A stretch of DNA of 64,000 nt from Gloeobacter violaceus PCC 7421. Lineage in GTDB: Bacteria > Cyanobacteriota > Cyanobacteriia > Gloeobacterales > Gloeobacteraceae. Every line of letters starts with the position of its first letter. Position 1 is the first letter of the stretch. The notes under the pieces were generated by a model that was given only the letters and a program-made list of their open reading frames with translations, searched no databases and had not been told where the DNA came from. A program made the position numbers and the translations under genes. The stretch spans positions 992,001 through 1,056,000 of the forward strand of contig NC_005125.1 in assembly GCF_000011385.1 (NCBI RefSeq), in the 5' to 3' direction. This document shows positions 1 to 64,000 of this stretch, piece by piece.

Positions 1-1
1 A

Positions 2-526
2 CTGGCATACGACAACGGAATGCTGGAGATTCGCATGCCCCTGCCGGAGCACGAAAGGAGCAAAGTTCTCCTCAGTGACTTTGTAAAAAACTTGCTTGAA
101 GCCTTAGATATCGATTTTGAGCCCTTTGGCTCATCCACGTTTAAACGCATAGACATGGCCAAAGGCATCGAACCGGACGAGTGCTTCTACATCCAAAACC
201 ATGCGGCGATGATCGGCAAACGGCGCCTCGATCTGACCATCGATCCGCCGCCCGACCTCGCAATCGAGGTTGACCTCACTTCCAAGACGCAGCTTGAAGT
301 ATATCGGGTCCTGGGTGTGCCGGAGTTGTGGAGGTACGAATCCGGACGGCTACGCATCGATGTTCTGCAGTCGGGCCGGTACGTCGAATCGCCAATCAGC
401 CCAACCTTTCCGGACTTGCTGCTGGTGGAGAGGTTTCCCGGCTTCGTCGAAATGGCCGCCACAGCGGGGACGCGCCCCGCGCTGAAAGCTTTCAGGCAAT
501 GGGTAAAGGAACAACTTCAACTCTAA
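2..526 (+). CDS. Uma2 family putative endonuclease (5' partial)
   Basis: The reading frame is open to the left edge. Codons before the first internal ATG (position 20) read LAYDNG, which continues smoothly into LEIRMPLPEHE, a typical Uma2/DUF820 N-terminal stretch, so the true start lies outside the window. The fold is a PD-(D/E)XK nuclease-like domain. The visible core is PDLAIEVDLTS followed by YRVLGVPELWRY, where the E in IEVD is the expected catalytic-type acid. Uma2 proteins are very abundant in cyanobacteria and mostly uncharacterised; a nuclease role is inferred from fold only. No partner gene is visible on its right, where the next gene is on the opposite strand. Confidence 0.88.
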   Translation: MAYDNGMLEIRMPLPEHERSKVLLSDFVKNLLEALDIDFEPFGSSTFKRIDMAKGIEPDECFYIQNHAAMIGKRRLDLTIDPPPDLAIEVDLTSKTQLEVYRVLGVPELWRYESGRLRIDVLQSGRYVESPISPTFPDLLLVERFPGFVEMAATAGTRPALKAFRQWVKEQLQL

Positions 527-599
527 GCGCGAGCGGCAAAGTTTGTTGTGCAAAAGGTTTATCCCCCTGAGCAGAAGGGGCCAGGGGGATGAGGGCTTC

Positions 600-1409
600 C
601 TACGCTACGTTGCGCATCGTCACGTACTGCTGCGGCACCGGGTAGCCCGCTTCGCCGAAGGTTTCGCGAATCAGGCGGTTGGTGTCGAAGTAGACCTGCC
701 AGTAATGGGCGTTGTTGCAGAAGGGCCGCACGGCGAGCACCGGACCGGCGGCGCTGAATTCGAGAATCTCGACGTCCGGGGCCGGGTCGATCAGCACATT
801 CGGGATCGAAGCGAGCTTTTGTTTGAGGCGGGCGATGGCGTCGGCGTGATCGACGCCAGCGTTGAGCTGAGCGGTCAACTCGACGCGGCGGTAGGGATTG
901 GTCGAGTAGTTCTGGATATTGTCGCCGAAGACCTTGGTGTTGCCTACGAAGGTGTGGACGTTGTCCGGGGTGTCGATCGCCGTCACGAACAAACCGATCT
1001 CCTTGACGGTGCCTGTGACGCCTCCGACGGTGATGAAGTCGCCGACTTTGAAGGGCCGCAAAATGATCAGAAAAACCCCGGCGGCGAAGTTCGAGAGCAG
1101 CCCGCCCCAGGCGGCACCGATGGCTACGCCGGCCGCTGCCACCAGGGCGGCGAAGGTGGTGGTCTCGACGCCGAAGTAACCAAGAATGGAGACTACCAGC
1201 GCGATGTTGGCGAGCACGCCGACAATCGAACCCACGTAGCGGACGACCGTCGGATCAATTTTTTGTTTATAAAGGGCGTTTTGCACCAATCCGATGACCA
1301 CGCCGATCAGCCAGCGACCGAAGATATAAAGAAGAATCGCGCCGACAATCTTCAAGCCAACGTCGGTGACAGTAACAAGAATCGTTTGACCGATTGCATT
1401 GAGGTCCAT
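600..1409 (-). CDS. Small-conductance mechanosensitive channel, MscS family
   Basis: The product is a 269-residue inner-membrane channel that releases solutes on hypo-osmotic shock. Three hydrophobic segments lie in the first about 125 residues. The third is rich in Gly and Ala (GVAIGAAWGGLLSNFAAG), the pore-lining helix signature of MscS. It is followed by the beta domain (RPFKVGDFITVGGVTGTV) and a C-terminal alpha/beta cage region ending in PQQYVTMRNVA. Length and order match the short MscS type (E. coli MscS is 286 residues). The gene is monocistronic as far as can be seen; a 9-bp inverted repeat lies just upstream of its start. Confidence 0.95.
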   Translation of the reverse strand: MDLNAIGQTILVTVTDVGLKIVGAILLYIFGRWLIGVVIGLVQNALYKQKIDPTVVRYVGSIVGVLANIALVVSILGYFGVETTTFAALVAAAGVAIGAAWGGLLSNFAAGVFLIILRPFKVGDFITVGGVTGTVKEIGLFVTAIDTPDNVHTFVGNTKVFGDNIQNYSTNPYRRVELTAQLNAGVDHADAIARLKQKLASIPNVLIDPAPDVEILEFSAAGPVLAVRPFCNNAHYWQVYFDTNRLIRETFGEAGYPVPQQYVTMRNVA

Positions 1410-1479
1410 GTTTTACCCTTCTCTAGTGAGCGAAATGTGCAGCACAGTGTGCATCAGATACTGAGTTAGACCGGCCCGG

Positions 1480-1533
1480 AGTTTGAGAGAACCGGAGGCG
1501 GCTATCACCGATGAGAATATACGGTCTCAAACT
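1480..1533. repeat. 9-bp inverted repeat upstream of mscS
   Basis: AGTTTGAGA (1480-1488) is repeated inverted as TCTCAAACT (1525-1533), with 36 bp between. It lies 70-125 bp upstream of the mscS start. It could be a regulator site or a cruciform; nothing in the sequence decides this. Confidence 0.4.
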
Positions 1534-1552
1534 TTGGCCGTGTATTTTAGCT

Positions 1553-1575
1553 CACCGCTATATTGAAAAGCGGTG
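1553..1575 (-). terminator. Probable terminator hairpin of the U32 peptidase gene
   Basis: CACCGCT (1553-1559) and AGCGGTG (1569-1575) form a 7-bp stem with a 9-nt loop, 12 nt beyond the minus-strand stop at 1587. The T-run after it is weak, so termination may be inefficient. Confidence 0.5.
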
Positions 1576-1586
1576 GCAAAGAATAC

Positions 1587-4034
1587 TCAATAAGGCAACT
1601 GGCCGCGGGTGACACCCAACTGGTTGAAAAGTTTTAATTCCCGCCACAACTCGCTGCCGCTCATCTGGCCCGCCAAAAGCTTGCGGTAGCTGTCGAGGAC
1701 GGTGCCCACCCGCTCGGGGGGGTCGTTAAGAAATTCCACCCGCAAATAACGCGCCCCCAATCCGACCAGATGCTGCACGTACTCCGCTGCGCTCTGGGCT
1801 CTAGCGTTAAAGAGCGTGTTGCGGCAACCGGCGTCCGCTTTCAGGGGGTGCGCCGAGCCGACGCGATCGCGCAGTTGCACTTCGACCCGCTCGCAGGGAC
1901 GGCCGCAGTTGGTGTGATCGGTGCCTTCGGATAAAAAAGCGCAAAAGACACAGTGCTCCATGTGGAACAACGGCATGTGCTGGTGGATGGTGATCTCAAA
2001 CCAGGCGGGCGGGGCACCGGCCAGCAGTGCCGAAAGCTGGGCGACATTGAGGTCGTAACTCGCGGTAAGCCGTTCGAGGGCGTAGCGCTCTTTGAGGTAC
2101 TTGGCGGCAAGCGGGTTGGCGACGTTCAAAGAGAAATCGCCGACGCAGCGTTCGGAGGCGAAGTAATGCAGGTGATCGTAGTTGCGCACCAGGTAGCCGT
2201 CCGCACCGCTCGCCCTCACCTGGCTCAAGATCCACTCTTCGCCCATCTTGGCGATGCGCGGCGGGGCGACAAAGAGGGTGGCCCCCGCGGCGCGGGCGCG
2301 CTCCACCGCCCGGCGATACTGCCGCACATCCTCCAATTCGCAATAAACCGTGCGCAGACCGCTATCCAGCACCGCGTCGAGTTGGGCAAACGAACGCACC
2401 AGCGCGATCAGTTCCGGCTCGGCAAGGGTCGGTGCCTCGCCATTGACACGCGGGGCCGCCGGGGTCGGGTGGCTCTGCCAGCGCAAGGGCTCGGCGCGCA
2501 GGGCGATCAATCGCTCCACCACCTCGCGGCGCAGCCGGTTCAGTTCGCTCACCGGCAGATGGACGGCACCTTCGATGTGGTTGTCGAGGGCACCCAGCTT
2601 AAAGGGGGTTCCCCCCAGGCGCCCCAACTGTTCCGCCAGCCGCTCGGTGTCGAGGGTGTGTTTGTGGGCTTCAGCCAGGGGCAGCGACGATTGTACCCGC
2701 ACCAGGCGACCGGATTCGTCCTGGGCTTCGAGGACGAGTGCTTCGCCCGGCCGGCCGGACACCTGAAGGTGTACAGGCCGCTGAAAAGGCGCCGCCCCGG
2801 GTGCAAAGCTCCGGCGCACCCGGCGCTCCAGTTCGGGATCGCTGGTCTTCCAGAGCTTGTCCCCCGGCTGCACCCGCCGCCAACGAATGTCGCCCCGACC
2901 AAAACCGACGCGGGCGAGTGAGTGGTGCATTTCGACCATGTAGACCCGGCCCCCCTGCTCGGGTTCGTCGGGCCTGCCGCCGTCGAAGACGACGCCGTCC
3001 CCCGGTTTGAGGGGCGCTTCGAGTACCAGTTCGACTGTGCCTTCTTGCACCCGCAGCACTTCGCCCAGGTAGACGCCCCGCTTCTTGCCATAGCGGGCGT
3101 GGACCAACCGCTGGTTGTCGATGCCCTCAAGCCAACCGGTGGAGAGACCCCGCGAAAAAGCCATCTCCAGTGCGTAGTAGGATGCGGGATCGACAGGGCC
3201 GGTCTTTTCTAGCTCAGCCGCCGCCCGGTCGAGGGCCTGGCGGTAGACACGGGTGACACTGGCCACATACTCGGGAGATTTGAGCCGGCCTTCGATCTTG
3301 AGCGAGGCAAGCCCGGCTGGCAGCAGCTCGGGGATCAGGTCAATCCCGGCTAGATCCTGGGGGCTCAGCAGGTAGGCGCGCTCCCCCAGGTCCACCCGTT
3401 CACCGTCTGCGACCAGTTCGTAGGGCAAACGGCAGGCCTGGGCGCACTCGCCGCGGTTGGCCGAGCGGCCCCCGAGCGCCTCGCTGGTGAGGCACTGCCC
3501 CGAGTAGGCCACACACAGCGCCCCGTGCACAAAGATCTCCAGCGGCAAAGGCCGCTCGGCGGTAGCCGTGCGAATTTTGGCAATCTCGGCGAGCGAACAT
3601 TCGCGGGCGAGCACCACCAGGGCGCAACCCAGTTCGCGCACAAAATCCACTCCTGCCGCGCTAGTGACGGTCATCTGGGTGGAAGCGTGGATCGCAAAAT
3701 CCGGCGAGATTTGGCGGATCAATCGACACACGCCGATGTCCTGAACGATGGCCGCGTCCACCCCGGCCGCCACGATCGCCCGCAGGCTGCGCTCGGCACT
3801 GGCCAGCTCATCCGCAAAGACGAGGGTGTTGAAGGTGACGTAGCCCCGCACGCCGCGGCTGTGCAGGTACGCCATCAACTCCGGCAAATCGGCTTCGGTG
3901 AAGTTGTGGGCACGCAGGCGGGCGTTGAAGCGCTCCAGCCCAAAGTAGACGGCATCGGCGCCGTTTTCGACCGCCGCCCGGGCGCACTCCCAATCGCCCG
4001 CCGGGGCCAACAGCTCCGGACACCGCCACGCCAT
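1587..4034 (-). CDS. U32 family peptidase / RlhA-like protein
   Basis: Long U32 protein of about 815 residues. The N-terminus has the family hallmark CPELLAPAGDWECARAAVENG, followed by ADAVYFGLERFNAR. The conserved Cys cluster GECAQACRLPYEL sits at about residue 210, and a second Cys-rich segment (HCVFCAFLSEGTDHTNCGRPC) sits near residue 690; U32 proteins of this class are thought to bind an Fe-S cluster there. Members modify RNA (RlhA, 23S rRNA C2501 hydroxylation) or were once called collagenases. The long form with a DUF3656-type middle domain fits RlhA-like enzymes. I take the start at MAWRCPELLAPAGD; an in-frame ATG at 4079 would add 15 residues that do not look conserved. Confidence 0.9.
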   Translation of the reverse strand: MAWRCPELLAPAGDWECARAAVENGADAVYFGLERFNARLRAHNFTEADLPELMAYLHSRGVRGYVTFNTLVFADELASAERSLRAIVAAGVDAAIVQDIGVCRLIRQISPDFAIHASTQMTVTSAAGVDFVRELGCALVVLARECSLAEIAKIRTATAERPLPLEIFVHGALCVAYSGQCLTSEALGGRSANRGECAQACRLPYELVADGERVDLGERAYLLSPQDLAGIDLIPELLPAGLASLKIEGRLKSPEYVASVTRVYRQALDRAAAELEKTGPVDPASYYALEMAFSRGLSTGWLEGIDNQRLVHARYGKKRGVYLGEVLRVQEGTVELVLEAPLKPGDGVVFDGGRPDEPEQGGRVYMVEMHHSLARVGFGRGDIRWRRVQPGDKLWKTSDPELERRVRRSFAPGAAPFQRPVHLQVSGRPGEALVLEAQDESGRLVRVQSSLPLAEAHKHTLDTERLAEQLGRLGGTPFKLGALDNHIEGAVHLPVSELNRLRREVVERLIALRAEPLRWQSHPTPAAPRVNGEAPTLAEPELIALVRSFAQLDAVLDSGLRTVYCELEDVRQYRRAVERARAAGATLFVAPPRIAKMGEEWILSQVRASGADGYLVRNYDHLHYFASERCVGDFSLNVANPLAAKYLKERYALERLTASYDLNVAQLSALLAGAPPAWFEITIHQHMPLFHMEHCVFCAFLSEGTDHTNCGRPCERVEVQLRDRVGSAHPLKADAGCRNTLFNARAQSAAEYVQHLVGLGARYLRVEFLNDPPERVGTVLDSYRKLLAGQMSGSELWRELKLFNQLGVTRGQLPY

Positions 4035-4104
4035 CGCTTCTCCACCACAAAAAATCTTTCCTAATCTTAGCGGTCCCAAGTCCGCAGCAATCCGCTGCGA
4101 GGGC

Positions 4105-4134
4105 TTGACCCGGGCGGCAGAGGCGTAGTATATC
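4105..4134 (+). promoter_or_regulatory. Candidate sigma-70 promoter of the structured transcript
   Basis: TTGACC (4105-4110) and TATATC (4129-4134) are separated by 18 bp. Placement predicts a transcript start at about 4141, immediately before the structured stretch ending in the terminator at 4429. Confidence 0.5.
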
Positions 4135-4140
4135 TGTAAT

Positions 4141-4429
4141 ACGAAATTTTGGAATCCCGCCGACCGATGTTACGCCCAACCCGCCACGGTGCCCCGAGAA
4201 CCGGCTTCTGCCCCACCCCCAGAGGGTGGACGCAAGCGGGCACCATCGCGGGCAAGTTTGCCCTGTTGCTGCAGGCCGCCGAGATCGGCGATCTGCGTCG
4301 CATGCTCGGGGCAGATCTGCCCAATTTCCGGCGAAGCGGGTGGTACAGGTTCGCTGTACCTGCAGACGGCTAGAAAGAATCGACCCTCTTTCTGACCCCC
4401 GCTTCCGGACCACCGAGGCGGGGGTTTTT
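4141..4429 (+). ncRNA. Candidate structured non-coding RNA or leader RNA
   Basis: About 290 nt between a promoter-like site and an intrinsic terminator carry a series of perfect stems. GGTGCCC (4188-4194) pairs with GGGCACC (4238-4244), enclosing CCACCC/GGGTGG (4213-4218/4224-4229). GGGCA/TGCCC is at 4250-4254/4259-4263. GATCTGC/GCAGATC is at 4290-4296/4311-4317. GGTACAG/CTGTACC is at 4342-4348/4354-4360. AGAAAG/CTTTCT is at 4372-4377/4388-4393. No convincing protein is encoded. It lacks the RNase P, tmRNA and SRP sequence hallmarks I looked for. It could be a free small RNA, or an attenuator-type leader for the gene starting at 4502. Confidence 0.5.
4396..4429 (+). terminator. Intrinsic terminator
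   Basis: CCCCCGC (4396-4402) pairs with GCGGGGG (4418-4424), followed directly by five T (4425-4429). It ends the structured transcript and lies 72 nt before the next ATG. Confidence 0.8.
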
Positions 4430-4501
4430 GCATGGCATCAATCCACTTGCCGGTCCCGAAGTTTACCGAGAAAACCTTACGACCCGGGAGAGTGCACGAC
4501 C

Positions 4502-4870
4502 ATGTTGAAGCTGATGTACACCGAAGCGGGAATCTACATAGAGGCGGTGGCCCTGTCCGTCGAGCGCTTCGTGGGCGAGCGCGGCACCTTTGCCGCCTCG
4601 GTGGGGACAAACCTGATCGCCGAGCCGGGCTGGGCGTCGGTGCTGGTGGCGAACCTGCCCGGGGCGGCTTCCCTCGCGGGCCAACCGGGCATTGCCCTGT
4701 GCCGGGCGGAGGAAGGGTTCGTGGAAGTGAGCGTCATCGGCGTGTGGCTGGCGAGCGCGCTGACCAGCGAGGAGGGCATCTTCGCCGCCGAGTTGCCCCC
4801 CGAGTGCGAAGCGCGGCTGCTGGCCCTGTGGGAGCACGGCTGCCGAGCCGAATTGAGCCTCACCGATTAG
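4502..4870 (+). CDS. Conserved small protein of unknown function
   Basis: The product has 122 residues starting MLKLMYTEAGIYIEAVALSV. I recognise no domain, but the protein-like composition, the absence of low complexity and the codon bias match the neighbouring genes. It has a general resemblance to cyanobacterial conserved hypothetical proteins that begin MLKLxYTExG. The longer open frame to 4226 runs through the structured RNA and its terminator, so the ATG at 4502 is preferred. It may be controlled by the terminator just upstream. Confidence 0.7.
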   Translation: MLKLMYTEAGIYIEAVALSVERFVGERGTFAASVGTNLIAEPGWASVLVANLPGAASLAGQPGIALCRAEEGFVEVSVIGVWLASALTSEEGIFAAELPPECEARLLALWEHGCRAELSLTD

Positions 4871-4980
4871 GGCAATGGTCGCGAAATCGCTGAGTAACCT
4901 ATCTGTAGTATGCTCCTGCGCCTTGCCCGCAGGGCAAAAGCGGCCAAAAATGGTGCTGGCGAGTGGATGGCAACAAGCCC

Positions 4981-6045
4981 ATGGACGTTCCCCAGCTGAT
5001 GCACGCGGCGGTTTTCTACGGCGTAGGCGATCTGCGCTACGAACAGGTGCCGGTTCCCGAAGTCGCGGCGGACGAGGTGCTGGTGCAGGTGCGCGCCTGC
5101 GGTCTGTGCCAGTCGGACATCAAAAAGCTGCGCTACCCGCTACTCGACCCGCCGCGCATCTTCGGCCACGAGACGAGCGGCACGATCGTGCGCGCCGGGG
5201 AAGCGGTGGAGCACTGGCGGGTAGGCGAGCGGGTGGTGGTGCTGCACCATATTCCTTGTTTTCACTGCCCCTACTGCCTTAACGAGAACTACTCGATGTG
5301 CCGGGTCTACAAAGAAGTGACCACTACCGCCGGCTTTGCACCCGCCGGCGGCGGCTTCGCCGAGTACGTCAAGGTGCCCGGCCACATCGTGCGCTCGGGA
5401 GGTCTGATGGCGATTCCCGACGGGGTGAGCTTCGAAGAAGCGAGCTTCGTCGAACCCACCAACTGCTGCTTGAAGGCCGTGAAAAAAGCCCAGGTCCAGC
5501 CCGGCCAGTGGGTGCTGATCACCGGCGCCGGTCCCATCGGGCTGATGTTCGCCATGCTCTGCCGCCAGTTCGGAGCGAAACCGATCGTCACCGACTTGCT
5601 CGCCTCGCGCGTCGAGCGCGCCCGCGCGCTCGGGGCCGAGGCTGCCCTCGATGCGCGCTCCGCCGATCTGACCGCCCGGATCCACGCCCTCACCGGCGGC
5701 CTCGGAGTGGATGTCGCCTTGCTCGCGGTGCCCAGCGTGCAGGCCTTTTCCCAGGCCCTCGATGCGACGCGCAAGGGCGGCAAGATTCTGTTTTTTGCCG
5801 AATTTGCCGAATCGGTGCAAATCCCGCTCGATCCGAACGTGCTCTACCGGCGCGAAATCGACTTGATGGGCTCCTACAGCTCCTCGTTCAAAGTCCAGCA
5901 CCTGGCAGCCGATCTTGTCTTCGGGCGGCGCATCGACGTGCAGGCGCTCATCTCGGACTTTTATCCGCTCGCTGAACTGGCGGCGGCGGTGGAGCAGGCC
6001 GTGCATCCAACCCCCGAGACCTGCAAAATTCTTATCCGGCCTTGA
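4981..6045 (+). CDS. Zinc-dependent alcohol dehydrogenase family protein
   Basis: Medium-chain dehydrogenase/reductase of about 354 residues, cytosolic and NAD(P)-dependent. The catalytic zinc ligands are the Cys in RACGLCQSDIKK and the His-Glu of FGHETSG. The structural zinc lobe is CFHCPYCLNENYSMC (four Cys). The Rossmann motif is VLITGAGPIGLMFAM. Overall it is closest in style to sorbitol/threonine dehydrogenases, but the substrate cannot be set from sequence. An upstream in-frame GTG at 4963 is possible; MDVPQLMHAAVFYG looks like the natural N-terminus. The 3' end overlaps the convergent flippase gene by 14 bp. Confidence 0.9.
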   Translation: MDVPQLMHAAVFYGVGDLRYEQVPVPEVAADEVLVQVRACGLCQSDIKKLRYPLLDPPRIFGHETSGTIVRAGEAVEHWRVGERVVVLHHIPCFHCPYCLNENYSMCRVYKEVTTTAGFAPAGGGFAEYVKVPGHIVRSGGLMAIPDGVSFEEASFVEPTNCCLKAVKKAQVQPGQWVLITGAGPIGLMFAMLCRQFGAKPIVTDLLASRVERARALGAEAALDARSADLTARIHALTGGLGVDVALLAVPSVQAFSQALDATRKGGKILFFAEFAESVQIPLDPNVLYRREIDLMGSYSSSFKVQHLAADLVFGRRIDVQALISDFYPLAELAAAVEQAVHPTPETCKILIRP

Positions 6046-6994
6046 CCTGCCGTCCCCCCGGCAGGAGCCAGGCGATGCCGCCCAATAGAGCGGCGACGGT
6101 GTAGACGGCGAACCACAGCGCTCCAAAACCAAGGGCCTGCTCCGCAGGCACCCCCGCCATGCCCAACAGCAACACATACCCCCCTTCGCGCACCCCCAGG
6201 CCGTTGATACTCACCGGTGCCAGCGTCGCCAGGGTCGTGAGGCCGTAGGCGGTCATCAAAGCCGCCGCCGGTACATCCATCGGCAGTGCCAGGGCAATCG
6301 CCACCAGCACCCCCCAATTGATGAGCTGGATGGCGAGGCTGCTGGTGCCGATGCGCGCCAGATTGCCGGGGGTGCGCAGTCGCCCCTCCCAATCGGCAAC
6401 CGCGCCCAGGGCAGGGGCGAATTTGAAGGGCTTCCCGGCCAGGCGGCGGCTCAGCGGACCCAACAGCGCCCAGGCGGCGAACACTGCCGCGCCCAAGGCC
6501 CACAGCCAGGGCTTGAGGCGGTCGTAGGTACCGAGGGTGGCGCAGGCGGCACTCGCCAGCCCCAACAGAAACATCATGCCGCTGTAGCGGTCGGCAAGCA
6601 CCGTGTAGGCGACCGCCCAGCCGCGCTTTTCGCGCCCGAGCAGCACCGCCCGACCAACATCGCCCCCGAGGCTGCCCGGCAAAAATACCGCCAGAAACAA
6701 CCCCATAAAGTAGACCTGCACATAGCGGCGGCGGGTAAACGGCAGAGCCAGAGCCTCCCCCAGCCAGTTCCACTTCAGGGCGTTGAGCGCCTGACCCGCC
6801 AGAAACCCGACCACCGCCACCGCCAACCAGAGGGGATCCGTGCCCGCCAGCACCGCGGCCACCTTGCGCCCATCGACGAAAAAAAGCAAAACCGCCAGCA
6901 GCGACAGACTGGCCACCACCTTCAAAACCGTTTTGGTCACAGGACCGACGCGCAGGCGCGCACCTACGCCGGGTATCCGCAGGGACGGGAGCAT
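6032..6994 (-). CDS. Lysylphosphatidylglycerol synthase/flippase-type membrane protein (UPF0104)
   Basis: The product has about 320 residues and roughly eight hydrophobic segments from the first (KVVASLSLLAVLLFF) to the last (FAVYTVAALLGGIAWLLPGG). The middle contains FLAVFLPGSLGGDVGRAVLL and the end SINGLGVREGGYVLLL, both hallmarks of the LPG_synthase_TM family (PF03706). Stand-alone members lack the aminoacyl-transferase domain and are usually described as putative flippases or glycan/lipid-export partners in the inner membrane. The start is placed at MLPSLRIPGV; the open frame to 7063 adds a non-hydrophobic, Cys/Arg-rich stretch. Confidence 0.88.
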   Translation of the reverse strand: MLPSLRIPGVGARLRVGPVTKTVLKVVASLSLLAVLLFFVDGRKVAAVLAGTDPLWLAVAVVGFLAGQALNALKWNWLGEALALPFTRRRYVQVYFMGLFLAVFLPGSLGGDVGRAVLLGREKRGWAVAYTVLADRYSGMMFLLGLASAACATLGTYDRLKPWLWALGAAVFAAWALLGPLSRRLAGKPFKFAPALGAVADWEGRLRTPGNLARIGTSSLAIQLINWGVLVAIALALPMDVPAAALMTAYGLTTLATLAPVSINGLGVREGGYVLLLGMAGVPAEQALGFGALWFAVYTVAALLGGIAWLLPGGRQVKAG

Positions 6995-7183
6995 AAAAAC
7001 GATTCTACAGGAAGGGCAGGCCTGCTCCGCCCACAAACGCCCTGCGGCCCGCCGCCCGGGCAAAAAACGTCGTTTATGCTACCAGATGTCGGCACGGCGG
7101 GGCGACTTTGGACCGGTCTTCAGATTTAACAATTCGTAACACTAGTTGGGTGCTTTCCCCACTTTCGCGCCGCTCCTCCACAA

Positions 7184-7240
7184 GTTTTCCACAGGCTTGC
7201 GACGTAGATGGTGTCCCTCAGGACACTACCTGTGGAAAAC
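7184..7240. repeat. 12-bp inverted repeat containing two DnaA-box-like sequences
   Basis: GTTTTCCACAGG (7184-7195) is repeated inverted as CCTGTGGAAAAC (7229-7240). Between them a second hairpin GTGTCC-ctca-GGACAC (7211-7226) is nested. Each arm contains TTTTCCACA, the cyanobacterial form of the DnaA box. The repeat sits in the 423-bp gap 6995-7417, which also holds a GC hairpin (7241-7261) and a promoter-like site but no gene. Confidence 0.7.
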
Positions 7241-7261
7241 CGCCGCCGCCGAGGGGCGGCG
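7241..7261. terminator. GC-rich hairpin, possible terminator
   Basis: CGCCGCC (7241-7247) pairs with GGCGGCG (7255-7261) around a 7-nt loop, followed by CTATTATTA. The A/T tail is poor for an intrinsic terminator; it may instead extend the neighbouring inverted repeat. Confidence 0.35.
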
Positions 7262-7356
7262 CTATTATTAAGCTAGGTGTACGGGATCGGGAAATATAAC
7301 CGATCGAATTATGTCGTCTGGACAAATGCTTCGTTGTACTCGACAGTTTCGGGCGA

Positions 7357-7386
7357 TTGACAGTCCGCCTCCACCGACAAACAATA
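7357..7386 (+). promoter_or_regulatory. Candidate promoter of the DUF2811 gene
   Basis: A perfect TTGACA (7357-7362) is followed after 18 bp by ACAATA (7381-7386), 32 bp before the ATG at 7418. No clear Shine-Dalgarno sequence precedes that ATG. Confidence 0.4.
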
Positions 7387-7417
7387 GGTTCAACTTGATC
7401 AACACGAGTTCAAACCG

Positions 7418-7618
7418 ATGAAAACAATGGTCAGCGTTCTGGCTGAGATTCCCGAAGAATTGCATGATACGCTTCAAGTCTATCTGGACAACCATCCCGA
7501 CTGGGATCAAAACCGTATCTTCACCGCCGCCCTCTCTTTGTTTTTGCTGCAAAATGGCAATGGAGACCGGCGCGCCGCCCGCACCTATCTCAATACCCTG
7601 TTTCAGAAGACTTCATAA
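7418..7618 (+). CDS. DUF2811 small cyanobacterial protein
   Basis: The product has 66 residues. Phrases VSVLAEIPEELHDTLQVYL, DWDQNRIF and ALSLFLLQNG are the conserved body of DUF2811, a family known from cyanobacteria. It has no signal peptide or membrane segment and is predicted helical. Function is unknown. It stands alone between the DnaA-box-like repeat and hemY; the 234 bp to hemY show no other gene. Confidence 0.85.
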   Translation: MKTMVSVLAEIPEELHDTLQVYLDNHPDWDQNRIFTAALSLFLLQNGNGDRRAARTYLNTLFQKTS

Positions 7619-7852
7619 TCTTGGCGATTCGCGCTTGCCTGCTCGGGCCAACCGATAATAAGTGTAGCTATGTTTGCGGTAACCCATTGCTGAGCATCGG
7701 CCTTTCTATTTGTCAGTTTCGACCTCACTTTATGCGCGATTATTCTGTTGCGTCGGCAATGTTTCGTCGCGGAACATTGCCCGCGGCAGCGCACGGGGAG
7801 ATCCCGGGGAAGGGCGGTCGTGTCATAGTTGGCAAAGAGACTGATTCGGGCA

Positions 7853-9253
7853 ATGAACACGGCCGAGGAATTGCTGGATGTACTGGTGGTGGGCGCTGGC
7901 CTGAGCGGGCTGGCGCTCGCCTGGAAACTCAAGCGGGCCGGCTGCACGTTCTTGGTCTGTCAGGCGGGCGAGCGGGTGGGCGGAGCGATCACCACCGCGA
8001 TCGCCGACGGTTTTGTATGCGAGGGGGGTCCGAACAGTTTTCAAGAATCCCCACCCCTCATCGAGCTGTTGACCCAGTTGCAACTCGAAGATCAAATCGT
8101 CACCGCCGATCCGCGCCTGGCGCGCTTTGTTTGGTGGGAGAACCGCCTGCGCTCGGTGCCGCTCACCCCGGCGCAGCTGGTGCGCTCCGACTTACTCAGT
8201 TGGTCCGGTAAAGCCCGGCTGCTGTGGGAGTTGTTCGTCCCGGCCCTAGGCGAGCCCCGCGAGGAGACGGTGGCCGAATTTGTCCTGCGCCGCTTCGGCG
8301 AAGAAGTCCTCTCGCGGCTGGTCGATCCGCTGGTTTCGGGGATGTGCGCGGGCGATGTCGGCCAGTTGAGCATCGAAGCCACCTTCGAGCGGCTGGTCGA
8401 TCTGGAGCGCCGCCACGGCGGGGTGCTGCGGGGTTTGTGGCGGACTGCCCGCACCCGCCCACCCTTCAAGCGCCTCTGCACGTTGCGCGGCGGCCTGGAG
8501 CAGTTGCCCCAGGCACTCGCCCAGCGCCTGCAGCCGCAAATCCTGCTTTCCCACCGCCTCGAGGCGCTTGAACACCTGGCCGGGGATCGCTGGCGGGCGG
8601 TGGTGGCCGGTCCGCAGGGCGAGCCGGTGGCAATTGCGGCGCGCACGGTGATTCTGTCGGGTTCCGCCCACGCCATGGCTTCGGTCTTGCGTCCCCTGGA
8701 CGCCGGTCTCGGACGCGCCCTTGAAAGCATTTACTACCCACCGGTCGTGAGCATCAGTCTCGCCTACTCCAAAAGCCAGGTGCCCAACGCGCCGGAGGGC
8801 TTCGGGCATTTGATTCCCCGCAACCAGACCCTGCGCAGTCTCGGGGTGATCTGGAACAGCAGCCTCTTTCCCCATACCGCCCCACCCAACTGGCGGCTCT
8901 ATACCTGTTTTGTGGGCGGCACCACCGATCCGGCCACCCCCAACCTCAGCGACACCGAACTGGCCAGCCTCGCCCACCGCGAACTGCAGACGGTCCTCGG
9001 TTTCCAGGCGGGCTATCAACTGCTGCGCGTGACGCGCTGGCCCCAGGCCATCCCCCAGTACGCCCTCGGCCATCCCAGCAAGCAGGAGCGGGTCGAACGG
9101 GCGCTGTTGGGACTGCCGGGGTTGTTCCTGGTCGGCAATTACTTCGGCGGCATCTCCCTGGGAGATTGCGTGCGCCATTCCGGTGCGGTCGCCTCCCGCG
9201 TACTGCAGTTTTTAACCACGGTGGCCAGCAACGGCAGCCTGCGCCCGGCCTGA
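7853..9253 (+). CDS. hemY: Oxygen-dependent protoporphyrinogen oxidase
   Basis: FAD enzyme of about 466 residues oxidising protoporphyrinogen IX to protoporphyrin IX, the last shared step of heme and chlorophyll synthesis. The dinucleotide-binding motif DVLVVGAGLSGLALAWKL is at the N-terminus, followed by GGAITTAIADGFVCEGGPNS, the PPOX-type substrate/FAD region. The C-terminus carries GLFLVGNYFGGISLGDCV, the second FAD contact. Many cyanobacteria use HemJ instead, so HemY is informative about lineage. The start is at MNTAEELLDVLVVG; an earlier in-frame ATG at 7829 would add eight residues. Chorismate lyase follows 19 bp downstream on the same strand, suggesting an operon for pigment and quinone biosynthesis. 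Confidence 0.93.
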   Translation: MNTAEELLDVLVVGAGLSGLALAWKLKRAGCTFLVCQAGERVGGAITTAIADGFVCEGGPNSFQESPPLIELLTQLQLEDQIVTADPRLARFVWWENRLRSVPLTPAQLVRSDLLSWSGKARLLWELFVPALGEPREETVAEFVLRRFGEEVLSRLVDPLVSGMCAGDVGQLSIEATFERLVDLERRHGGVLRGLWRTARTRPPFKRLCTLRGGLEQLPQALAQRLQPQILLSHRLEALEHLAGDRWRAVVAGPQGEPVAIAARTVILSGSAHAMASVLRPLDAGLGRALESIYYPPVVSISLAYSKSQVPNAPEGFGHLIPRNQTLRSLGVIWNSSLFPHTAPPNWRLYTCFVGGTTDPATPNLSDTELASLAHRELQTVLGFQAGYQLLRVTRWPQAIPQYALGHPSKQERVERALLGLPGLFLVGNYFGGISLGDCVRHSGAVASRVLQFLTTVASNGSLRPA

Positions 9254-9272
9254 GCCCGGATAGACTGAATAG

Positions 9273-9809
9273 ATGAAGCAATATTGCGAAGTCGGGCCGC
9301 TGGCGGACTGGTGGCCTGGGGAGCGCGCCGAAGCGATCGCCCTGGGTGCCCTGTCGCCGGTACAGCGGCTGCTGATGGTCACCGACGGGACGGTGACCGA
9401 GTTGTTGGCGGCTTACTTTCTGGAGCCCATCGCCGTGCGCAAGCTCGGGCCGCTGGTGATGCGGGATTTGGGCGAGCGGGTCTACGAGCGCGAGGTGCTG
9501 CTGACGGGCCGCATCAGCGGGCAAGCTTACGTGCATGCCCAGTCGACTATCCTCATCGACCGGCTCACAGCCGATCTGCGCGAGGGACTGCTTGCCACCG
9601 ACAAAGGGATCGGCGAGTTGCTGCGCGAGGAGCTCACCGAGACTTACCGCGAGTTGAGCGGCTACTGGCACGAGGCGGCGGGCGGCCGGGCCGCTTACTT
9701 CGGCACCGATCCTGAAGCGCCGCTGCTCGGGCGCAGTTATGTGGTGCGCTGCAACCAGATACCCACCATGCGGATCACGGAGCGCTTTTGGGCAGCGGCC
9801 TTCGCCTAG
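9273..9809 (+). CDS. Chorismate lyase family protein (plastoquinone head-group synthesis)
   Basis: The product has 178 residues. The core LSPVQRLLMVTDGTVTELL and the conserved Arg/Glu pattern in ERVYEREVLLTG match the cyanobacterial chorismate-pyruvate lyase family (DUF98, distant UbiC relatives). These make 4-hydroxybenzoate for plastoquinone. The C-terminus RSYVVRCNQIPTMRITERFW is also typical. The gene is directly downstream of hemY. Confidence 0.88.
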   Translation: MKQYCEVGPLADWWPGERAEAIALGALSPVQRLLMVTDGTVTELLAAYFLEPIAVRKLGPLVMRDLGERVYEREVLLTGRISGQAYVHAQSTILIDRLTADLREGLLATDKGIGELLREELTETYRELSGYWHEAAGGRAAYFGTDPEAPLLGRSYVVRCNQIPTMRITERFWAAAFA

Positions 9810-9857
9810 GACGGCGGTATGGTAGTATCTCCCTGTTGAAATTAAATAGACAAGTCC

Positions 9858-10490
9858 ATGAAGCAACACCCAGGGCCACACGAAGCAATGATCGCCGCCG
9901 GGCTGACGCCCGATGAGGCCCTGGAGCGTTTGTTGGCAGGCAATTGCCGCTTTGTGGCGGCCAAATTGGAGAATCCCCACCGCACGGCTGCCTACGTGCG
10001 CTCGATTGCCCACAGCCAGCATCCCTTCGCCGTCTTGGTCGGTTGCGCCGATTCGCGCGTCGCACCGGAGATCTTGTTCGATCAGGGATTGGGAGATCTG
10101 TTTGTCAACCGGGTGGCGGGCAATTGCGTGAGCGACGACATCCTCGGCAGCATCGAGTACGCCGTCGAGCACCTGGGTTGCTCGCTGGTGCTGGTGCTTG
10201 GCCACGAGCGCTGCGGGGCGATCCAGGCGGCGATCGCAGCGGCCACCGCTGGGGCGACCTTTAACGGCTATGTGCGCCACTTCATCGAGGCGATCCGCCC
10301 GGCGGTGGAAATGTGCCGGGCGCAAGCGGGCGATCTGGACGAAAACGCACTGCGGGCCAATGTGCTGCGCAATGTCGAGAAAATCAAGACGGCCTCCGAT
10401 ATCATCCACTCCAAGCTCCTGAGCGGTGAAGTCAAGGTGTTGGGGGGGCGCTACGACCTCGATGACGGTGTTGTGACGCTTTTGGGCTGA
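9858..10490 (+). CDS. Beta-class carbonic anhydrase
   Basis: 210 residues catalysing CO2/HCO3- interconversion with a zinc. Ligands and catalytic residues are visible: C63, D65 and R67 in VGCADSRVAP, and H116 and C119 in LGHERCG. The intervening FVNRVAGNC is a beta-CA hallmark. There is no signal peptide, so it is cytosolic. It lacks the extensions of carboxysomal CcaA or CsoSCA. The last 40 bp overlap the 3' end of the convergent SGNH-type gene. Confidence 0.95.
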   Translation: MKQHPGPHEAMIAAGLTPDEALERLLAGNCRFVAAKLENPHRTAAYVRSIAHSQHPFAVLVGCADSRVAPEILFDQGLGDLFVNRVAGNCVSDDILGSIEYAVEHLGCSLVLVLGHERCGAIQAAIAAATAGATFNGYVRHFIEAIRPAVEMCRAQAGDLDENALRANVLRNVEKIKTASDIIHSKLLSGEVKVLGGRYDLDDGVVTLLG

Positions 10491-11560
10491 TCTTGCAACT
10501 GGAGTTTGCGGTGTTGGGCGCGCAGCTGCACCAGGCGCGCTGCGAGGTTTTGGGAAGTCAGCAGCACTCCAAAATCGGCGGGTAGGCCGGTGGGATTGGG
10601 ATCGAGCACCCGGCGCAGGACCATGTCGCCCACCGGCTTCAAAAAGTGCACCGGGTCGCCGAAGTTGCGCCCATCGGCGGTCACCGAATTGACGCCCGCG
10701 AAATCCCAGACCCGGCCGCCGACGCGCACCGTCTCGGCAAGCCAGCTCAGGTAGGCGTCGATGTCGTAGGAACGAAATTTTTCGAGGCTGAAAGGCGGTA
10801 CGACCAGCACCCGCGCGACTCCCGCCGCATCGAGCAAAGCGACGCTGCGCCCGTATTCCTCCAGGCCGCTCGCCGCAACCGGTCGGGGGGGCTTGCGGTT
10901 CGAGCGGGCGATATCCAGGGCAAGGGCACCCGCACTGACCGCATACAGCCGCTCAGGGTCGAACGGCCGCCCGATGGGGTAGAGCGCCTGCGGGCCGTTG
11001 TCGTTGCCGCGGTCCCAGGTCTCAAAACCGTAGGCTTTGCGGCTGTCGAGATTCTCCGCGACGAACAGCGCGATAATTCGCGGCTGGAAGAGCAGGTATT
11101 TGCCGTAGAAGCCCAGGGCCGAATCGCCGCTCACCAGCGGATGATCCTGGCGCAACAAATCGAGGGGATCGGTGGGCACCGACTGGATGTCGAAGTCGAG
11201 GCCGATGAGCGCTTTTTGGATCCGTTTTTGGCGGATGAGCCACTCCAGTTTGCGGCGGATTCCGAAGCCGTTCTCCAGGCTCACCCCGAAGTTAAAGAAG
11301 CGATAGCGCTCGCCGCTGGCGCGATCGGCGGCAGCGGCGGCATAGTACATGGTGCGCGAGGAGCCGAAAATATACGCGTCGAAGCGCGGCTGGGTCAGCA
11401 GGTACTCGACTTTAAGGTAGCGGGTGTTCGGCTCAAAGTTTTTCTTGGTAAAGCGCACGACCCCAAACACGTCGTAGGGATCCACGGCGATCGCCACCAC
11501 CAGTTGCACGACACTCAACAGGACGACCGTCAGAAGCAAAACGCGGCTGTAGTTTCCCAT
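10451..11560 (-). CDS. SGNH/DltD-like partner protein of an MBOAT acyltransferase
   Basis: The 369-residue product has one N-terminal membrane segment (VLLLTVVLLSVVQLVVAIAV) and an extracytoplasmic domain. YIFGSSRTMYYA resembles the GxS nucleophile block of SGNH hydrolases, and DPVHFLKPVGDMVL resembles the catalytic D-x-x-H block near the C-terminus. The gene starts 3 bp after the MBOAT gene ends, so the two are surely co-transcribed. Such pairs (AlgI with AlgX/J, DltB/DltD, PatA/B) move an acyl group across the membrane and onto a cell-surface polymer; the role here is inferred from that arrangement. Confidence 0.75.
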   Translation of the reverse strand: MGNYSRVLLLTVVLLSVVQLVVAIAVDPYDVFGVVRFTKKNFEPNTRYLKVEYLLTQPRFDAYIFGSSRTMYYAAAAADRASGERYRFFNFGVSLENGFGIRRKLEWLIRQKRIQKALIGLDFDIQSVPTDPLDLLRQDHPLVSGDSALGFYGKYLLFQPRIIALFVAENLDSRKAYGFETWDRGNDNGPQALYPIGRPFDPERLYAVSAGALALDIARSNRKPPRPVAASGLEEYGRSVALLDAAGVARVLVVPPFSLEKFRSYDIDAYLSWLAETVRVGGRVWDFAGVNSVTADGRNFGDPVHFLKPVGDMVLRRVLDPNPTGLPADFGVLLTSQNLAARLVQLRAQHRKLQLQDQPKSVTTPSSRS

Positions 11561-11563
11561 ACT

Positions 11564-13051
11564 TCAAAACTGGTAGTAGAGAAATTCGGTGGGCCTAGCC
11601 AGGGACATCAGCGCGAGCCAGGCAATCACCCCGACACAAACGGCCCAGCCGCCGCTCGGCCGCCAGCGCAGCGACCAGCCCTCGGCCGGCGGCGGATCTT
11701 TTTCGTAGCGCTCCACCAGCGATTTGAGGCTCGGGGTCCACCAGCAGATCACCAGCAAGCCTGCGAGCGACAACAGCGGCACCCAGTCGGGATCCGCAAA
11801 GCCCAGATGCGGAAACAGGCCCGCTGCGGCATTTGCGGCATGCATCCCGGCCATACTCTTGAACATCGTCCCCGCCGCCGCCAGGCTGTCGCAGCGGAAG
11901 ATCACCCAGCCGGCCACCACGGCAACAAAGGTAACGGCAGTGCCGATTCCTGGAGCCAGGGGACTGCGAGCGCCACCGCGCCTGCGCTGCAGGTCGTTCC
12001 AGAGGTGGTTGAGGACAATATAGAAACCGTGCAGGGCCCCCCAGGCTACAAAAGTCCAATTGGCGCCGTGCCAGAGCCCGCCCAACAGCATCGTGATCAT
12101 CAAGTTGACGAAGCGGCGGGCGGGGCCTTTGCGGTTGCCCCCCAGCGGGATGTACAGGTAATCGCGCAAAAACTGCGACAGGGTGATGTGCCAGCGCCGC
12201 CAGAAGTCGATGATGCTCGCCGCTTTATAGGGCGCGTCGAAGTTCCAGGGAAAGCGAATCCCGAAGAGCAGCGCCAGCCCCACCGCCATGTCGGAGTAGC
12301 CCGAGAAATCAAAATAAAGCTGCAGGGTGTAGGCGAGGGCGCCGAGCCACGCCTCGGCGGCCGTCAGTTCCACGCCCATTGAAGCCGCCGCGAAGACCGG
12401 AGTGGCGTAGGCGGCGATGCTGTCGGCAAAGACCACTTTTTTAAACAGACCGGCGCTGAAGATTGTCAGCCCCAGGCCTACACAGGCACTATCAACAGAA
12501 AAGTTGAATTTGTTGAATTGAGGAATAATGTCGCGGTGGTGGACGATGGGACCGGCGATCAGATGGGGAAAGAAGACGATAAACAGGCAGTAATTAAAAA
12601 AATCGTACTCTTCGACTTTGCCCTGATAAGCATCGACCAGATAGGCAATCTGATTAAAGGTAAAAAACGAAATCGCGAGCGGAAGAACAATATTGGGCAG
12701 TGCAAAGCCGGTGCCCCAGATCGCGTTGGTACTCGCCAGAAAAAAGTCGGTGTATTTGTAGTAGGCAAGCAGGCCCAGATTCGCAGCGACACTGACCCCC
12801 AGCAGCAGCTTCGCCTGGGGAGTCTGCCCCGCAAACTCTCGGCCCATCCAGGTTCCGACAGCATAATTGAATGTGATCGAAGCGATCAACAGCAACAGGT
12901 AGGCGCTTTTCCAGTAAGCATAAAACGCCAGTGAAGCGGCAATCAGCCAGAGGGTCGCCGGTTTTTGTCCTCCCCGTTTGCCGATCTGAAAAAACAACAT
13001 CAGCACCACGGGCAAAAACAAATAAATAAATAGATGCGAGTTAAATAGCAT
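11564..13051 (-). CDS. MBOAT family O-acyltransferase (AlgI-like)
   Basis: Polytopic membrane protein of 495 residues. The family signature with the catalytic His is LLGGLWHGANWTFVAWGALHG, preceded by FWRRWHITLSQFLRDYLYIP, both diagnostic of AlgI/DltB-type MBOATs. These channel acyl groups from the cytoplasm to acceptors outside. The first gene of a two-gene operon with the SGNH-like protein, it probably O-acetylates a surface polysaccharide. The acceptor is unknown. Confidence 0.93.
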   Translation of the reverse strand: MLFNSHLFIYLFLPVVLMLFFQIGKRGGQKPATLWLIAASLAFYAYWKSAYLLLLIASITFNYAVGTWMGREFAGQTPQAKLLLGVSVAANLGLLAYYKYTDFFLASTNAIWGTGFALPNIVLPLAISFFTFNQIAYLVDAYQGKVEEYDFFNYCLFIVFFPHLIAGPIVHHRDIIPQFNKFNFSVDSACVGLGLTIFSAGLFKKVVFADSIAAYATPVFAAASMGVELTAAEAWLGALAYTLQLYFDFSGYSDMAVGLALLFGIRFPWNFDAPYKAASIIDFWRRWHITLSQFLRDYLYIPLGGNRKGPARRFVNLMITMLLGGLWHGANWTFVAWGALHGFYIVLNHLWNDLQRRRGGARSPLAPGIGTAVTFVAVVAGWVIFRCDSLAAAGTMFKSMAGMHAANAAAGLFPHLGFADPDWVPLLSLAGLLVICWWTPSLKSLVERYEKDPPPAEGWSLRWRPSGGWAVCVGVIAWLALMSLARPTEFLYYQF

Positions 13052-13231
13052 CGAAAGCGCACCAGAGACGTCGGCTTGCGAGGCGAACTTTCAGCATTGA
13101 TCCCGGCTCGCGCTCAGCGACCCAATTCGAGCAATGTACCACGTCGGGCCAGGGAGCCGTCACCCCCCAGCGGGCCGCCGGATCCGGGCATGGTTCCAGG
13201 CAAGCAGCATCGCGGGCCGCCCGGCGTCGGT

Positions 13232-14890
13232 TTAAAGCCCATGGGCGGGGGTGCCGCTGGTTGCCGCCTGCCACCCGCGCTCGATGCGCACGTACTTGAA
13301 CTGGTGCTGTTCGAGCGGATCGACGTACCAACCCTGCACCCAGGGTTTTTTGAGGTAATTGAGCGCCATATAGGTGAGGGGGATGATCGGCGACTCTTCG
13401 ACCAGCCGCGCCTCGGCTGCAGCCAGAAGCGCCAAGCGGCGACGCGCGTCAGGTTCGACGCTCGCCTGTCTGAGCAGTGCGCCGTAGCGCGGATCGGTCC
13501 AGCCCGAGTGGTTGTTGGCGTTCGCCTCCGCAAAGATGTCCAAAAAGGCGGTCGGATCGATGTAATCGCCCACCCAACCGTCGGTGGTCACCGCAAAATC
13601 GCGCCGCTCCAGGCGGGCGGTGTAGGTCTGGCCTTCCTCGCTCTCCAGCCGCACGTCGATACCCAGGGTGTGCTTCCACATGCTCTGGATCGCCTCGCCC
13701 ACTTTGCGCACGTCGTCGCGGGTAAACAAAGTGAGGCTGAAGGCCGGAAAACCCCGGCCGCCCGGATAGCCTGCCTCGGCAAGCAACCGGCGGGCGCGCT
13801 CGGGGTCGAAACCCACGGCCTCAGGCGCCCGGTAACCCGGAACGATGGGCGGCACGACGCCACCGGCGGGCACCTCACCATTGCCGATGAATTTGGCTGC
13901 GAGGACGGCGCGATCGACAGCGAGACTCAAAGCCCGGCGCACCCGCACGTCGTCGAAGGGTTTGCGGGCCAGGTTGTAGCTGTAGTAGCGCGAGGCAAAA
14001 TAGGGGCCGCGCTGGAAATCGCGCTTCCGGCTGAGGCGCGGGATCATCGGCAGGGGCAGGTAGCCGCCGCGCATCACGTCGATTTCCCCGGCTCGGTAGA
14101 GATTGACATTCTGGGCTCCGTCAGCCACCGGATAGAGGTAGACCCTCTCCAGCTGCACGTTGCGCCGGTCCCAGTAGAACGGATTTTTCTCCAGCACAAT
14201 CTGGTGGTAAGGGACATGTTCAGCCAGACGAAACGGGCCGCTTGCCACCAGATGCTCAGGCTGCGTCCAGCGGTCTCCCCGGCGCTCGATGACGTGGCGC
14301 GGCAGGGCGACGAAGGCCCAGGCGGTGACCAGTTTGTCAAAGTAGGGCGTCGGCTGCTCCAGGTCGACTGCCAGGGTGAAATCGTCCAGGGCCTGCACAC
14401 CGAGCGCATCGATCGGGAGTTTGCCCTCGCAGATGGCGCGGGCGTTCTTGATGCCGTAGGCGGCAAAGATGTAGGGCGAGGCGCGCTCCGGCTCCACCAG
14501 CCGCCGCCAGCTAAATACAAAGTCGTGGGCGGTGATCGGTACACCGTCGCTGAAGCGCGCTCCCCGGCGCAGTGCAAAAATCCAGCGGCGACGGTCGGCG
14601 GTGGTCCGCCAACCGGTGGCGATGGCCGGACGGGGTTCGAGGGTCTTGCCGTCGCGGCTGGCCAGTCCTTCGTAAATGTTCAGATAGACGTGGCCTTCCG
14701 GGTAGGCGATCGACTTGTGGGGGTCGAACGAACGCGGTTCGTGGCCGTTACCCACCCGCAGGATGTTCTCGGGCGGCGGGTCCAGGCGACCAAAGTAGAT
14801 CTCCTCGGCCTGGCTGCTGCAACCGGCCACAGCCAGGCCCGCCAGCAACGCCGGCCACGATCGCGCGAGGGCCCGGGGCAGCGGCACCAT
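13232..14890 (-). CDS. Peptide/oligopeptide ABC transporter substrate-binding lipoprotein (orphan)
   Basis: SBP_bac_5 family protein of 552 residues. Signal peptide and lipobox are visible (LLAGLAVAGC, Cys24). The family start of the mature domain GHEPRSFDPHKSIAYPEG, then FSDGVPITAHDFVFSWRRL, is OppA/DppA-like. I start at MVPLPRALARS because the 63 residues upstream of it are Arg-rich and unlike a signal peptide. No permease or ATPase genes are nearby, so its transporter must be encoded elsewhere, or it serves as a sensor. Confidence 0.9.
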   Translation of the reverse strand: MVPLPRALARSWPALLAGLAVAGCSSQAEEIYFGRLDPPPENILRVGNGHEPRSFDPHKSIAYPEGHVYLNIYEGLASRDGKTLEPRPAIATGWRTTADRRRWIFALRRGARFSDGVPITAHDFVFSWRRLVEPERASPYIFAAYGIKNARAICEGKLPIDALGVQALDDFTLAVDLEQPTPYFDKLVTAWAFVALPRHVIERRGDRWTQPEHLVASGPFRLAEHVPYHQIVLEKNPFYWDRRNVQLERVYLYPVADGAQNVNLYRAGEIDVMRGGYLPLPMIPRLSRKRDFQRGPYFASRYYSYNLARKPFDDVRVRRALSLAVDRAVLAAKFIGNGEVPAGGVVPPIVPGYRAPEAVGFDPERARRLLAEAGYPGGRGFPAFSLTLFTRDDVRKVGEAIQSMWKHTLGIDVRLESEEGQTYTARLERRDFAVTTDGWVGDYIDPTAFLDIFAEANANNHSGWTDPRYGALLRQASVEPDARRRLALLAAAEARLVEESPIIPLTYMALNYLKKPWVQGWYVDPLEQHQFKYVRIERGWQAATSGTPAHGL

Positions 14891-15494
14891 CTTCGTAAGA
14901 CCTTGCAACGTTGGCAGCCAGGTTAGGACAATTCGGGCGGCCGCTCTGTATGACTTGACACACCCATGCGAGAGCGCGGCGGGCAAGCGCTTGGGCGACG
15001 CGCTTCGGAAGTGCGGTTGCAAACGATCGCCGCCCAAGCACCACCGCCACCCAAGACGGCGATCATCGACATTCAACAACCGACCGAGTAGAAAAGCGGC
15101 GCCGGGGAAAACACCAGAACCGCCGGGGAAATCACTACTGTCAATTCTGGTAATGAATTGCAGAAGCTGTTTCGCTCACTCCCGCCGTTGTACCACAGAA
15201 AATTCAACCGCAACAGGGCAAAATGGCGGAGGCTGAAACCGGCAATCAGATGTAACGTTCGCCGCGGGGATCGATCGGGGGAGATTCTAATTTTTTTCAC
15301 AACTCTTGATGTTCTGAGGTTGAAGGTTTGCAGAATAATTTAAGAGCAATCCCAGAGCCAGGGAAGCCCTTCGGTCGCCTCGCAGCATTGGCATTGTGAT
15401 GGACTGCCACCGGCAGTTTGCGCGTTGCTGTTGCCGCGGGTGTTCGTCTGGACTGCCCTGGGATTTTGACGTCCCATGTTAGGAGAACCCCACC
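14891..15494. other. 604-bp intergenic region between divergent genes
   Basis: It separates the binding-protein start (minus) from the linker start (plus). Composition drops in GC around 15270-15350. Short open frames there show no protein-like features. The last 150 bp presumably form the linker leader, ending in the Shine-Dalgarno TTAGGAGAA at 15479-15487. I find no clear promoter. Confidence 0.5.
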
Positions 15495-16322
15495 ATGAGC
15501 GTGCTCACCGGCGACAACCAGCAGCGCGGCAGCAAGTTGTTCAAGATCACGATCGCCCTCTCACCGACCCTCGCGCACCATCCCTGGCCCGGTCTCGACA
15601 CCCACGAACCGAGCCAGAGCAGCTACAGCACGATCGTATCGCTTGAGCGGCTGTTGCCCGAAATGACCAGAATCAAGCGCAACGGCGGCCGGATTCTCGA
15701 AATCACCGAAGGCGAAGCTTCCGAAAGCCGCGCAAACTTTCCGGCGGTCATGGAGCCGCCGGTGGTCGAGCTATATCCCCGGGCCGGCGAAGCGGAGGTG
15801 CAGGCGGTGATCGCCGTTGCCTACAAACAGGTGTTCGGCAATATCCACGTCATGGAGAGTGAACGGATTGTGTCTGCCGAGTCGCTGTTGCGCAACCGTT
15901 CGATCAGCGTGCGCGAGTTTGTGCGGCTTCTGGCCAAATCGGACTTGTACAAAGAAAGTTTCTTCCATTGCACCTCCAACAATCGCTTCATTGAATTGAA
16001 TTTCAAACACCTGTTGGGCCGTGCTCCTTACAATCATTCGGAGATTATCGAACATCTCGATCGCTATCAGTCGCAGGGCTACGACGCGGAGATCGATTCC
16101 TATATCGACAGCGACGAGTACGTCAAAACCTTCGGCGAAAATGTCGTTCCCTACCACCGCGGATTTAAGTCCCAGGTCGGCCAACAGTCGGTGGCGGCTT
16201 TCGAGCGAATGATCCGGCTGTTCGGCGGCGATGCCAGCAGCGACACCAGCCTGAACCGCACCGGCCAGAAGCGCCTGGTCGATCCCAAGCAATTGCTGCG
16301 CTCCGGCCGCGGCATCGTCTAG
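15495..16322 (+). CDS. Phycobilisome linker with N-terminal CpcD-like domain
   Basis: 275 residues. Residues about 95-225 form a complete PBS linker domain (PF00427): [67 protein letters not shown]. Residues about 10-75 resemble a CpcD-type domain (PF01383): [10 protein letters not shown] at the start and [20 protein letters not shown] at the end. In rod linkers such as CpcC the CpcD domain follows the linker domain; here it precedes it. Rod linkers join phycobiliprotein hexamers. No phycobiliprotein gene is present in the window. A good Shine-Dalgarno (AGGAG) precedes the ATG. Confidence 0.9.
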
Positions 16323-16363
16323 GGGTTCTTGCGCTCCCGCCCCTGGGTTTGCGGAAAAGACCG

Positions 16364-16391
16364 CCGCCGTTCGGTGTACACCGAACGGCGG
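16364..16391. repeat. Perfect 28-bp palindrome downstream of the linker gene
   Basis: Twelve bases CCGCCGTTCGGT, a GTAC centre, and the exact complement ACCGAACGGCGG. It lies 42 bp beyond the linker stop. In RNA it would be a very stable hairpin, but no T-run follows, so an mRNA-stabilising or processing element, or a protein operator, is as likely as a terminator. Confidence 0.75.
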
Positions 16392-16457
16392 CACGGCCTG
16401 TTGCTGCCGCTGACGCGCCGACATTGCCAGGAGTTGAAAACGGTGGGCAAGCTGCCC

Positions 16458-16922
16458 ATGTCCCGCATGCTGCTGTCCCATAGTTTCGACATTCCGGAAG
16501 GGATCGTTCCCTGGTTGGGTACCGACGAGATCGCCGCCGCCTTTCTTGGCGCCCTCGGGTCGTACAGCGGCTTGGTGTGCCGGTCCCTCGACCACAGCCC
16601 CTACTGGATGCTCGAAATTCGCTTTTCGTGCGCAGTATTGCCCCCCCGCCGGATCGGGGAGGCGTGCGCCAGGGCCTTGATCCAAAAGCGCCACCAGCTG
16701 CAACCCCAGCAGTGGTTGCACCCCACGGTGCTGGTCTATGGCGCCAAAAAAACCAGCCCGGCCAGAAGCACCTCCCCCGATGCCTTACAACTGGGCGACT
16801 GGGGGGTGAACGTCGTCGAGACGGCCTCGGCGGCCAAACTGCTCCAGGCCATCGACAAAGAATCGAACCTCAGCCAAAAACCGGCCGACGGCTTCTTTGT
16901 CTCGGTGGTCGATGAAGCCTGA
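16458..16922 (+). CDS. Hypothetical protein downstream of the linker
   Basis: 154 residues from MSRMLLSHSFDIPEGIVPWLG. I recognise no family. It has no signal peptide or membrane helix. The C-terminal half (NVVETASAAKLLQAIDKESN) looks globular. The frame is open back to a TTG at 16329, but that extension would be coded across the 28-bp palindrome and gives an Arg-rich, unlikely sequence, so I prefer the internal ATG. Same strand as the linker gene; co-transcription is possible. Confidence 0.55.
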   Translation: MSRMLLSHSFDIPEGIVPWLGTDEIAAAFLGALGSYSGLVCRSLDHSPYWMLEIRFSCAVLPPRRIGEACARALIQKRHQLQPQQWLHPTVLVYGAKKTSPARSTSPDALQLGDWGVNVVETASAAKLLQAIDKESNLSQKPADGFFVSVVDEA

Positions 16923-17044
16923 CGGATCGAAATTAAATATGGACAAAAGATCTCAAGCGCGGTAATCTGGTGGGCGAAAAGGCGGTCCGGTCCGGTGTTC
17001 CGGTTCAAGGCGCACCATCGGCCCGCCACCTCAGGAGAGAAGCG

Positions 17045-17515
17045 ATGAGCAGTACGGCCAACTCTGTTCACAGTGGCCTCCGGACCACCGCGATCCCTTA
17101 TCTGTGCACCCGGGATGCCGGCAGGGCGTTGGAGTTTTACAAAAACGCCTTTGGAGCGACCGAGGCCATGGCGCCCATGACGGACCCGAGCGGCAAAATC
17201 ATGCACGCCGAGATCAAGATTGGGGACGCGCTCATCATGTTTGCCGATGAATTTCCCGACATGGGCTTTTTGAGCCCGCAGGCGCTCGGCGGCTCGTCGG
17301 TGACCGTCGTGATGCGCGTCGAGGATGTCGATACGTTCGCCGATCGGGCCGTCGCGGCCGGGGCGAAGTTGTGCGCTCCTGTGGAGGACCAGTTTTACGG
17401 CGAGCGCATGGGCAAACTCATCGACCCCTTCGGCCATGTCTGGATGATCTCGACACCCACCGAAGAAGTTACGCCCGAGGAGCTGCACAAGCGCTTCGCA
17501 GCCCTCTACGGCTGA
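17045..17515 (+). CDS. VOC (glyoxalase/bleomycin-resistance) superfamily protein, PhnB-like
   Basis: 156 residues. AIPYLCTRDAGRALEFYKNAFG at the N-terminus and LIDPFGHVWMISTP at the C-terminus are the paired beta-alpha-beta-beta-beta modules of PhnB/YdcJ-like VOC proteins. The family binds a metal and acts on varied small molecules; substrate unknown. The start ATG at 17045 has a good Shine-Dalgarno (AGGAGAGAAG). The open frame to 16970 has none. It converges on the FG-GAP gene with a 17-bp gap. Confidence 0.9.
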   Translation: MSSTANSVHSGLRTTAIPYLCTRDAGRALEFYKNAFGATEAMAPMTDPSGKIMHAEIKIGDALIMFADEFPDMGFLSPQALGGSSVTVVMRVEDVDTFADRAVAAGAKLCAPVEDQFYGERMGKLIDPFGHVWMISTPTEEVTPEELHKRFAALYG

Positions 17516-17532
17516 GGGCCGCTCGGGGCACC

Positions 17533-18696
17533 TCACGGTGTGGTGTTGATCAACACCGAGACACTGGCGGAAGGGTTGTTGCCCGTGGCCAGATCGAGGT
17601 CGCCGTCGCCGTCAAAATCGCCACTCACCACGGCGATCGGATTGACGGCCACCCCAAAATTCTGGGCGGCGGCAAAGTTGGCCTTCCCCTGATTGAGCAG
17701 CACCGCAACGGTGTCCGGACCCTGATTGGCGATCGCCAGATCGAGATTGCCGTCGTCGTCGAGGTCGGCGATCGCGATGGCATTCGGCAGATCCCCGACT
17801 GCAAAGCGGCGTTGGGCTGCGAAGGTGGCGTTGCCGTTGTTCAGCAGGACCGAAACGTCGTCGGAGCCGATGTTGGCCGTGGCCAGGTCGAGATCGCCGT
17901 CGCCGTCGAGGTCGCCCACGGCCACCGCCTCCGGAAAGTCCCCGACCGCAAAGGCACCACCGTTCGCAAATCGGCCCCGGCCGTTGTTGACCAGCACGAT
18001 GGCGCTGTCGTAGTTGTCGCCCACCACCAGATCCACATCGCTGTCGCCGTCGAGGTCGCCCGCGGCGATGGCCCGCGGTGCGGCGCTTGCGGTGGCAAAA
18101 TTGCGCACCCGCCCGAAGGTGCCGTCGCCCCGGTTGGGTAGCAGCGAGACATTCTGCGAGCCGAAGTTGACTGTGGCCAGATCCAGGTCCCGGTCGCCGT
18201 CGAAGTCGGCGGAGGTGATCTCGAAGGGCGAGGCACCGACGCGATCCGTGGCCGGAGCGGCAAAGGTTCCGTCGCCGTTGCCCAAGAGAACCACCGCCTG
18301 ATCGCGACCGGACAGATAACCGCGGGAGGTGGCAACGGCGATATCGAGGTCGCCGTCGCCGTCGAGATCGCCCACGGTGGCCCCGACAGAATACGAGCCG
18401 ACGGCAAAAACGCCCGCACCGGCGAAGGAGCCGGTGCCGGTGTTTGTGAGCACCTGTAGTTGGGAACTGCCCACAGTCCCCAGATCCAGATCCCCGTCGC
18501 CGTCAAAATCGCCGGCAACGAGATCCTGCGAGAAGCTCACGGTCGCCACATTGACGGCCGGGGCAAAATCCACCTGTGCACGCGCGGGTACAGTTCCTAC
18601 AAAACAGGTCAGCGCGAGCCCCAATCCCAGCGAGCGGGCAACGGCCCACCCCGAGCAGGCCAAGCCGGACAGAAGCGGCAACGGATGACATCTCAT
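17533..18696 (-). CDS. Secreted FG-GAP/VCBS repeat protein
   Basis: 387 residues. A signal peptide ends near VPARAQVDF. The rest is about six to seven beta-propeller repeats of about 45 residues, each with the calcium-binding motif DxDGDGDLDL (for example DFDGDGDLDLGTVG, DLDGDGDLDIAVAT, DLDGDSDVDLVVGD). It is predicted to fold as an integrin-alpha-like seven-bladed propeller outside the cell or in the periplasm. The start is placed at MRCHPLPLLSG, since the upstream extension lacks signal-peptide character. Function unknown; adhesion or scaffolding is common for the fold. A second FG-GAP protein is at 56615. Confidence 0.9.
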   Translation of the reverse strand: MRCHPLPLLSGLACSGWAVARSLGLGLALTCFVGTVPARAQVDFAPAVNVATVSFSQDLVAGDFDGDGDLDLGTVGSSQLQVLTNTGTGSFAGAGVFAVGSYSVGATVGDLDGDGDLDIAVATSRGYLSGRDQAVVLLGNGDGTFAAPATDRVGASPFEITSADFDGDRDLDLATVNFGSQNVSLLPNRGDGTFGRVRNFATASAAPRAIAAGDLDGDSDVDLVVGDNYDSAIVLVNNGRGRFANGGAFAVGDFPEAVAVGDLDGDGDLDLATANIGSDDVSVLLNNGNATFAAQRRFAVGDLPNAIAIADLDDDGNLDLAIANQGPDTVAVLLNQGKANFAAAQNFGVAVNPIAVVSGDFDGDGDLDLATGNNPSASVSVLINTTP

Positions 18697-18898
18697 CTTG
18701 ACAATCTCCCAAGTAAGGCGTCCCTTCGAGGAGTCTACCGCGGTTAGGCGCCCGGTGGCCGACTGCCATACACAATGCAAAATATGTCGTTCCGGCGACA
18801 TGGCCACCGGGTCGCGTAGCAGGTGTGCGGGAAGCGACAGTTCTTTCTTCTCGCCGAAACCACTACAATGCCCTCACCGATTTCCTGAGGGAGAAGTC

Positions 18899-19855
18899 AT
18901 GGACACTTTGCACACCCGGCGGGCGAGTGGCCCGCCGGTCTGGAGTTCTTTATTCGCATTGGCATTTGTAGTAGCCGCTTCTGGCCTGGGGACACCTGCC
19001 GCTCTGGCGCAAGCGCTCTCCCCGGCCAATGCCCAGAGGCTCTATGTCTTTGGCGACAGCCTTGTCGATCTCGGCAATGTCTTCATCATTTCGAGAGGAA
19101 CCTTTCCTCCCAGTCCGCCGTACTTCGAGGGCCGCCTGTCCAACGGCCCGCTGTGGATCGAAGATCTGGCCGCCCGGCTGAACCTGCCTTTGCAACCCAG
19201 TCTTGAAGGGGGCACCGGCTACGCTTTTGGAGGTGCAACGACGGGCTTCAAGCCGTCGCAACCCCCGCCGCCCGGGATTCCCCCCGGCATTCCGGGCGTG
19301 CTTGCCCAGGTGGCCACTTTCGCCGAAACCCGGCCGCCGGTGGCCCCGGAGGATCTGTTTTTTGTCGTGGCGGGTTCCAACGACATCTTGCTTTTCGGCG
19401 AGAGCGATATTGACCTGTTGCTCGACAACGTCGCCACGGCCCTTTCGGAACTTTACGCCCAGGGGGCGCGGACCATCGTCGTGACCAACCTGCCGCCTCT
19501 ATCCAGAACGCCCCTGGCGGGTTCCGACCCCCAGCAGGTTGCCGCTTTGGGCGTGCTGACGCGGACCTACAACCGCAAGCTGGAACGCCGGTTGCAGCTG
19601 TTGGAGCAAACCCAACCCGGTCTCAAGCCGATCTTGCTCGACGCCTACGCTTTGGTGCTGGCGCTCATCGACAACCCGGCCCGCTTCGGGCTCACCAACG
19701 TCACCGAGCCCTGTCTGACAGAAACCGCGGTCTGCCCCGATCCAGAGCAATACCTGTTTTGGGACGAAGTGCACCCCACCGCTGCCGTCGGCCGCATCCT
19801 CGCCGATTACGCCTATGCCGTGCTGGCGCGCTCCACACTGCCGGCGGCCAGATGA
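18899..19855 (+). CDS. Secreted GDSL/SGNH esterase-lipase
   Basis: 318 residues. Signal peptide through GTPAALAQA. Block I is YVFGDSLVDLGNV (catalytic Ser54), block III is VAGSNDILLF, and block V is FWDEVHPTAAVG with the catalytic Asp and His. This is a GDSL hydrolase acting outside the inner membrane, likely on lipid or acyl esters. A proline-rich loop (PSQPPPPGIPPGIPG) is inserted in the middle. ATG 18899 is preceded by GAGGGAGAAG; the earlier open frame lacks signal-peptide character. Confidence 0.92.
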   Translation: MDTLHTRRASGPPVWSSLFALAFVVAASGLGTPAALAQALSPANAQRLYVFGDSLVDLGNVFIISRGTFPPSPPYFEGRLSNGPLWIEDLAARLNLPLQPSLEGGTGYAFGGATTGFKPSQPPPPGIPPGIPGVLAQVATFAETRPPVAPEDLFFVVAGSNDILLFGESDIDLLLDNVATALSELYAQGARTIVVTNLPPLSRTPLAGSDPQQVAALGVLTRTYNRKLERRLQLLEQTQPGLKPILLDAYALVLALIDNPARFGLTNVTEPCLTETAVCPDPEQYLFWDEVHPTAAVGRILADYAYAVLARSTLPAAR

Positions 19856-20149
19856 CCCTTAGGGTAGCCGACGCACCTCGCACGTTTGTCAAATTTCCCG
19901 GTGCGCGCGGGCGACACCGAGCAAGGACTGCAGGGCAGGGCGTTCATCGTTTTCTCGGCTGGCCACCGCCAGGAAGCCCCGCAAAAACTGCAAGTCCATG
20001 CAAGACAATCTACGGCATCGATTGTGGCGGGTACATCTATCTATTGGACAGGTGCACGGCGACCCTGATAAACCTGGTGCAGCGGGAACAGCCGGCCGTG
20101 GATTTTCCTGTAAAGGTCGGAGTTTGGGGCTTTTGGGAGGTGGGAAGCG

Positions 20150-20827
20150 GTGGAGATTGGGATCATCGGTACAGGAAACATGGGGCGCTCGCTCGGCATT
20201 CTTTGGGCCGAGCGGGGGCACGCGGTCTTTTTTGGGTCGCGCGAGCCGGACAAGGCCCGGCAGGCGGCGGAGTTGGCCGGGCGGGCGGCCCGGGGCGGCA
20301 CCAATGACGAAGCCGCCCGCTTCGGGCAGGTGTTGTTGTATGCGGTCCGGCAGCCGCCGTCCGAGGTTTTTACCAGTACGGATGTTCTGGACGGCAAAGT
20401 GCTTATCGACTGCAACAACCGCGAAACTCCCGAGGGGTTTGCCTTCGAACCGCCCTCGCGCCCTTCGCTGGCCGAGAAAGTCGCCTCCGATGTACCCGCC
20501 GCCCGGGTCGTCAAAGCCTTCAACACCTTTGCCCAGGAGGTGTTTGAGCTTTCGCCGCTGCCGCTCAAGGAGTACGGGGTGTCGGTATTTGTCTGCGGCG
20601 ACGATTCGGACGCCAGGCAAACGGTGTCGACCCTGGCGGAGGATATCGGTTTTGTGGCGGTCGATTGCGGTACGCTTCGCAACGCCTGGATGGTCGAGGC
20701 CACGGGCGATTTTATCCGCCTTTTGATCGCCGATCGCGGGCGTGGCCCCTACGCGACCATTTCGGTGCGCGAATTGCCCCGTGCAGATTCTGAGCGGCTG
20801 GGAGGCCGCAAGTCCGGTTACAAGTAA
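20150..20827 (+). CDS. NADP-binding reductase, F420-dependent NADP oxidoreductase family
   Basis: 225 residues from a GTG start with GGGAGG ahead of it. The Rossmann motif EIGIIGTGNMGRSLGILWA opens the protein, followed by FFGSREPDKA, the NADP phosphate-binding turn. VVKAFNTFAQEVFE is a typical mid-protein signature of the F420-reductase-like family. The real cofactor partner is uncertain: cyanobacteria can make F420-type deazaflavin, but many members use only NADPH. The 294 bp upstream hold a short antisense fragment described in the findings. Confidence 0.85.
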   Translation: MEIGIIGTGNMGRSLGILWAERGHAVFFGSREPDKARQAAELAGRAARGGTNDEAARFGQVLLYAVRQPPSEVFTSTDVLDGKVLIDCNNRETPEGFAFEPPSRPSLAEKVASDVPAARVVKAFNTFAQEVFELSPLPLKEYGVSVFVCGDDSDARQTVSTLAEDIGFVAVDCGTLRNAWMVEATGDFIRLLIADRGRGPYATISVRELPRADSERLGGRKSGYK

Positions 20828-20959
20828 GGCGTTCACTCGCCGTCCCACGCCAATCCAGGGTGGAGAAAGGTTCCATGACCGAAGGACGGACCACCAACCC
20901 TACACAGAAGGTGCGGGCCTTTTTTGCAGCGTACACCTCGCCCCCAATGTCAACGGAAC

Positions 20960-22135
20960 CTAGTGCACCGCCGCTCCGACGAAGCGATCCGGCCGGTAGG
21001 GCTTGAGCAGGTCCGGACAGCGGCCGGTGGCAATCTCCTCGGCGAGCAACCGGCCCAGAAGCGGTGCCAGGGTGATACCACTGTGGGTGACCACGCCGTA
21101 AACGCCCGGGGCACTGGCAAGCGGCCCGACGATCGGAAAGCCGTCGGCGGGCACTGGCCGCACGCCCACGCCAATCTTCGAGCGCGCCGTTAGACCGGGA
21201 TCGTCCAGGGCTTTGAGGTGCCGGGCAGCCGAGTGCAACAATTCGGCGGCCTGAGCCTGAGGCTCCTCGCCCGGCGGCAAGTCTCCCAGCCGCTCGTCGA
21301 TGCCGTCGGCTCCCAGCATCACTCCCCCCGCGAGTGTGGGCCGCAGGTGCAGCCCGCTGCCGTCGAGGGGTTCCACCAGACGCTCGATAAGCCCGATCGC
21401 CGAGCCGGGCGGGGTTTGGACCAACAGCCCCGGCACCCGCCGCACCGCGAAGCGCTCGCCGTCGATCGGATCGCGGGCGGCCATACGCACCAGCGCCGGC
21501 AGGTGAATGCCGCCTGTCAGCACCGCTATCGCAGTGGCGATTTCGCCTTGGGGGGTGACCACAGCAGCCAGATGCCCGGCGTCCTCGAACCGAAAAGCAA
21601 CAGCAGGACAGCGCTCCCGGATCTCTCCACCCAGCGAACGCACCCGCCCGGCAAAAAAGCCGGCGAGTACCGGCGCTTCTACCCACCGATCCGCCGGGGC
21701 GAATAGACCCAGGGCCGCGGAAGGAAAGCGTACCTGCGGTTCGAGCAGCCGCAGGGTGTCGAGTTCGAGCAATTCTGCCGGGTAGTCCCACTGCTGCAGC
21801 CGGCGGATCTGATCGTACAGGCTGTCGACCGCGTTGGAGTCGTCCCCGTTCACCCAGGCGAGATAGCCGCCCCCGCCCATCCCCAACGCCTCGCACCCCC
21901 AGCGCGCCTCCAGTTCTATGTATATCTCCATCCCCCGGGCGTTGAGACGGTGATAGGTCCAGTCGGTGGTCTTGGAAGTGGCGTTGAGCCAGCCGAAGGT
22001 GCAACCGGTCGCCCCGGCGCTCAGCGACTTTTCCTCCAACAGCACCACTTTGAAGCGGCGCTCGGCCAGCGCCCAGGCGACGGCCACCCCCAGGATGCCG
22101 CCACCCACGATCACTACGTCTGCCAATGGTTTCAT
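20960..22135 (-). CDS. FAD-dependent amine/amino-acid oxidase (DAO family)
   Basis: 391 residues. The FAD motif DVVIVGGGILGVAVAWALAE is at the N-terminus; the C-terminus has GFPIVGPLASAPGVYGVVTH and HSGITLAPLLGRLLAEEI, the usual DAO closing motifs. Relatives include glycine/sarcosine oxidase, D-amino-acid dehydrogenase and ThiO. The gene starts 44 bp after the Rieske oxygenase gene on the same strand, at the tail of the guanidine-riboswitch cluster. I infer a role in oxidising the N-alkyl or amino-acid part of a substrate; it could equally be unrelated. Confidence 0.85.
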   Translation of the reverse strand: MKPLADVVIVGGGILGVAVAWALAERRFKVVLLEEKSLSAGATGCTFGWLNATSKTTDWTYHRLNARGMEIYIELEARWGCEALGMGGGGYLAWVNGDDSNAVDSLYDQIRRLQQWDYPAELLELDTLRLLEPQVRFPSAALGLFAPADRWVEAPVLAGFFAGRVRSLGGEIRERCPAVAFRFEDAGHLAAVVTPQGEIATAIAVLTGGIHLPALVRMAARDPIDGERFAVRRVPGLLVQTPPGSAIGLIERLVEPLDGSGLHLRPTLAGGVMLGADGIDERLGDLPPGEEPQAQAAELLHSAARHLKALDDPGLTARSKIGVGVRPVPADGFPIVGPLASAPGVYGVVTHSGITLAPLLGRLLAEEIATGRCPDLLKPYRPDRFVGAAVH

Positions 22136-22179
22136 TGCGGACTCACTCCTCACTAAAAGTCGATGCGGACGGGTGCCAC

Positions 22180-23253
22180 CTAGCCCAGGTAAGCGCGGAC
22201 GGTGTTGTAGAAGTGGCTGATCCCCAGTTCGTGCTCCTCGGCCAGGTGGGAAATCTGGTAGGCGCGGGAGCGCACGCCCTCCTGCAAGAGCGTGCACACG
22301 TCGGTGTCCTCCTGGCCCACTTTGCTCGGTCCGGCTTCGCCGATGTAGGGCTCGGCAGCGTGCTGGGCAGGCGTCTGGTAGATGAACGCCTCGAAGCGGG
22401 TGACGGTCGGATTCACCGGGATGTAGCGCGAGAAGAAGACCGTGTGGGCGGAGGTGCCGTAGGTGATGTTCGGGAAGATGAAACCCTGGTAGGAGACGCC
22501 CCCCGCCTCCCAGCGGCGGCGCTGGGGGTCTTTGGGTGGACAATTGGGCGCGTAGGGAACGGGGATGTTGATGTGGCGGCCGGCGGGAATCGTGCCGATG
22601 CGTTGCACGTCGTAGAGGGGAGTGAGCGTCTCGGCGTGGACGGTGGCGAAGTGGTAGTCTTCGACAAAGTTTTCGATCTGAAACTTCCAGTTGATCGGCT
22701 CCTCGCGGGTGAAGTGGGCGATCTGGCGCAGATCCTCCCATCTTTGGCCGTACTGGTTCAGATAATCGGGCACTCCCGCCAGGTATTCGGCGAGACACTC
22801 ACCCTCCGGGTCGGGGTTGACGAACACGAAACCGCCCCAACTGTCCACCTGCGCCCCGGCAAGCCGCACGGCCGATTTGTCCAGCTCCGGAAACCAACCC
22901 GGCTGGGCCACCGCGAGCAATTTGCCGCTCAGATCGAACGTCCAGGCGTGGTAGGGGCACTGCAGGAACTTGCAGCTGCCTTGCTTTTGGGGGAGCAGCC
23001 GCGCCCCCCGGTGCGGGCAGACGTTGTGCATCGCCAGAAGTTCGCCGTCGCCCCCCCGCACCACGAAGATCGGTTCTTCGCCCAGGACCGTCGCCAGATA
23101 GTCGCCGGGGTTTGTCAAGTCTTCGAGGCGGCCCACCCACTGCCAGGTGGAGCGCCAGATGGTCTGCAGCTCGCGCCGGTAAACGTCGAGATCGGTGTAA
23201 TAGTTTCCGGGCAGTTCGTAAGTCCTTGGGCGGGGCGGTTGGATGGCGGTCAT
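22180..23253 (-). CDS. Rieske non-heme iron oxygenase alpha subunit
   Basis: 357 residues. The Rieske 2Fe-2S ligands are C79-x-H81 (VCPHRGARL) and C99-x-x-H102 (QCPYHAW). The mononuclear iron region is WKFQIENFVEDYHFATVH. The layout resembles the choline/glycine-betaine monooxygenase-like group that performs N-demethylations as well as ring hydroxylation. No reductase gene is adjacent. The ATG at 23253 has AGAGGAAAA ahead. It lies 57 bp downstream of the carboxylase gene on the same strand, so it is probably in the riboswitch operon. Confidence 0.9.
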   Translation of the reverse strand: MTAIQPPRPRTYELPGNYYTDLDVYRRELQTIWRSTWQWVGRLEDLTNPGDYLATVLGEEPIFVVRGGDGELLAMHNVCPHRGARLLPQKQGSCKFLQCPYHAWTFDLSGKLLAVAQPGWFPELDKSAVRLAGAQVDSWGGFVFVNPDPEGECLAEYLAGVPDYLNQYGQRWEDLRQIAHFTREEPINWKFQIENFVEDYHFATVHAETLTPLYDVQRIGTIPAGRHINIPVPYAPNCPPKDPQRRRWEAGGVSYQGFIFPNITYGTSAHTVFFSRYIPVNPTVTRFEAFIYQTPAQHAAEPYIGEAGPSKVGQEDTDVCTLLQEGVRSRAYQISHLAEEHELGISHFYNTVRAYLG

Positions 23254-23310
23254 CGGTTTTTCCTCTGTAGAAGTGGAGTATAGAAAATACAAATTTTGGA
23301 TGTCCGGGTG

Positions 23311-26300
23311 CTATGGCGGCGCGGACTCGGAAGGTTGCACGACCACAAGCGTCTGGCCGGCGGCGACCAGACACCCTTCGGCGCACAGCACCGCGAGGAC
23401 TGTACCGGAGATGGGAGCGGTCAGGACAACCTCCATCTTCATCGACTCCAAGATCACCAGGGGATCACCGGCGGCGACCGGCTCTCCCGGTTGGACGGCA
23501 ATCTGCCAGACATTCGCCGAGAGCTGGGCGCTCACCGCGCAGGCTCCGGCGGGCAGTGCGTACTCCTCGGCCGCAGACGGCGCAATAGCCGGATCTTCGG
23601 CGACGGCGGCAAATTCGCCCGCCTCGCGCCACCGCTCGCGCTCCTCGGCAAAGGCCGTCTGCTGCTGCGCTTTAAAGGCTGCGGCCTCCGGGGCGATCTC
23701 GGCTAAAAAGTCGTTGTATTGTTTCAGGCTGAAGATCGCTTCGCTCACCTCGAGCTTCGCGCGGCCGTGGCGAAAATCCTCGCGCAGGCGCAACAGTTCC
23801 GGCCCGGAAACCGGATAGAAGCGGATCTGATCAAAAAAGCGCAGCAGCCAGGGCCGGGTAAAATCGGCGGTCTGCCGGTAGCGGTTCCAGACCTGGACGG
23901 TACGGCCCACGAACTGGTAGCCCCCCGGTCCCTCCATGCCGTAGATGCAGAGATACGCGCCGCCGATGCCCACGGCGTTTTCGGGTGTCCAGGTGCGCGC
24001 CGGGTTGTACTTGGTGGTGACCAGCCGGTGGCGCGGATCGATTGGGGTAGCGACGGGCGCTCCAAGGTAGACATCGCCCAGGCCCAATACCAGGTAGCTC
24101 GCCTCGAAGACGATGCGCTTCACCTCGTCAATACTTTCAAGCCCGTTGATGCGGCGGATAAATTCGATGTTGCTCGGACACCAGGGAGCGTCCTTGCGCA
24201 CCGACTGCATGTACTTGCGGATGGCGAGCAGCGTCGATTCGTCTTCCCAGGACAAAGGCAGGTGCAGGATACGGGTGGGCACCTCCATCGCCTCGATCGG
24301 GGGCAGTTGCGACTCTGCGGCGGTCAGAACCTCCAGCAACCTTTCGCGCGGCAGGATGCGGCCGTCGAAGTGCACCTGCAGCGAGCGGATGCCGGGGGTG
24401 AGTTCGAGCATGCCCGGCAAGGCGTTGGCCTGCAGCCACTCCATCAGCGCGTGCACCCGGAAGCGCAAATTGAGATCGAGCACCGGCGGGCCGTACTCGA
24501 TAAGCAGGTACTTGTCCCCCGACTGGCGGTAGACGACGGCGATTTGCTCCGCAGTGGCCGCGATGGTGTGCAGCACCGCCGGGTCGCCGGCTTCGGCAAG
24601 CGAGGGCGCAGCCGGTTTCGGAAGGGAGAGTCGATCGATTGTGAAATCTTGTGCTTGTTCGCGGCGCAGGGCTTCGGCAAAACCCAGCCGCCGGAAGCGG
24701 ACGGTGTCTCCCGGTTTGAGTTGGCCGATTTTCCACAGTTCCGCCCGGGCGACAGTAGCCGGGCAGACGAAGCCTCCCAGGCTCGGGCCGTCGGGACCGA
24801 GGATGACTGGCATGTCGCCGGTGAAATCGACCGTGCCCACCGCATAGGCATTGTCATGAATATTCGACGGGTGCAATCCCGCTTCGCCGCCGTCGGAGCG
24901 CGCCCATAGCGGTTTGGGACCGATGAGCCGCACGCCGGTGCGCGCTGAGTTGTAGTGAACTTCCCAAGCGGTGGCAAAAAATGTCTCGATGTCCCGGTCG
25001 GTAAAAAAGTCCGGCGCTCCGTGGGGACCGTAGAGTACACCAATTTCCCAATCGGAGCGGTATTCGGGGATGAGAGCGGGAGCGAGCGGCAGCGGGAGGT
25101 CTGCAAGATCATGCCGCACCAGCCGGAGCACATCGCCGGTGCGCAGCGTCCGACCGCAGTGGCCGCCGAATTGTCCCAGGGTAAAAGTCGCCTTGCTGTC
25201 CAGATACTCGGGCACGTCGAAACCACCCCGGACCGCCAGGTAGGTGCGGTAGCCGGGGCCGGTGACGGCCCCCAGGCGCAGGGTGCTGCCTGCCGCCACC
25301 GGCACGGCGCACCAGTAGGAAACGGGTTTGCTGTCGATCCGGGCGTCCATCGCGGCACCGCACAGGCAGATCACCGCGTCGGTGTGGAAACGCAAGGTCG
25401 GGCCGAGGGCAGTGCATTCGAGCCCGGCCGTCTCGGGGGGGTTGCCCACCAGGCGGTTGGCAAGGCGGAAGGCGAGCGGGTCCATCGGGCCGGAGGGCGG
25501 CACGCCGATATCCCAGTAGCCGGTGCGCCCCGGGTAGTCCTGGATGGTGCTGTAGGTACCGGGCTCCAGCACCTCGACGGTCAGCGGCGCGTAGTGAAAA
25601 GTTTGCGAGAAGCGGGTACTCAGGTTGCCCGCCAAAAAATCGGCGTCCGCAAGGATCTGGCGCAGGTAGTCCAGGTTGGTCTCCACCCCGGCGATGCGGG
25701 TGTCCGCAAGCGCGGCCTGCAGACGGGCGATCGCCTCGGGTCGCGATTCACCCCGGACGATGAGCTTGGCGAGCAAGGGGTCGTAGTAGGGCGTCACCTC
25801 CGTGCCCCGCTCCACCCAGCCGTCGCAGCGCACCGCCGCAAAGACCGCTTCGGTGAGCGTGCCGGTGCTGGGCTGAAAATTGCGGCCCGCATCCTCGGCG
25901 TAGAGCCGCACCTCGACGGCATGCCCCCGGGGCCGGTGGCGGTACTGCTCGAGAAAGTCGCGCTCCCCGGCCGCCAGGCGCACCATCCATTCGACCAGGT
26001 CGATCCCCGCCACCGCCTCGGTGACGCCGTGCTCCACCTGCAGACGGGTGTTCACCTCCAGAAAATAAAAATCCGCCGCCTCGGCGTCGTAGATAAATTC
26101 CACCGTCCCCGCCGAGCGATAGCCGACCGCCCGCCCCAGGCACACCGCCGCTTCACAAAGCCGTTCGCGCAGCGTCTCGCAAATACCGGGGGCCGGGGTC
26201 TCCTCAAGCAGCTTCTGGTTGCGCCGCTGGATCGAGCAGTCGCGCTCGCCCAGGGCGATCACCCTACCCTCGCCGTCGCCGAAGATCTGCACCTCCAGGT

Positions 26301-26919
26301 GCCGGGCGCGCTCGACGTATTTTTCGAGGTACACGCCGCCGTCGCGGAAATTGTTTTCGCTGAGCCGCTGCACGGCCTGGAACGATTCGGTGAGTTTCGC
26401 TTCTCCCCGACAGAGTGCCAGGCCGATCCCGCCCCCACCCGCCGTGCTCTTGAGCATCACCGGGTAGCCAATCGCCGCCGCCTGCCGGTGCGCTTCGGCA
26501 AGATCGATGAGCAAGCCCGTCCCCGGCAACAGGGGCACACCGTTTTCGGCCGCCAGAGCGCGGGCGGTGTGCTTGCGCCCGAAGCGACCCATCTGCAAGG
26601 GGGTAGGTCCAATAAAGACAATATTCTCGCGTTCGCACGCCTCGGCAAATTCGGCGTTCTCGCTCAAAAAACCGTAGCCCGGGTGGATCGCCTGGGCACC
26701 GGTGGCGACGGCCGCTTCTAAAATCCGCTCGTAGCGCAAATAGCTCTGGGCCGCCGGGGCGGGGCCAATCAGGACCGCTTCACCCGCTCCCCGGACGTGG
26801 GGGGCGTAGGCGTCCGCCTCGGAGTACACCGCCACCGAGGCGATCCCCAGCCGGTCGAGGGTGCGCAGGATGCGGCAGGCGATTTCGCCCCGGTTGGCAA
26901 TCAAGACTTTGTCGAACAT
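23311..26919 (-). CDS. Urea/guanidine carboxylase (biotin-dependent)
   Basis: 1202 residues. The biotin carboxylase half (about 1-450) begins [18 protein letters not shown], with [15 protein letters not shown] and the ATP-grasp loop [11 protein letters not shown]. A carboxyltransferase of KipA type follows (about 455-790, [18 protein letters not shown]), then KipI type (about 830-1060, [20 protein letters not shown]). The biotinyl domain at the C-terminus has ESMKMEV with biotin-Lys1161. The architecture is that of urea carboxylase (EC 6.3.4.6). The upstream guanidine-I riboswitch and the two DUF1989 genes indicate that the real substrate is guanidine, giving carboxyguanidine. An alignment at the known urea/guanidine specificity residue would confirm it. 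Confidence 0.95.
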   Translation of the reverse strand: [1202 protein letters not shown]

Positions 26920-26946
26920 GCGAACGTCGTCGTCGGGTAGGTAAGT

Positions 26947-27606
26947 TTAGCGGCAGGGGTCAGGCGGGGGCGGAGCCCAGATGACCAGCCGGATGGGGGT
27001 CGGATTGTAGCCGTTGCAGGGGTTGTTCATCTGGGGACAGTTGGAGATCACCACCAGCGCGTTCATCTCGGCGCGCAGATCGACCGTGCTGCCGGGTTCG
27101 GAGATGCCGTCCACGATTTCGAGTGTGCCGTCGCGGCTCACCGGCACGTTCATAAAAAAGTTGATGTTGCTCACCAGGTCGCGTTTGCCCATACCGTAGC
27201 GGCTGAGGGCCGCGAGGAAATTTTCGACACAGGCGTGCTGATATTTTTTGTCCAGCCCGAAGCGCACCGAGTTGCTCTCGCAGCTGCAGGCGCCGCCGGA
27301 GGTGTCGTGGCGGCCGACACTATCGCCCACGATCGTCATCAGCACCCCGCCGTCGTTGGAATAGAGGCGGCTGCCGGTGGTGAGGAAGATGTTCCCCTGT
27401 AGGCGGATCGTGTCGGGGGCGCTGTAGCGCTCCGAGTAATCGTCGGCGTTGTAGACCAAAAAATCGACCGCCTGGTTGCCCCCCAGATCGACGATGCGCA
27501 GAACCTGCCCCCGCTCGACGACGTGGGACCAGGGCCTGCGCGCCGCGAGCACCTCGTCGTAGACTACCCGTTGGGAATCGATCCCCTGCAAAGCTGTCGC
27601 TACCAT
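26947..27606 (-). CDS. DUF1989 protein, urea-amidolyase-associated protein 2 / carboxyguanidine deiminase subunit
   Basis: 219 residues. DUF1989 hallmarks include LRIVDLGGNQAVDFLVYNADD, the Cys-rich metal site SGGACSCESNS, and GSTVDLRAEMNALVVISNCP. Two paralogous DUF1989 proteins next to a urea-carboxylase-type gene were long called urea-amidolyase-associated proteins; in characterised systems they form a carboxyguanidine deiminase giving allophanate and ammonia. The ATG at 27606 has AAAGGAGG at ideal spacing; a TTG two codons earlier is less likely. It lies 12 bp after its paralogue and 27 bp before the carboxylase. Confidence 0.92.
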   Translation of the reverse strand: MVATALQGIDSQRVVYDEVLAARRPWSHVVERGQVLRIVDLGGNQAVDFLVYNADDYSERYSAPDTIRLQGNIFLTTGSRLYSNDGGVLMTIVGDSVGRHDTSGGACSCESNSVRFGLDKKYQHACVENFLAALSRYGMGKRDLVSNINFFMNVPVSRDGTLEIVDGISEPGSTVDLRAEMNALVVISNCPQMNNPCNGYNPTPIRLVIWAPPPPDPCR

Positions 27607-27618
27607 GACCAACCTCCT

Positions 27619-28335
27619 TTAGACAAACAGCGCGTCGGTATTCTCAAAGCCGCGAACCGCCTCGGGGCAGCCCGTGCGGCACGGATCGCCCGAGGTGGGA
27701 GGGGGCGAGTTCCAGACCACCACCCGGACGGGCGTCGGCTGGTATGTCGGGCTCGGGTGCAGGACGTGGGGCGTGTTCGAGATCACCACCAATACGTTCA
27801 TCTCGGCGCGCAGATCGACGGTGCTGCCCGCTTTGGAACGCTCCTGGAAAGTCAGCCCGCCGTCCTCCTCCACCGCCACCCGCGCAAACAGGTTGAGGTT
27901 GGGCATGATGTCCTTTTTGCCCAGGTCGTGTTTGGCAAGCGCGTTGATAAAATTCGAGCGCGTATCGCGCCAGTCGCCCTCGCCGTACTTCTGGGTGCTG
28001 CCGGCCGGATTGCTCGCTCCGCCCAGGGTGTCGAAGGCGCCGCCGGTCGTCTCGCCGGTGATCGAAAAGAGCACCCGCCCCATGTCGGAGTAGAGCACCT
28101 TGCCGACTCCCAGAAAGATGCCGAACTGGATCTTGACCGTGTCGGCCGCGTTATAGCGCTCGATCGGATTGTCGGCGTTGTAGCACAACAGCGAAACCCC
28201 CTGCCCACCTTCGAGATCGACAATCCGCAGCGTGGCGCCCCGCTTGATCTTCCGCGACCAGTAGGCGCCCCCGGGCACGGTCTCCGCCCAGGTGATCAGT
28301 CCCGGGTCGATCCCATCGTCCGCCGTCACCACCAT
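27619..28335 (-). CDS. DUF1989 protein, urea-amidolyase-associated protein 1 / carboxyguanidine deiminase subunit
   Basis: 238 residues, the first gene after the riboswitch. The pattern is the same as its paralogue: LRIVDLEGGQGVSLLCYNADN, FDTLGGASNPAGST and AGSTVDLRAEMNVLVVISNTP. The metal-site cysteines of the paralogue are replaced here (GGASNPAGS), as expected if only one subunit of a heteromer is catalytic (inference). The ATG at 28335 follows a strong AAGGAGGAG Shine-Dalgarno that the riboswitch expression platform could mask. Confidence 0.92.
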   Translation of the reverse strand: MVVTADDGIDPGLITWAETVPGGAYWSRKIKRGATLRIVDLEGGQGVSLLCYNADNPIERYNAADTVKIQFGIFLGVGKVLYSDMGRVLFSITGETTGGAFDTLGGASNPAGSTQKYGEGDWRDTRSNFINALAKHDLGKKDIMPNLNLFARVAVEEDGGLTFQERSKAGSTVDLRAEMNVLVVISNTPHVLHPSPTYQPTPVRVVVWNSPPPTSGDPCRTGCPEAVRGFENTDALFV

Positions 28336-28338
28336 CGG

Positions 28339-28399
28339 TTACTCCTCCTTATGAACCACAAAGCCCAGGAGACTCCGGCAGCAAAGCTTGCTGCGGTGC
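28339..28399 (-). promoter_or_regulatory. Riboswitch expression platform
   Basis: Read on the minus strand, the aptamer's terminal CCCGGGAG can pair with a downstream CTCCTGGG. A perfect hairpin GCAGCAA/TTGCTGC (plus-strand 28378-28394) lies between. The CTCCT segment is also complementary to the AGGAG of the ribosome-binding site. There is no T-run, so control of translation is more likely than termination. The pairing scheme is inferred by eye. Confidence 0.5.
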
Positions 28400-28503
28400 T
28401 CTCCCGGGCTTTTCTCCCGCCGTGTGACCGGCCCTGCTGTCGGACCGGCTGCTTCTCTCGGACCAGCCGTCCCACCACAGGAGCGGGACCGGAACCCTAG
28501 AAG
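28400..28503 (-). promoter_or_regulatory. Guanidine-I (ykkC) riboswitch aptamer
   Basis: The reverse complement contains all conserved blocks of the ykkC class in order: CTAGGGTTCCG (5' side, plus-strand 28490-28500), CTGGTCCGAGAGAAGC in the middle, and ACACGGCGGGA followed by AAAAGCCCGGGAGA (3' side). Spacing matches the B. subtilis ykkC RNA. This class binds free guanidinium and switches on guanidine export or degradation genes. It lies 65 nt upstream of the first DUF1989 gene, so it should control that gene and those behind it. Confidence 0.95.
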
Positions 28504-28620
28504 CCAGTTTTTACTGGACACTCTTATCAGGAGCACAGGCCGGGCGGTGTATCGGCGGCTACGCTTGCCGATGGGTCCGGCCGGGCAAGATAGGCTGCAC
28601 TTGCGTTTGGAAAGTTGCCG

Positions 28621-30447
28621 ATGCCTTCGCCGTCCTGGAGTCTTGACCTGCGGGCGCTGGCGGCGCGCTACCGGTCGGGGGAGGCCACGCCCGCAGGGGT
28701 GGTGGCCGAGGTCTACGAGCGCATTTCCCGCTACGCGGATCCGGCCGTCTGGATTCACCTGCTGCCGATGGAGCGGGTGCTGGAGGGAGCCCACACCCTG
28801 GCAGGCCGCGACCCGGCGGGCCTGCCGCTCTACGGGGTACCTTTTGCCGTCAAGGACAACCTCGATCTGGCCGGGGTGCCCACCACCGCCGGCTGTCCCG
28901 GTTTCGCCTACGGGCCTGAAAAGACGGCTCCGGTCGTCGAGCGGTTGATGGCCGCCGGGGCGATCCCGGTCGGCAAGACCAACCTCGATCAGTTCGCCAC
29001 CGGTCTGGTGGGCACCCGCACGCCCTACGGCGTCTGCCGCAACCCGTTCGACCGCCGCTACCTGCCCGGCGGTTCCAGTGCGGGTTCGGCGGTGGCGGTG
29101 GCGGCGGGGCTGGTGAGCTTTGCCCTGGGCACCGACACCGCCGGGTCGGGGCGGGTTCCGGCCGCCTTTACCAACACCGTCGGGCTCAAGCCCACCCGGG
29201 GTCTTTTGAGTACCCGCGGTCTGGTGCCGGCGGTGCGCAGCCTCGATTGCGTGTCGATCTTCGCCCTGACTTGCGAAGATGCCGGGGCGGTGTTGTCGGT
29301 GGCGGCGGGCTTCGACCCGGACGATCCGTTTTCGCGCCGGGCGCCCGCTGTCGAGACTCCGTCTTTTGACCGCCTGCGCGTCGGCGTGCCCGAGACCGAC
29401 TATCTCGAATTTTTCGGCGACCGCGCGGCGCAGGGTCGCTACCGCGCGGCCCTCGCTCGACTGGAAGCCCTGGGCTGCGAACTGATCACCATCGATTTCG
29501 GGCCGTTTGCCGACACTGCCCGGATGCTTTACGGCGGGCCGTGGGTGGCCGAACGCCTCGCGGCGGTGGGCGATTTTCTGGAGCGCGAACCGGAATCCGT
29601 CCATCCGGTGGTGTACGAGATCATCGCGGGCGGGGCGCGCTACGACGCGGTGAGCGCCTACAAAGCCGCTTACCGGCTTGCCGGGTTGCGCCGCCTGAGC
29701 GAAGGGCAGTGGCAGCAGATGGACGTCCTGGCCCTTCCTACCACCGGCACGATCTATACCGTCGCCGAGGTGGAGCGCGATCCCATCGCCCTCAACGCCA
29801 ACCTGGGCCTCTACACCAACTTCGTCAACCTGCTGGATCTGTGTGCGCTCGCCGTTCCGAGCGGCCCCGGCAAAGCCGGTCTGCCCACGGGGATCACCTT
29901 CGTCGCCCCCGCCTGGCAAGAAACCCTGCTCTGTCGGCTGGGGGGTGTCTTCCATCCCTGGCCGGGGGCGACACTCGGCGCAACCGGCCACCCGGTGCCC
30001 GTCCCCGAACCGATGGCAGACCCAGCGGATCGCGGGATCCAGCTCGCGGTGGTAGGCGCCCACCTGAGCGGCCAGCCCCTCAATCACCAACTCACCGATC
30101 TGGGCGGTGCGCTGGTGCGCGCCTGCCGGACGGCTGCGCACTATCGGCTGTTTGCCCTCGTGGGTGAAAAAGTTCCGAAGCCCGGGTTGGTGCGCACCGA
30201 CGACGGCAACGGTGCGGCTATCGAACTGGAAGTCTGGAAGCTTTCCGCCGAAGGGTTCGGCCGTTTCGTGGCCAATATCCCGCCGCCACTTGGGATCGGC
30301 ACGCTGCTGCTTGAAGACGGGGAACAGGTGAAGGGTTTTCTGTGCGAAAGCTACGCCGTGGCAGGTGCGCCGGACATTACCGGCTTCGGCGGTTGGCGGG
30401 CCTATCTGGCCGCCAATGGCTCTTCAGCCGGGATCGCGCACGGGTAA
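28621..30447 (+). CDS. atzF: Allophanate hydrolase
   Basis: 608 residues. Amidase-signature enzyme converting allophanate to 2 NH3 and 2 CO2, the final step after urea or guanidine carboxylation. Catalytic triad: Lys78 (FAVKDN), cis-Ser152 (PGGSSAGSA) and nucleophile Ser176 (GTDTAGSGR). A C-terminal allophanate-hydrolase domain (about 460-605) ends with DITGFGGWRAYLA. It is divergent from the riboswitch operon, with 118 bp between aptamer start and this ATG, so it needs its own promoter. ATG 28621 is chosen over a TTG at 28615. The 3' end overlaps a doubtful minus-strand frame. Confidence 0.95.
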   Translation: MPSPSWSLDLRALAARYRSGEATPAGVVAEVYERISRYADPAVWIHLLPMERVLEGAHTLAGRDPAGLPLYGVPFAVKDNLDLAGVPTTAGCPGFAYGPEKTAPVVERLMAAGAIPVGKTNLDQFATGLVGTRTPYGVCRNPFDRRYLPGGSSAGSAVAVAAGLVSFALGTDTAGSGRVPAAFTNTVGLKPTRGLLSTRGLVPAVRSLDCVSIFALTCEDAGAVLSVAAGFDPDDPFSRRAPAVETPSFDRLRVGVPETDYLEFFGDRAAQGRYRAALARLEALGCELITIDFGPFADTARMLYGGPWVAERLAAVGDFLEREPESVHPVVYEIIAGGARYDAVSAYKAAYRLAGLRRLSEGQWQQMDVLALPTTGTIYTVAEVERDPIALNANLGLYTNFVNLLDLCALAVPSGPGKAGLPTGITFVAPAWQETLLCRLGGVFHPWPGATLGATGHPVPVPEPMADPADRGIQLAVVGAHLSGQPLNHQLTDLGGALVRACRTAAHYRLFALVGEKVPKPGLVRTDDGNGAAIELEVWKLSAEGFGRFVANIPPPLGIGTLLLEDGEQVKGFLCESYAVAGAPDITGFGGWRAYLAANGSSAGIAHG

Positions 30448-30711
30448 GGGCAGCGCCGGGACAAAACCCGGCGGGTGGCATTCGACGGGCAGCACGTCAA
30501 TGACCACCAGACCGCCGCCGCCGATGGGCCGGTAAGGCAGGTACACGGGTCGTCCCCAACCCTTGCGCTCCCAAATTTCTGCCGATTCCCCAAAAAAATT
30601 GACGATCAGCCCGGCGCTGGTCATCGCTAGAGGCAGGGGTACAGGCATGATGTCGTGGGGCTCTGCGAATCCCCAGATCCGTCCATCGACGTTGTAAAAC
30701 CCCAAGTTCAC
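30424..30711 (-). CDS. Doubtful hypothetical protein
   Basis: 95 residues from a GTG with no clear ribosome-binding site. The frame reads NVDGRIWGFAEPHDIMPVPL and YLPYRPIGGGGLVVIDVLP, which looks protein-like, and it stays open upstream to a stop near 30776 (TAKHGCGGCA). No family recognised. It may be a decayed gene. The gap 30448-30980 holds nothing else convincing. Confidence 0.3.
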   Translation of the reverse strand: MNLGFYNVDGRIWGFAEPHDIMPVPLPLAMTSAGLIVNFFGESAEIWERKGWGRPVYLPYRPIGGGGLVVIDVLPVECHPPGFVPALPLPVRDPG

Positions 30712-30980
30712 TGCGCAACCCCCGCAGCCGTGCTTCGCCGTCCAGCCGGTAAAGGGCCTGCGTTCGCAGCCCCCGCCGGTTTACCTGTTGCAATACTTTC
30801 GCACGATCTTCCCATTTCTTCTACCTAGGGCAATACATCCTACTGGCATCGGTTTCGGTGATTCATGCGGCAGCCCGCAGCGGTGTCGACGCGCTCAACG
30901 GTGGACCTTTCGGCACCCGCGGCGACGGTGGCGACCACCGCACCCCTGGCCTGGTCCGAACGCTTCGCACGCCGGTGTCC

Positions 30981-32702
30981 TTAAAATTCGAAGACAGCCC
31001 GCAAAGTACCGACGGCAAGCCCATTGGAGTTGCGCGAATGCACGGGCTGGACAATAAATTGCAGATCCGGGGTGAGGCTCACCCGATCGTTGAGCCGCAG
31101 GCGGTAGAAAATTTCGATATTGCCCTCTGTGCCGCTCGGGACTAGAGAGGTGGTCAGGCCGGCGGCGGTCAGACCCGTGGCGGTGCCGGCAAAAACGCGG
31201 ACGGGCTGGCCGTAAGCGACGCTCAGGTTGTTGCCGGGGGCAAACAGATTCGGTAGCGCGAAACCGACGTGCCAGGTATTGGAGCGCACCCCCGAGAAAG
31301 CGTACCCGTCGAAGGCGTTTACCTGGGTGGACGCAATGCCGTAGCGCCCAAACAGGGCGAAGTGGGGGGTGATCGCCCACTCGGCGTTGATGCCGTAAGC
31401 GTCGTTGGTGCTGTTGCGGATTGCCTCCGGCATGACCGTGGCGAGCACCGCCCCCTGTTCAACGACGCGGGCGTACTGCAGCTTGATCGAGGCCGCCGGA
31501 CCCGGGTCGATGCGCAATTCGATCACCGAGGCTGTTTGGCCGCCGAAAAGGCCGCCCGCCCCAAAGCCGCCCACCGGGGCGCCGAAGGCGTTGAGCCGGT
31601 TGCGGGCATCTCCGGAGACGGCACCGCCATTGCCGGCGGTGTAGATAGCCCGCAGGCGCATCGCGTCGTTGATCTGCCAGGCCAGACCAAAACCCGGCCC
31701 GAAGAAGGACGAGGCGGACAGGGTAATGAGCTGGTTGTTCAAAAATGAGCCGTTCGAGAAATCCACCTCCTCGTTATTGGCAAAGCTGTTGGTGTCGATG
31801 AGCTGGCCGATGTTGACACGGCCGGCCGCGAGGAAGCGAAATTTGGCATTGTCGTCGATATCGGTGGTGTAGTACAGCTCGTCGATGGAGACCGTCGCCC
31901 GGCCGTCGGTAGCCACGGCGCTCGTCGATTGATCGTAGGAGGTGCCGTTTGGTCCGCCCGCGTAGAACAGCGGACCGAGGCCACCTGCGATGCCCGGCAG
32001 GAGCGCACCGATGTCGTAGCCCGCGACCCCCCGCAGGCGCAAAAACAGCAAGTCGCCGCCGGTGATGCTGGCTTGCAAGTTCAGCGAGCTACGGGCCAGG
32101 AAGGTGACATTGGCGGCGGTTGCCGGTACCGGCGATGCCCCGAGGGCATCGCCGAAGGCGGGAGAAGTGTCTGGAAACCCCGTAAAGAGACGGCTGCCCG
32201 CTCCCCCACCCCCGCCGTTGAGGGCAAGCACCACCGATCCGTCGAGCTTGGCGGTGGGCGAAAACAGGTTCGCTTCCAGATTGCCGGCTTTTGCCTCCAG
32301 TGCTGCGGTCCGGACGCGCAGCAGTGCCAATTCCGGCTCGAAATCCGCCTGCAACCGTTCGAGCACTGCCAGATCCGTATGGGTCAAATGCTCTTCGCCG
32401 CCAACGATCAGAGTGTCCAAGGCATCGAGGGCAGCGGCCAGGGCCGCGGCAAACTCCAGACGGTTGAGGGGCCTTTCCCCTTGCAGCAGACGCCCGGGCA
32501 CCCCCTGCAGCAACTTGCCTCGGGCCAGGGTACTCAAAGCCCGGCGAGCCCAACTTTCGGGCTCCACATTCTCCAGGCCCGACACGGCGTCAACAGCCAC
32601 CATTTGAGTCGGTCCGGACCAGAAATCTTCACCCTGAGCGGGCGCAACGTTCGGCGCCGCCACTATCCAAGCCGCCGTTCCTGCCAGTATCCACCGCCGC
32701 AC
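30981..32702 (-). CDS. SLH-containing outer-membrane porin (iron-uptake porin, OprB/SomA type)
   Basis: 573 residues from a GTG start. Signal peptide VRRWILAGTAAWIVAAPNVAPAQ. An SLH-like motif follows (WARRALSTLARGKLLQGVPG, LNRLEFAAALAAALDAL), which anchors the porin to peptidoglycan. Then a short coiled coil (about 125-155) and a beta-barrel ending in Phe (LRAVFEF), the outer-membrane sorting signal. Cyanobacterial homologues pass iron and other inorganic ions across the outer membrane. Monocistronic here. Confidence 0.92.
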   Translation of the reverse strand: MRRWILAGTAAWIVAAPNVAPAQGEDFWSGPTQMVAVDAVSGLENVEPESWARRALSTLARGKLLQGVPGRLLQGERPLNRLEFAAALAAALDALDTLIVGGEEHLTHTDLAVLERLQADFEPELALLRVRTAALEAKAGNLEANLFSPTAKLDGSVVLALNGGGGGAGSRLFTGFPDTSPAFGDALGASPVPATAANVTFLARSSLNLQASITGGDLLFLRLRGVAGYDIGALLPGIAGGLGPLFYAGGPNGTSYDQSTSAVATDGRATVSIDELYYTTDIDDNAKFRFLAAGRVNIGQLIDTNSFANNEEVDFSNGSFLNNQLITLSASSFFGPGFGLAWQINDAMRLRAIYTAGNGGAVSGDARNRLNAFGAPVGGFGAGGLFGGQTASVIELRIDPGPAASIKLQYARVVEQGAVLATVMPEAIRNSTNDAYGINAEWAITPHFALFGRYGIASTQVNAFDGYAFSGVRSNTWHVGFALPNLFAPGNNLSVAYGQPVRVFAGTATGLTAAGLTTSLVPSGTEGNIEIFYRLRLNDRVSLTPDLQFIVQPVHSRNSNGLAVGTLRAVFEF

Positions 32703-32823
32703 GGCACCCCCGCTTCACCTGCCGAATCCTGCAATTGCACCTATCTATCATGCATAGGTGCTGCGGACAATGATCTCGGGGTGCAATCCGGAGGCTATGG
32801 GGGAGATGTGGGAAATCTTCGGA

Positions 32824-33078
32824 CTAACAGCAAACCCAGCAACTCTCCAGCCAGTCGATCATATCGCCGCGCCGACCGCGAAAGCGAAACAGCACCGATT
32901 GAATCTGACGGGCCTGCTGGACACCCGCTTCTCCCGGTTCGATCAGGGCCAGCAATTGCCCCTGGGCTGAAACTTGCGTGCGAATGCCAAGATCTTCGAG
33001 GCGTTGCTGGACCATCGTCCGTTCCCAGGGATGCACAGAGACGAGTTGGGCACACTCCGGCGCTTTCGTAAATTCCAT
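32824..33078 (-). CDS. Small cyanobacterial protein resembling the Asr1405/Asl0597 family
   Basis: 84 residues: WERTMVQQRLEDLGI near the start and DMIDWLESCW at the end. I recognise the layout of a small cyanobacterial family (Asr1405/Asl0597), function unknown. No membrane segment. A Cys pair ends the protein (CWVCC), a possible metal or disulfide site. Confidence 0.65.
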   Translation of the reverse strand: MEFTKAPECAQLVSVHPWERTMVQQRLEDLGIRTQVSAQGQLLALIEPGEAGVQQARQIQSVLFRFRGRRGDMIDWLESCWVCC

Positions 33079-33298
33079 ATCTGGCGACGCTTTCCTCAGG
33101 AGGCGGTTGGCTCTTGCTGCTATTTATTCTCAACTATCCACAATGTAAGGTCAGCCCGGGGGGATGTCAACCGGTGGGAACCTCCAAATTTTGGTGGGGA
33201 TAGCCGAACAGGAGCAAGGAAGGAGGGTTTATTAAGTGGTTGGTGCCGAAAAATACGCTCGATCGCAACAGAAAACGCACCAAAGGTTGCTATAGTAA

Positions 33299-35053
33299 TT
33301 GAAAATTTTGGCACGGCGTGTGAGGAACAAACGGGTTGTACTGTGGTCTGCAAGCAGCGTGCTCGCCTGGGCGTCCTGTCTTGTCTGCTGCTCCACCGCC
33401 CTGGCGATGCCGCAACTGACCGGCTGGCAATTCGACTCCCAGGCTCAGCAGCTTTCATTTTTTACCCGCGGCAGCGTGCAGCCGCGCATTCAGATTGTCG
33501 AAAAACCCCGACGGGTTGTTGTCGATTTGCCGGGGGCCGATGTGTTCGCACCCTCGGACGCGCCGGTGAGCAGCGGTCCGGTGCGCTTCGTGCGCGCCGG
33601 GCAATTCGACCCGCAGACGGCGCGCATGGTGATGGAACTGGCCGAGGATGGCCCGCAGCTGCAGCCTGAGCAGGTGCGCGTGCGCCAGGTGGCCCCCGAC
33701 CAATGGCTGGTGCAACTGCTGCCGAACGTGCCGCCGCCGCCAAGCGCCCCGGCCGCTCCACCGGTGGTCGCGCCGCCGCTGACGATGCCGCCTGCGGTCG
33801 GTCGCCGGGTCCTGGTAGGCGGGATCGAGGTGCGCCCCGAAGGATTTTTGGTCAAAACGGGCGGCTACGTGCGCTCCGACGCCCGGCTGCTGGAGGAGCA
33901 ACCGCCGCGCGTCGTCGTCGACATCGAAGAGGCCGAACTGGCCAAGAATTTTGCCGAGCGCAATCTGGCCGTCAACCAGCAGGGCGTCACCCGCCTACGC
34001 ACCGGTCAATTCCAGGACGACCCGCCGCTGGTGAGGGTGGTGCTCGATCTGGGGGCAGGGGCGGCCAATGCCTGGGAAGCGCGCTACAGCGCCGATTTGG
34101 GCGGGGTGCTCATCCGCCCGGCCGGTTCCGCGCCCGCCGCCACGGCTCCCACCGGCGAAAAAGTGTCCTTGCAATCGGCCCAATTGACTCCTGAAGGCCT
34201 GGTGTTTAACAGCGACCTGCCGCCGCGGCTGGAGACCAACTGGGAGAATCCCAACGAATTTCGGATTGTCTTCAGCCCCGCGCAGCTACCGGCCAACTTC
34301 TCCGGACCGCTCATCGACGCGGCAAGCCCCATCGACAACCTCAACATCCGCCAGGTCGACGATCGCACGGTGGTGGCACTGGTGCGGGTGTTACCCGGCA
34401 CGCGGGTGGGCGATCCGAGGCCGCTCGACGGCGAACGGCGCCGGGTGCTGGTGCCTCTGTACCGGCGCAGCACCACACCGACGACACCCGTTCCCGATAG
34501 CTATGACCCGCTTCCCAACGGCAGCGGCCGGCGCATCGTCCTCGACGCCGGGCACGGCGGCAAAGACCCCGGCGCCATGCGCGAGGGGGTGCGCGAAAAA
34601 GATCTCAACCTGGCCATCGTCCGCCGCCTCAACAACAAGCTGCGCGCCGCCGGCTACTACACGATCCTGGCGCGCTCCGACGACACGTTCATCTCGCTGG
34701 GTGAGCGCGTCGACATCACCAAGGCGACCCAGGGCGACATCTTCGTGAGCGTCCACGTCAACACGATGCCCAGCCGCAGCGATATCCAGGGCATCGAGAC
34801 TTACTATACTCACTCCCGAAGCGCCCGCCTCGCCTACGTGCTGCACCGCCGTCTGGTCGAGCGCACCGGCAAGCCCGATCGCGGCGTGCGGGTGCGCGGT
34901 CTCTATGTAACCCGCCACAACGCCGTGCCTGCGGTGTTGCTGGAGGTGGGGTTTTTGACCAATCCCGAGGAGCGCGCCCAGTTGCAGCAGCCTGAGTATC
35001 AGGAACTGATCGCCGACGCCATTGCCCAGGGATTGCAGGACTACGCCCGTTAG
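33299..35053 (+). CDS. amiC: N-acetylmuramoyl-L-alanine amidase with AMIN domains
   Basis: 584 residues from a TTG. Signal peptide MKILARRVRNKRVV...STALA. AMIN-type beta modules follow (about 37-125, 165-250 and a weaker one about 285-370), which target the enzyme to peptidoglycan or the septum. A Pro-rich linker (PPPPSAPAAPP) separates the first two. The Amidase_3 domain starts at about residue 412: IVLDAGHGGKDPGA (zinc His), REKDLNLAIV (zinc Glu), SVHVNTMPS (His) and VLLEVGFLTN (catalytic Glu). It splits daughter-cell peptidoglycan in the periplasm. Confidence 0.94.
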   Translation: MKILARRVRNKRVVLWSASSVLAWASCLVCCSTALAMPQLTGWQFDSQAQQLSFFTRGSVQPRIQIVEKPRRVVVDLPGADVFAPSDAPVSSGPVRFVRAGQFDPQTARMVMELAEDGPQLQPEQVRVRQVAPDQWLVQLLPNVPPPPSAPAAPPVVAPPLTMPPAVGRRVLVGGIEVRPEGFLVKTGGYVRSDARLLEEQPPRVVVDIEEAELAKNFAERNLAVNQQGVTRLRTGQFQDDPPLVRVVLDLGAGAANAWEARYSADLGGVLIRPAGSAPAATAPTGEKVSLQSAQLTPEGLVFNSDLPPRLETNWENPNEFRIVFSPAQLPANFSGPLIDAASPIDNLNIRQVDDRTVVALVRVLPGTRVGDPRPLDGERRRVLVPLYRRSTTPTTPVPDSYDPLPNGSGRRIVLDAGHGGKDPGAMREGVREKDLNLAIVRRLNNKLRAAGYYTILARSDDTFISLGERVDITKATQGDIFVSVHVNTMPSRSDIQGIETYYTHSRSARLAYVLHRRLVERTGKPDRGVRVRGLYVTRHNAVPAVLLEVGFLTNPEERAQLQQPEYQELIADAIAQGLQDYAR

Positions 35054-35486
35054 GCCGGACCGGTCGATGACTAGACCGCTTGCGCGAATGCCAAGATAAA
35101 CAGCTCAAACCATTGGAAGCTCATTCCGCAATCCGGTTCATGCAAGAGCTCTAATGAGTACGATTCAAGCGGTGGTGCGGGTGGTCGGCCTCCTGCGCTC
35201 GGGCGGCTGGGGAGGACTGGTGGCCGTGTCGACCGCCGCCCACAACTATTTATCGATTGCGCAATCTCCGGCCGCGAGGAGCGCCTTGCCAGATGCATCA
35301 ATGCATGGTACAAAAGCCTAGGATTCAATAGTGCAATTAATTAGAGCAGTTTAGGGCTTTGGCGGCAATTTTCGCCGAGTCCCTGGCGACCTTTCACGAT
35401 CAGTTTGAAGGGAATTGCGCCATCATTCGCCGAACGTTGTTGTTCATGTTGTTCGTACTTTTTACAGAGTATTAAGGAGTTTGGTT
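35054..35486. other. 433-bp intergenic region with a solo inverted-repeat copy
   Basis: No gene found. GTTCATGCAAGAGCTCTA (35136-35153) matches the right end of the element at 36233-36583 in 16 of 18 bases, suggesting a transposon footprint. The remaining sequence becomes AT-richer toward the lipocalin gene. Confidence 0.45.
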
Positions 35487-36101
35487 ATGCTTCGCTTAAC
35501 AGCCGTGCCGCTTGCGGCAGTACTCGGTCTGATTGGCTGCGCATCCGCCGTTTGGGCAAACGATTCGCAACCAATTGAGACGGTGGCGGAAGTGGATTTT
35601 AACCGGTACGATGGGCGCTGGTACGAGCTTGCCAGAACACCCAATATCTTCCAGATTGGTTGCACTTGCGTGACGGCAAATTATTCCGTGCTCTCCGAAT
35701 CGTCGATCAGCGTATTCAATACTTGTAACCGCTTTCGGCCCCGGGGCAATCTTGTTACTATCGACGGCGTTGCAGTCGTTGCCGATCCCAATGCCCCGGG
35801 AAAATTGCTGATTACGTTTGAAGGCTCTCCCGTGGCTGAGGATTACTGGATCATAGATCTAGTGGAAGATCCTAACAATTCGGCGGGAGACTATGCTTTT
35901 GCTGCCATCGGAGGCCCGAATCGAGACTTTATCTTTATCATTTCCAGAAAACCTGCCCTGGAAACCTACCAGGATGTCCTTGCGTACCAAGGAATTGTGA
36001 AGAGATTGCAAGCGCAACATTTTCCTGTCGACGCTTTAAACAGCACCCCCCAACCAACCAGTTGCACATATAAATCGCAATCCTTGCCAGGCGGACTCTA
36101 A
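35487..36101 (+). CDS. Lipocalin family lipoprotein
   Basis: 204 residues. Lipobox LGLIGC (Cys18) after a short hydrophobic stretch. The lipocalin signature is VDFNRYDGRWYELARTPN, followed by CTCVTANYSV and the C-terminal ISRKPALETYQDVL. It resembles bacterial Blc and plant temperature-induced lipocalins, which bind lipophilic molecules or damaged lipids in the envelope. Extra cysteines (CTC, CNRF, TSCTY) could form disulfides. ATG 35487 is preceded by AAGGAG. Base composition is visibly AT-richer than the neighbours. Confidence 0.9.
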   Translation: MLRLTAVPLAAVLGLIGCASAVWANDSQPIETVAEVDFNRYDGRWYELARTPNIFQIGCTCVTANYSVLSESSISVFNTCNRFRPRGNLVTIDGVAVVADPNAPGKLLITFEGSPVAEDYWIIDLVEDPNNSAGDYAFAAIGGPNRDFIFIISRKPALETYQDVLAYQGIVKRLQAQHFPVDALNSTPQPTSCTYKSQSLPGGL

Positions 36102-36232
36102 GCCCGCCACAAGCCTTCACGCAAAATAAGCCGGGTGCTGTGCCTCTTACATACAGGCAGCACCCTGGCCGTGCAGGCAGGCTCAGCCCGCGCGCAAAGC
36201 CTCGCGCTTAGTTGCGATGGCTGCTACTTCAT

Positions 36233-36583
36233 TGGACCTCCTACATGAATCACGCCAAAGCCGGAAGCGCAAGCTCAAAATTGTAGAGGCCCGCCGGCCG
36301 GCTCACGCGCAAACCGAAGCGGCGACGCCGATTGCGATGGGGACCGGCCGGCATCCGAAGCAGTCTTTGCTTTTTTTGGGTTGTTCTATCGGGACTTTGT
36401 TGACGTCCACGACCACCACTTCGGGGTGCACGTTCGCTTGAGTGGCTTGGCGCGATGGCAACCGAAAGCATCCCGATCGCAGCCGCTGGTGCTCGACTTT
36501 GTGGACAGCGGCAGGCGGTCGATTCGTGCACTCCCCAGCTTTGGGCGGCACAACCCATACTCGCCATTCATGCAAGAGGTCTA
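36233..36583. mobile_element. Possible degenerate IS/MITE remnant with terminal inverted repeats
   Basis: TGGACCTCCTACATGAAT (36233-36250) and the complement of 36566-36583 (TAGACCTCTTGCATGAAT) match at 15 of 18 bases, facing each other 351 bp apart. The ends look like those of small IS elements. No intact transposase lies between; short frames on both strands do not read as protein. It occupies most of the 648-bp gap 36102-36749. A third end copy is at 35136. Confidence 0.45.
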
Positions 36584-36749
36584 CTGATTGCCGGCGGTTT
36601 GTCAACGGCTTAGCGCGCCGTTTGCCGGTGGTGCGGGCGAAAGAAATTCTGGCGCTTCGCGTATATATCTTCGGGGCGATGTTTGAACCTCAGGCAAGCA
36701 CTTAGCATCGAAAGAAGGTAGATATCTTTCGAACAAAGGAGCCTTTTCA

Positions 36750-37196
36750 ATGCTGAACACAGTACGCCGTTTGATCCGGGCGGCTGCCGTTGGCGGCACC
36801 GCCTGCGCCCTGGCTTTCGGTCTGACAATCGGTGCAGCCTCGGCCGCGGACCGCGACAACAATCCGCCGGGTCGGGGGGGCGGACCGGGGACCAACTGGG
36901 AGAACCCCCGCGGACCCGCGGGCGGGCCGGGAGCCAGTCCCGACGGCCGTTGGTGTCTGCCGGCGGATCGCGACGGCAATCCGCCGGGCCGGGTAGGCGG
37001 GCGCGGCACCAATTGGGAAAACCCGCCTGGGCCGACGGGCGGGCCGGGTAGCAGCCCTGACCGGCGCGGGTATTATGCGGCGCGCGACCGCGACGGCAAC
37101 CCGCCGGGAGCCGTGGGTGGCCCCGGAACCAACTGGGAGAATCCCCGCGGACCCGTTGGCGGGCCGGGAGCAAGCCCCGATCGGCGGCGCTGCTAG
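36750..37196 (+). CDS. Secreted Gly/Pro-rich triple-repeat protein
   Basis: 148 residues, ATG preceded by AAAGGAG. Signal peptide ends GAASA-AD. The mature part is three copies of a 39-40-residue unit starting at residues 34, 73 and 113: DRDGNPPG, GGPGTNWENPRGP, GGPGASPDRR. The composition (Gly, Pro, Asp, Arg, Asn) predicts an extended, unstructured exported protein. Two isolated Cys (69, 148). No family recognised; possible cell-surface or matrix protein. Confidence 0.75.
   Translation: MLNTVRRLIRAAAVGGTACALAFGLTIGAASAADRDNNPPGRGGGPGTNWENPRGPAGGPGASPDGRWCLPADRDGNPPGRVGGRGTNWENPPGPTGGPGSSPDRRGYYAARDRDGNPPGAVGGPGTNWENPRGPVGGPGASPDRRRC
36849..37193 (+). repeat. Three tandem about 118-bp coding repeats
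   Basis: Periods of 117 and 120 bp encode the three DRDGNPPG...SPDRR units. Units 1 and 3 share the nearly identical segments encoding GGPGTNWENPRGP, indicating duplication from one ancestral unit. Confidence 0.75.
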
Positions 37197-37220
37197 GGCA
37201 CCCTGGACACCCGGCCCACC

Positions 37221-38591
37221 TCAGCGACCGATGCCGACGTAGACCAGGCCCAGTTCCTGGACCATCTCGCGCTTGAGGCAGTTTCGGCCGTCGATAATCA
37301 CGCGCCCGCGCAAGCGGCGGCCGACTTCACCCAAGTCGAGTTGCGGGTACTCGGGCCATTCGGTCATCACTACCAGGGCGTCGGCTTGATCGAGAGCGCC
37401 GAGGGCACTGTCGGCTATCTGGAGATCCGGCACCTGGCTGTGGGCTTGAGCGGCCGTCACCACCGGGTCGTGGGCCACCACCCGGCAGCCCAAATTGAGT
37501 AACTGGTTGGCCACTTCCAGGGCCGGGGCGCTGCGGATGTCGTCGGTGTGCGGCTTGAAGGCCAGGCCCCAGATGGCGATCGTCCGGCCCTTGAGGATGC
37601 GCAGTTCCCGCTGCAGCTTCTCGATGATCCGTTTTCTTTGGGTGTCGTTGACCGACAGCGTCGCCTTGAGCAGGGCGCACTCGTAGCCGTATTCCTGACC
37701 GGTGCTTACCAGGGCCGAGACGTCTTTGGGAAAGCACGAGCCGCCCCACCCGGCACCGGCGTTGAGAAACTGGTTGCCGATGCGCTTGTCGAGACCAATC
37801 GCCTGGGCCACCCGCGAGACATCGGCGCCGACCCGTTCGCAGATATTGGCGATCTCGTTGATGAACGAAATCTTGGTGGCCAGAAAAGCATTTGCAGCGT
37901 ACTTGATCATCTCGGCGGAGGCCAGATCGGTCACCACCAGCGGCACAGGCTCGCGCTCGGGCTCATCGGGGCTCACCCAATGGCGGTACAGCTCGCGCAT
38001 CACCTGCTCGGCGCGCTCAGATTCAGCACCAATGACGATGCGGTCGGGATGAAAGGTGTCCCAAACGGCGCTGCCTTCGCGCAGGAACTCGGGGTTGCTT
38101 ACGACGTTGAAGTCGGGCTCACCCGCCTGCGCACCTGCACCGCCGCCGTCGGTGAGGGCCGGCACGGTTTTGCGGGCGCCGTCCTCGACCAGCATCCGTA
38201 CCCAGTTGCCCGAACCGACCGGCACGGTCGATTTGTTGACAATGACGCGGTAGCGTCCGTCTAGATGCTGACCGATGCCACGGGCCACGGCCCGGACAGC
38301 GGAAAGATCCGGCGATCCGTCCGGGCGTGAAGGGGTACCCACGGTGATGAACAGTACTTCGGCATGCTCGACAACCGCAGCCAGAGCGTCCGTAAATTCC
38401 AGCAGCCCCTCCTCGACACCCTGACGGACCAGTTCCTCCAGCCCAGGCTCATAGATGGGCATGATTCCCCGCTTGAGGCGGTCAACCTTGGCGGTATCGT
38501 TGTCCATGCAACACACCCGATGGCCGACCCGGGCCAGACAGGCGCCGGTAACCAGACCGACGTACCCTGTGCCAATCACTCCCACTTTCAT
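37221..38591 (-). CDS. ugd: UDP-glucose 6-dehydrogenase
   Basis: 456 residues. NAD-dependent oxidation of UDP-glucose to UDP-glucuronate for surface polysaccharides. Rossmann motif KVGVIGTGYVGLVTGACLA, central NPEFLREGSAVWDTFHPDR and the catalytic Cys in AGWGGSCFPKDVSAL; C-terminal GRVIIDGRNCL. An insertion ALTDGGGAGAQAGEPDF near residue 145 is longer than in typical Ugd. Divergent from pdxA. Confidence 0.96.
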   Translation of the reverse strand: MKVGVIGTGYVGLVTGACLARVGHRVCCMDNDTAKVDRLKRGIMPIYEPGLEELVRQGVEEGLLEFTDALAAVVEHAEVLFITVGTPSRPDGSPDLSAVRAVARGIGQHLDGRYRVIVNKSTVPVGSGNWVRMLVEDGARKTVPALTDGGGAGAQAGEPDFNVVSNPEFLREGSAVWDTFHPDRIVIGAESERAEQVMRELYRHWVSPDEPEREPVPLVVTDLASAEMIKYAANAFLATKISFINEIANICERVGADVSRVAQAIGLDKRIGNQFLNAGAGWGGSCFPKDVSALVSTGQEYGYECALLKATLSVNDTQRKRIIEKLQRELRILKGRTIAIWGLAFKPHTDDIRSAPALEVANQLLNLGCRVVAHDPVVTAAQAHSQVPDLQIADSALGALDQADALVVMTEWPEYPQLDLGEVGRRLRGRVIIDGRNCLKREMVQELGLVYVGIGR

Positions 38592-38729
38592 GCAATGTTT
38601 TCCTCAATCAGCATTCGGCGCCCCCGGAAGGTCACTGCGGCACTTCACATTAGAGTACGCTAAAAGGAAAAGTCTCAAACAGGCGACACTCGACAATTGC
38701 GCACGAGCGCAAGCGAGCAGAGCGACACG

Positions 38730-39773
38730 ATGCAGCAGACGCCTCCTCCTTTTCTGGCAATTACCATAGGCGATCCGGCGGGGATAGGCCCCGAGGTGGT
38801 GCTCAAGGCCCTGGCCGACGACACCCTGCGCGGGCTTTACCGGCCGCTGGTCTGCGGCAGCCGCCGTCTGCTGGAGCAAGCCTATTTGTACTTGCGCGCC
38901 TTGAGCCCGGATCCGCTCGTCAACCCCGACGACCTTGAGATCGTCGATCTGCCGTCCTCGCAGCCGATTGAGACCGGTAAGCTCTGTGCCCACGCCGGGG
39001 CTTTGAGCTTTGCCTATCTGCAGGCGGCTATCGAAGCGACGCAGGTAGGCCGCTGCGCCGGGGTGGTCACCGCTCCCATCCACAAGTCCGCCTGGCACCT
39101 GGCCGGACACCGCTATCCGGGGCAGACCGAAGTCCTCGCCCGTGCCTGCGGCGCCGAACGCTACGGAATGCTCTTCGTGGCGCGCTCCCCTGTCAACGGC
39201 TGGCCCCTCCGGGTGCTGCTCGCCACCACCCACATTCCCCTCGCTGCAGTTCCTACGACCCTTACCCCCGAATTGGTGCGCTCCAAGCTCGAACTGTTGT
39301 TCGACAGTCTTGGGCACGACTTCGGCCTGGGCGACCCGCGAGTTGCCGTGGCGGGTCTCAACCCCCACAGCGGCGAAAACGGCCAGCTCGGCAGCGAGGA
39401 ACGCGACTGGCTGGCGCCGCTGATTGCCGATTGGCCGGGAGACCGGTTGCTTGGCCCGGTGCCGCCCGATACGCTGTGGATAGAAGCGGCGCGCGCCTGG
39501 GCCGGGACCGCCCACCACGGCGCCTGCGACGCCTATCTGGCCCTCTACCACGACCAGGGCCTCATCCCGGTCAAAATGCTCGCCTTCGATCAAGCCGTCA
39601 ACACGACCATCGGTCTATCCATCGTCCGCACTTCCCCCGATCACGGCACCGCCTTCGATATCGCCGGCCGCGGAGTGGCCCGTCCCCAGAGCATGGTCGC
39701 AGCCATCGCCCTGGCGGCCGAACTGGCGAACCGGCGGGCCACCCGTTCCCTTGCTGCTCCTGCTGCGTTGTGA
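38730..39773 (+). CDS. pdxA: 4-hydroxythreonine-4-phosphate dehydrogenase
   Basis: 347 residues, vitamin B6 (pyridoxal phosphate) synthesis. Motifs: [19 protein letters not shown] at the start, [20 protein letters not shown] (metal His), [12 protein letters not shown] and [12 protein letters not shown] with [15 protein letters not shown] 38730 begins [16 protein letters not shown]; the upstream TTG at 38697 adds 11 residues. The L,D-transpeptidase gene begins 9 bp downstream, so the two are co-transcribed. Confidence 0.95.
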
Positions 39774-39782
39774 GGTAGTCCA

Positions 39783-41150
39783 TTGAGCGAGGTTAAACAA
39801 GTTTTCCGCTGGGAACCGTCCACCCGCTGGTTCGCCGCCGCTGTGGCGGCGGGTCTCGGATTTTTTGCCTGGTGGCAGGTGATTCCGTTGGGGGTGGGTA
39901 TGGTTCCCACCGACGGTGCCACCGAGGTCGATCCGCGCGAGCCGGTCGTCATCGAGACTATCGGCCTCGGCAGCCGCCTGAGCGAGGTGCAGGTGCGGGA
40001 CAATCTCGGCCGCTCGGCGGCGGGCGAAAGCGACGGGCGGCGTCTTACCCTCAAGCCGCCCCTGGCCTTTGGGACCCGCTACACGATCACTGCGCGCGTC
40101 GAGCGCGAGTGGACGCAGCAGGCGGTCAGCGAAGTGATGCACTTCGAGACCGTCGCCATCCCCAGACTGTCCGGTTCCACCGAGCGGACGTTTAAGCCCG
40201 ATCGCTCGGTGACGCTCCAGTTCGACCGACCGGTGGGCGAATTGAGCGTGCTTGGCGATCTGGCCGTTGCTGTCGAGCCCGCCGCCGACCGCCGCTCCTT
40301 TCGCCTCGCGGCGAGCAACCCCACCCAGGGCAAGCGCTACCCGGTGCAGCTCGCCTGGTCCACGACCACCGGTGTGCCTTTGCCGCCCCTGAAACTCGAC
40401 CTGGTGGCGCCGCCGCCGTTGACGGTCAAGGCCAACGCCCGCGGCCTCGACAACCTCGGGCCGGCGTTGCCGCTGCAGTTTACCTTCAGCGAGCCTCTGC
40501 TGGAGCGCGAGCAAGCGAGCAGCCACATCGCCGTGCAAACCGACAAAGGCGAGGCGATCGCAGGCAAGTGGCGCTGGGTGGGCAGTCGGCGGCTGCGCTT
40601 CACGCCCGCGGGCGGCTGGCCGTCTGTGAGCACCATTCGGGTGAGCGTCGGTGCGGACGGTCTTGCGGCCGTGGGCGGCGGTTATCTGGAGAAGCCGTTT
40701 GACTTCAGCTTCACCACCGGCACCGACCGGCACATCTACATCTACCTCGACACCCAGAAAGTGGCGGCGGTCGAAAATGGCCGGGTGGTGCGCACTTTCC
40801 GGGTGAGCACCGGCAAAGCGGGCACCCCGACGGTCACCGGCAATTTCTACATCTACGACCGCTACGCCATCAAGACGATGCGCAGCCGCGCCGACCCGGG
40901 CGAGCCCGGCCACTACGTGGTCGAGAATGTCCCTTATGCCCAGTTTTTTCACGAGGGTTACGCCTTTCACGGTGCCTGGTGGCACAACGCCTTCGGCACC
41001 CGCGTCAGCCACGGCTGCGTGAATATGGCCACCCGCCGCTTCAACAAGCGCTCCGGCGTCTCCGAGGATGCCGGCTGGCTGTGGAAATGGGCCGCGATGG
41101 GCGTGCCGGTGACGGTGCTGGCGAAGACGCCTGCCCGGGCGGCCTCGTAA
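39783..41150 (+). CDS. L,D-transpeptidase (YkuD) with Ig-like N-terminal domains
   Basis: 455 residues from a TTG. One N-terminal membrane anchor (WFAAAVAAGLGFFAWW). Residues about 40-320 form Ig-like beta modules (VPTDGATEVDPREPVVI, LQFTFSEPLLEREQA). The YkuD catalytic block is YAFHGAWWHNAFGTRVSHGC with His410 and nucleophile Cys412 (SHGCVNM). It forms 3-3 peptidoglycan cross-links or attaches proteins to the wall. Co-transcribed with pdxA, with no obvious functional link. Confidence 0.92.
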   Translation: MSEVKQVFRWEPSTRWFAAAVAAGLGFFAWWQVIPLGVGMVPTDGATEVDPREPVVIETIGLGSRLSEVQVRDNLGRSAAGESDGRRLTLKPPLAFGTRYTITARVEREWTQQAVSEVMHFETVAIPRLSGSTERTFKPDRSVTLQFDRPVGELSVLGDLAVAVEPAADRRSFRLAASNPTQGKRYPVQLAWSTTTGVPLPPLKLDLVAPPPLTVKANARGLDNLGPALPLQFTFSEPLLEREQASSHIAVQTDKGEAIAGKWRWVGSRRLRFTPAGGWPSVSTIRVSVGADGLAAVGGGYLEKPFDFSFTTGTDRHIYIYLDTQKVAAVENGRVVRTFRVSTGKAGTPTVTGNFYIYDRYAIKTMRSRADPGEPGHYVVENVPYAQFFHEGYAFHGAWWHNAFGTRVSHGCVNMATRRFNKRSGVSEDAGWLWKWAAMGVPVTVLAKTPARAAS

Positions 41151-41172
41151 AAAGCTTCAGGAAGTATCTACC

Positions 41173-41538
41173 ATGCAAGGCTGGCATTGTGTGCAAAATT
41201 GCGGCGCCTGCTGCTACTTGGCTCCCGAGGAGCGGCCGTTTCTGGCGGAGTACCTCAGTCCTGGGTTGCTGCGGCTCTATCACTCGCTGGTGGGCGACGA
41301 CGGCTGGTGCGTTCACTTCGACAAATCCAGACGCACCTGCGGCATCTACCAGACGCGCCCGGCATTTTGCCGGGTGACCCCGGAAGTATTGCGCGATCTT
41401 TATGGCGAAGATCCGGCGGATCTTTCCGCCTGGGCCGTCCACTGCTGCCGCGAGCACATCGATTCGGTCTGGGGAGCACAGAGCCCCGAGCGCCGACGCT
41501 TCGAGCAAGAAGTAGGCGGAGCGGTCCCCGGCGCCTGA
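41173..41538 (+). CDS. YkgJ family cysteine-cluster protein
   Basis: 121 residues. Cys pattern CVQNCGACCYLAPEE, then WCVHFDKSRRTCGIYQTRP and FCR. This is the YkgJ/UPF0153 signature, thought to bind zinc or an Fe-S cluster; function unknown. Same strand, 22 bp after the transpeptidase gene, so possibly the third gene of that operon. Confidence 0.88.
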   Translation: MQGWHCVQNCGACCYLAPEERPFLAEYLSPGLLRLYHSLVGDDGWCVHFDKSRRTCGIYQTRPAFCRVTPEVLRDLYGEDPADLSAWAVHCCREHIDSVWGAQSPERRRFEQEVGGAVPGA

Positions 41539-41589
41539 CACTCACGGTACAATCTCTGGGCGGCAAAAACGTTCGAGGAATCTGCTTCC

Positions 41590-42321
41590 ATGCAACGGAT
41601 ACGACGGTTGGCCGGCGTGCTTGCGGGCGTCGCCTTCGTCCTGGCTACGACCGCCTGCACCCAGGCCGGAGCACCACCGGCCGCCCCACAGGAGAATCCC
41701 ACGGTGAACAATCCCAGCGGCGCCCGGGCCGATTTGCCCTCCCTCGCGGGCAAGGCCACCGTCGATCTGAACACCTCCAAAGGCCGCATCCTCCTCGAGG
41801 TCGACGGCGATAACGCTCCGCTCTCCGCCGGCAACTTCGTCGACCTAGTCAAGCGCGGGTTCTACAACAACCTTGCGTTTCACCGGGTGGTGTCGGGGTT
41901 TGTCATCCAGGGCGGCGATCCGCTCGGCAATGGTACCGGCGGCTTTATCGACCCGGCCACGCGCCAGCCGCGTTCGCTGCCTTTGGAGATTCGCGCCACT
42001 ACTGGCGACGGCCGGCCGGGCGAGATTCTTTATGGCCAGACATTTAGCCTCAGCGGGCGCAACCCCCGCACCCAGCCGCCGGTACTCGTCCATAGCCGGG
42101 GGGCTCTGGCCATGGCCCGGTCGCAAAATCCCAACTCGGCCTCGTCGCAGTTTTATATCACCCTAGCGGAAACCCGGCAGCTCGACGGCGAATACGCCGT
42201 CTTCGGCAAGGTGCTCGAAGGCCAGGATGTGGTCGATAAAATTCAGGTGGGCGACAAGATTCTCTCGGCCACCGTCGTCTCCGGGGGCGGCGACCCGGTC
42301 GGCGGCTCGGCCCCCGGTTAG
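41590..42321 (+). CDS. Cyclophilin-type peptidyl-prolyl cis-trans isomerase, probable lipoprotein
   Basis: 243 residues. N-terminal LAGVLAGVAFVLATTAC is a probable lipoprotein signal with Cys23, though the lipobox is weak. The cyclophilin domain covers about 55-235: GRILLEVDGDNAPLSAGNFV, FYNNLAFHRVVSGFVIQGGD, ALAMARSQNPNSASSQFYIT. It assists folding of exported proteins. The 3' end overlaps the convergent gene by 4 bp. Confidence 0.93.
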   Translation: MQRIRRLAGVLAGVAFVLATTACTQAGAPPAAPQENPTVNNPSGARADLPSLAGKATVDLNTSKGRILLEVDGDNAPLSAGNFVDLVKRGFYNNLAFHRVVSGFVIQGGDPLGNGTGGFIDPATRQPRSLPLEIRATTGDGRPGEILYGQTFSLSGRNPRTQPPVLVHSRGALAMARSQNPNSASSQFYITLAETRQLDGEYAVFGKVLEGQDVVDKIQVGDKILSATVVSGGGDPVGGSAPG

Positions 42322-43205
42322 CGCGAGGCCGTCTGCAAGCGGCGCTGCGCTTCGCGCAGGCTGATCTGGGCGAGGGAGCGGTAGAAGACCACCAGTTCCT
42401 CCGACGGGTTGGCGTTCGCCACCCCCAGGCAGCGGCGCGCCGATTCGACTGCGGCCTGGTAAAATTCGGGGTCCGAAGCGACAATCCCCGCCGAGAGCTG
42501 GTAGAAGCTGTTGACGGCGGCGGCCACCGTGACGGCGAGCTTGTCGTCGGAGTGCAGCCGCGAGAGTTGCTGGGCGATGCGCCGGGCGGAGGCCAGTTCG
42601 GCAAGCAGTTCGTCGGGGGAAACGGCCCGCGACTCGCTCACCTGCCACAGGGTTTCTTTGAGCCCGAGGGCCACCCCGCGCACGTTGCCGTCGCCGGTAG
42701 GTGAAGAAACCGGCGCGGTGCCGTCCAGGTTGCGGCTCAGTTGCAGACGGGCATCGGGCAAGCTCCAGGCGATGCCCAGGGTGCCGGCCAGGATCGCGGC
42801 GAGCCCGAGCCCGGCGAAGGCCGCCACCGCCAGATAGCGGGTCCACGGCCAGCCCTGCACCCCCGGGTTGTTGGCGAACAAGAAGACACCCGGCTGGTTT
42901 TCGTCTGGCAAACTTAGATTGCTCACCACCGCCGTCAGGCCGTCGGCGCGCTCGAGCTGATCGCCCAGGGCGAGGCGCTGTTCGCGATCGAGGGGCAGGC
43001 CGTTGAGCTTGATGGTTTCAGCGGGCACGCAGCGCACCCGGCAGCCGTTCTCGTGCTGATAGAAAACCAAGAGCGGTCGGTGGGTGCGCCCGGCCACCAG
43101 CCTGCCGTCGCTGTCCCAGCTGACGCGGATGATGTTGCCCTGGAAGCGGAAGATTTCTTCCTCGGCAAATTCGTCGTTTTTGAGCACGCGCAACTGCAGC
43201 AGCAT
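42318..43205 (-). CDS. Single-pass membrane protein of unknown function
   Basis: 295 residues. Residues 1-110 form a beta-rich cytoplasmic domain (IIRVSWDSDGRLVAGRTHRP, then LNGLPLDREQRLALGDQLE) reminiscent of FHA-type folds, without a clear phosphopeptide-binding motif. One membrane helix at about 123-150 (YLAVAAFAGLGLAAILAGTL). The outer C-terminal domain is helical (about 170-295). Divergent from the histidine kinase gene with 67 bp between starts, so the two may be co-regulated. Confidence 0.7.
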   Translation of the reverse strand: MLLQLRVLKNDEFAEEEIFRFQGNIIRVSWDSDGRLVAGRTHRPLLVFYQHENGCRVRCVPAETIKLNGLPLDREQRLALGDQLERADGLTAVVSNLSLPDENQPGVFLFANNPGVQGWPWTRYLAVAAFAGLGLAAILAGTLGIAWSLPDARLQLSRNLDGTAPVSSPTGDGNVRGVALGLKETLWQVSESRAVSPDELLAELASARRIAQQLSRLHSDDKLAVTVAAAVNSFYQLSAGIVASDPEFYQAAVESARRCLGVANANPSEELVVFYRSLAQISLREAQRRLQTASR

Positions 43206-43272
43206 CGCTTGGGGATCCCTTCTTGTGATAGCTTAGCGAACCGTTCGGGGCGCTTTTGCTAAGTTAAAGGGC

Positions 43273-44919
43273 ATGCAGACCACCTGGACCCAGCGGCAAC
43301 TGCGCAAAGCCGTGCGGCGCACAGCCAAACTTTTGCGGCGGCAGGCGCCCCCGCGGCCCTTGCGTGCGCCGCCCCGGCCGCCCCGGCCGCCGGCCCCGGT
43401 CGCCCCACGCCCACAGCGCGATCCCCAGGCTTTTTTGCGTCAGGTCCTCCTGGCCGTCAGGGGAATCGGTCTGGGCATTTTTCTGAGCGCCGCCGTTTTG
43501 TGGATCTTGCAGTTGGCCCTTCCCCAGGGACAGTACCACGCGCGGGTGCAAATTCCCCTCGCCCGGCACTGGGGACTGCTCGAGCGCGAGGTGATGGGCT
43601 GGTCGAGTTACGCCGAAGCGCTCGTCAAGGCCGGCAAACCGGACCAGGCCCGCTCGGCCTACGGCATCGCCCAGGGTCTGCTCGACACCCGGGCCGAACC
43701 CACCCCGACCAGTCTCGAACTGCAGCGCCGGCTGCAGGAGCAGACGAAGGCCCTCGACCCTCTGCGCGGCAAAGTCGACTTTCCGGTGATGATGCGCCCC
43801 GGTTGGGGGGAGACGCTGCTGCAGCTGGCGCGCGCCCCTTTTGCTCCGGATCACTGGCTGGATGCGCTGGTGGCCTATCCGCTGGTTCAGGAGCCGCAGA
43901 TAGCGGCGCTGTTGGTGTTGAGTTTGTGGCTTGCCCTCAGTTTCGTGCACGCGCTTCAAAACCAGATGGCCTGGACGCGCATTCTCGATCAGGAACGGCC
44001 CCTGTCGATTGGCCGGGTGCTGCCGCTGGTTTTGGGAGCGGCACTGTTGGCGCTGCTGCTCGCGGCCCTGGTGACGCTCTCGCCTTCTGAGCCGGTGATT
44101 GTGGCGGTGGTTTGCGGTGCGGCGGTGCCGGGGTTGTTTGTCCAGATTCTCAATCGCGCCTACCAGTTGCGCGCCCGGCGGGCGCTCGCCGCCTGGGAGT
44201 CGCAGCACCGGGCCGAATTTAGCAGCGAACTGCACAATACCGCCCAGCAAAGCATCATGGCGGCCCAGGGTCTCCTGCGCGAAATCATCCACGATCTTGA
44301 AGCTTCCGACGATCCGGAGGCGGGGCATTACGCCTGGCGGTTGGCGGAGGCGATGGAGCGCTGCCAGGAGGTCGAAAACGAACTGCGGGTCTTGCGCAAC
44401 GGCACCGAGGACAAATTTGCCCGGGGCCAGGCCTTTGCCGACGCCATCGAGCCCATCTGCGACCGCCTCATCCGCCGAGGGGTGGACAGCCACTTCCACT
44501 GGCTGTGGGAGGGCCAGCCCGTGGACGCCGCCACCTGGGGCAACTGGGCTTTGAACCTGGCCGAGAGCGCCCGCGACCGGCGCATCGCCGCCACGTTCTA
44601 TCAGGTGCTCTCGGAACTGACCTGGAACGTCATCAAGTACGCCTGCCTAGACAGCACCCCGGTGCACGTCGATGTCGTCTTCAACTGCACCCGCCAGAAG
44701 CATCTGGTGCGCTACACCCTCGAAGTGAGCGACAACGGTCCCGGCTTCGACGTCCAATCGGCACAAGATCGCCGCCCCCACTCGGGCATCTTCTCCCTGG
44801 AGCGCTATTTGCGCCGCGTCGAGATCGTTGGTGCCCAGGCCCACAGCACCCTGCACACCGCCCCCGGCCAGGGCACCCGCGTGATTACCGAAATCGTAGC
44901 GACCGCTCAGCGCGCTTAG
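43273..44919 (+). CDS. Membrane sensor histidine kinase (HisKA_3/NarL-partner type)
   Basis: 548 residues. Pro/Arg-rich cytoplasmic N-terminus, a first membrane helix (GIGLGIFLSAAVLWILQL), an about 130-residue outer loop, then three hydrophobic helices (about 210-300). The dimerisation/phospho-acceptor region is FSSELHNTAQQSIMAAQGLL, where ELHNTAQQ corresponds to the ELHDxxxQ H-box. The HATPase end has EVSDNGPGFDV and HSGIFSLERYL. No response regulator gene is adjacent, so it is an orphan kinase. The N-box region is present (ELTWNVIKYA). Confidence 0.85.
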   Translation: MQTTWTQRQLRKAVRRTAKLLRRQAPPRPLRAPPRPPRPPAPVAPRPQRDPQAFLRQVLLAVRGIGLGIFLSAAVLWILQLALPQGQYHARVQIPLARHWGLLEREVMGWSSYAEALVKAGKPDQARSAYGIAQGLLDTRAEPTPTSLELQRRLQEQTKALDPLRGKVDFPVMMRPGWGETLLQLARAPFAPDHWLDALVAYPLVQEPQIAALLVLSLWLALSFVHALQNQMAWTRILDQERPLSIGRVLPLVLGAALLALLLAALVTLSPSEPVIVAVVCGAAVPGLFVQILNRAYQLRARRALAAWESQHRAEFSSELHNTAQQSIMAAQGLLREIIHDLEASDDPEAGHYAWRLAEAMERCQEVENELRVLRNGTEDKFARGQAFADAIEPICDRLIRRGVDSHFHWLWEGQPVDAATWGNWALNLAESARDRRIAATFYQVLSELTWNVIKYACLDSTPVHVDVVFNCTRQKHLVRYTLEVSDNGPGFDVQSAQDRRPHSGIFSLERYLRRVEIVGAQAHSTLHTAPGQGTRVITEIVATAQRA

Positions 44920-44960
44920 CACCCAGGTGCTATCCTGGCTTGCAATTGTCGGGGGTTGCC

Positions 44961-45527
44961 GTGCGTTCGGTCGTGCGCTTGTGTCTGGTGTTGATCGCTC
45001 TGTGCGTCGGTCTGGGTTTGACGGCAGTCGACAGTCCCGCCCAGCCGAAGCGCAAGAGCAACGATACTTCCCGCAGCGAGCGCGTCGAGCGCGGCAAGAC
45101 GGCAAAAGCCAAAAGTACCAAGCAGGCCAATAAATCGAAACGGCCCGATAAGTCGGTCAAGGTAGCCCGCAAAAAATCGGAACGGCCAGAAAAAATTGCC
45201 AAAGCGGCCCGCAAAAAACCAGAACGGCTCGCCAAACAAGCGAAAGTTTCCCGCTCCGAGCGGGTCGCTAAATCGACAAAAAACCGCTCTATAAAGACGG
45301 CGGCACGGGAGAAACCCCAGAAGAGCGCCAAAGCCAAACCGGCAAAACCCGCCCGTAGTGTCCAAGGGGTAGAAGTCGAGCGCAAAGCGTCTCCCCGAGC
45401 GGATTACTCTACCCGGACCATCACCTTTGCTGATCCCTACGCAGGTTGCAACTCCCAACTCAAGAGCACCAACTGGGTTGATTACCAGCGCTGTATCGAG
45501 CAGAAGTACCGTCAGCGCCCGCGTTGA
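44961..45527 (+). CDS. Exported lysine/arginine-rich low-complexity protein
   Basis: 188 residues from a GTG. Signal peptide VRSVVRLCLVLIALCVGLGL...SPAQ. Residues about 30-140 are dominated by Lys, Arg, Ala and Ser in loose repeats (KKSERPEKIAKAARKKPERL, KVSRSERVAKSTK), like histone H1 tails but exported. The C-terminal about 40 residues are globular (YAGCNSQLKSTNWVDYQRCI, two Cys). It may bind nucleic acid, polysaccharide or the membrane outside the cytoplasm. It follows the histidine kinase by 41 bp. Confidence 0.7.
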   Translation: MRSVVRLCLVLIALCVGLGLTAVDSPAQPKRKSNDTSRSERVERGKTAKAKSTKQANKSKRPDKSVKVARKKSERPEKIAKAARKKPERLAKQAKVSRSERVAKSTKNRSIKTAAREKPQKSAKAKPAKPARSVQGVEVERKASPRADYSTRTITFADPYAGCNSQLKSTNWVDYQRCIEQKYRQRPR

Positions 45528-45600
45528 CTGTCTCTTAATTCTTAGATACCATTCAGATACACCAACTGTTGCACAACATCAATTTTCAAGGGTAAAGTAG

Positions 45601-45945
45601 ATGCTTCCGGCAGATGTTCGCAGCGGTGACTACTCTTACTTTCTAAAATTGCCTTCGGGTGAGTGTTACAGCGGGGTTTTGAGGCTGCGTGATGGAAACG
45701 TCTTTGGTGGAGACGGTGCAGTCGTTATCACCGGTACTTACGACTCTGCCATTAGCAGGATAGTGACAGCAAGTATTAGAATTCGCCTGCATAGGCAACT
45801 TTTACCAAGCGAAACTATGCTGTTCTCCGAAGGTCAGTATACTGATTGTTATCTAACGATAGTAGATAACGATACCATCAAGTTAGCTTTGTTGCCTGAT
45901 CAAGACACTGCGCCTCCTGTCACTTTGAATCGATTGCAGGAATAG
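45601..45945 (+). CDS. Small GrlR-like beta protein of unknown function
   Basis: 114 residues. The pattern GDYSYFLKLPSGECYSGVLR, then LRDGNVFGGDGAVVITGTYD resembles the GrlR fold (DG-x-x-x-GGD-x-x-x-x-x-G-x-Y). First gene of the AT-richer island preceding the MNT/HEPN pair. No signal peptide. The homology is an impression by eye. Confidence 0.6.
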   Translation: MLPADVRSGDYSYFLKLPSGECYSGVLRLRDGNVFGGDGAVVITGTYDSAISRIVTASIRIRLHRQLLPSETMLFSEGQYTDCYLTIVDNDTIKLALLPDQDTAPPVTLNRLQE

Positions 45946-45993
45946 CCTTCCACGAATAAGCATAATTTAAACCATAGTCTCGCAGGAAAAGAA

Positions 45994-46341
45994 ATGAGAG
46001 ATGTTGTATTGAAGCCACTTTCACAAGCGACTTTGCAGAACCTATTAAGACATTTGCGCACTGAACTAGAAGTTTTGTATGGTTCTAGACTTAAGCAATT
46101 AATTTTGTTCGGTTCTTACGCGCGTAGTGAAGCCCATGCAGAGTCAGACATCGATATTCTAGCTGTACTAACTGGTGATGTGAATCCCGTTGAGGAAATA
46201 TGGCGCACCAGCGAACTTGTTGGGCGTTTATCGTTACAATATGGACATGTGATTGGCTTGTTGAGTGCAAGCGAGTCAGACTACCAAAAAGGAGAATGGA
46301 GCTTCTTAAGTAGTGTTCGGCGCGAAGGTATACCCATTTGA
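45994..46341 (+). CDS. MNT-type nucleotidyltransferase (antitoxin of HEPN/MNT pair)
   Basis: 115 residues. The nucleotidyltransferase motif is LILFGSYARSEAHAESDIDI: GS, then two Asp seven to nine residues later, all catalytic residues intact. In HepT/MntA-type systems this enzyme AMPylates the HEPN toxin and so neutralises it. Its stop overlaps the start of the HEPN gene (TTGA), so translation is coupled. AT-rich relative to the chromosome. Confidence 0.9.
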   Translation: MRDVVLKPLSQATLQNLLRHLRTELEVLYGSRLKQLILFGSYARSEAHAESDIDILAVLTGDVNPVEEIWRTSELVGRLSLQYGHVIGLLSASESDYQKGEWSFLSSVRREGIPI

Positions 46342-46718
46342 CGCCAGAGCAACAAGATTTAATGGATCGTGCCGAACAGAGCCTGCAAGCTGCCCGAATA
46401 TTGGCAGACGAAGCTCTCTTCGATGTATCTGTGTCTCGTTCTTACTACGCTATGTTCTACTGTGCCCGAGCCAGCCTCCTCGCATTAAATTTGTCCAGCA
46501 AGAGTCATAGCGGCACGATTTCATTGTTTGGTCAGCACCTCGCTGCTGCGGGACGGTTACCCATTGAGATTCACCGTCAGCTAATAGACGCTGAGCGGTT
46601 GCGCATTCTTGGTGACTATGGAGGTGCCAACAGCCACTGCTCGCAACAGGATGCTCAGGTACTCATCGCACAGTCAGCACGATTCATGCAGATTGCGATG
46701 GAATTCCTTGCACAGTAA
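46338..46718 (+). CDS. HEPN domain protein (toxin-like partner of MNT)
   Basis: 126 residues from a TTG that overlaps the MNT stop by 4 bp. The all-helical HEPN domain has the usual core SVSRSYYAMFYCARASLLAL. Active HEPN RNases carry R-x(4-6)-H; here the Arg is followed by SYYAMFY with no His at that place, so RNase activity may be lost or use other residues. C-terminus YGGANSHCSQQDAQVLIAQS is family-like. Confidence 0.85.
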   Translation: MTPEQQDLMDRAEQSLQAARILADEALFDVSVSRSYYAMFYCARASLLALNLSSKSHSGTISLFGQHLAAAGRLPIEIHRQLIDAERLRILGDYGGANSHCSQQDAQVLIAQSARFMQIAMEFLAQ

Positions 46719-47117
46719 CTGCCGCAGACAAGTAAAGATTCAACGTGCTTGGAGACCACCGCTTTGGCGTCGAACAGGGCACAGGTCATTCCACAAAGAG
46801 CGCTCGCACTGATTGTTTTTAAAGTTTACCAAGCCGCTTGAAACGTAGGCGGGCATGGAAAGCCCAAGTAAAAAGCAGATAGGAGTATGTGTCCGATTTG
46901 AACCCTGCTGCTTTACCCGAATTCGCTGGCACGGCCTGTTGCGCAGCAAGCACCGCCACATCCAGGAGTAACGCCCCACGATCTACCTTGGTAAATCCGC
47001 TTCTCGATGGCCATGCGGTATAGGCGGCGCGACAATGGTGCAAGCCCCTGCGCAATCGCACCGATTCGGACAGTGGTGCAGATCGGGCCACAACTCCGGA
47101 TGTTCGGGCAAGGAGCC
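46719..47117. other. 399-bp region without a recognisable gene
   Basis: Short minus-strand frames (for example 46819-47127) are open but read as Arg/Cys-rich low-similarity peptides. The segment joins the AT-richer HEPN/MNT island to GC-rich DNA and may contain decayed mobile DNA. No tRNA is apparent. Confidence 0.4.
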
Positions 47118-48212
47118 ATGTCGGCAAAGGAAGAGTGCATCGTGAATGGCGGGTTGAGTGCCTTTATCCTACGGGGTGGTGATCCGAAAGTGCCGGGCTT
47201 GACCTTTCGCGCAGTCGTTTTGTGGTTGCACGTAGCCTTAGGAACCCTTGTGGTTGGCTGTTTGCCTGTAAAAGCGGAGGTGACGGCCGCCGGTTCCGGT
47301 GGAGCGGCTGTGCTCTGGCCGCTGCCCGCCGCGATGCACCCGGCGGTCGAGCAAATGCCTGCCGAACACGAAAGCAGCATCACGGCGGTGGCCCGCCACC
47401 TGGCTGAGCGCGAGAGCGATCCATTCCAGCGCATCAAGGCGCTGCACGATTACGTGATCCGCCGGATGCGCTACGACGAGGAGGCGCTTGCACTGGGCCG
47501 CTGGCCCGCCCAGGATGCCCAGGCGGTCTTCGCGTCGCTCCGGGCGCTTTGCACCGGCTACGCCCAACTGCTCACCGCCCTTGGCCGGTCCGTCGGCGAA
47601 GAGATTGTGACCCTTACCGGTCAAGTGCGCACTTTGAGCACCTTTCCCGGCACGGCCCTCCATGCCTGGAATGCAGCCCGCATCCAGGGACGGTGGTATC
47701 TCATCGACGCCGCCTGGAATGGCGGCAGCCGCCGGGACGGACGCTTTGTGGGCGGGTACGGCACCGATTATCTGTTTACCCCGGCGCCGGTTTTCGCCTT
47801 TGAGCACCTGCCGGCCGACCCCGCCTGGCACCTGCTGGGTGAGCCCCTGAGCGAGCGCGACTTCGTCGAGCAACCGCTGCTTCCCGCCCGCTTCGCAGGC
47901 GAAGGTCTGAAGCTGGAGGCGGTTCGCCACACAAGTATCGGTGTGCAGCTGCAACTGGCCAATCCCCAAGACCGCTTTGTGCTTGCCCGTCCTGTCGCTC
48001 CGACAGTCGGGGGGTGCACCAGCCCCACCGGCACAGTGCTTGAGATCCGTTGCGATCTGAGTAGCCCCGGTCGGCACAGGCTGCAGCTGTTTTCAAGCGA
48101 CCGCCGAGAGGGTACCTATCTGTGGGTAGGTCAGATCGACATCGCTCTGCCCCACCAAAAAAGCGAGGGTGCCAGGAATGCACCTGACACCCAAGTTGGT
48201 GAAATTGAATGA
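47118..48212 (+). CDS. Transglutaminase-like protein, probably exported
   Basis: Up to 364 residues. The hydrophobic stretch RAVVLWLHVALGTLVVGCLP after about 30 residues may be a signal or anchor. The transglutaminase-like core has the catalytic Cys in LRALCTGYAQLLTALG, His in LHAWNAARIQGRWYLIDAAW and the following Asp. A C-terminal beta domain follows (about 265-350). The start is uncertain: ATG 47118 has its AAGGAG very close; GTG 47142 has better spacing and would leave a normal signal peptide. Such proteins act as proteases or cross-linkers outside the cytoplasm. Confidence 0.8.
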   Translation: MSAKEECIVNGGLSAFILRGGDPKVPGLTFRAVVLWLHVALGTLVVGCLPVKAEVTAAGSGGAAVLWPLPAAMHPAVEQMPAEHESSITAVARHLAERESDPFQRIKALHDYVIRRMRYDEEALALGRWPAQDAQAVFASLRALCTGYAQLLTALGRSVGEEIVTLTGQVRTLSTFPGTALHAWNAARIQGRWYLIDAAWNGGSRRDGRFVGGYGTDYLFTPAPVFAFEHLPADPAWHLLGEPLSERDFVEQPLLPARFAGEGLKLEAVRHTSIGVQLQLANPQDRFVLARPVAPTVGGCTSPTGTVLEIRCDLSSPGRHRLQLFSSDRREGTYLWVGQIDIALPHQKSEGARNAPDTQVGEIE

Positions 48213-48298
48213 ACACAAGGTGCTGCCGCCGAGTTTCAGGCCCAGGTTTTGTTGTCTTCCTTCCTGGCCTGGCGTTCGATTGGCTCCGCCGGACCTAC

Positions 48299-50713
48299 TT
48301 AGTTTTTGCGATTGCGGCAGCGATAATCGCGCTTCTTGGACTCCCGTTCGTAGCAGTCGGGAATGATCGGAGTGCTGACGGCCAGCAACTGGATCGAGGT
48401 TGGTTCTATAATGCCCGCTTCGGTCCCGCTTGGGGCGAGAGCGTAATGGAAATCGAGGTCGGTCGGCTCGTTGGGGGTGGGGGGATTGCCCACCATGGCC
48501 GTTGCGCGCGAGGCGGAAGTGGGCAAGGAGAGGCGCCGATCGGTTCGCCCGTTCGCAGGCGACTCGCTCGCCGCGGCGCTCGGCACCGTTGCGGCGCTCA
48601 CCGCACCCGAGGAGACCTCTAAGTATGCCTGGCGGGTGGTCACGGTCGGCTGCTTGCCAGGAACGCGCTCGTCGTCGAATTTCGCGGGCGAGGTTTTGAC
48701 CACCATGGGGCGACCGGCGGGGGCGGCAGACTTGGCCCCGACCGGCGGAGCACCGGGTTGCGGCTGCGCAAGCCAGGCGCCGGCGATCACCGCGACGCCA
48801 CCGGCGAGGGCGGCACCGACCGCCGCCTGGCGGGCCGGAACAGGCAGCTTGCGGATGGCAGCCTGGGGGGAGGGCAGCTTATCGCTTTGGGCCGCCTGCA
48901 ATTCGTACTCGGCGCGCAACGCCAGCAGCGGCGCGGGCAGATAGTTCAGGCTCTGGAACAACAGCCCGATTCCCAGAAGCAGCAGCAGGCTCGAGGGCGG
49001 CTGGGCCACGCAGATGGCGAGCCCCAGGCCCAGACAGACAATCCCCAAGAGCAATTCGGTGCGGGCGGAGGCGAGGGCGACCAGGCCGCTGGGCAGCGAC
49101 TTGAACTTGTCGGTGCGGCGCCACGCAATGCGGCCCACGAACAGCCCCATGACGCTTGCGGTGATCATCGTATGGTAGAGCGCCTGCTTGGCGAGGATGG
49201 CGCCGATCGTGTCGCGCAGCGAACAACCCATCTCGACGCGGTGAATGAGCCAGGTGAGCAGCCAGCCTGCGACCGTCGCGCAAACGGCGGCAATCCAGAG
49301 GCTGCGGGGTGCGGCGACACTCTCCCCTTGCACCAGCATCGAGACGAGCACCGCCAGGTTGACGGGCATCATCAAAAACGACAGGCCGGTGGTGAAGGGA
49401 CCGAGGCCGTGGTTCATGTGGTGCAGCTTCTGGATAGGCCGCAACTCGGAGGGCGCAGCCCAGGGCTTGGGCAAAAAGAGCCGCAGATGCTGCTTGAACT
49501 CCTGCACCGGCCCGAAGGTCCAGCGGAAGCGCTGCTTCTTGTAACCGGCAAACGTCTCGGGAATCAGCCCGCGGCCAAAGGTTTGGGGTACGAATACCGA
49601 GGTGTAGCCCAAGGCATGGATGCGAATGGCCAGCTCCGAATCTTCGGTCTGGCACCATTCCGACCAACCGCCCGCCTCATCGAGCGCCCGGCGGCGAATC
49701 AGACACATCGTCCCGACGGTGAGCCCGGCATCTTTTTCGTTGAGGCTGGGCATCGTCGTTGCAAAAAACGTCTTGTACTCCCAATAGCACATGCGCTGGT
49801 AAAGGCTATTTTCCCAGCCGCGGTAGTCGTGGGGCGTCTGCACAAAGCCCATGCGCGGCTCGTCGAAGTGAGCGAGCAGCGAACTGAGAAAATCGGGCTC
49901 CGCGTGGTAGTCGGCGTCGATAACGCCGATGATTTCGACATCGCCTGCGACCCGCTCCATGGCCCAGTTGAGCGCCCCTGCCTTCGCCCCGGCAAGCGGA
50001 TCGACGTGGAAGAAGCGAAAGCGCTCCCCAAGCTGCTCACAGTAAGCTTCCACGGGCTTCCAGAGGTTTGGATCTTTGGTGTTGTTGTCGATCACCATCA
50101 CTTCGAAGTTGGGGTAGCGCAAGGCGGCGAGCCGGTCGAGGGTGGCCGTCACCACCTCCGGCGGTTCGGCGTAGCAGGGCACCTGGAGACACACCTTCGG
50201 ATAGTGCTCCCGCTCGCCGATCGGCTTGACGGTGCGCGGCCTGAGCCAGCGCTTGCGGGTCAGTACCTCCCACTGCTCCAGCGAAGCGATGACGCCGATG
50301 GGCAGCATCAAGACAAGCAGCGGATAGCCCGCCAGCATCAGCATCCTGGTGAGGAGGCTGATTTCGAGATTGACAATGAAGTTCACACCCCACGCGAGAA
50401 CCGTGAGGGCAAGCAAGAAATTGTTAACCAGCAACAGACGGCCGGAAGCGCTGAAGTGGGTCATCCAGCGGTGAACCAGAAGCTGGCCGGTGGCGGCTAC
50501 CCCCAGCGGCACCAGGACTTCCCAACCGTGGGGAGAAAGATACCCGGCCACCAGCGCCGCTGGGCCGTTGCCCAGGGCCAAAGCAACCGCTCCTCTCAGT
50601 CCGCCTTTGGCGGCAAATACCTTCTCGTAGACCGTCAGCAGTGCGGCCAGGAGGAAGGCCGACGAGAAGTAGATCACTCCAGTAGTAAGAACATCGAAGA
50701 GGCTAGATGACAT
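48299..50713 (-). CDS. Membrane-bound family 2 glycosyltransferase (cellulose-synthase-like)
   Basis: 804 residues. Four to five N-terminal membrane helices, then a GT2 domain (about 165-420) with VPCYAEPPEVVTATLDRLAA, the DxD of GVIDADYHAEPDF, the TED of WCQTEDSELAIR and the processivity motif KKQRFRWTFG. More membrane helices follow, then an about 170-residue soluble, Ala/Pro-rich C-terminus (QAAVGAALAGGVAVIAGAWL and a disordered tail). No PilZ domain is seen, unlike BcsA. It probably polymerises and exports a beta-glycan. Convergent with the transglutaminase-like gene. Confidence 0.88.
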   Translation of the reverse strand: MSSSLFDVLTTGVIYFSSAFLLAALLTVYEKVFAAKGGLRGAVALALGNGPAALVAGYLSPHGWEVLVPLGVAATGQLLVHRWMTHFSASGRLLLVNNFLLALTVLAWGVNFIVNLEISLLTRMLMLAGYPLLVLMLPIGVIASLEQWEVLTRKRWLRPRTVKPIGEREHYPKVCLQVPCYAEPPEVVTATLDRLAALRYPNFEVMVIDNNTKDPNLWKPVEAYCEQLGERFRFFHVDPLAGAKAGALNWAMERVAGDVEIIGVIDADYHAEPDFLSSLLAHFDEPRMGFVQTPHDYRGWENSLYQRMCYWEYKTFFATTMPSLNEKDAGLTVGTMCLIRRRALDEAGGWSEWCQTEDSELAIRIHALGYTSVFVPQTFGRGLIPETFAGYKKQRFRWTFGPVQEFKQHLRLFLPKPWAAPSELRPIQKLHHMNHGLGPFTTGLSFLMMPVNLAVLVSMLVQGESVAAPRSLWIAAVCATVAGWLLTWLIHRVEMGCSLRDTIGAILAKQALYHTMITASVMGLFVGRIAWRRTDKFKSLPSGLVALASARTELLLGIVCLGLGLAICVAQPPSSLLLLLGIGLLFQSLNYLPAPLLALRAEYELQAAQSDKLPSPQAAIRKLPVPARQAAVGAALAGGVAVIAGAWLAQPQPGAPPVGAKSAAPAGRPMVVKTSPAKFDDERVPGKQPTVTTRQAYLEVSSGAVSAATVPSAAASESPANGRTDRRLSLPTSASRATAMVGNPPTPNEPTDLDFHYALAPSGTEAGIIEPTSIQLLAVSTPIIPDCYERESKKRDYRCRNRKN

Positions 50714-51165
50714 CGATTGCCATTCCCCTATTGTCGGTTATAAAAATCGCACGGCAGGAAGAGCACTGCCCCCAGTTATGATCATAGGGAAGTTGTTAAA
50801 AACCTGTTAAATAAATTCATCTACACAAGGGATATGGCTTATCCCCCTTGCGCAGGGGAGACCTTCGTGTGAAGGATCGACACTTCCTATCAGTCTACCG
50901 AAAGATGTATTCCGTCAAACGGGAACAGTTAACGCCGCAGTGCCTGAAACTCGAGCAAGGGGACACCCCAACGCCGGAACTTGCCTTTTGCACTACAGCA
51001 TACACCGCCACACCCGTCCGAGTCCCCGAACAAATCAATTGGCTAGCAAAAAGAAATGGGAGCCGCACAGAATTCCCCTTGTTTACAGCTCCGGTAGAGG
51101 GCTAAAAAATGGCGTGTAGATGGCACCAGTCAATCGCAGCGGTTGTGACCGGCGGCCCTGGTTTT
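50714..51165. other. 452-bp intergenic region
   Basis: Lies upstream of the glycosyltransferase (minus) and beyond the stop of the HEAT gene. Contains GGGATA-tggct-TATCCC (about 50829-50845) followed by CCCCttgcgcaGGGG, a small hairpin pair near the glycosyltransferase leader. A plus-strand open frame at 50848-51105 has unlike-protein composition and no ribosome-binding site; I do not call it. Confidence 0.4.
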
Positions 51166-51867
51166 CTACTCGTGGGGGGTATTACCGTCCAGTTGTTCAA
51201 GATAGTAACGGGCGAACTCGGCGACTTTCTCGTCGTCGTCTTTGGCCAGATAGGCGAGAGGTGCGCGGCTCGGCTCCTGGATATTGGTCTCGCGTGCCTG
51301 CAGGGCAATCAGACCCAGCGCCTGAGCAATGCGGCGGCGCACTTCGGGGTCCGGATTGGGCACCAATGGCAACAGCACGTCGAGGGCGCGGGCGTTGCCC
51401 AGTTCGCCCAGTGCACTGATGGCGGCATCGCGGATCATGTCGGTGTCGCTTGCGATCGCGTCGCGCAGTACCGGGTAGCCTCGCTCGTCGCGCAACTGCC
51501 CCAGCGAGACCACCGCGCTGTAACGGACGATCCAGTCGATGTCTTCGTAATAAGCCCGCAACAGGTATTCCACCGCCCGTATGTCCCCGAGCGAGCCCAG
51601 GGAGCCCGCCGCCTCCGCCCGTACCGAGGCGTCTTTGTCGTTGTTGAGCAAGTCGATGAGCAAGTCGAAGTTGCCTTCGCCCTTCTTCTTACCCAAACCG
51701 ATGGCGGCGTAGACGCGCACCAGCGGAATCGGGTCGAGAGCCGCCTGGAACAGCAGCGGCACCGCTTCTTCGTCCGAGAAAAAACGCAGGGCAACCAGGG
51801 CGGCCATGCGCTTGCCGGGGTCGGCACTGGCCATTTGGGCTTTTACTTCTTCTAGAGAGGATGTCAT
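51166..51867 (-). CDS. HEAT-repeat protein (NblB/CpcE-like lyase family)
   Basis: 233 residues forming about six HEAT repeats of about 30 residues: VRVYAAIGLGKKKGE, VRAEAAGSLGSLGD, IVRYSAVVSLGQLRDERG, IRDAAISALGELGNARAL, VRRRIAQALGLIAL. Short HEAT proteins in cyanobacteria include phycobilin lyases (CpcE/F) and NblB, which acts in chromophore detachment and phycobilisome degradation. Those are candidates; a general scaffold role cannot be excluded. Divergent from the tubulin-like gene, 118 bp between starts. Confidence 0.85.
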   Translation of the reverse strand: MTSSLEEVKAQMASADPGKRMAALVALRFFSDEEAVPLLFQAALDPIPLVRVYAAIGLGKKKGEGNFDLLIDLLNNDKDASVRAEAAGSLGSLGDIRAVEYLLRAYYEDIDWIVRYSAVVSLGQLRDERGYPVLRDAIASDTDMIRDAAISALGELGNARALDVLLPLVPNPDPEVRRRIAQALGLIALQARETNIQEPSRAPLAYLAKDDDEKVAEFARYYLEQLDGNTPHE

Positions 51868-51985
51868 CGCCGCAAAGGCCCCAATATGTTACATCTCTTA
51901 ATCTAGCAGTGCCGAACCCAGGGGGCAATCTCTCCTACTGCAGAAGCGTCGGCCGATCAGCTAGTTTTGAAGGAAGGTTACGGGG

Positions 51986-54900
51986 ATGGCGATGGCTGAA
52001 TACACCGGCATGACTCCGACGGTGGTGGTCGGTCTCGGGGGCACAGGCAAAGAGATTCTGATTAAAATTCGGCGGATGATCGTCGAGTCCTACGGCACCC
52101 TCGACGCGCTGCCGATCGTGTCGTTTTTGCACCTCGACACCGAGCAGAACGCTAAAGTCTCCGAGCCGCAGACGGTGCTCAAACAGGATATCTCCCTGCG
52201 GCCGGTGGAGCAGGTTTGGACGAAGGTCGAAGATGCCAAGGCGATCCTCAGCCGCATCGGCTCCTACCCGTACCTGGCGGAATGGTTCCCAAGCCAGCTC
52301 AAAGGCACCGATTCGATTCTGGCCGGAGCGGGTCAGATTCGCGCCTTGGGCCGCTTTGCCTTTGCAGTCAACTACCAGCAGGTCAAAGGTGCTTTCGCGG
52401 CGGCGCGCGGTCGCCTGCGCGGACACGAAAAATTTATGCTCGATACCTGGAAGGTGCAACTCGACCAGGGCATCAACATCTTCGTGGTGGGCTCGCTCTC
52501 GGGGGGGACCGGCTCGGGAATGCTCCTGGATCTGGCCTACAACCTGCGCGACTGGGTGCCGCCCTCGGATCTGCCCCAGTCGTCGGCCTATCTGGTGTTG
52601 CCGGGGGCTTTCTCCGGCCTGGGCGACCGGGTGATCGCCAATGCCTACGCGGCGTTGATGGAACTCGATTACTACAGCCGTACCGACACGCGCTTTGAAG
52701 CCCAGTACAGCACCGCCGCCTCCGACCGCATCAGCGATCAATCGGGCCGCGACGTGCCCTTTAACTTTTGCTATCTGGTGGGCAACTCCAACAACAAAGT
52801 CACCTTCGCCAGTCTGGAGGCGGTGCTGGAGATGGTGTCGCAAAATATTTTTCTCGATTTCTCCTCGGGTTTCAGCCAGTTCAAAAAGCTCGTGCGCGAC
52901 AATATCCGCAAGCACTGGGCCGGCCCCGACCCGCTCGGTCATCCCCAGAGCTTTATTACCTTTGGACTGTCGAGCATCCAGTTTCCGATCGAGCGGGTGA
53001 TCAACGCCTGCGCCTCGCGATTGGCAGGCCGGGTGGTGCGCTGGTGGATGAATCCGACCCCGTCGCCCACCGCCATGCGCGACTTGATTCGCACCGAGAT
53101 TCTGCCCGGCCTGGTGCTCGCCGAATCGGACAACCAGCACCAATTGCTCGATTCGATCGCCATGGGCGACAACGCCAAGCCCTACACCAAAGAAGTGGCC
53201 GACTGGGCGGCAAGCCTGCGCAAGCGCCGCAACGACCTGCAAATTCCCTTTGAAAATCTGCAGCGCTTTGTCTTGGTCGAGCAGGAGAAGTACGCTGTGC
53301 ACTTTAGCGACGGCGACACCGACCCGCGCCGCTGGAGCGACTTCTACCAAAAAATGTTCGACAACCTGGAGCGGCTGAGTGTCCAGAAGTGCACCGAGCT
53401 ACGCGCCACGGTCGCCAAGATGATCGAAGACCGCTTTCGGGGACCGAAGTTCGCCCGCCAGTTTCTGGAGGTGCTGCTGGAAGTCTTGGCCGATTACAAA
53501 AGCCGCTTCGACCAGGATCGCCAGAAGAACTCGATCCCCCAGGAGCGCTCCGCCGCCAACGCCCTGCAGACACTCACCAAGCAGATCGACGACCAGGCCC
53601 GCCAGTTTCTGCTGCTCGATCGCAAGCGCCGCATCGACGAGACCTTCAACGCGATCATGCTTGCCCTGGAGACGGTCTACGTCTCCAAGATCGAAGTCAA
53701 AAGCCGCACCCTCGGGGTGCAGCTCGTCGAGGCGCTCCGGGAAGAGACTGAGCGGCTATTGAGCGATCTCACCCGCTTCGACCGGTTGATGGAGAGCCTC
53801 GAAGCGCAGTTTGCAGACAAAGAGAATACTTATCTGCGCGAGACGCGCACGCTCACGGTCAACGGCATCCTGCTCTACGACGAAAAAGACGTCGGCATGA
53901 TTTACCAGAACACCCTGGGAGAACGCGAGCAGGCCGTCTGCGGGCTGATCTCCGAGAAGGTGCTCACCGCGAGCGACGCGATGCTGTTTGACCTGCACAC
54001 CTTCGACACCTTCCGTGCCCGGGATCTGTTCAGCCGTCTACTCGATGCGAGCCTGGATGAATTCGTGGGCCGCTCGCGCGCCCGCGTCTCCGCCGCGCGC
54101 AAGTTTCTGGAAACTTACCCGACCGTCGAGCAGCAGGAGGCGCAGATCAAGACGACCTTCGAAAAATCGGAGCCCTTTTTGCGCTTTTCCCAGGAGCAGG
54201 CCCGCCTCGGCTGGGACGACAAACCCGAGAAGCGCCAGACCCTGGTGGGCATCCAGGGGGGCAACAAACCCGACGATCCGGCGGCGGCGACGCTTTTGCC
54301 CTTCATCCGCAAAACGAGCACGATCACCGACAAGGACATCCGGCCTTTGGGCGAGTCGCACCGGATCTTCTTTGTGCAGGAGGCGGGGGCCTTTCCGCTT
54401 AGGCTCATCGAGGGCATGGCCCGCATGCGCAGCGTCTACCGGGCGGTCAAAGCCGTCGAGCGCAACCCGCTGCATACCGACAGCGACGAGGACCGCTTCG
54501 GCGATTTGATGCCTTCGACCGAGGACGAAGTGCAGGTGCGCCGCAACGCCATCCTCGGCCGCGCCCTGGACCTGATCGATTTGGTCGAAAACAAGCTCAC
54601 CGGTTACCAGGAAGCCCGTCTGCGCTTTTTTGACCGTCAGTCGGGGCTCGAAAAAACCGAGGTGCTTGGCAACGACTGGCAAAGTGCGACCGAATTTCTG
54701 CTCAACGACGCCAACCGCCGCCTCAAGGACATCCTGGCCGACGAGCTGGCCCGCCAGGGCGGCTCGCCCACCACCCGCCCGGCCAAGCAGGAATTTTATA
54801 CCCGCCTGATGCAGTGGCTGGCGGTTCACCGCGCCGAGATTGAAGGGGGCGAGGACAACCCCGCCTACCGGGAGGCCGCCGAGGCGATCGAAGACTTTAT

Positions 54901-55360
54901 CAAGACCCACAATCTCTACATCGAGGGCACGCCCCGCCCCGGCGCGGCGGCAAACGGCCCCGCCAGAGCCACCCCCGCCCCGCCCCCGGCGGCGATCCTA
55001 CAGCCGGGCGATCCCGCCCGCGAGAGCAACCTCGACAAATACCGCAAGCTGGTCGAGAGCTGCGTCAAGGACGGCGAGCTGAGCGCCACTGAGAAGACGC
55101 TGCTGGAGCGCTTCCGGGTGCGCTACAGTGTCAGCCCCGAGCAGTCGCAGCAACTGATCGAGCTGCTGACGCCCAAACCCCAAAATAAAGGAGCGGTGCT
55201 CGAATACGGCCTGATGTTCCGGGCGTTTCTCGAAAACGACGCGGCCATCGACCCGGAGGAGCAGGCGCAACTGTTGGAATTGCAAGAAGAATTGGGGCTC
55301 ACCAACGATCAGGTCCACATCATCGAAGCCAACGTCAAAGAAGAGCTGGGTCAAAGCTAG
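51986..55360 (+). CDS. Giant tubulin-like protein (Tubulin_2 family)
   Basis: 1124 residues. N-terminal nucleotide-binding region: PTVVVGLGGTGKEILIKIRR (G-loop at 16-21) and the tubulin signature SLSGGTGSGM at 172-178, as in FtsZ/tubulin. The large middle part is helical with charged stretches. The C-terminal about 110 residues form two helical modules (about 1010-1060 and 1070-1120: CVKDGELSATEKTLLERFR; EELGLTNDQVHIIEANV), of the TerB/EF-hand-like sort found at ends of many cyanobacterial signalling proteins. There is a Pro/Ala linker before them. Strong ribosome-binding site AAGGAAGG. Related large tubulin-like proteins are predicted to remodel membranes; none is well characterised. Operon with the next gene (12 bp gap). 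Confidence 0.9.
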   Translation: MAMAEYTGMTPTVVVGLGGTGKEILIKIRRMIVESYGTLDALPIVSFLHLDTEQNAKVSEPQTVLKQDISLRPVEQVWTKVEDAKAILSRIGSYPYLAEWFPSQLKGTDSILAGAGQIRALGRFAFAVNYQQVKGAFAAARGRLRGHEKFMLDTWKVQLDQGINIFVVGSLSGGTGSGMLLDLAYNLRDWVPPSDLPQSSAYLVLPGAFSGLGDRVIANAYAALMELDYYSRTDTRFEAQYSTAASDRISDQSGRDVPFNFCYLVGNSNNKVTFASLEAVLEMVSQNIFLDFSSGFSQFKKLVRDNIRKHWAGPDPLGHPQSFITFGLSSIQFPIERVINACASRLAGRVVRWWMNPTPSPTAMRDLIRTEILPGLVLAESDNQHQLLDSIAMGDNAKPYTKEVADWAASLRKRRNDLQIPFENLQRFVLVEQEKYAVHFSDGDTDPRRWSDFYQKMFDNLERLSVQKCTELRATVAKMIEDRFRGPKFARQFLEVLLEVLADYKSRFDQDRQKNSIPQERSAANALQTLTKQIDDQARQFLLLDRKRRIDETFNAIMLALETVYVSKIEVKSRTLGVQLVEALREETERLLSDLTRFDRLMESLEAQFADKENTYLRETRTLTVNGILLYDEKDVGMIYQNTLGEREQAVCGLISEKVLTASDAMLFDLHTFDTFRARDLFSRLLDASLDEFVGRSRARVSAARKFLETYPTVEQQEAQIKTTFEKSEPFLRFSQEQARLGWDDKPEKRQTLVGIQGGNKPDDPAAATLLPFIRKTSTITDKDIRPLGESHRIFFVQEAGAFPLRLIEGMARMRSVYRAVKAVERNPLHTDSDEDRFGDLMPSTEDEVQVRRNAILGRALDLIDLVENKLTGYQEARLRFFDRQSGLEKTEVLGNDWQSATEFLLNDANRRLKDILADELARQGGSPTTRPAKQEFYTRLMQWLAVHRAEIEGGEDNPAYREAAEAIEDFIKTHNLYIEGTPRPGAAANGPARATPAPPPAAILQPGDPARESNLDKYRKLVESCVKDGELSATEKTLLERFRVRYSVSPEQSQQLIELLTPKPQNKGAVLEYGLMFRAFLENDAAIDPEEQAQLLELQEELGLTNDQVHIIEANVKEELGQS

Positions 55361-55372
55361 GAGGCTCCTGCC

Positions 55373-56527
55373 ATGGTTCGCGACCTCACCTACGTCACCT
55401 GCCCCAAGTGCGGCCACGACCGCAACCCCAACACCGCCACCAACTGCGAAATTTGCGGCCAGCGCCTCAAAGGCGGCGGCATCCCCCCCATCGCCTGGAT
55501 CGCCCTGGCGGTGCTGCTGTTGGGCGGGGCCGGGTACTACTTCTGGCAAAATCGCCCCGGCGAGGCCCCGGCCCCGGTGGCTTCCACCCCGGCGCCGCCC
55601 GCTTCCACTGCGCCCGCCCAACCGGCCACCACCCCCGGCCTGGAGCAGGTCAAATCGCCTTTTGTGAAGCTTTTCGCCACGATGGCCGAAGTCGAGAATG
55701 TCCCGAGCGGGCTGTTCAACTACGGCGGCTCGACCACTTTTGCCCCCTTGCGCTCCCGCACGGTCCTGGGTGCAATTGCCCAGGCTCATCCCAATTTCAA
55801 ATTGCGCTACGCGGAGCCCGTGAGCGGCAAACCCGGCTCCGGCACCGGCATCGCCATGCTGATCGCGGGCGAGATGAGCTTTGCCCAGTCCTCGCGGGCG
55901 GTCAAATCCAAAGAGTACGCCGCGGCCAAAGAGCGGGGCATTGCCCTGGAGCAGGTACCGGTGGCTATCGACGGGCTCGCCTTTTTCGTCAATCCGGCCA
56001 ACTCGGTAGCTGGGCTCTCGGTCGATCAGATCGTGGGCCTTTTTACCGGCAAGATCACCAACTGGAAGCAGGTGGGCGGACCGGACCGGCCGGTGGTTCC
56101 CTTTAGCCGCAATTTGCAGGCGGGGGGCACAGTCGACTATTTCAACGAAGAAGTGCTGGGCGGCGCCGGGCTCGGCAAAGTCGTGCGCGAGACGCGCGAC
56201 ACCACCGACGCACTGCGCAAAGTCGCCGCCACCCCCGGCGGCGTCGGCTACGCCACCGCTTCTGAAGTGATCGGCCAGCGCTCGGTGCGGCCCGTTCCCC
56301 TGGCGCGCTCCAACTCCCGCGAGTACGTGGCGCCTTTCGCCGAAGACAGCCAGGTCAACCGCACCGCCTTTCGCGACGGCACCTACCCGGTCACCCGGCG
56401 CTTATTCGTGGTCATCCGCCGCGACGGCAGGCTCGATGAGCAGGCCGGGGCTGCCTACGCCAACCTGCTGCTTTCCGGCGAGGGCCAGCAATTGGTGGAG
56501 AAGTCCGGATTCGTGGCTATCCGTTAG
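55373..56527 (+). CDS. Zinc-ribbon, single-pass protein with PstS-like binding domain
   Basis: 384 residues. Zinc ribbon C10-x2-C13 / C25-x2-C28 at the N-terminus, membrane helix 38-57 (PPIAWIALAVLLLGGAGYYF), Pro/Ala linker (about 60-90), then a periplasmic phosphate-binding-like domain (about 110-384): FNYGGSTTFAPLR, SGKPGSGTGIAMLIAGEMSF and IVGLFTGKITNWKQVGG, which match PstS/PBP-like_2 proteins. The N-in/C-out topology places the zinc ribbon in the cytoplasm with the tubulin-like protein and the ligand domain outside. There is no ABC permease nearby. Confidence 0.9.
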   Translation: MVRDLTYVTCPKCGHDRNPNTATNCEICGQRLKGGGIPPIAWIALAVLLLGGAGYYFWQNRPGEAPAPVASTPAPPASTAPAQPATTPGLEQVKSPFVKLFATMAEVENVPSGLFNYGGSTTFAPLRSRTVLGAIAQAHPNFKLRYAEPVSGKPGSGTGIAMLIAGEMSFAQSSRAVKSKEYAAAKERGIALEQVPVAIDGLAFFVNPANSVAGLSVDQIVGLFTGKITNWKQVGGPDRPVVPFSRNLQAGGTVDYFNEEVLGGAGLGKVVRETRDTTDALRKVAATPGGVGYATASEVIGQRSVRPVPLARSNSREYVAPFAEDSQVNRTAFRDGTYPVTRRLFVVIRRDGRLDEQAGAAYANLLLSGEGQQLVEKSGFVAIR

Positions 56528-56614
56528 AGCTGATCGATCTTCGAAATACTGCTTTTTCTCCTGGCGTCGGCTACTGTAAGGCGTGACCTTGCCAACGAAA
56601 GCGAGAAATAAGAA

Positions 56615-58285
56615 ATGGAAACAACGGTACTGTCGCTGTGGACTCGTGATCGAAAGGTTCCCCGGTGTGCGCCGCGCCGTTGGCGGGGGTGGTTGAGCTT
56701 CTCGTTGGGGGTGTGGTGGTGCGTGGTTTCCCTGGCGCCAGTAGGGGCGCAGGCACTGCTGAGGGCGGTGGAGACCCCGGTGGGTGGGGGCCTGGGTTTT
56801 GTCATCAACGGCAGCAACAACTACGATCGCTCCGGCACTTCTGTCAGCGGGGCGGGGGACGTCAACGGCGACGGGCTGGATGATGTGATTGTCGGGGCTT
56901 CCAGTGCCTCCCCGGACGGACGGTACGCAGCCGGTCGCAGCTACGTGGTCTTCGGCAAGCGGGGCGGCCAACCAGCCGAATTGTCCACCCTTGAAAATGG
57001 CACGAGCCGGGACGGCTTTGTCATCAACGGCAGCAATAACTACGATGGCTCCGGGTATTCTGTCGACGGGGCGGGAGACGTCAACGGCGACGGGCTGGAT
57101 GATGTGATTGTCGGGGCTCCCGGTGCCGACCCGGACAGTCGGTACGCAGCTGGCCGCAGCTACGTGGTCTTCGGCAAGCGGGGCGGCCAACCGGTCGAGT
57201 TGGCCACCCTCGAAAGCGGCACGAGTCGCAACGGCTTTGTGATTAACGGCAGCAATGACTACGATAGCGCCGGCATTGCTGTCAGCGGAGTGGGGGACGT
57301 CAACGGCGACGGGCTGGATGATGTGATTGTCGGGGCTCCCGGTGCCGACCCGGACAGTCGGTACGCAGCTGGCCGCAGCTACGTGGTCTTCGGCAAGCGG
57401 GGCGGCCAACCGGTCGAGTTGGCCACCCTCGAAAGCGGCACGAGTCGCAACGGCTTTGTGATTAACGGCAGCATTGAAAACTTTCTCTCCGGCGTTGCTG
57501 TCAGCGGGGCGGGGGACGTCAACGGCGACGGACTCGATGACCTGATCGTCGGGACCGACCCGGACGGTCGGTACAATACCGAACACAGCTACGTGGTGTT
57601 CGGCAAGCGCAACGGCAGACCTGTGGAGTTGTCGGCGCTCGAAAGCGGCAACAGCCGGACGGGCTTTGTCATCAATGGCATTTACTTTGCTGAATCCGGC
57701 GAATCTGTGGGCGGAGCGGGGGACGTCAACGGCGACGGATTGGACGATGTGATCGTCGGGGCTCCCGTTGCCACCCCGCCTGATGGCTACTTTTCTGGCC
57801 AAAGCTACGTAGTGTTCGGCAAGCGCAACAGCCAACCGGTCGAACTGACAGACATCGGAAGAGGCACCGGTCGGGACGGCTTTGTCATCAACGGCAGCAA
57901 TGACTACGATAGCGCCGGCCGATCTGTGGGCGGAGCGGGGGACGTCAACGGCGACGGATTGGACGATGTGCTCGTCTATGCTCCCTTTGCCTACCCGTAC
58001 GGTCGCAGCTATGTGGTCTTTGGTAAGCGCAGTACCCAACCGGTTGAATTGTCCACACTGGAAAGTGGCACCGGCCGCGACGGCTTTGTCATCAACGGTA
58101 GCAACAACTCTTTCAGCGGGGCAGAGGACGTCAACGGCGACGGCCTGGATGATGTGATTGTCGGGGTTTCCAGTGCCTCCCCGGACGGACGGTACGCAGC
58201 CGGCCGCAGCTACGTCGTGTTTGGCAAGCGCAACAGCCAACCGGTCGAACTGGCGGACTTGGAAGCCGCCGGGCAACTCCCTTGA
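56615..58285 (+). CDS. Secreted FG-GAP (integrin-alpha-like) repeat protein
   Basis: 556 residues. Hydrophobic signal segment near residues 35-50 (FSLGVWWCVVSLAPVGAQA), longer N-region than usual. About seven repeats of about 73 residues: GAGDVNGDGLDDVIVGAP (calcium site) then GRSYVVFGKRGGQPVEL then DGFVINGSNNYD, consistent with a seven-bladed propeller. Two adjacent repeats share 178 identical bases. The last repeats are slightly degenerate. An adhesion or surface role is likely but unproven. Confidence 0.92.
   Translation: METTVLSLWTRDRKVPRCAPRRWRGWLSFSLGVWWCVVSLAPVGAQALLRAVETPVGGGLGFVINGSNNYDRSGTSVSGAGDVNGDGLDDVIVGASSASPDGRYAAGRSYVVFGKRGGQPAELSTLENGTSRDGFVINGSNNYDGSGYSVDGAGDVNGDGLDDVIVGAPGADPDSRYAAGRSYVVFGKRGGQPVELATLESGTSRNGFVINGSNDYDSAGIAVSGVGDVNGDGLDDVIVGAPGADPDSRYAAGRSYVVFGKRGGQPVELATLESGTSRNGFVINGSIENFLSGVAVSGAGDVNGDGLDDLIVGTDPDGRYNTEHSYVVFGKRNGRPVELSALESGNSRTGFVINGIYFAESGESVGGAGDVNGDGLDDVIVGAPVATPPDGYFSGQSYVVFGKRNSQPVELTDIGRGTGRDGFVINGSNDYDSAGRSVGGAGDVNGDGLDDVLVYAPFAYPYGRSYVVFGKRSTQPVELSTLESGTGRDGFVINGSNNSFSGAEDVNGDGLDDVIVGVSSASPDGRYAAGRSYVVFGKRNSQPVELADLEAAGQLP
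57077..57473 (+). repeat. 178-bp perfect direct repeat inside the FG-GAP gene
   Basis: 57077-57254 and 57296-57473 are identical at all 178 bases, period 219 bp (73 codons). Neighbouring repeats have diverged at silent sites, so this pair arose by recent duplication or gene conversion. Confidence 0.95.
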
Positions 58286-58387
58286 ATAGGGAAAGTTGAC
58301 GGATAGGAGTGCGTTTGTCCATGAATTGCCGCCATGAACAACCCTCTCAGTTAGAGCAGGTGCCAGGTGTGAGGAGAATGGGCCTGT

Positions 58388-59040
58388 AGGCCGAGGATTC
58401 TCGACCCGGGTTCAAGATACAGGTCGAGCGTGCCGTTTTTGCGACAGTACCTAAGCCTTTTGAGGTTCGTCAAGCCGTGAGGGAAGTCAGCATTGATATG
58501 TGGGGCGGCTTCACAAAAGTGGTGCAGCAAGTATTTTCCAAAGCCGTGATCGTCTACGACCGTTTCCATGGGACGCGGATGGTGGTCGAGGCGGTGAAGA
58601 AGATTGCTAAACAGTGCGGCTTTAGAAAGTGCAAAGAGCAAGCCTGCCTACTCAAAAACGGGGTGGATTTAAGTATCGAAGAGCAGGAGGAGTTAGAAAC
58701 ACGCCTGAAGAGCAGCTGGCGGCTGCGCAAAGCCTATGCATACAAAGAAGAGTTCCGTTCGATTTAAGAGACAAGCCGAACGATGGAGGAAGGTCAGCAG
58801 CGATTGGAAGTGTGGCTGTTAAAAGTTTGGAAGGTATATGGGCGGGTAGTGCAAACAATAACGGAGCACTTCGAGGGGATATGCAACTACTTCTTAAGCC
58901 GTTCAAGTAGCGGAGTGATGGAGGGGATCAACAACCGTATTAAGCTAATTAAGCGTCAGGGCTACGGCTTCACGAATTTCAGGAATCTGCGATTACGGTT
59001 GCTCGCTTGCTTTGCCAAGAAAGGTTGCGCCTCACCTTAA
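58388..59040 (+). pseudogene. Truncated, frame-broken ISL3-family transposase
   Basis: The frame after the TAG at about 58387 reads VPKPFEVRQAVREVSIDMW then GGFTKVVQQVFSKAVIVYDR, the ISL3 catalytic region. It ends at 58767; a second frame at 58783-59040 supplies the C-terminal part: YFLSRSSSGVMEGINNRIKL, IKRQGYGFTNFRNLRLRLL. The N-terminal half is missing, and the two parts are separated by stops, so it is inactive. It fills the gap between the FG-GAP gene and the lipase-like gene. Confidence 0.85.
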
Positions 59041-59202
59041 ACTCAGGAGAGCCCCCTCCAGCAGATCGTCGCCCACAAACACCAACTGCGCCACATCGAC
59101 AAGATGCTGAGCATGAACAATACCCAACCGCCCGGGGTATTTTGGCAGGGGTGAGCACCGGCCGTCTGCGTTCCATAATGATTAAGAAGTGCGCCGCAAG
59201 CG

Positions 59203-59892
59203 ATGGAAACCAATCTCCCGACAATCATTTTGCCCGGCTATTTCGGTTCCGCCGGGGAGTACGCCCAACTGGCCCGCGACATCGAGAAGGCGGGTTTTCC
59301 GGCTTCGGTGGTGCCCATTCAGTGGTACGGGTGGCTCCCCACCCTCGGGGATCGGCCGATGACGCCGGTGCTGAAGCTGCTCAAAGAAAGTATCGACCGG
59401 GCTCTGGAACGCCATGCCGCCGGCCGGGTCAATCTGGTGGGCCACTCGGCGGGAGGCTGGATCGCCCGGCTGCTGTTGGGTGACAAGGAGTACGGGCGGC
59501 GCACCTGGAACTATCGAGACCGGGTGGCAAGCCTGATCACCCTGGGCACACCCCACTTGAGCAAAGAAAAATACACCGTCAAGAATATGGGTTTTGTCAA
59601 TTCCACCTACCCGGGGGCGTTCTACGGCGACGCGGTGCGCTACGTGTGCGTGGCGGGCAAAGCCGTCTACGGCGAGCGCGGCTCGTTCTGGCAGAATTTC
59701 ACCTACCAAAGCTACGAACTGACCATCGGTCGGGGCGATTGCTGGGGCGACGGGATTACCCCGGTGGAGGCCGCTCACCTCGAAGGGGCCACCAATTTGA
59801 CCCTGGAGGGGGTCTTTCACTCTCCAAGGGGCGGGCGCTACTGGTACGGATCGGCGGAGCCGCTGCGCGCCTGGATGCCGTATCTTATCTGA
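59203..59892 (+). CDS. Alpha/beta-hydrolase, lipase class 2-like
   Basis: 229 residues. TIILPGYFGSAGEYAQLARD is the oxyanion-hole strand, VNLVGHSAGGWIARLLLG the nucleophile elbow (Ser in GHSAGG), LITLGTPHLSKE the next strand, and VFHSPR supplies the catalytic His. No signal peptide. Similar cyanobacterial and plant plastid enzymes act on membrane lipids; substrate unknown. A terminator hairpin follows at 59958. Confidence 0.9.
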   Translation: METNLPTIILPGYFGSAGEYAQLARDIEKAGFPASVVPIQWYGWLPTLGDRPMTPVLKLLKESIDRALERHAAGRVNLVGHSAGGWIARLLLGDKEYGRRTWNYRDRVASLITLGTPHLSKEKYTVKNMGFVNSTYPGAFYGDAVRYVCVAGKAVYGERGSFWQNFTYQSYELTIGRGDCWGDGITPVEAAHLEGATNLTLEGVFHSPRGGRYWYGSAEPLRAWMPYLI

Positions 59893-59957
59893 AGCCGGGC
59901 GGATCAAAAGCCCGCTTGCTTTGTGGCGTCCGGTTGTCTACACTGGGTAGGTATTGT

Positions 59958-59980
59958 CGGTTTTGACAAACCGGCTTTTT
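59958..59980 (+). terminator. Intrinsic terminator
   Basis: CGGTTT-TGAC-AAACCG (59958-59973) followed by GCTTTTT. It ends the lipase transcript or attenuates the rpsA leader, since rpsA begins 46 bp further on. Confidence 0.65.
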
Positions 59981-60026
59981 CTTTGTCGCTGCGCATCTTA
60001 CAGATCCCGGAGGAACGTCGATTTTG

Positions 60027-60989
60027 ATGGAACTTGGCACCCCAGCCCCCACTGCAACGGACATCGGCTTTACCCGCGAAGACTTCGAACGGTTGCTCTC
60101 CCAGTACGACTACCGCTTTAATCCCGGCGACATCGTCAAAGGCACGGTGTTCAGTCTGGAGCCCCGGGGGGCGCTCATCGACATCGGCGCCAAGACCGCC
60201 GCTTACCTGCCTTTGCAGGAGATGTCCATCAACCGCGTCGACGACCCGACCGAGGTGCTGGGAGAAGGGGACACCCTCGACTTTTTCATCCTCTCCGACG
60301 AGAACGAAGAGGGCCAGCTTACCCTCTCCATCCGCCGCATCGAGTACATGAAGGCCTGGGAGCGGGTGCGCAAGCTCCAGACCGAAGACCAGACCGTGCG
60401 TGCGAAGATCTTCGCGGTCAACCGCGGCGGGGCGTTGGTGCGCATCGAGGGCCTGCGCGGGTTCATCCCGGGTTCGCACTTGTCCACGCGCGAACCGAAA
60501 GAAGAGCTGATCGGCGAAGAGCTGCCTTTGAAGTTCCTCGAAGTGGACGAGGAGCGCAACCGCCTGGTGCTCTCGCACCGCCGGGCTCTGGTGGAACGCC
60601 GCATGAACAAGCTGGAAGCAGGTCAGGTGGTGATCGGTCGGGTGCGGGGGATCAAGCCCTACGGCGCCTTCATCGACATCGGCGGGGTGTCGGGTCTGTT
60701 GCACATCAGCGAGATTTCCCACGACCACATCGAGACGCCGCACTCGGTGTTCAACGTCGGGGACGAGGTGAAGGTGATGGTGATCGACCTCGACGCCGAG
60801 CGCGGTCGCATTTCGCTTTCGACCAAGCAGCTGGAGGAAACCCCTGGAGCCATGACCCAGGACAAGCAGGCGGTCTTCGACAATGCCGAAGTGATGGCCG
60901 AAAAATACCGCGCCCGCATGGCGGCGGAGGCGGCCGGCAGCGAACCAGTCGAGGAGTTTGACGAAGCGGTGGTCGCCGCCATCGACTGA
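60027..60989 (+). CDS. rpsA: 30S ribosomal protein S1
   Basis: 320 residues with three S1 RNA-binding domains (about 35-105, 120-185, 200-268): NPGDIVKGTVFSLEPRGALI, VRAKIFAVNRGGALVRIEGL, GQVVIGRVRGIKPYGAFIDI. The three-domain length is typical of cyanobacteria and chloroplasts (E. coli has six). It binds mRNA for initiation on the 30S subunit. ATG 60027 has GGAGGAAC upstream; a TTG three bases earlier is not needed. A strong UUCG-loop terminator follows the gene. Confidence 0.96.
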   Translation: MELGTPAPTATDIGFTREDFERLLSQYDYRFNPGDIVKGTVFSLEPRGALIDIGAKTAAYLPLQEMSINRVDDPTEVLGEGDTLDFFILSDENEEGQLTLSIRRIEYMKAWERVRKLQTEDQTVRAKIFAVNRGGALVRIEGLRGFIPGSHLSTREPKEELIGEELPLKFLEVDEERNRLVLSHRRALVERRMNKLEAGQVVIGRVRGIKPYGAFIDIGGVSGLLHISEISHDHIETPHSVFNVGDEVKVMVIDLDAERGRISLSTKQLEETPGAMTQDKQAVFDNAEVMAEKYRARMAAEAAGSEPVEEFDEAVVAAID

Positions 60990-61030
60990 TCCGTGCGCTT
61001 CTGTCGGCCGGAACGCGCCATGTTCGTCCC

Positions 61031-61058
61031 AACGCTCCCGTTCGCGGGAGCGTTTTTG
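61031..61058 (+). terminator. Intrinsic terminator of rpsA
   Basis: Ten-base stem AACGCTCCCG (61031-61040), UUCG tetraloop, CGGGAGCGTT (61045-61054), continuing into T residues. Textbook structure. Confidence 0.93.
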
Positions 61059-61092
61059 GTATCAATGAAGTGATCTACTAGGAGAGAAGAGC

Positions 61093-62811
61093 GTGGCCAC
61101 TGGTTTTCACTCCGTTCCCGAGATCCTGGACGAATTGCGCGCCGGCCGGGCGGTGGTGGTCGTCGACGACGAGAACCGCGAGAACGAAGGCGATCTCATC
61201 TGTGCCGCCCAGTTCGCCTCCCCCGAAATGATCAACTTCATGGCCACCCACGCCCGGGGCCTCATTTGCCTGGCGATGACCGCCGAGCGGCTCGACCAGT
61301 TGCAGTTGCCGCTGATGGTGAGCGAAAACACCGACCGCAACCAGACGGCTTTTACCGTGAGCATCGACGCCGGCCCCCACCTGGGGGTGAGCACCGGCAT
61401 CTCCGCCGCCGACCGGGCCAAGACCATCCAGGCGGCCATCGATTCGCGCACCCGTGCAGGCGACCTGACCCGCCCCGGCCACATCTTTCCGATCCGCGCC
61501 CGCGAGGGAGGCGTGCTGAAGCGCGCCGGTCACACCGAGGCGGCGGTCGATCTGGCGCGCATGGCGGGGCTGTATCCGGCCGGGGTGATCTGCGAAATCC
61601 AGAACCCCGACGGTTCGATGTCGCGCCTGCCGGAACTGCTCCAGTACGCCCGCACCTTCAACCTCAAGATTGTCACCATCGCCGAAATTATCGCCTACCG
61701 GCTGCAGAACGAACGCTTCATCAAGCGCGAGACGGTGGCGATGCTGCCTACCGCCTTCGGCAAATTCGAGATTTTTGCCTACCGCGACACCCTCGACGGC
61801 AAGGAACACGTCGCCCTGGTGCGCCGTCCACCCGCGGGCTCGGGCCTTTTTGACGGGGCGCCGCCTTTTGCCGGCAGCGAGGAGCCGGTACTGGTGCGCG
61901 TCCACTCCGAATGCCTGACCGGCGACACCTTCGGCTCGCTGCGCTGCGACTGCCGCCAGCAGTTGCAGGCTGCCCTCAAGATGATCGACCACCACGGCCA
62001 GGGTGTGGTCGTCTATCTGCGCCAGGAGGGCCGCGGCATCGGGCTGATCAACAAGCTCAAAGCTTACGCCTTACAAGATATGGGCCTCGACACGGTCGAA
62101 GCGAACGAGCGGCTGGGGTTTGCCGCCGATCTGCGCAGCTATGGCGTCGGCGCCCAGATCCTCAACGACCTGGGGGTGCACCGCATGAAATTGATCACCA
62201 ACAATCCGCGCAAGATCGCGGGCCTGAGCGGCTATAACCTCGAAGTGGTGGACCGCGTGCCCCTCATCATCGAAGAGACCGACTACAACTCCACCTACCT
62301 CAACACCAAAGCCCAGAAGCTCGGGCACCTGCTGCCGGGGGTGCGGCTTTTGACGCTGGGGGTGCTCTGGCGTCGGGCGACTATGCAGCCCTACGACCCG
62401 GAGCGCTCCAATCAAGTCGAACTGCTGCGCGAACTGTTTGGTCAGCAGGATCTGCTCATCCAGGAGGAGCGCCGCCCGGTGGCGAGCGCCGTCTTTGGGC
62501 CGGACGCCGTCGTGGTGCACATCGGGCTCCCTTCTGCGGGCAACAAGAGCCCCAACGCTTGGTATACCGACCCGACGAGTGCTTGCCGCCGGGCGATCTT
62601 GGCCGCTTTGGAGGAACTTGTGCAGAACAACCCACCGCAAGTGCTGCAATTTTTGGTCAGCTCCGGAGCTGATCCGCTCAATCACCTCAGCGAACGCCTT
62701 CAGCATCGCGAAGAAGATCTAGCATCCCTGCCGGATGCCATCAAAGGACCGCTCTCCCCCGAGACTGTCTACATCTTCAAAGCCGACGCCACCCAACCAC
62801 CCACCTCCTGA
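61093..62811 (+). CDS. ribBA: Bifunctional DHBP synthase / GTP cyclohydrolase II
   Basis: 572 residues from a GTG after AGGAGAGAAG. RibB half (about 1-205): [40 protein letters not shown]. RibA half (about 210-400): [20 protein letters not shown] with zinc cysteines, [33 protein letters not shown]. Both enzyme activities open riboflavin synthesis. An about 170-residue C-terminal extension ([20 protein letters not shown] and [20 protein letters not shown]) is seen in cyanobacterial RibBA; its role is unknown. Confidence 0.96.
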
Positions 62812-62899
62812 GCAGCCGGGCCATCTTCCTGAGATGCGCCGTAGGACACCGATGACGAATAGCTGAATCTCAGCCTCAATCACAAAAAATAGCTACTAT

Positions 62900-63133
62900 T
62901 CAAGCGAGACGTGCAGTCTCCGGGCATTCGGCAAAGCCCATCAGCCGTTGCGGCCGGGGTTCACCTACCGACTCGGGTGCGACGGTTTTGGCGAGCGGCA
63001 GGGCGAATAGTTCAATCAAGCCGTCCGTTGGGCAAGATTCCCATAACAAAGTCAAGGTACAGTGCCACTCCGTCGAACGACCGCAGTGCGGGCACAAAGT
63101 CGCGAGTTGCAACTTCTGCAGGTGACTGGCCAT
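62900..63133 (-). CDS. Doubtful small zinc-finger-like protein
   Basis: 77 residues from MASHLQKLQL. A possible metal site is LCPHCGRSTEWHC. No family recognised and no clear operon partner. It lies in the 624-bp gap 62812-63435, in which I see no other gene or clear regulatory site. Confidence 0.3.
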   Translation of the reverse strand: MASHLQKLQLATLCPHCGRSTEWHCTLTLLWESCPTDGLIELFALPLAKTVAPESVGEPRPQRLMGFAECPETARLA

Positions 63134-63435
63134 GGCTTCTTCTCGATAAGACAATCTCCATGCTCCTGCCCGGAAACTGGGCGTACCTCTACCGGATGGG
63201 AGATCTCCAGAGCCCAGCGGGGCATTCGTATCATCATCATTATGTGCGTGCTGCTTCTTTGCGCTTCAGTTTTGAAGCTGGGCGCCGTGCCTGCAAAGAA
63301 TGCCTTCCATACTCATGTTCGGTGCAAACGCCAACTACTTTCTTGTAGTTGTAGTTGCTGCGAATCCGTCCCAGGGTTAACAACGGTCCTTCTTCTTGGG
63401 GCAGGTTTAAAATGCGTTGCAGAACTGGCAAAGGT

Positions 63436-64000
63436 ATGGTCGATTTAGAGCTTGATCCTCCGGCACGCACTTCCGATACCGACCCGATCCGCGTCGATTT
63501 TTTGCCGGAGGGCGCCCTTGGGCTTGCCGGCCGCACCGGGATGTGTTTTGCTCCCGGTAAGCACTGCCTGGGCAAGTTCGCCCTCTGGCGGCGGGATCTT
63601 GAAAAGGACCTCGACCGCCTGCGCAGACATTACGGCTCCAACTGGCTGGTAACGCTGGTACAGGCGCACGAACTGGTCGAGTTGAAGATTCCTGATTTGC
63701 TGGAGCGGGCGCGGGCCTGGGGACTTACCAGCCGTTGGTTTCCGGTGCGCGACTACGGCATTCCGACTTCGATTGCGAGCACATTGATGCTCGTCGAAGA
63801 CATCCTGATAGCTAACGGCCAGGGTAAAACCGTGGTCATCCACTGCAAAGGCGGTCTGGGGCGCACAGGACTGGTGGCCGCCTGCTGCTTGGTGGCGCGC
63901 GGTTACAGCCACAGCGAAGCCTTTGAGATCATTCGGCGCTCGCGCCCGGGCAGCATCGAGACCGCCGAGCAAGAAGCCTTCGCGCACAAGTTTGCACGCG
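63436..64000 (+). CDS. Dual-specificity/CDKN3-like protein phosphatase (3' partial)
   Basis: The frame is open from the ATG at 63436 to the right edge, at least 188 residues. The phosphatase P-loop is VVIHCKGGLGRTGLVAACCL (HCx5R with Cys and Arg), preceded by FPVRDYGIPTSIASTLMLVE, whose Asp is the likely general acid. The layout matches cyclin-dependent-kinase-inhibitor-3-like phosphatases of cyanobacteria. The end is outside the window, so any further domain is unknown. Confidence 0.88.
   Translation, partial: MVDLELDPPARTSDTDPIRVDFLPEGALGLAGRTGMCFAPGKHCLGKFALWRRDLEKDLDRLRRHYGSNWLVTLVQAHELVELKIPDLLERARAWGLTSRWFPVRDYGIPTSIASTLMLVEDILIANGQGKTVVIHCKGGLGRTGLVAACCLVARGYSHSEAFEIIRRSRPGSIETAEQEAFAHKFAR

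Follow-up and report, generated by a model that had tools for sequence, protein, structure and literature searches.

The locus poses two questions: whether genes annotated elsewhere for urea use belong to guanidine metabolism, and what two oxidase genes do in the same operon. The stretch analyzed (the window) comprises 64,000 nucleotides of the Gloeobacter violaceus PCC 7421 genome (NC_005125.1, positions 992,001 to 1,056,000).

Table 1. Features of the guanidine locus, in coordinates of the window.
Feature	Position	Strand	Evidence
DAO-family FAD-dependent oxidoreductase (glycine/sarcosine oxidase-like)	20960..22135	-	PF01266, 177.5 bits
Rieske non-haem iron oxygenase alpha subunit, CntA/GbcA-like	22180..23253 (ATG)	-	PF00355 + PF00848; ligands; predicted structure
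Guanidine carboxylase (by signature residues), 1202 aa	23311..26919	-	TIGR02712; D698, D949; biotin motif MKM
DUF1989 protein UAAP2, putative carboxyguanidine deiminase subunit (Cgd)	26947..27606	-	PF09347, 234.8 bits; TIGR03424, 348.3 bits over 284.7
DUF1989 protein UAAP1, putative carboxyguanidine deiminase subunit (Cgd)	27619..28335	-	PF09347, 193 bits; TIGR03425, 316.7 bits over 205.95
Predicted hairpin, probable expression platform	28360..28412 (approximate)	-	RNA fold
Guanidine-I (ykkC) riboswitch aptamer	28399..28511	-	RF00442, 83.0 bits, full model 1-107
Allophanate hydrolase	28615..30447	+	TIGR02713, 784.5 bits over 511.05; PF01425 + PF21986

Riboswitch and carboxylase route

The initial annotation had placed a ykkC/guanidine-I aptamer ahead of two DUF1989 genes, and the covariance model bore this out. 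In a cmscan search of the window, the element at 28511-28399 on the minus strand scored 83.0 bits against the RF00442 gathering threshold of 63 (E = 2.7e-13), no other Rfam family reached its gathering threshold there, and the 4,659,019-base genome holds no second guanidine-I match; a tRNA scan of the window found none. The covariance score confirms the element as a guanidine-I riboswitch. Folding of the RNA from 28336-28511 on the minus strand (z-score −2.67) predicted a hairpin that absorbs the 3′ strand of the aptamer and sits just ahead of the Shine-Dalgarno sequence of the first gene; this hairpin is probably the expression platform of the riboswitch.

The two DUF1989 genes, the carboxylase gene, and the divergent allophanate hydrolase gene were likewise located as annotated, with profile matches above their family cut-offs. 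UAAP2 starts at an ATG with AAGGAGG upstream (the mechanical open reading frame begins at TTG 27612). The carboxylase, annotated elsewhere as a urea carboxylase, is full-length for TIGR02712 (1870 bits against 1303.85; positions 1-1201) and has MKM as its biotin motif, and the allophanate hydrolase has amidase and AH_C domains. According to PMC11410670, guanidine carboxylases carry Asp at the positions equivalent to K. lactis 1330 and 1584. The window protein has Asp at both, D698 corresponding to 1330 and D949 to 1584 (the latter equivalence counted by hand from the alignment print-out), and does not have the Asn at 1330 that marks urea carboxylases. A control carboxylase (L089) has Asn at this first specificity position, and its locus contains neither UAAP genes nor a guanidine-I riboswitch within its 19.5 kb. 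Under the published Asp rule these residues support a guanidine rather than a urea carboxylase, and because both aspartates are present the label urea carboxylase is misleading, as the annotation had warned.

That label is the one used in a 2019 review (PMC6737895), which calls the genes urea carboxylase, ucp1, ucp2, and allophanate hydrolase, makes an evolutionary argument on urea catabolism, and gives gll0958 in a table as the cyanobacterial reference urea carboxylase. This gene appears to be the carboxylase gene of the window. Since the reference carboxylase would then have the guanidine-carboxylase signature, the case made in the review for urea carboxylase preceding urease in cyanobacteria should be re-examined, and the signature would correct the published reading of cyanobacterial urea catabolism. 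A urea amidolyase pathway, in which the carboxylase acts on urea as published, would agree with the name of the top family TIGR02712 (urea carboxylase), with the treatment in the review, and with a genome in which urea use needs another enzyme because there is no urease, the alpha subunit being absent from this genome and three congeners in a search that was positive for two other genomes. We consider it highly improbable, given that the specificity position holds Asp instead of Asn and that the UAAP pair and the guanidine-I riboswitch are present; as a candidate it was rejected on this residue, which is Asn in the L089 control. Some side activity of the carboxylase on urea may be compatible with its sequence.

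At the level of sequence, guanidine assimilation via the carboxylase route is well supported, and the lack of a urease match counts in its favor too. This part is an already known pathway (gca, cgdA/B, atzF), with which the locus shares the four enzymes, the riboswitch class, and the signature aspartates. It differs in that the allophanate hydrolase gene is divergent, and so lies outside the riboswitch transcript, and in that the operon, where no transporter gene was found, lacks the ABC transporter and carries added Rieske and DAO genes. Guanidine binding to the riboswitch would permit expression; the carboxylase would convert guanidine, with ATP, bicarbonate, and biotin, to carboxyguanidine, the UAAP1/UAAP2 pair would release ammonia from this and leave allophanate, which the divergent hydrolase would break down to ammonia and CO2, a route that would need no nickel enzyme. 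The annotation had named the hydrolase known from Synechocystis as the other route in cyanobacteria, which holds only in part: 10/386 genomes of the phylum, that of the window among them, have a full-length carboxylase above the family cut-off. A gdmH-locus protein query gave no match in 4 Gloeobacter genomes, in a search run without a positive control.

Two oxidase genes in the operon

The genes named in the initial annotation are present, but the operon contains two more within 20960-30447 that had gone unmentioned. These encode a Rieske oxygenase and a DAO-family FAD enzyme, lie on the same strand as the operon with close spacing, and are its unusual part. The Rieske gene has an alternative TTG start at 23292, giving 370 aa. 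Residues C92, H94, C112, H115, H214, H219, and D329 are invariant in 36/36 aligned proteins, and their roles (C-x-H...C-x-x-H for the Rieske center; two His and one Asp for iron) were assigned by position. The predicted model (pLDDT 87.6) found its best solved match in CntA, and the nearest solved structures are Rieske enzymes that oxidize C-N bonds, namely CntA and stachydrine demethylase. With CntA, GbcA, and stachydrine demethylase the protein has in common its domain build, its Rieske and iron ligands, and its best fold matches, and with CntA also a Glu at position −3 from the first iron His; it differs in its 25-26% identity to CntA in the structural match and in scoring 143 bits against the cut-off of 670 for the GbcA family (NF058607). 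A domain search of the operon and window genes found no partner reductase gene next to the oxygenase in the operon, and no 2-oxoglutarate dioxygenase gene is present in the operon, whose proteins fall in other Pfam families. The best solved relative of the DAO-family enzyme is 7fgp (E = 1.1e-35), and its score against ThiO glycine oxidase (TIGR02352) is 85.7 bits, below the cut-off of 250.8; a structure predicted from three sequences had a pLDDT of 35.4 and was left unused.

The order riboswitch, UAAP1, UAAP2, carboxylase, Rieske, DAO is identical in two further loci, L015 and L079, both of which keep the aptamer (80.1 and 83.1 bits), making three genomes in all with the oxidase pair linked to the riboswitch; about 1.9 kb separates the Rieske and DAO genes in L079. 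The DAO gene and a full Rieske oxygenase gene were both absent from 9/9 other cyanobacterial carboxylase loci, of which L088 gave only a weak partial Rieske match (27.7%), and two other fetched Gloeobacterales carboxylase loci had neither. In other cyanobacteria, close relatives of the Gloeobacter Rieske protein are encoded next to a gene for a DUF3865 haem-oxygenase-like protein, and guanidine genes are absent there. Such a distribution could mean that this is a plain guanidine carboxylase operon and that Rieske and DAO are co-transcribed passengers with an unrelated task, seeing that neither is needed to complete the carboxylase pathway, that the other nine loci lack the pair, and that the Gloeobacter Rieske falls in a clade whose other members adjoin DUF3865 genes. 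We regard this as unlikely, because three Gloeobacter-type genomes keep the pair linked to the riboswitch, one of them across the 1.9 kb insertion, and because divergence of the Rieske protein is limited to its catalytic half.

Compared with its paralog, the operon copy is 88% identical in the electron-transfer half and 51% in the catalytic half, a split which suggests that its substrate has changed. Relative-rate counts, made on one operon copy and one paralog that both come from the genome of the window, gave 38 one-sided changes in the catalytic half of the operon copy versus 5 in the paralog (p = 2.5e-7; outgroup G002), and 28 versus 10 and 28 versus 9 with two other outgroups. In the electron-transfer half the counts with three outgroups were 4 versus 2, 4 versus 3, and 5 versus 4, so that the acceleration is limited to the catalytic half, and there to the operon copy.

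Rieske genes in guanidinase loci

Guanidine-I elements were found at 129 places in 121/386 genomes, and 60 of these loci were fetched, mostly from the class Cyanobacteriia and 3 from family f46; loci L146 and L135 run to a contig end. The guanidinase gene gdmH was present in 49/60, and 11/60 had neither gdmH nor a Rieske gene. A Rieske oxygenase gene lay directly 3′ of the transporter ATPase gene in 14/60 loci (14/49 of those with gdmH), on the same strand and 4.8-6.4 kb downstream of the riboswitch. It was the only PF00848 gene of the genome in 13/14 cases; the chance of one randomly placed gene falling in that position is 0.10-0.18% per genome, the 14 genomes being related (three genera of family f4 and one of f34). 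The gene is missing from 35/49 gdmH loci, including L103 and L147 of families f4/f34. That the 14 genes are the last of their operons was rejected, since same-strand open reading frames of at least 100 aa start within 600 nt in 12/14. The occurrence of a Rieske protein of separate lineage behind a guanidine-I riboswitch in 14 loci, as the sole PF00848 gene in 13/14 genomes, argues further against passenger genes, and this recurrence supports a role for the Rieske enzyme in guanidine metabolism.

A putative Rieske Fe-S protein (CK_00002251) has been described downstream in the Synechococcus/Cyanobium guanidinase cluster (PMC10119275), whose authors read it as iron need and not as an oxygenase. 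The f4 loci L092-L102 probably represent this arrangement. Like the Gloeobacter operon, the cluster has a Rieske protein beside guanidine genes under guanidine-I control; it differs in its nickel guanidinase, hypA, hypB, ABC transporter, and other Rieske lineage, whereas Gloeobacter has a carboxylase.

For the phylogeny, the tree left out copies of genes under other locus ids (L055, L004-L008, L011) as well as L031 and L032 (a further short-contig row and a partial row), and the clade test left out four further rows (L033_7963, L012, L047, L028), its group being defined by gene context, though the first tree had already been seen. A single shared clade of riboswitch-linked Rieske proteins was rejected (p-AU = 0.0016), which implies at least two recruitments, from two lineages. 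The Gloeobacter and f4/f34 proteins share just 22-28% identity, so a common substrate is not required. Inspection by eye of the 36-protein alignment found no active-site signature common to them, position −3 from the first iron His being Glu in Gloeobacter, Asp in f4, and Cys in f34, and neither oxidase showed a residue diagnostic of guanidino binding.

Proposed role of the oxidases

Our main reading, to which we give a probability of roughly 0.55, is that this is a guanidine-induced nitrogen-assimilation operon using the carboxylase route, in which the Rieske and FAD enzymes free guanidine from N-substituted guanidines. We infer the oxidase substrates and the N-dealkylation reaction as follows. 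Both enzymes would oxidize the carbon adjoining a guanidino nitrogen, the free guanidine would pass to the carboxylase, and the intake of the operon would thereby be broadened. Methylguanidine is a candidate substrate for the Rieske enzyme; for the FAD enzyme, guanidino acids are candidates, for example creatine or guanidinoacetate. As the operon has no reductase gene, the electron donor would presumably be the ferredoxin of the cell. We also propose, more tentatively, that Rieske oxygenases were recruited twice in cyanobacteria as guanidine-releasing N-dealkylases in riboswitch-controlled operons, once with the carboxylase route and a DAO-type FAD enzyme (Gloeobacter) and once with the nickel guanidinase route (f4, f34). 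On this view, creatine-type compounds in Gloeobacter could lose their acid side chain to the FAD enzyme and their methyl group to the Rieske enzyme.

Alternatively, the oxidases might take substrates derived from arginine (arginine itself, 4-guanidinobutyrate, homoarginine), with guanidine made in the cell and reported by the riboswitch. For CntA, whose solved structure is the nearest Rieske match, there are entries with carnitine and with gamma-butyrobetaine, the latter chemically similar to 4-guanidinobutyrate, and a plant oxygenase reportedly releases guanidine from homoarginine. DAO relatives occur in 216 plasmid records, and in the 2 examined the only substrate clue was an adjoining amino-acid ABC transporter gene; the Gloeobacter operon itself encodes no importer. 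We find this quite unlikely, since nothing here ties the pair to arginine genes and a guanidine-responsive switch would boost guanidine formation further, something that calls for an explanation.

If the release of guanidine from N-substituted guanidines is correct, the operon of this very early-branching cyanobacterium points to a candidate new enzyme activity, and to a second chemical solution to the task of the 2-oxoglutarate enzyme MgdH. The source of environmental guanidine is described as an open question in PMC12186494, and guanidine-controlled oxygenases make good candidates for the enzymes that free it from larger molecules. Literature searches, with subscription papers mostly outside their scope, found none on Rieske enzymes and guanidino N-demethylation and, for Rieske and methylguanidine, nothing related among the matches listed; the Rieske mention in PMC12342949 concerns the cytochrome b complex. 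The closest parallel is Vreelandella boliviensis, where a methylguanidine hydroxylase and lyase (mgdH, mgdL) are encoded within a guanidine carboxylase operon (PMC12508155). Both operons combine a carboxylase with an iron oxygenase gene behind a guanidine-I riboswitch; as described there, V. boliviensis has a 2-oxoglutarate dioxygenase and lyase, an ABC transporter, and an internal guanidine-II riboswitch, whereas Gloeobacter has a fold-unrelated Rieske enzyme and an FAD enzyme. The addition of a DAO-family enzyme to a catabolic operon also has a parallel in the FAD-dependent enzymes PbfB/PbfC/PbfD, which broaden aminoethylphosphonate operons to an N-methyl compound (PMC10590968), although the pathway there is a different one, phosphonate catabolism.

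Organization and substrate of the riboswitch-linked carboxylase operon

The initial annotation had proposed a guanidine-I (ykkC, RF00442) riboswitch in front of a guanidine-degradation cluster, and the arrangement was confirmed, with the aptamer ahead of the genes for UAAP1 and UAAP2 (the two DUF1989 subunits of carboxyguanidine deiminase) and the carboxylase.

Features of the guanidine-I locus (window positions)
Feature	Position	Strand	Remark
Guanidine-I aptamer	28511-28399	minus	
UAAP1	28335-27619	minus	
UAAP2	27606-26947	minus	
Carboxylase	26919-23311	minus	1202 residues
Rieske oxygenase alpha subunit	23253-22180	minus	
DAO-family FAD enzyme	22135-20960	minus	
Allophanate hydrolase	28615-30447	divergent from operon	
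F420-dependent NADP oxidoreductase family protein	20150-20827	opposite to operon	225 residues; next likely gene downstream of DAO

With the starts used, the gaps from UAAP1 through UAAP2, carboxylase and Rieske to DAO are 12, 27, 57, and 44 bases, and a purine-rich, Shine-Dalgarno-like stretch precedes the start of UAAP2, the Rieske gene and the DAO gene. The allophanate hydrolase gene is divergent and thus outside the riboswitch transcript. Between the aptamer and UAAP1, a long predicted hairpin would sequester the aptamer 3′ strand (RNA fold, z −2.67), which makes a switch between aptamer and hairpin plausible; it may act as a terminator or through translational control.

A guanidine carboxylase, as stated in PMC11410670, requires Asp at the positions of Kluyveromyces lactis residues 1584 and 1330. 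In an alignment to the K. lactis enzyme, reread in a second check, D698 of the window carboxylase aligns with N1330, and D949, the Asp of the conserved GLGD motif, corresponds to 1584 (position counted by hand). Full-length carboxylases above the family cut-off occur in 10 of 386 genomes of the phylum, including that of the window, and 8 of the 9 others carry Asp at both positions. In the ninth (locus L089) the specificity position is Asn, UAAP genes are absent and the 19.5 kb of the locus contain no guanidine-I match; this enzyme therefore appears to be a genuine urea carboxylase and was used as the control. Guanidine rather than urea as the probable substrate, the reading given initially, is supported by D698 and D949 and by the Asn of the control. 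The initial pathway reading was right, and the pathway is already known; in PMC6737895 the G. violaceus genes of this set are listed as gll0958, gll0959, gll0960 and glr0961.

A guanidine-I element lies inside the fetched stretch at 7 of the 9 other carboxylase loci. Locus L091 has the Asp, yet its fetched stretch contains no UAAP genes and no guanidine-I match; the element lies at another place in its genome. The Gloeobacterales carboxylases of genomes G002 (72%) and G004 are also Asp/Asp; the riboswitch and UAAP pair are present in G004 (L163), and neither was found within about 8 kb in G002 (L162). One guanidine carboxylase locus, L083, has two guanidine-I riboswitches (2151-2303 and 5683-5820) on the same strand, 3.4 kb apart.

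The urease alpha family gave no match in four Gloeobacter-type genomes, two other cyanobacteria being positive in the same search; PMC6737895 had noted the absence of urease in G. violaceus. A query of the gdmH (guanidinase) type, searched without its own positive control, also had no match in the four genomes; a related gdmH query matches 49 of 60 riboswitch loci. The carboxylase route is not known to require nickel.

The Rieske and DAO-family proteins

The Rieske and DAO genes, left unnamed in the initial annotation, are the more interesting part of the operon. Both PF00355 and PF00848 are matched by the Rieske protein, and carnitine monooxygenase CntA is its closest solved relative by sequence (E 1.9e-38) as well as the closest fold to its structure model (pLDDT 87.6; E 2.5e-26, TM 0.76, 26% identity), with stachydrine demethylase among the further fold matches. 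An identity as GbcA was rejected, the score falling below the curated cut-off. The DAO protein matches PF01266, and its closest solved relatives are glycine/D-amino-acid oxidase-like chains; it fell below the ThiO cut-off. At E 1e-45 it was found in only 3 of 242 genomes of the class, all of the genus Gloeobacter. The window genome combines riboswitch, carboxylase, Rieske and DAO genes, as do Aphanocapsa lilacina HA4352-LM1 (L015) and G003 (L079); in G003 about 1.9 kb separates the Rieske and DAO genes. The nine other carboxylase loci have no DAO and no full Rieske gene (E 1e-6); L088 has a partial Rieske match (27.7%) some kilobases off.

Compared to paralogs in the same genus, the operon Rieske copies are 88% identical over residues 40-135 (Rieske half) and 51% over residues 231-345 (catalytic half), with the paralogs showing 74% and 81%, respectively, against G002. 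Compared in successive short windows, the two copies show a DNA identity of 81-92% in the first half, which falls to 49-57% around residues 261-320. With G002 as outgroup, private changes in the catalytic half numbered 38 in the operon copy and 5 in the paralog (p = 2.5e-7), and two more outgroups gave 28:10 and 28:9; relative-rate counts showed no such asymmetry in the Rieske half. The simplest reading of these patterns is that a single donor supplies electrons to both copies, that the two have exchanged some sequence, and that the one in the operon has been fitted to a different substrate.

Recurrence of Rieske genes behind guanidine-I

Guanidine-I elements occupy 129 places in 121 of the 386 genomes, and 60 of these places were fetched and examined. 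A Rieske oxygenase gene was present in 14 loci, 11 in family f4 (three genera) and 3 in family f34 (one genus), all 14 being among the 49 with gdmH. In every case it shares the strand of the riboswitch, follows it at a distance of 4.8-6.4 kb and comes immediately after the ATPase gene. At L093 and L106 the order is arginase-family enzyme, HypA, HypB-like, substrate-binding protein, permease, ATPase and Rieske, the last two genes overlapping by four bases. The PF00848 gene is single in 13 of the 14 genomes (G401 has one more), and the chance of such placement at random is 0.10-0.18% per genome; since the genomes are related, these are not 14 independent events. At L124 (about 7978 and below, minus), the riboswitch-linked Rieske gene is followed after 14 nt by an ORF of 264 residues on the same strand.

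For most of the Synechococcus/Cyanobium genomes that carry the guanidinase cluster, PMC10119275 describes a putative Rieske Fe-S protein encoded downstream of it, which the authors interpret as indicating iron use. The gene neighbourhood has thus already been published for that group. Our literature search found no earlier mention of an oxygenase catalytic domain in this protein, of an unrelated second case, in f34 and Gloeobacter, or of a connection with substrate release.

A 60-row tree, in which long branches were flagged, places the operon copies of Gloeobacter with Gloeobacter paralogs and a cyanobacterial clade neighbouring DUF3865 genes; the proteins of f4 and f34 form a joint group (92/98) elsewhere. 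When all riboswitch-linked rows are forced into a single clade, the log-likelihood drops by 35.4 units (p-AU 0.0016), and the phylogeny argues for two recruitments. In Rieske oxygenases the two metal sites are bridged by the residue three positions ahead of the first iron histidine; it is Cys in the three f34 proteins, Asp in f4 and Glu in Gloeobacter (A1 alignment).

At nine loci from filamentous and other cyanobacteria (L020-L025, L027, L029 and L030), a DUF3865 (haem-oxygenase-like) gene lies directly ahead of a Rieske relative (42-49% identical), and in most cases a Cache/HAMP histidine kinase gene is close by; the DUF3865 and Rieske genes form a candidate oxygenase pair. In Anabaena sp. 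UHCC 0187 (L019) and Dolichospermum sp. UHCC 0259 (L026), around 6800-11040, the Rieske relative is preceded by a very large ORF (2188 and 2487 aa, respectively), a PhyH-type gene and an EamA exporter gene, with a radical SAM/SPASM gene in L019, in what looks like a biosynthetic cluster.

Proposed route and possible guanidine export

Sequence evidence establishes the riboswitch, the type of carboxylase, the deiminase pair and the hydrolase, as well as the lack of urease and the presence and recurrence of the added oxidases. In the scheme we propose, one transcript would run from the riboswitch through the DAO gene and be turned on by guanidine; the Rieske enzyme, probably supplied with electrons by ferredoxin, would N-dealkylate a substituted guanidine, and the FAD enzyme may do likewise for a guanidino acid. 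The nearest working precedent is the guanidine carboxylase operon of Vreelandella, in which, according to PMC12508155, a 2-oxoglutarate dioxygenase and a lyase demethylate methylguanidine, the N-(hydroxymethyl)guanidine being stable enough to require the lyase. No lyase candidate was seen in the Gloeobacter operon, unless the DAO enzyme or chance decay substitutes, a clue against a plain copy of the Vreelandella scheme.

The window genome also carries a guanidine-II riboswitch (G000:C1:3187335-3187382; L082:9336-9383), a solved example of which, from G. violaceus, is reported in PMC5486947. The ORF that follows (L082:8996-9439, minus) reads by eye as a small multidrug resistance type exporter, suggesting that the same genome seems to export guanidine besides degrading it.

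Follow-up and report, generated by a model that had tools for sequence, protein, structure and literature searches.

The giant tubulin-family protein encoded in the 4.66-Mb genome of Gloeobacter violaceus is tied, in its own genome and in relatives across the class, to a membrane protein composed of a cytoplasmic zinc ribbon, a single transmembrane (TM) helix and an external binding-protein domain. While the ribbon and the helix are constant, the external domain has been swapped between two ligand-binding families. In our judgement the chances are slightly in favor of the pair being a ligand-gated membrane receptor that controls a tubulin GTPase scaffold through contact between the ribbon and an adaptor module of the tubulin (TUBC). 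The features on which this reading is based are collected in Table 1; the window is the whole stretch of DNA that was analyzed, 64,000 nucleotides in length.

Table 1. Features of the tubulin-partner locus (positions within the window)
Feature	Position	Strand	Basis
Tubulin_2 / FtsZl1-family gene, 1124 aa	51986..55360	+	ORF; PF13809 E=8e-99; AlphaFold2 model pLDDT 84
Predicted tubulin GTPase domain, followed by the first part of the C-terminal domain (aa 7-355)	52004..53050	+	Pfam 13-351; structural match to tubulins, CetZ
First glycine motif GLGGTG (aa 16-21)	52031..52048	+	No variation at G16, G18, G19, G21 among 40 homologues
Second glycine motif SLSGGTGSG (T4 loop, aa 170-178)	52493..52519	+	S170, G173-G178 invariant in 40 homologues
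Predicted ~390-aa helical insertion (aa ~356-749), two long helices (486-540, 546-621)	53051..54232	+	Model secondary structure; tubulin chains align across; boundaries inferred
Probable remainder of tubulin C-terminal domain past the insertion (aa ~750-843)	54233..54514	+	Structural alignments stop at 843; conserved residues
C-terminal adaptor module TUBC (aa 1010-1120)	55013..55345	+	Models; profile; common to caspase, FGE and kinase proteins
Shine-Dalgarno AGGAGG of partner gene, overlapping tubulin stop codon	55359..55364	+	Sequence
Partner gene, 384 aa, encoding zinc ribbon, single TM helix and external PstS-like domain	55373..56527	+	ORF; Pfam
Cytoplasmic zinc ribbon C10-C13-C25-C28	55400..55456	+	Four Cys invariant in 17 aligned sequences
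Predicted TM helix (aa ~37-58)	55481..55546	+	Hydropathy of near-identical L061 protein; conserved alignment position
External PBP_like_2 / PstS-type domain (aa 116-382)	55718..56518	+	PF12849 3e-33; closest solved structures

The two open reading frames, of 1124 and 384 residues, lie on the same strand 12 nt apart, exactly as the earlier note had described them, and chance is excluded as an explanation. In the larger protein Pfam family Tubulin_2 (PF13809) covers residues 13-351, scoring 331.7 bits against a cut-off of 27 (E=8e-99). Both tubulin glycine motifs are nearly invariant in an alignment of 40 homologues, and the helical C-terminal modules that had been read from the sequence are found in the AlphaFold2 model (40 aligned sequences as input; mean pLDDT 84, pTM 0.67). 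The tubulin fold, on which the earlier note had staked its proposal, is likewise predicted: Foldseek matches the model to CetZ and tubulins, and VIA-align places tubulin chains on it with Z of about 21-22 over 319-356 residues at about 4.0-4.6 A, the aligned range starting at residue 8-10 and stopping at 843-844. Tubulins are about 430 residues long. An alignment that extends to residue 843 therefore implies that the tubulin C-terminal domain is present in the model but split. In other words, the 1124-residue protein is predicted to have a tubulin fold whose C-terminal domain comes after a helical insertion of ~390 residues. The order of helices and strands, from which the boundaries were drawn, suggests that residues ~356-749 are inserted and that 750-843 complete the domain. 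This assignment fits the strong conservation of residues ~799-843, a stretch that ranks with the best conserved in the protein and includes invariant E799, F803, Y818, H830, D840 and P843. A coiled coil and a helical C-terminus are both represented in the model, the former by long helices at 452-540 and 546-621 within the insertion, the latter by the C-terminal module. Since the canonical T7 GxxNxD catalytic motif was not recognized in the 40-row alignment, GTP hydrolysis and polymerization by the predicted GTPase are uncertain.

The tubulin family is not new. It was published in 2010 as FtsZl1, in an alignment that includes the Gloeobacter violaceus member, and membrane remodeling was proposed as its role (Makarova & Koonin 2010, PMC2875224). 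A reviewer of that paper flagged nearby periplasmic-binding proteins, suggesting transport or signaling. The earlier note, which knew of no characterized system like this one, thus has to be corrected for the family and its neighborhood, but a description of the pairing with this particular partner was not found in the papers searched. The Gloeobacter protein resembles FtsZl1 / Tubulin_2 (PF13809; PMC2875224) in having a tubulin domain at the N-terminus, a long coiled coil and a helical C-terminal end, and in its membrane-associated operon partners. However, the 2010 study identified nothing equivalent to the tubulin C-terminal domain, which our model places after the helical insertion; a 2023 survey notes that neither the FtsZ_C nor the Tubulin_C Pfam domain is found.

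The partner, too, has the architecture that had been assigned to it. Its ribbon, CPKC-x11-CEIC at residues 10-28, matches the Pfam family DZR weakly (0.003; 18.0 bits, below the gathering score of 27.3), but an alignment of 17 sequences shows no change at any of its four cysteines. The external domain is recognized by PBP_like_2 (PF12849) with 116 bits against a gathering score of 27 (E=3e-33).

We searched 390 genomes of the class, 38 of which hold a close relative of the tubulin (subtype III), with a 61-residue profile of the zinc ribbon and TM helix, scored as present at E < 1e-18. The profile was found in 36 of the 38 genomes with the subtype III tubulin and in 0 of the 352 without it, among which the best score was 1.6e-12. 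One of the two exceptions has its tubulin gene cut at a contig edge (G298) and the other is an 83%-complete genome (G362). Fisher's test for the co-occurrence gives p=7e-49, a value that overstates the independent evidence, as related genomes are counted singly. Nineteen of the 38 carriers belong to one genus; altogether the carriers span eight families, several of which also include genomes with neither gene. In several families the genes are adjacent on the same strand with gaps of 9-30 nt. In at least 11 carrier genomes, including those of family f18 and several of genus g166, the partner is unlinked or on another contig, and the association is therefore independent of a shared operon. Co-occurrence in relatives, the other point on which the earlier note had made its proposal depend, thus holds even for unlinked copies. 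It also bears on the simplest alternative, that the two genes are unrelated neighbors without a functional link. Such an explanation would agree with the genes lying apart in one family and in part of a second one, but it is contradicted both by the 36/38 versus 0/352 distribution and by adjacency in several families with differing surroundings, and we regard it as extremely improbable. Because the f18 partners are not only unlinked but sometimes duplicated, a fixed 1:1 complex is not certain.

The taxonomic range of the carriers also touches on the suggestion that the pair is of special interest for an organism lacking thylakoids. Outside Gloeobacterales thylakoids are the rule in cyanobacteria. 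Since that is where most of the carriers are found, a connection with the peculiar membranes of Gloeobacter is not supported. A scan of named genomes returned a single locus, in Aphanocapsa lilacina (97%). In genome G491 (locus L131) the subtype III tubulin lies in overlapping broken frames next to a ribbon-TM-binding-protein gene; the broken tubulin may reflect an assembly error or decay.

The second main observation is the exchange of the ectodomain. On the ribbon-helix unit, PBP_like_2 is found in Gloeobacteraceae, in family f15, in G064 and in the unlinked partners of f18, and the amino-acid-type domain Peripla_BP_6 in genus g166, G309, G304 and G491. Peripla_BP_6 carriers do not form one group on a quick tree of the tubulins: G304 and the PBP_like_2 carrier G064 are sisters there, which implies at least two switches. 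The same two domain types occur on other effectors. Two proteins, caspase-TUBC-TM-PBP_like_2 (L050) and caspase-TUBC-TM-Peripla_BP_6 (L054), are 75% identical over 350 residues of caspase and TUBC, yet their ectodomains differ, and the PBP_like_2-type ectodomain also occurs in L259, a kinase, and in L258, a CHAT protein. These observations hint at a modular receptor class, in which exchangeable ectodomains would gate the assembly of tubulin-family GTPases via a constant ribbon-helix, the same ectodomains being used on caspases and kinases; for this broader generalization we put the chances somewhat below even. A ribbon-TM protein with a third type of binding ectodomain (NMT1-like, 2.6e-9) is encoded at L088:2656-3627, next to an ORF weakly similar to the middle part of the tubulin.

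Phosphate or another oxyanion, put forward in the earlier note, fails as the general ligand: many relatives have an amino-acid-type binding protein on this ribbon-helix, so that a general role in phosphate sensing is not supported. For the Gloeobacter ectodomain itself, an oxyanion such as phosphate is possible. The domain resembles PstS-type phosphate-binding proteins in fold and sequence, phosphate-binding proteins being its nearest solved structures (E down to 2e-19), and the same genome encodes a 57% identical paralogue with ribbon and TM helix (G000 C1:12661-13944, L060), whose gene closes a cluster that includes several PstS-like genes and pst transport genes. Phosphate-starvation sensing specific to the Gloeobacter pair would be in line with both points. 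However, related pairs bear the amino-acid-type ectodomain, and the match to the PstS family TIGR02136, at E=1.7e-46, reaches 158.8 bits against a curated cut-off of 206.6. We therefore view this specific role as very unlikely. Unlike PstS proteins, the partner is membrane-anchored, has a cytoplasmic ribbon and lacks adjacent transporter genes. A Pho-box scan upstream of the tubulin gave nothing above shuffles, but it gave nothing at the pst operon either and thus carries no weight.

If the pair works as a receptor and its effector, the partner would be a single-pass receptor or anchor, with the PstS-type domain outside and the zinc ribbon inside, and the giant tubulin-family GTPase would act as its cytoplasmic effector. 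TUBC would recruit the tubulin to the membrane, most likely by touching the ribbon. Binding of a ligand outside would then alter the state of the ribbon and so control tubulin assembly on the membrane, with polymerization and the final output presumably following; the long helical insertion could reach other targets. The earlier note's route, in which an external ligand acts by way of the zinc ribbon on a tubulin GTPase linked to the membrane, is still the best-supported reading. What the analysis itself shows is the pairing, the make-up of the domains, the predicted tubulin fold and the exchange of ectodomains, whereas the signaling is something we infer.

The properties of TUBC allow a different reading. 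All subtype III tubulins with a complete C-terminus share this module, which in the models consists of two tandem three-helix repeats (six helices) after a disordered linker. Of the 390 genomes of the class, 209 contain a match to its profile. A caspase domain occurs in 33 of 47 sampled non-tubulin proteins that carry TUBC, an FGE domain in 15 and WD40 repeats in 7, with a PADLOC caspase match in 35 of the sampled proteins. Together with the caspase proteins with TM-PBP reported by Kaur et al. (PMC7159879), this might point to a stress, conflict or programmed-death module. In such a module the tubulin would be a signaling platform, to which TUBC caspases or kinases are brought by contacts between like TUBC modules, much as effector-associated domains act in the systems of Kaur et al. 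2020. Yet at the threshold used Gloeobacter has one TUBC copy, that of the tubulin, and sampled f18 genomes likewise have a single copy in the tubulin itself, so that recruitment of TUBC caspases is not a general role. Further, PADLOC matches the tubulin weakly and to one candidate only (PDC-S48, 6e-5), and TUBC gave no named Pfam domain above threshold in proteins scanned singly. The single Gloeobacter copy is the reason for ranking homotypic recruitment lower, and we consider such a module improbable. By the same token, the Gloeobacter TUBC has no further TUBC protein as a possible partner, which favors contact with the ribbon or self-association. About six tandem TUBC-like repeats occur in three of the TUBC proteins (L224, L225, L228). 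Searching the PDB for folds like that of the TUBC model yielded nothing confident (best E 0.54). With the TUBC sequence profile, chloroplast Tic110 (4bm5) came up at 3.5e-7 overall, a weak resemblance in which no single stretch does better than 0.0017, and homology is not claimed.

A more serious alternative is that the ribbon-TM-PBP protein mainly anchors a membrane-shaping tubulin filament, its PBP fold being structural or wall-facing and not a sensor. Apart from agreeing with the remodeling role proposed in 2010 (PMC2875224), such a machine would be in line with the vWA-like and OmpA/MotB-like TM partners that subtype I operons of the same phylum have in the corresponding place, and it could tolerate swapping of ectodomains if only the anchor matters. 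What it accounts for poorly is that both exchanged ectodomains come from ligand-binding families and that they recur on kinases, CHAT and caspase proteins, a pattern suggestive of sensing. On balance we find it unlikely, less so than the other alternatives. Among the other cyanobacterial tubulins, those of subtype I (12 loci) are preceded by a vWA-like gene and followed by TM and MotB/OmpA-like genes. In subtype II a Cys-rich-TM-Peripla_BP_6 gene is often followed by a vWA-like gene and the tubulin, whose C-terminal end, in the three proteins scanned, carries a zinc ribbon, GYF_2 or SHOCT. Pfam supports the vWA assignments in both subtypes only weakly, and DxSxS-type motifs are part of their basis. 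Two tubulin subtypes are thus accompanied by binding-protein receptors, whereas the adaptor at the C-terminus of the tubulin is not constant. Subtype II operons were seen at L065-L067, L072, L073, L075, L080, L139, L140 and L143, most of them with the vWA-like gene.

The surroundings of the Gloeobacter pair differ from those of the closest described systems. No vWA gene was found among the neighbors scanned beside the tubulin in the window, and no DO-GTPase/GAP1 or MoxR-vWA core genes among six neighbors scanned in Pfam. In FtsZl1 operons (PMC2875224) vWA is frequent though not universal, whereas beside the Gloeobacter tubulin no vWA, GTPase or OmpA partner was seen; its partner is the ribbon-TM-PBP protein that is tied to subtype III. 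With GAP1-N2-type GTPase-centric systems (Kaur et al. 2020, PMC7159879) the pair shares a tubulin with a C-terminal helical domain, membrane-linked partners and variable components, but those systems are stated to be nearly absent from cyanobacteria and contain DO-GTPase and GAP1, neither of which was seen beside the pair. Closer in design are cyanobacterial caspase-TUBC-TM-PBP, kinase-TM-PBP and CHAT-TM-PBP proteins, which bear the same two ectodomain types over one TM helix and, in the caspase type, TUBC as well. In these proteins a single chain unites effector and receptor, whereas in Gloeobacter the proposed effector, the tubulin, is a protein of its own and the inner face bears a zinc ribbon.

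In the literature searched we found no experimentally established function for the widespread Tubulin_2 family, nor a description of the ribbon-TM-binding-protein partner, the co-occurrence or the ectodomain exchange; subscription papers and the supplementary operon lists of 2010 were outside the scope of the search, so that an earlier tabulation is possible. New here are the partner tied to tubulin subtype III, the ectodomain exchange, the split C-terminal domain predicted by the model and the recurrence of TUBC in caspase, FGE and kinase proteins. A subtype-tied partner and exchanged sensors turn "membrane remodeling, perhaps" into a testable receptor-effector hypothesis. If this hypothesis is true, a bacterial tubulin relative is controlled by an external ligand. 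The pair also links tubulins to the kinds of adaptor and sensor found on cyanobacterial caspases and kinases.

Several other genes are worth pointing out. Divergent to the tubulin is a HEAT-repeat gene (window 51166-51867), which is retained next to it only in Gloeobacter relatives (L061, L130). Downstream of the pair, an FG-GAP repeat protein (window 56615-58285) is also present at L061 and absent from the more distant loci checked. Finally, the same genome has a second, divergent Tubulin_2 relative of 471 residues (G000 C1 about 3161632-3163047, L002:1015-2430), with 35 bits to PF13809 and the motifs GIGGTG and SVFGGTGAAG.
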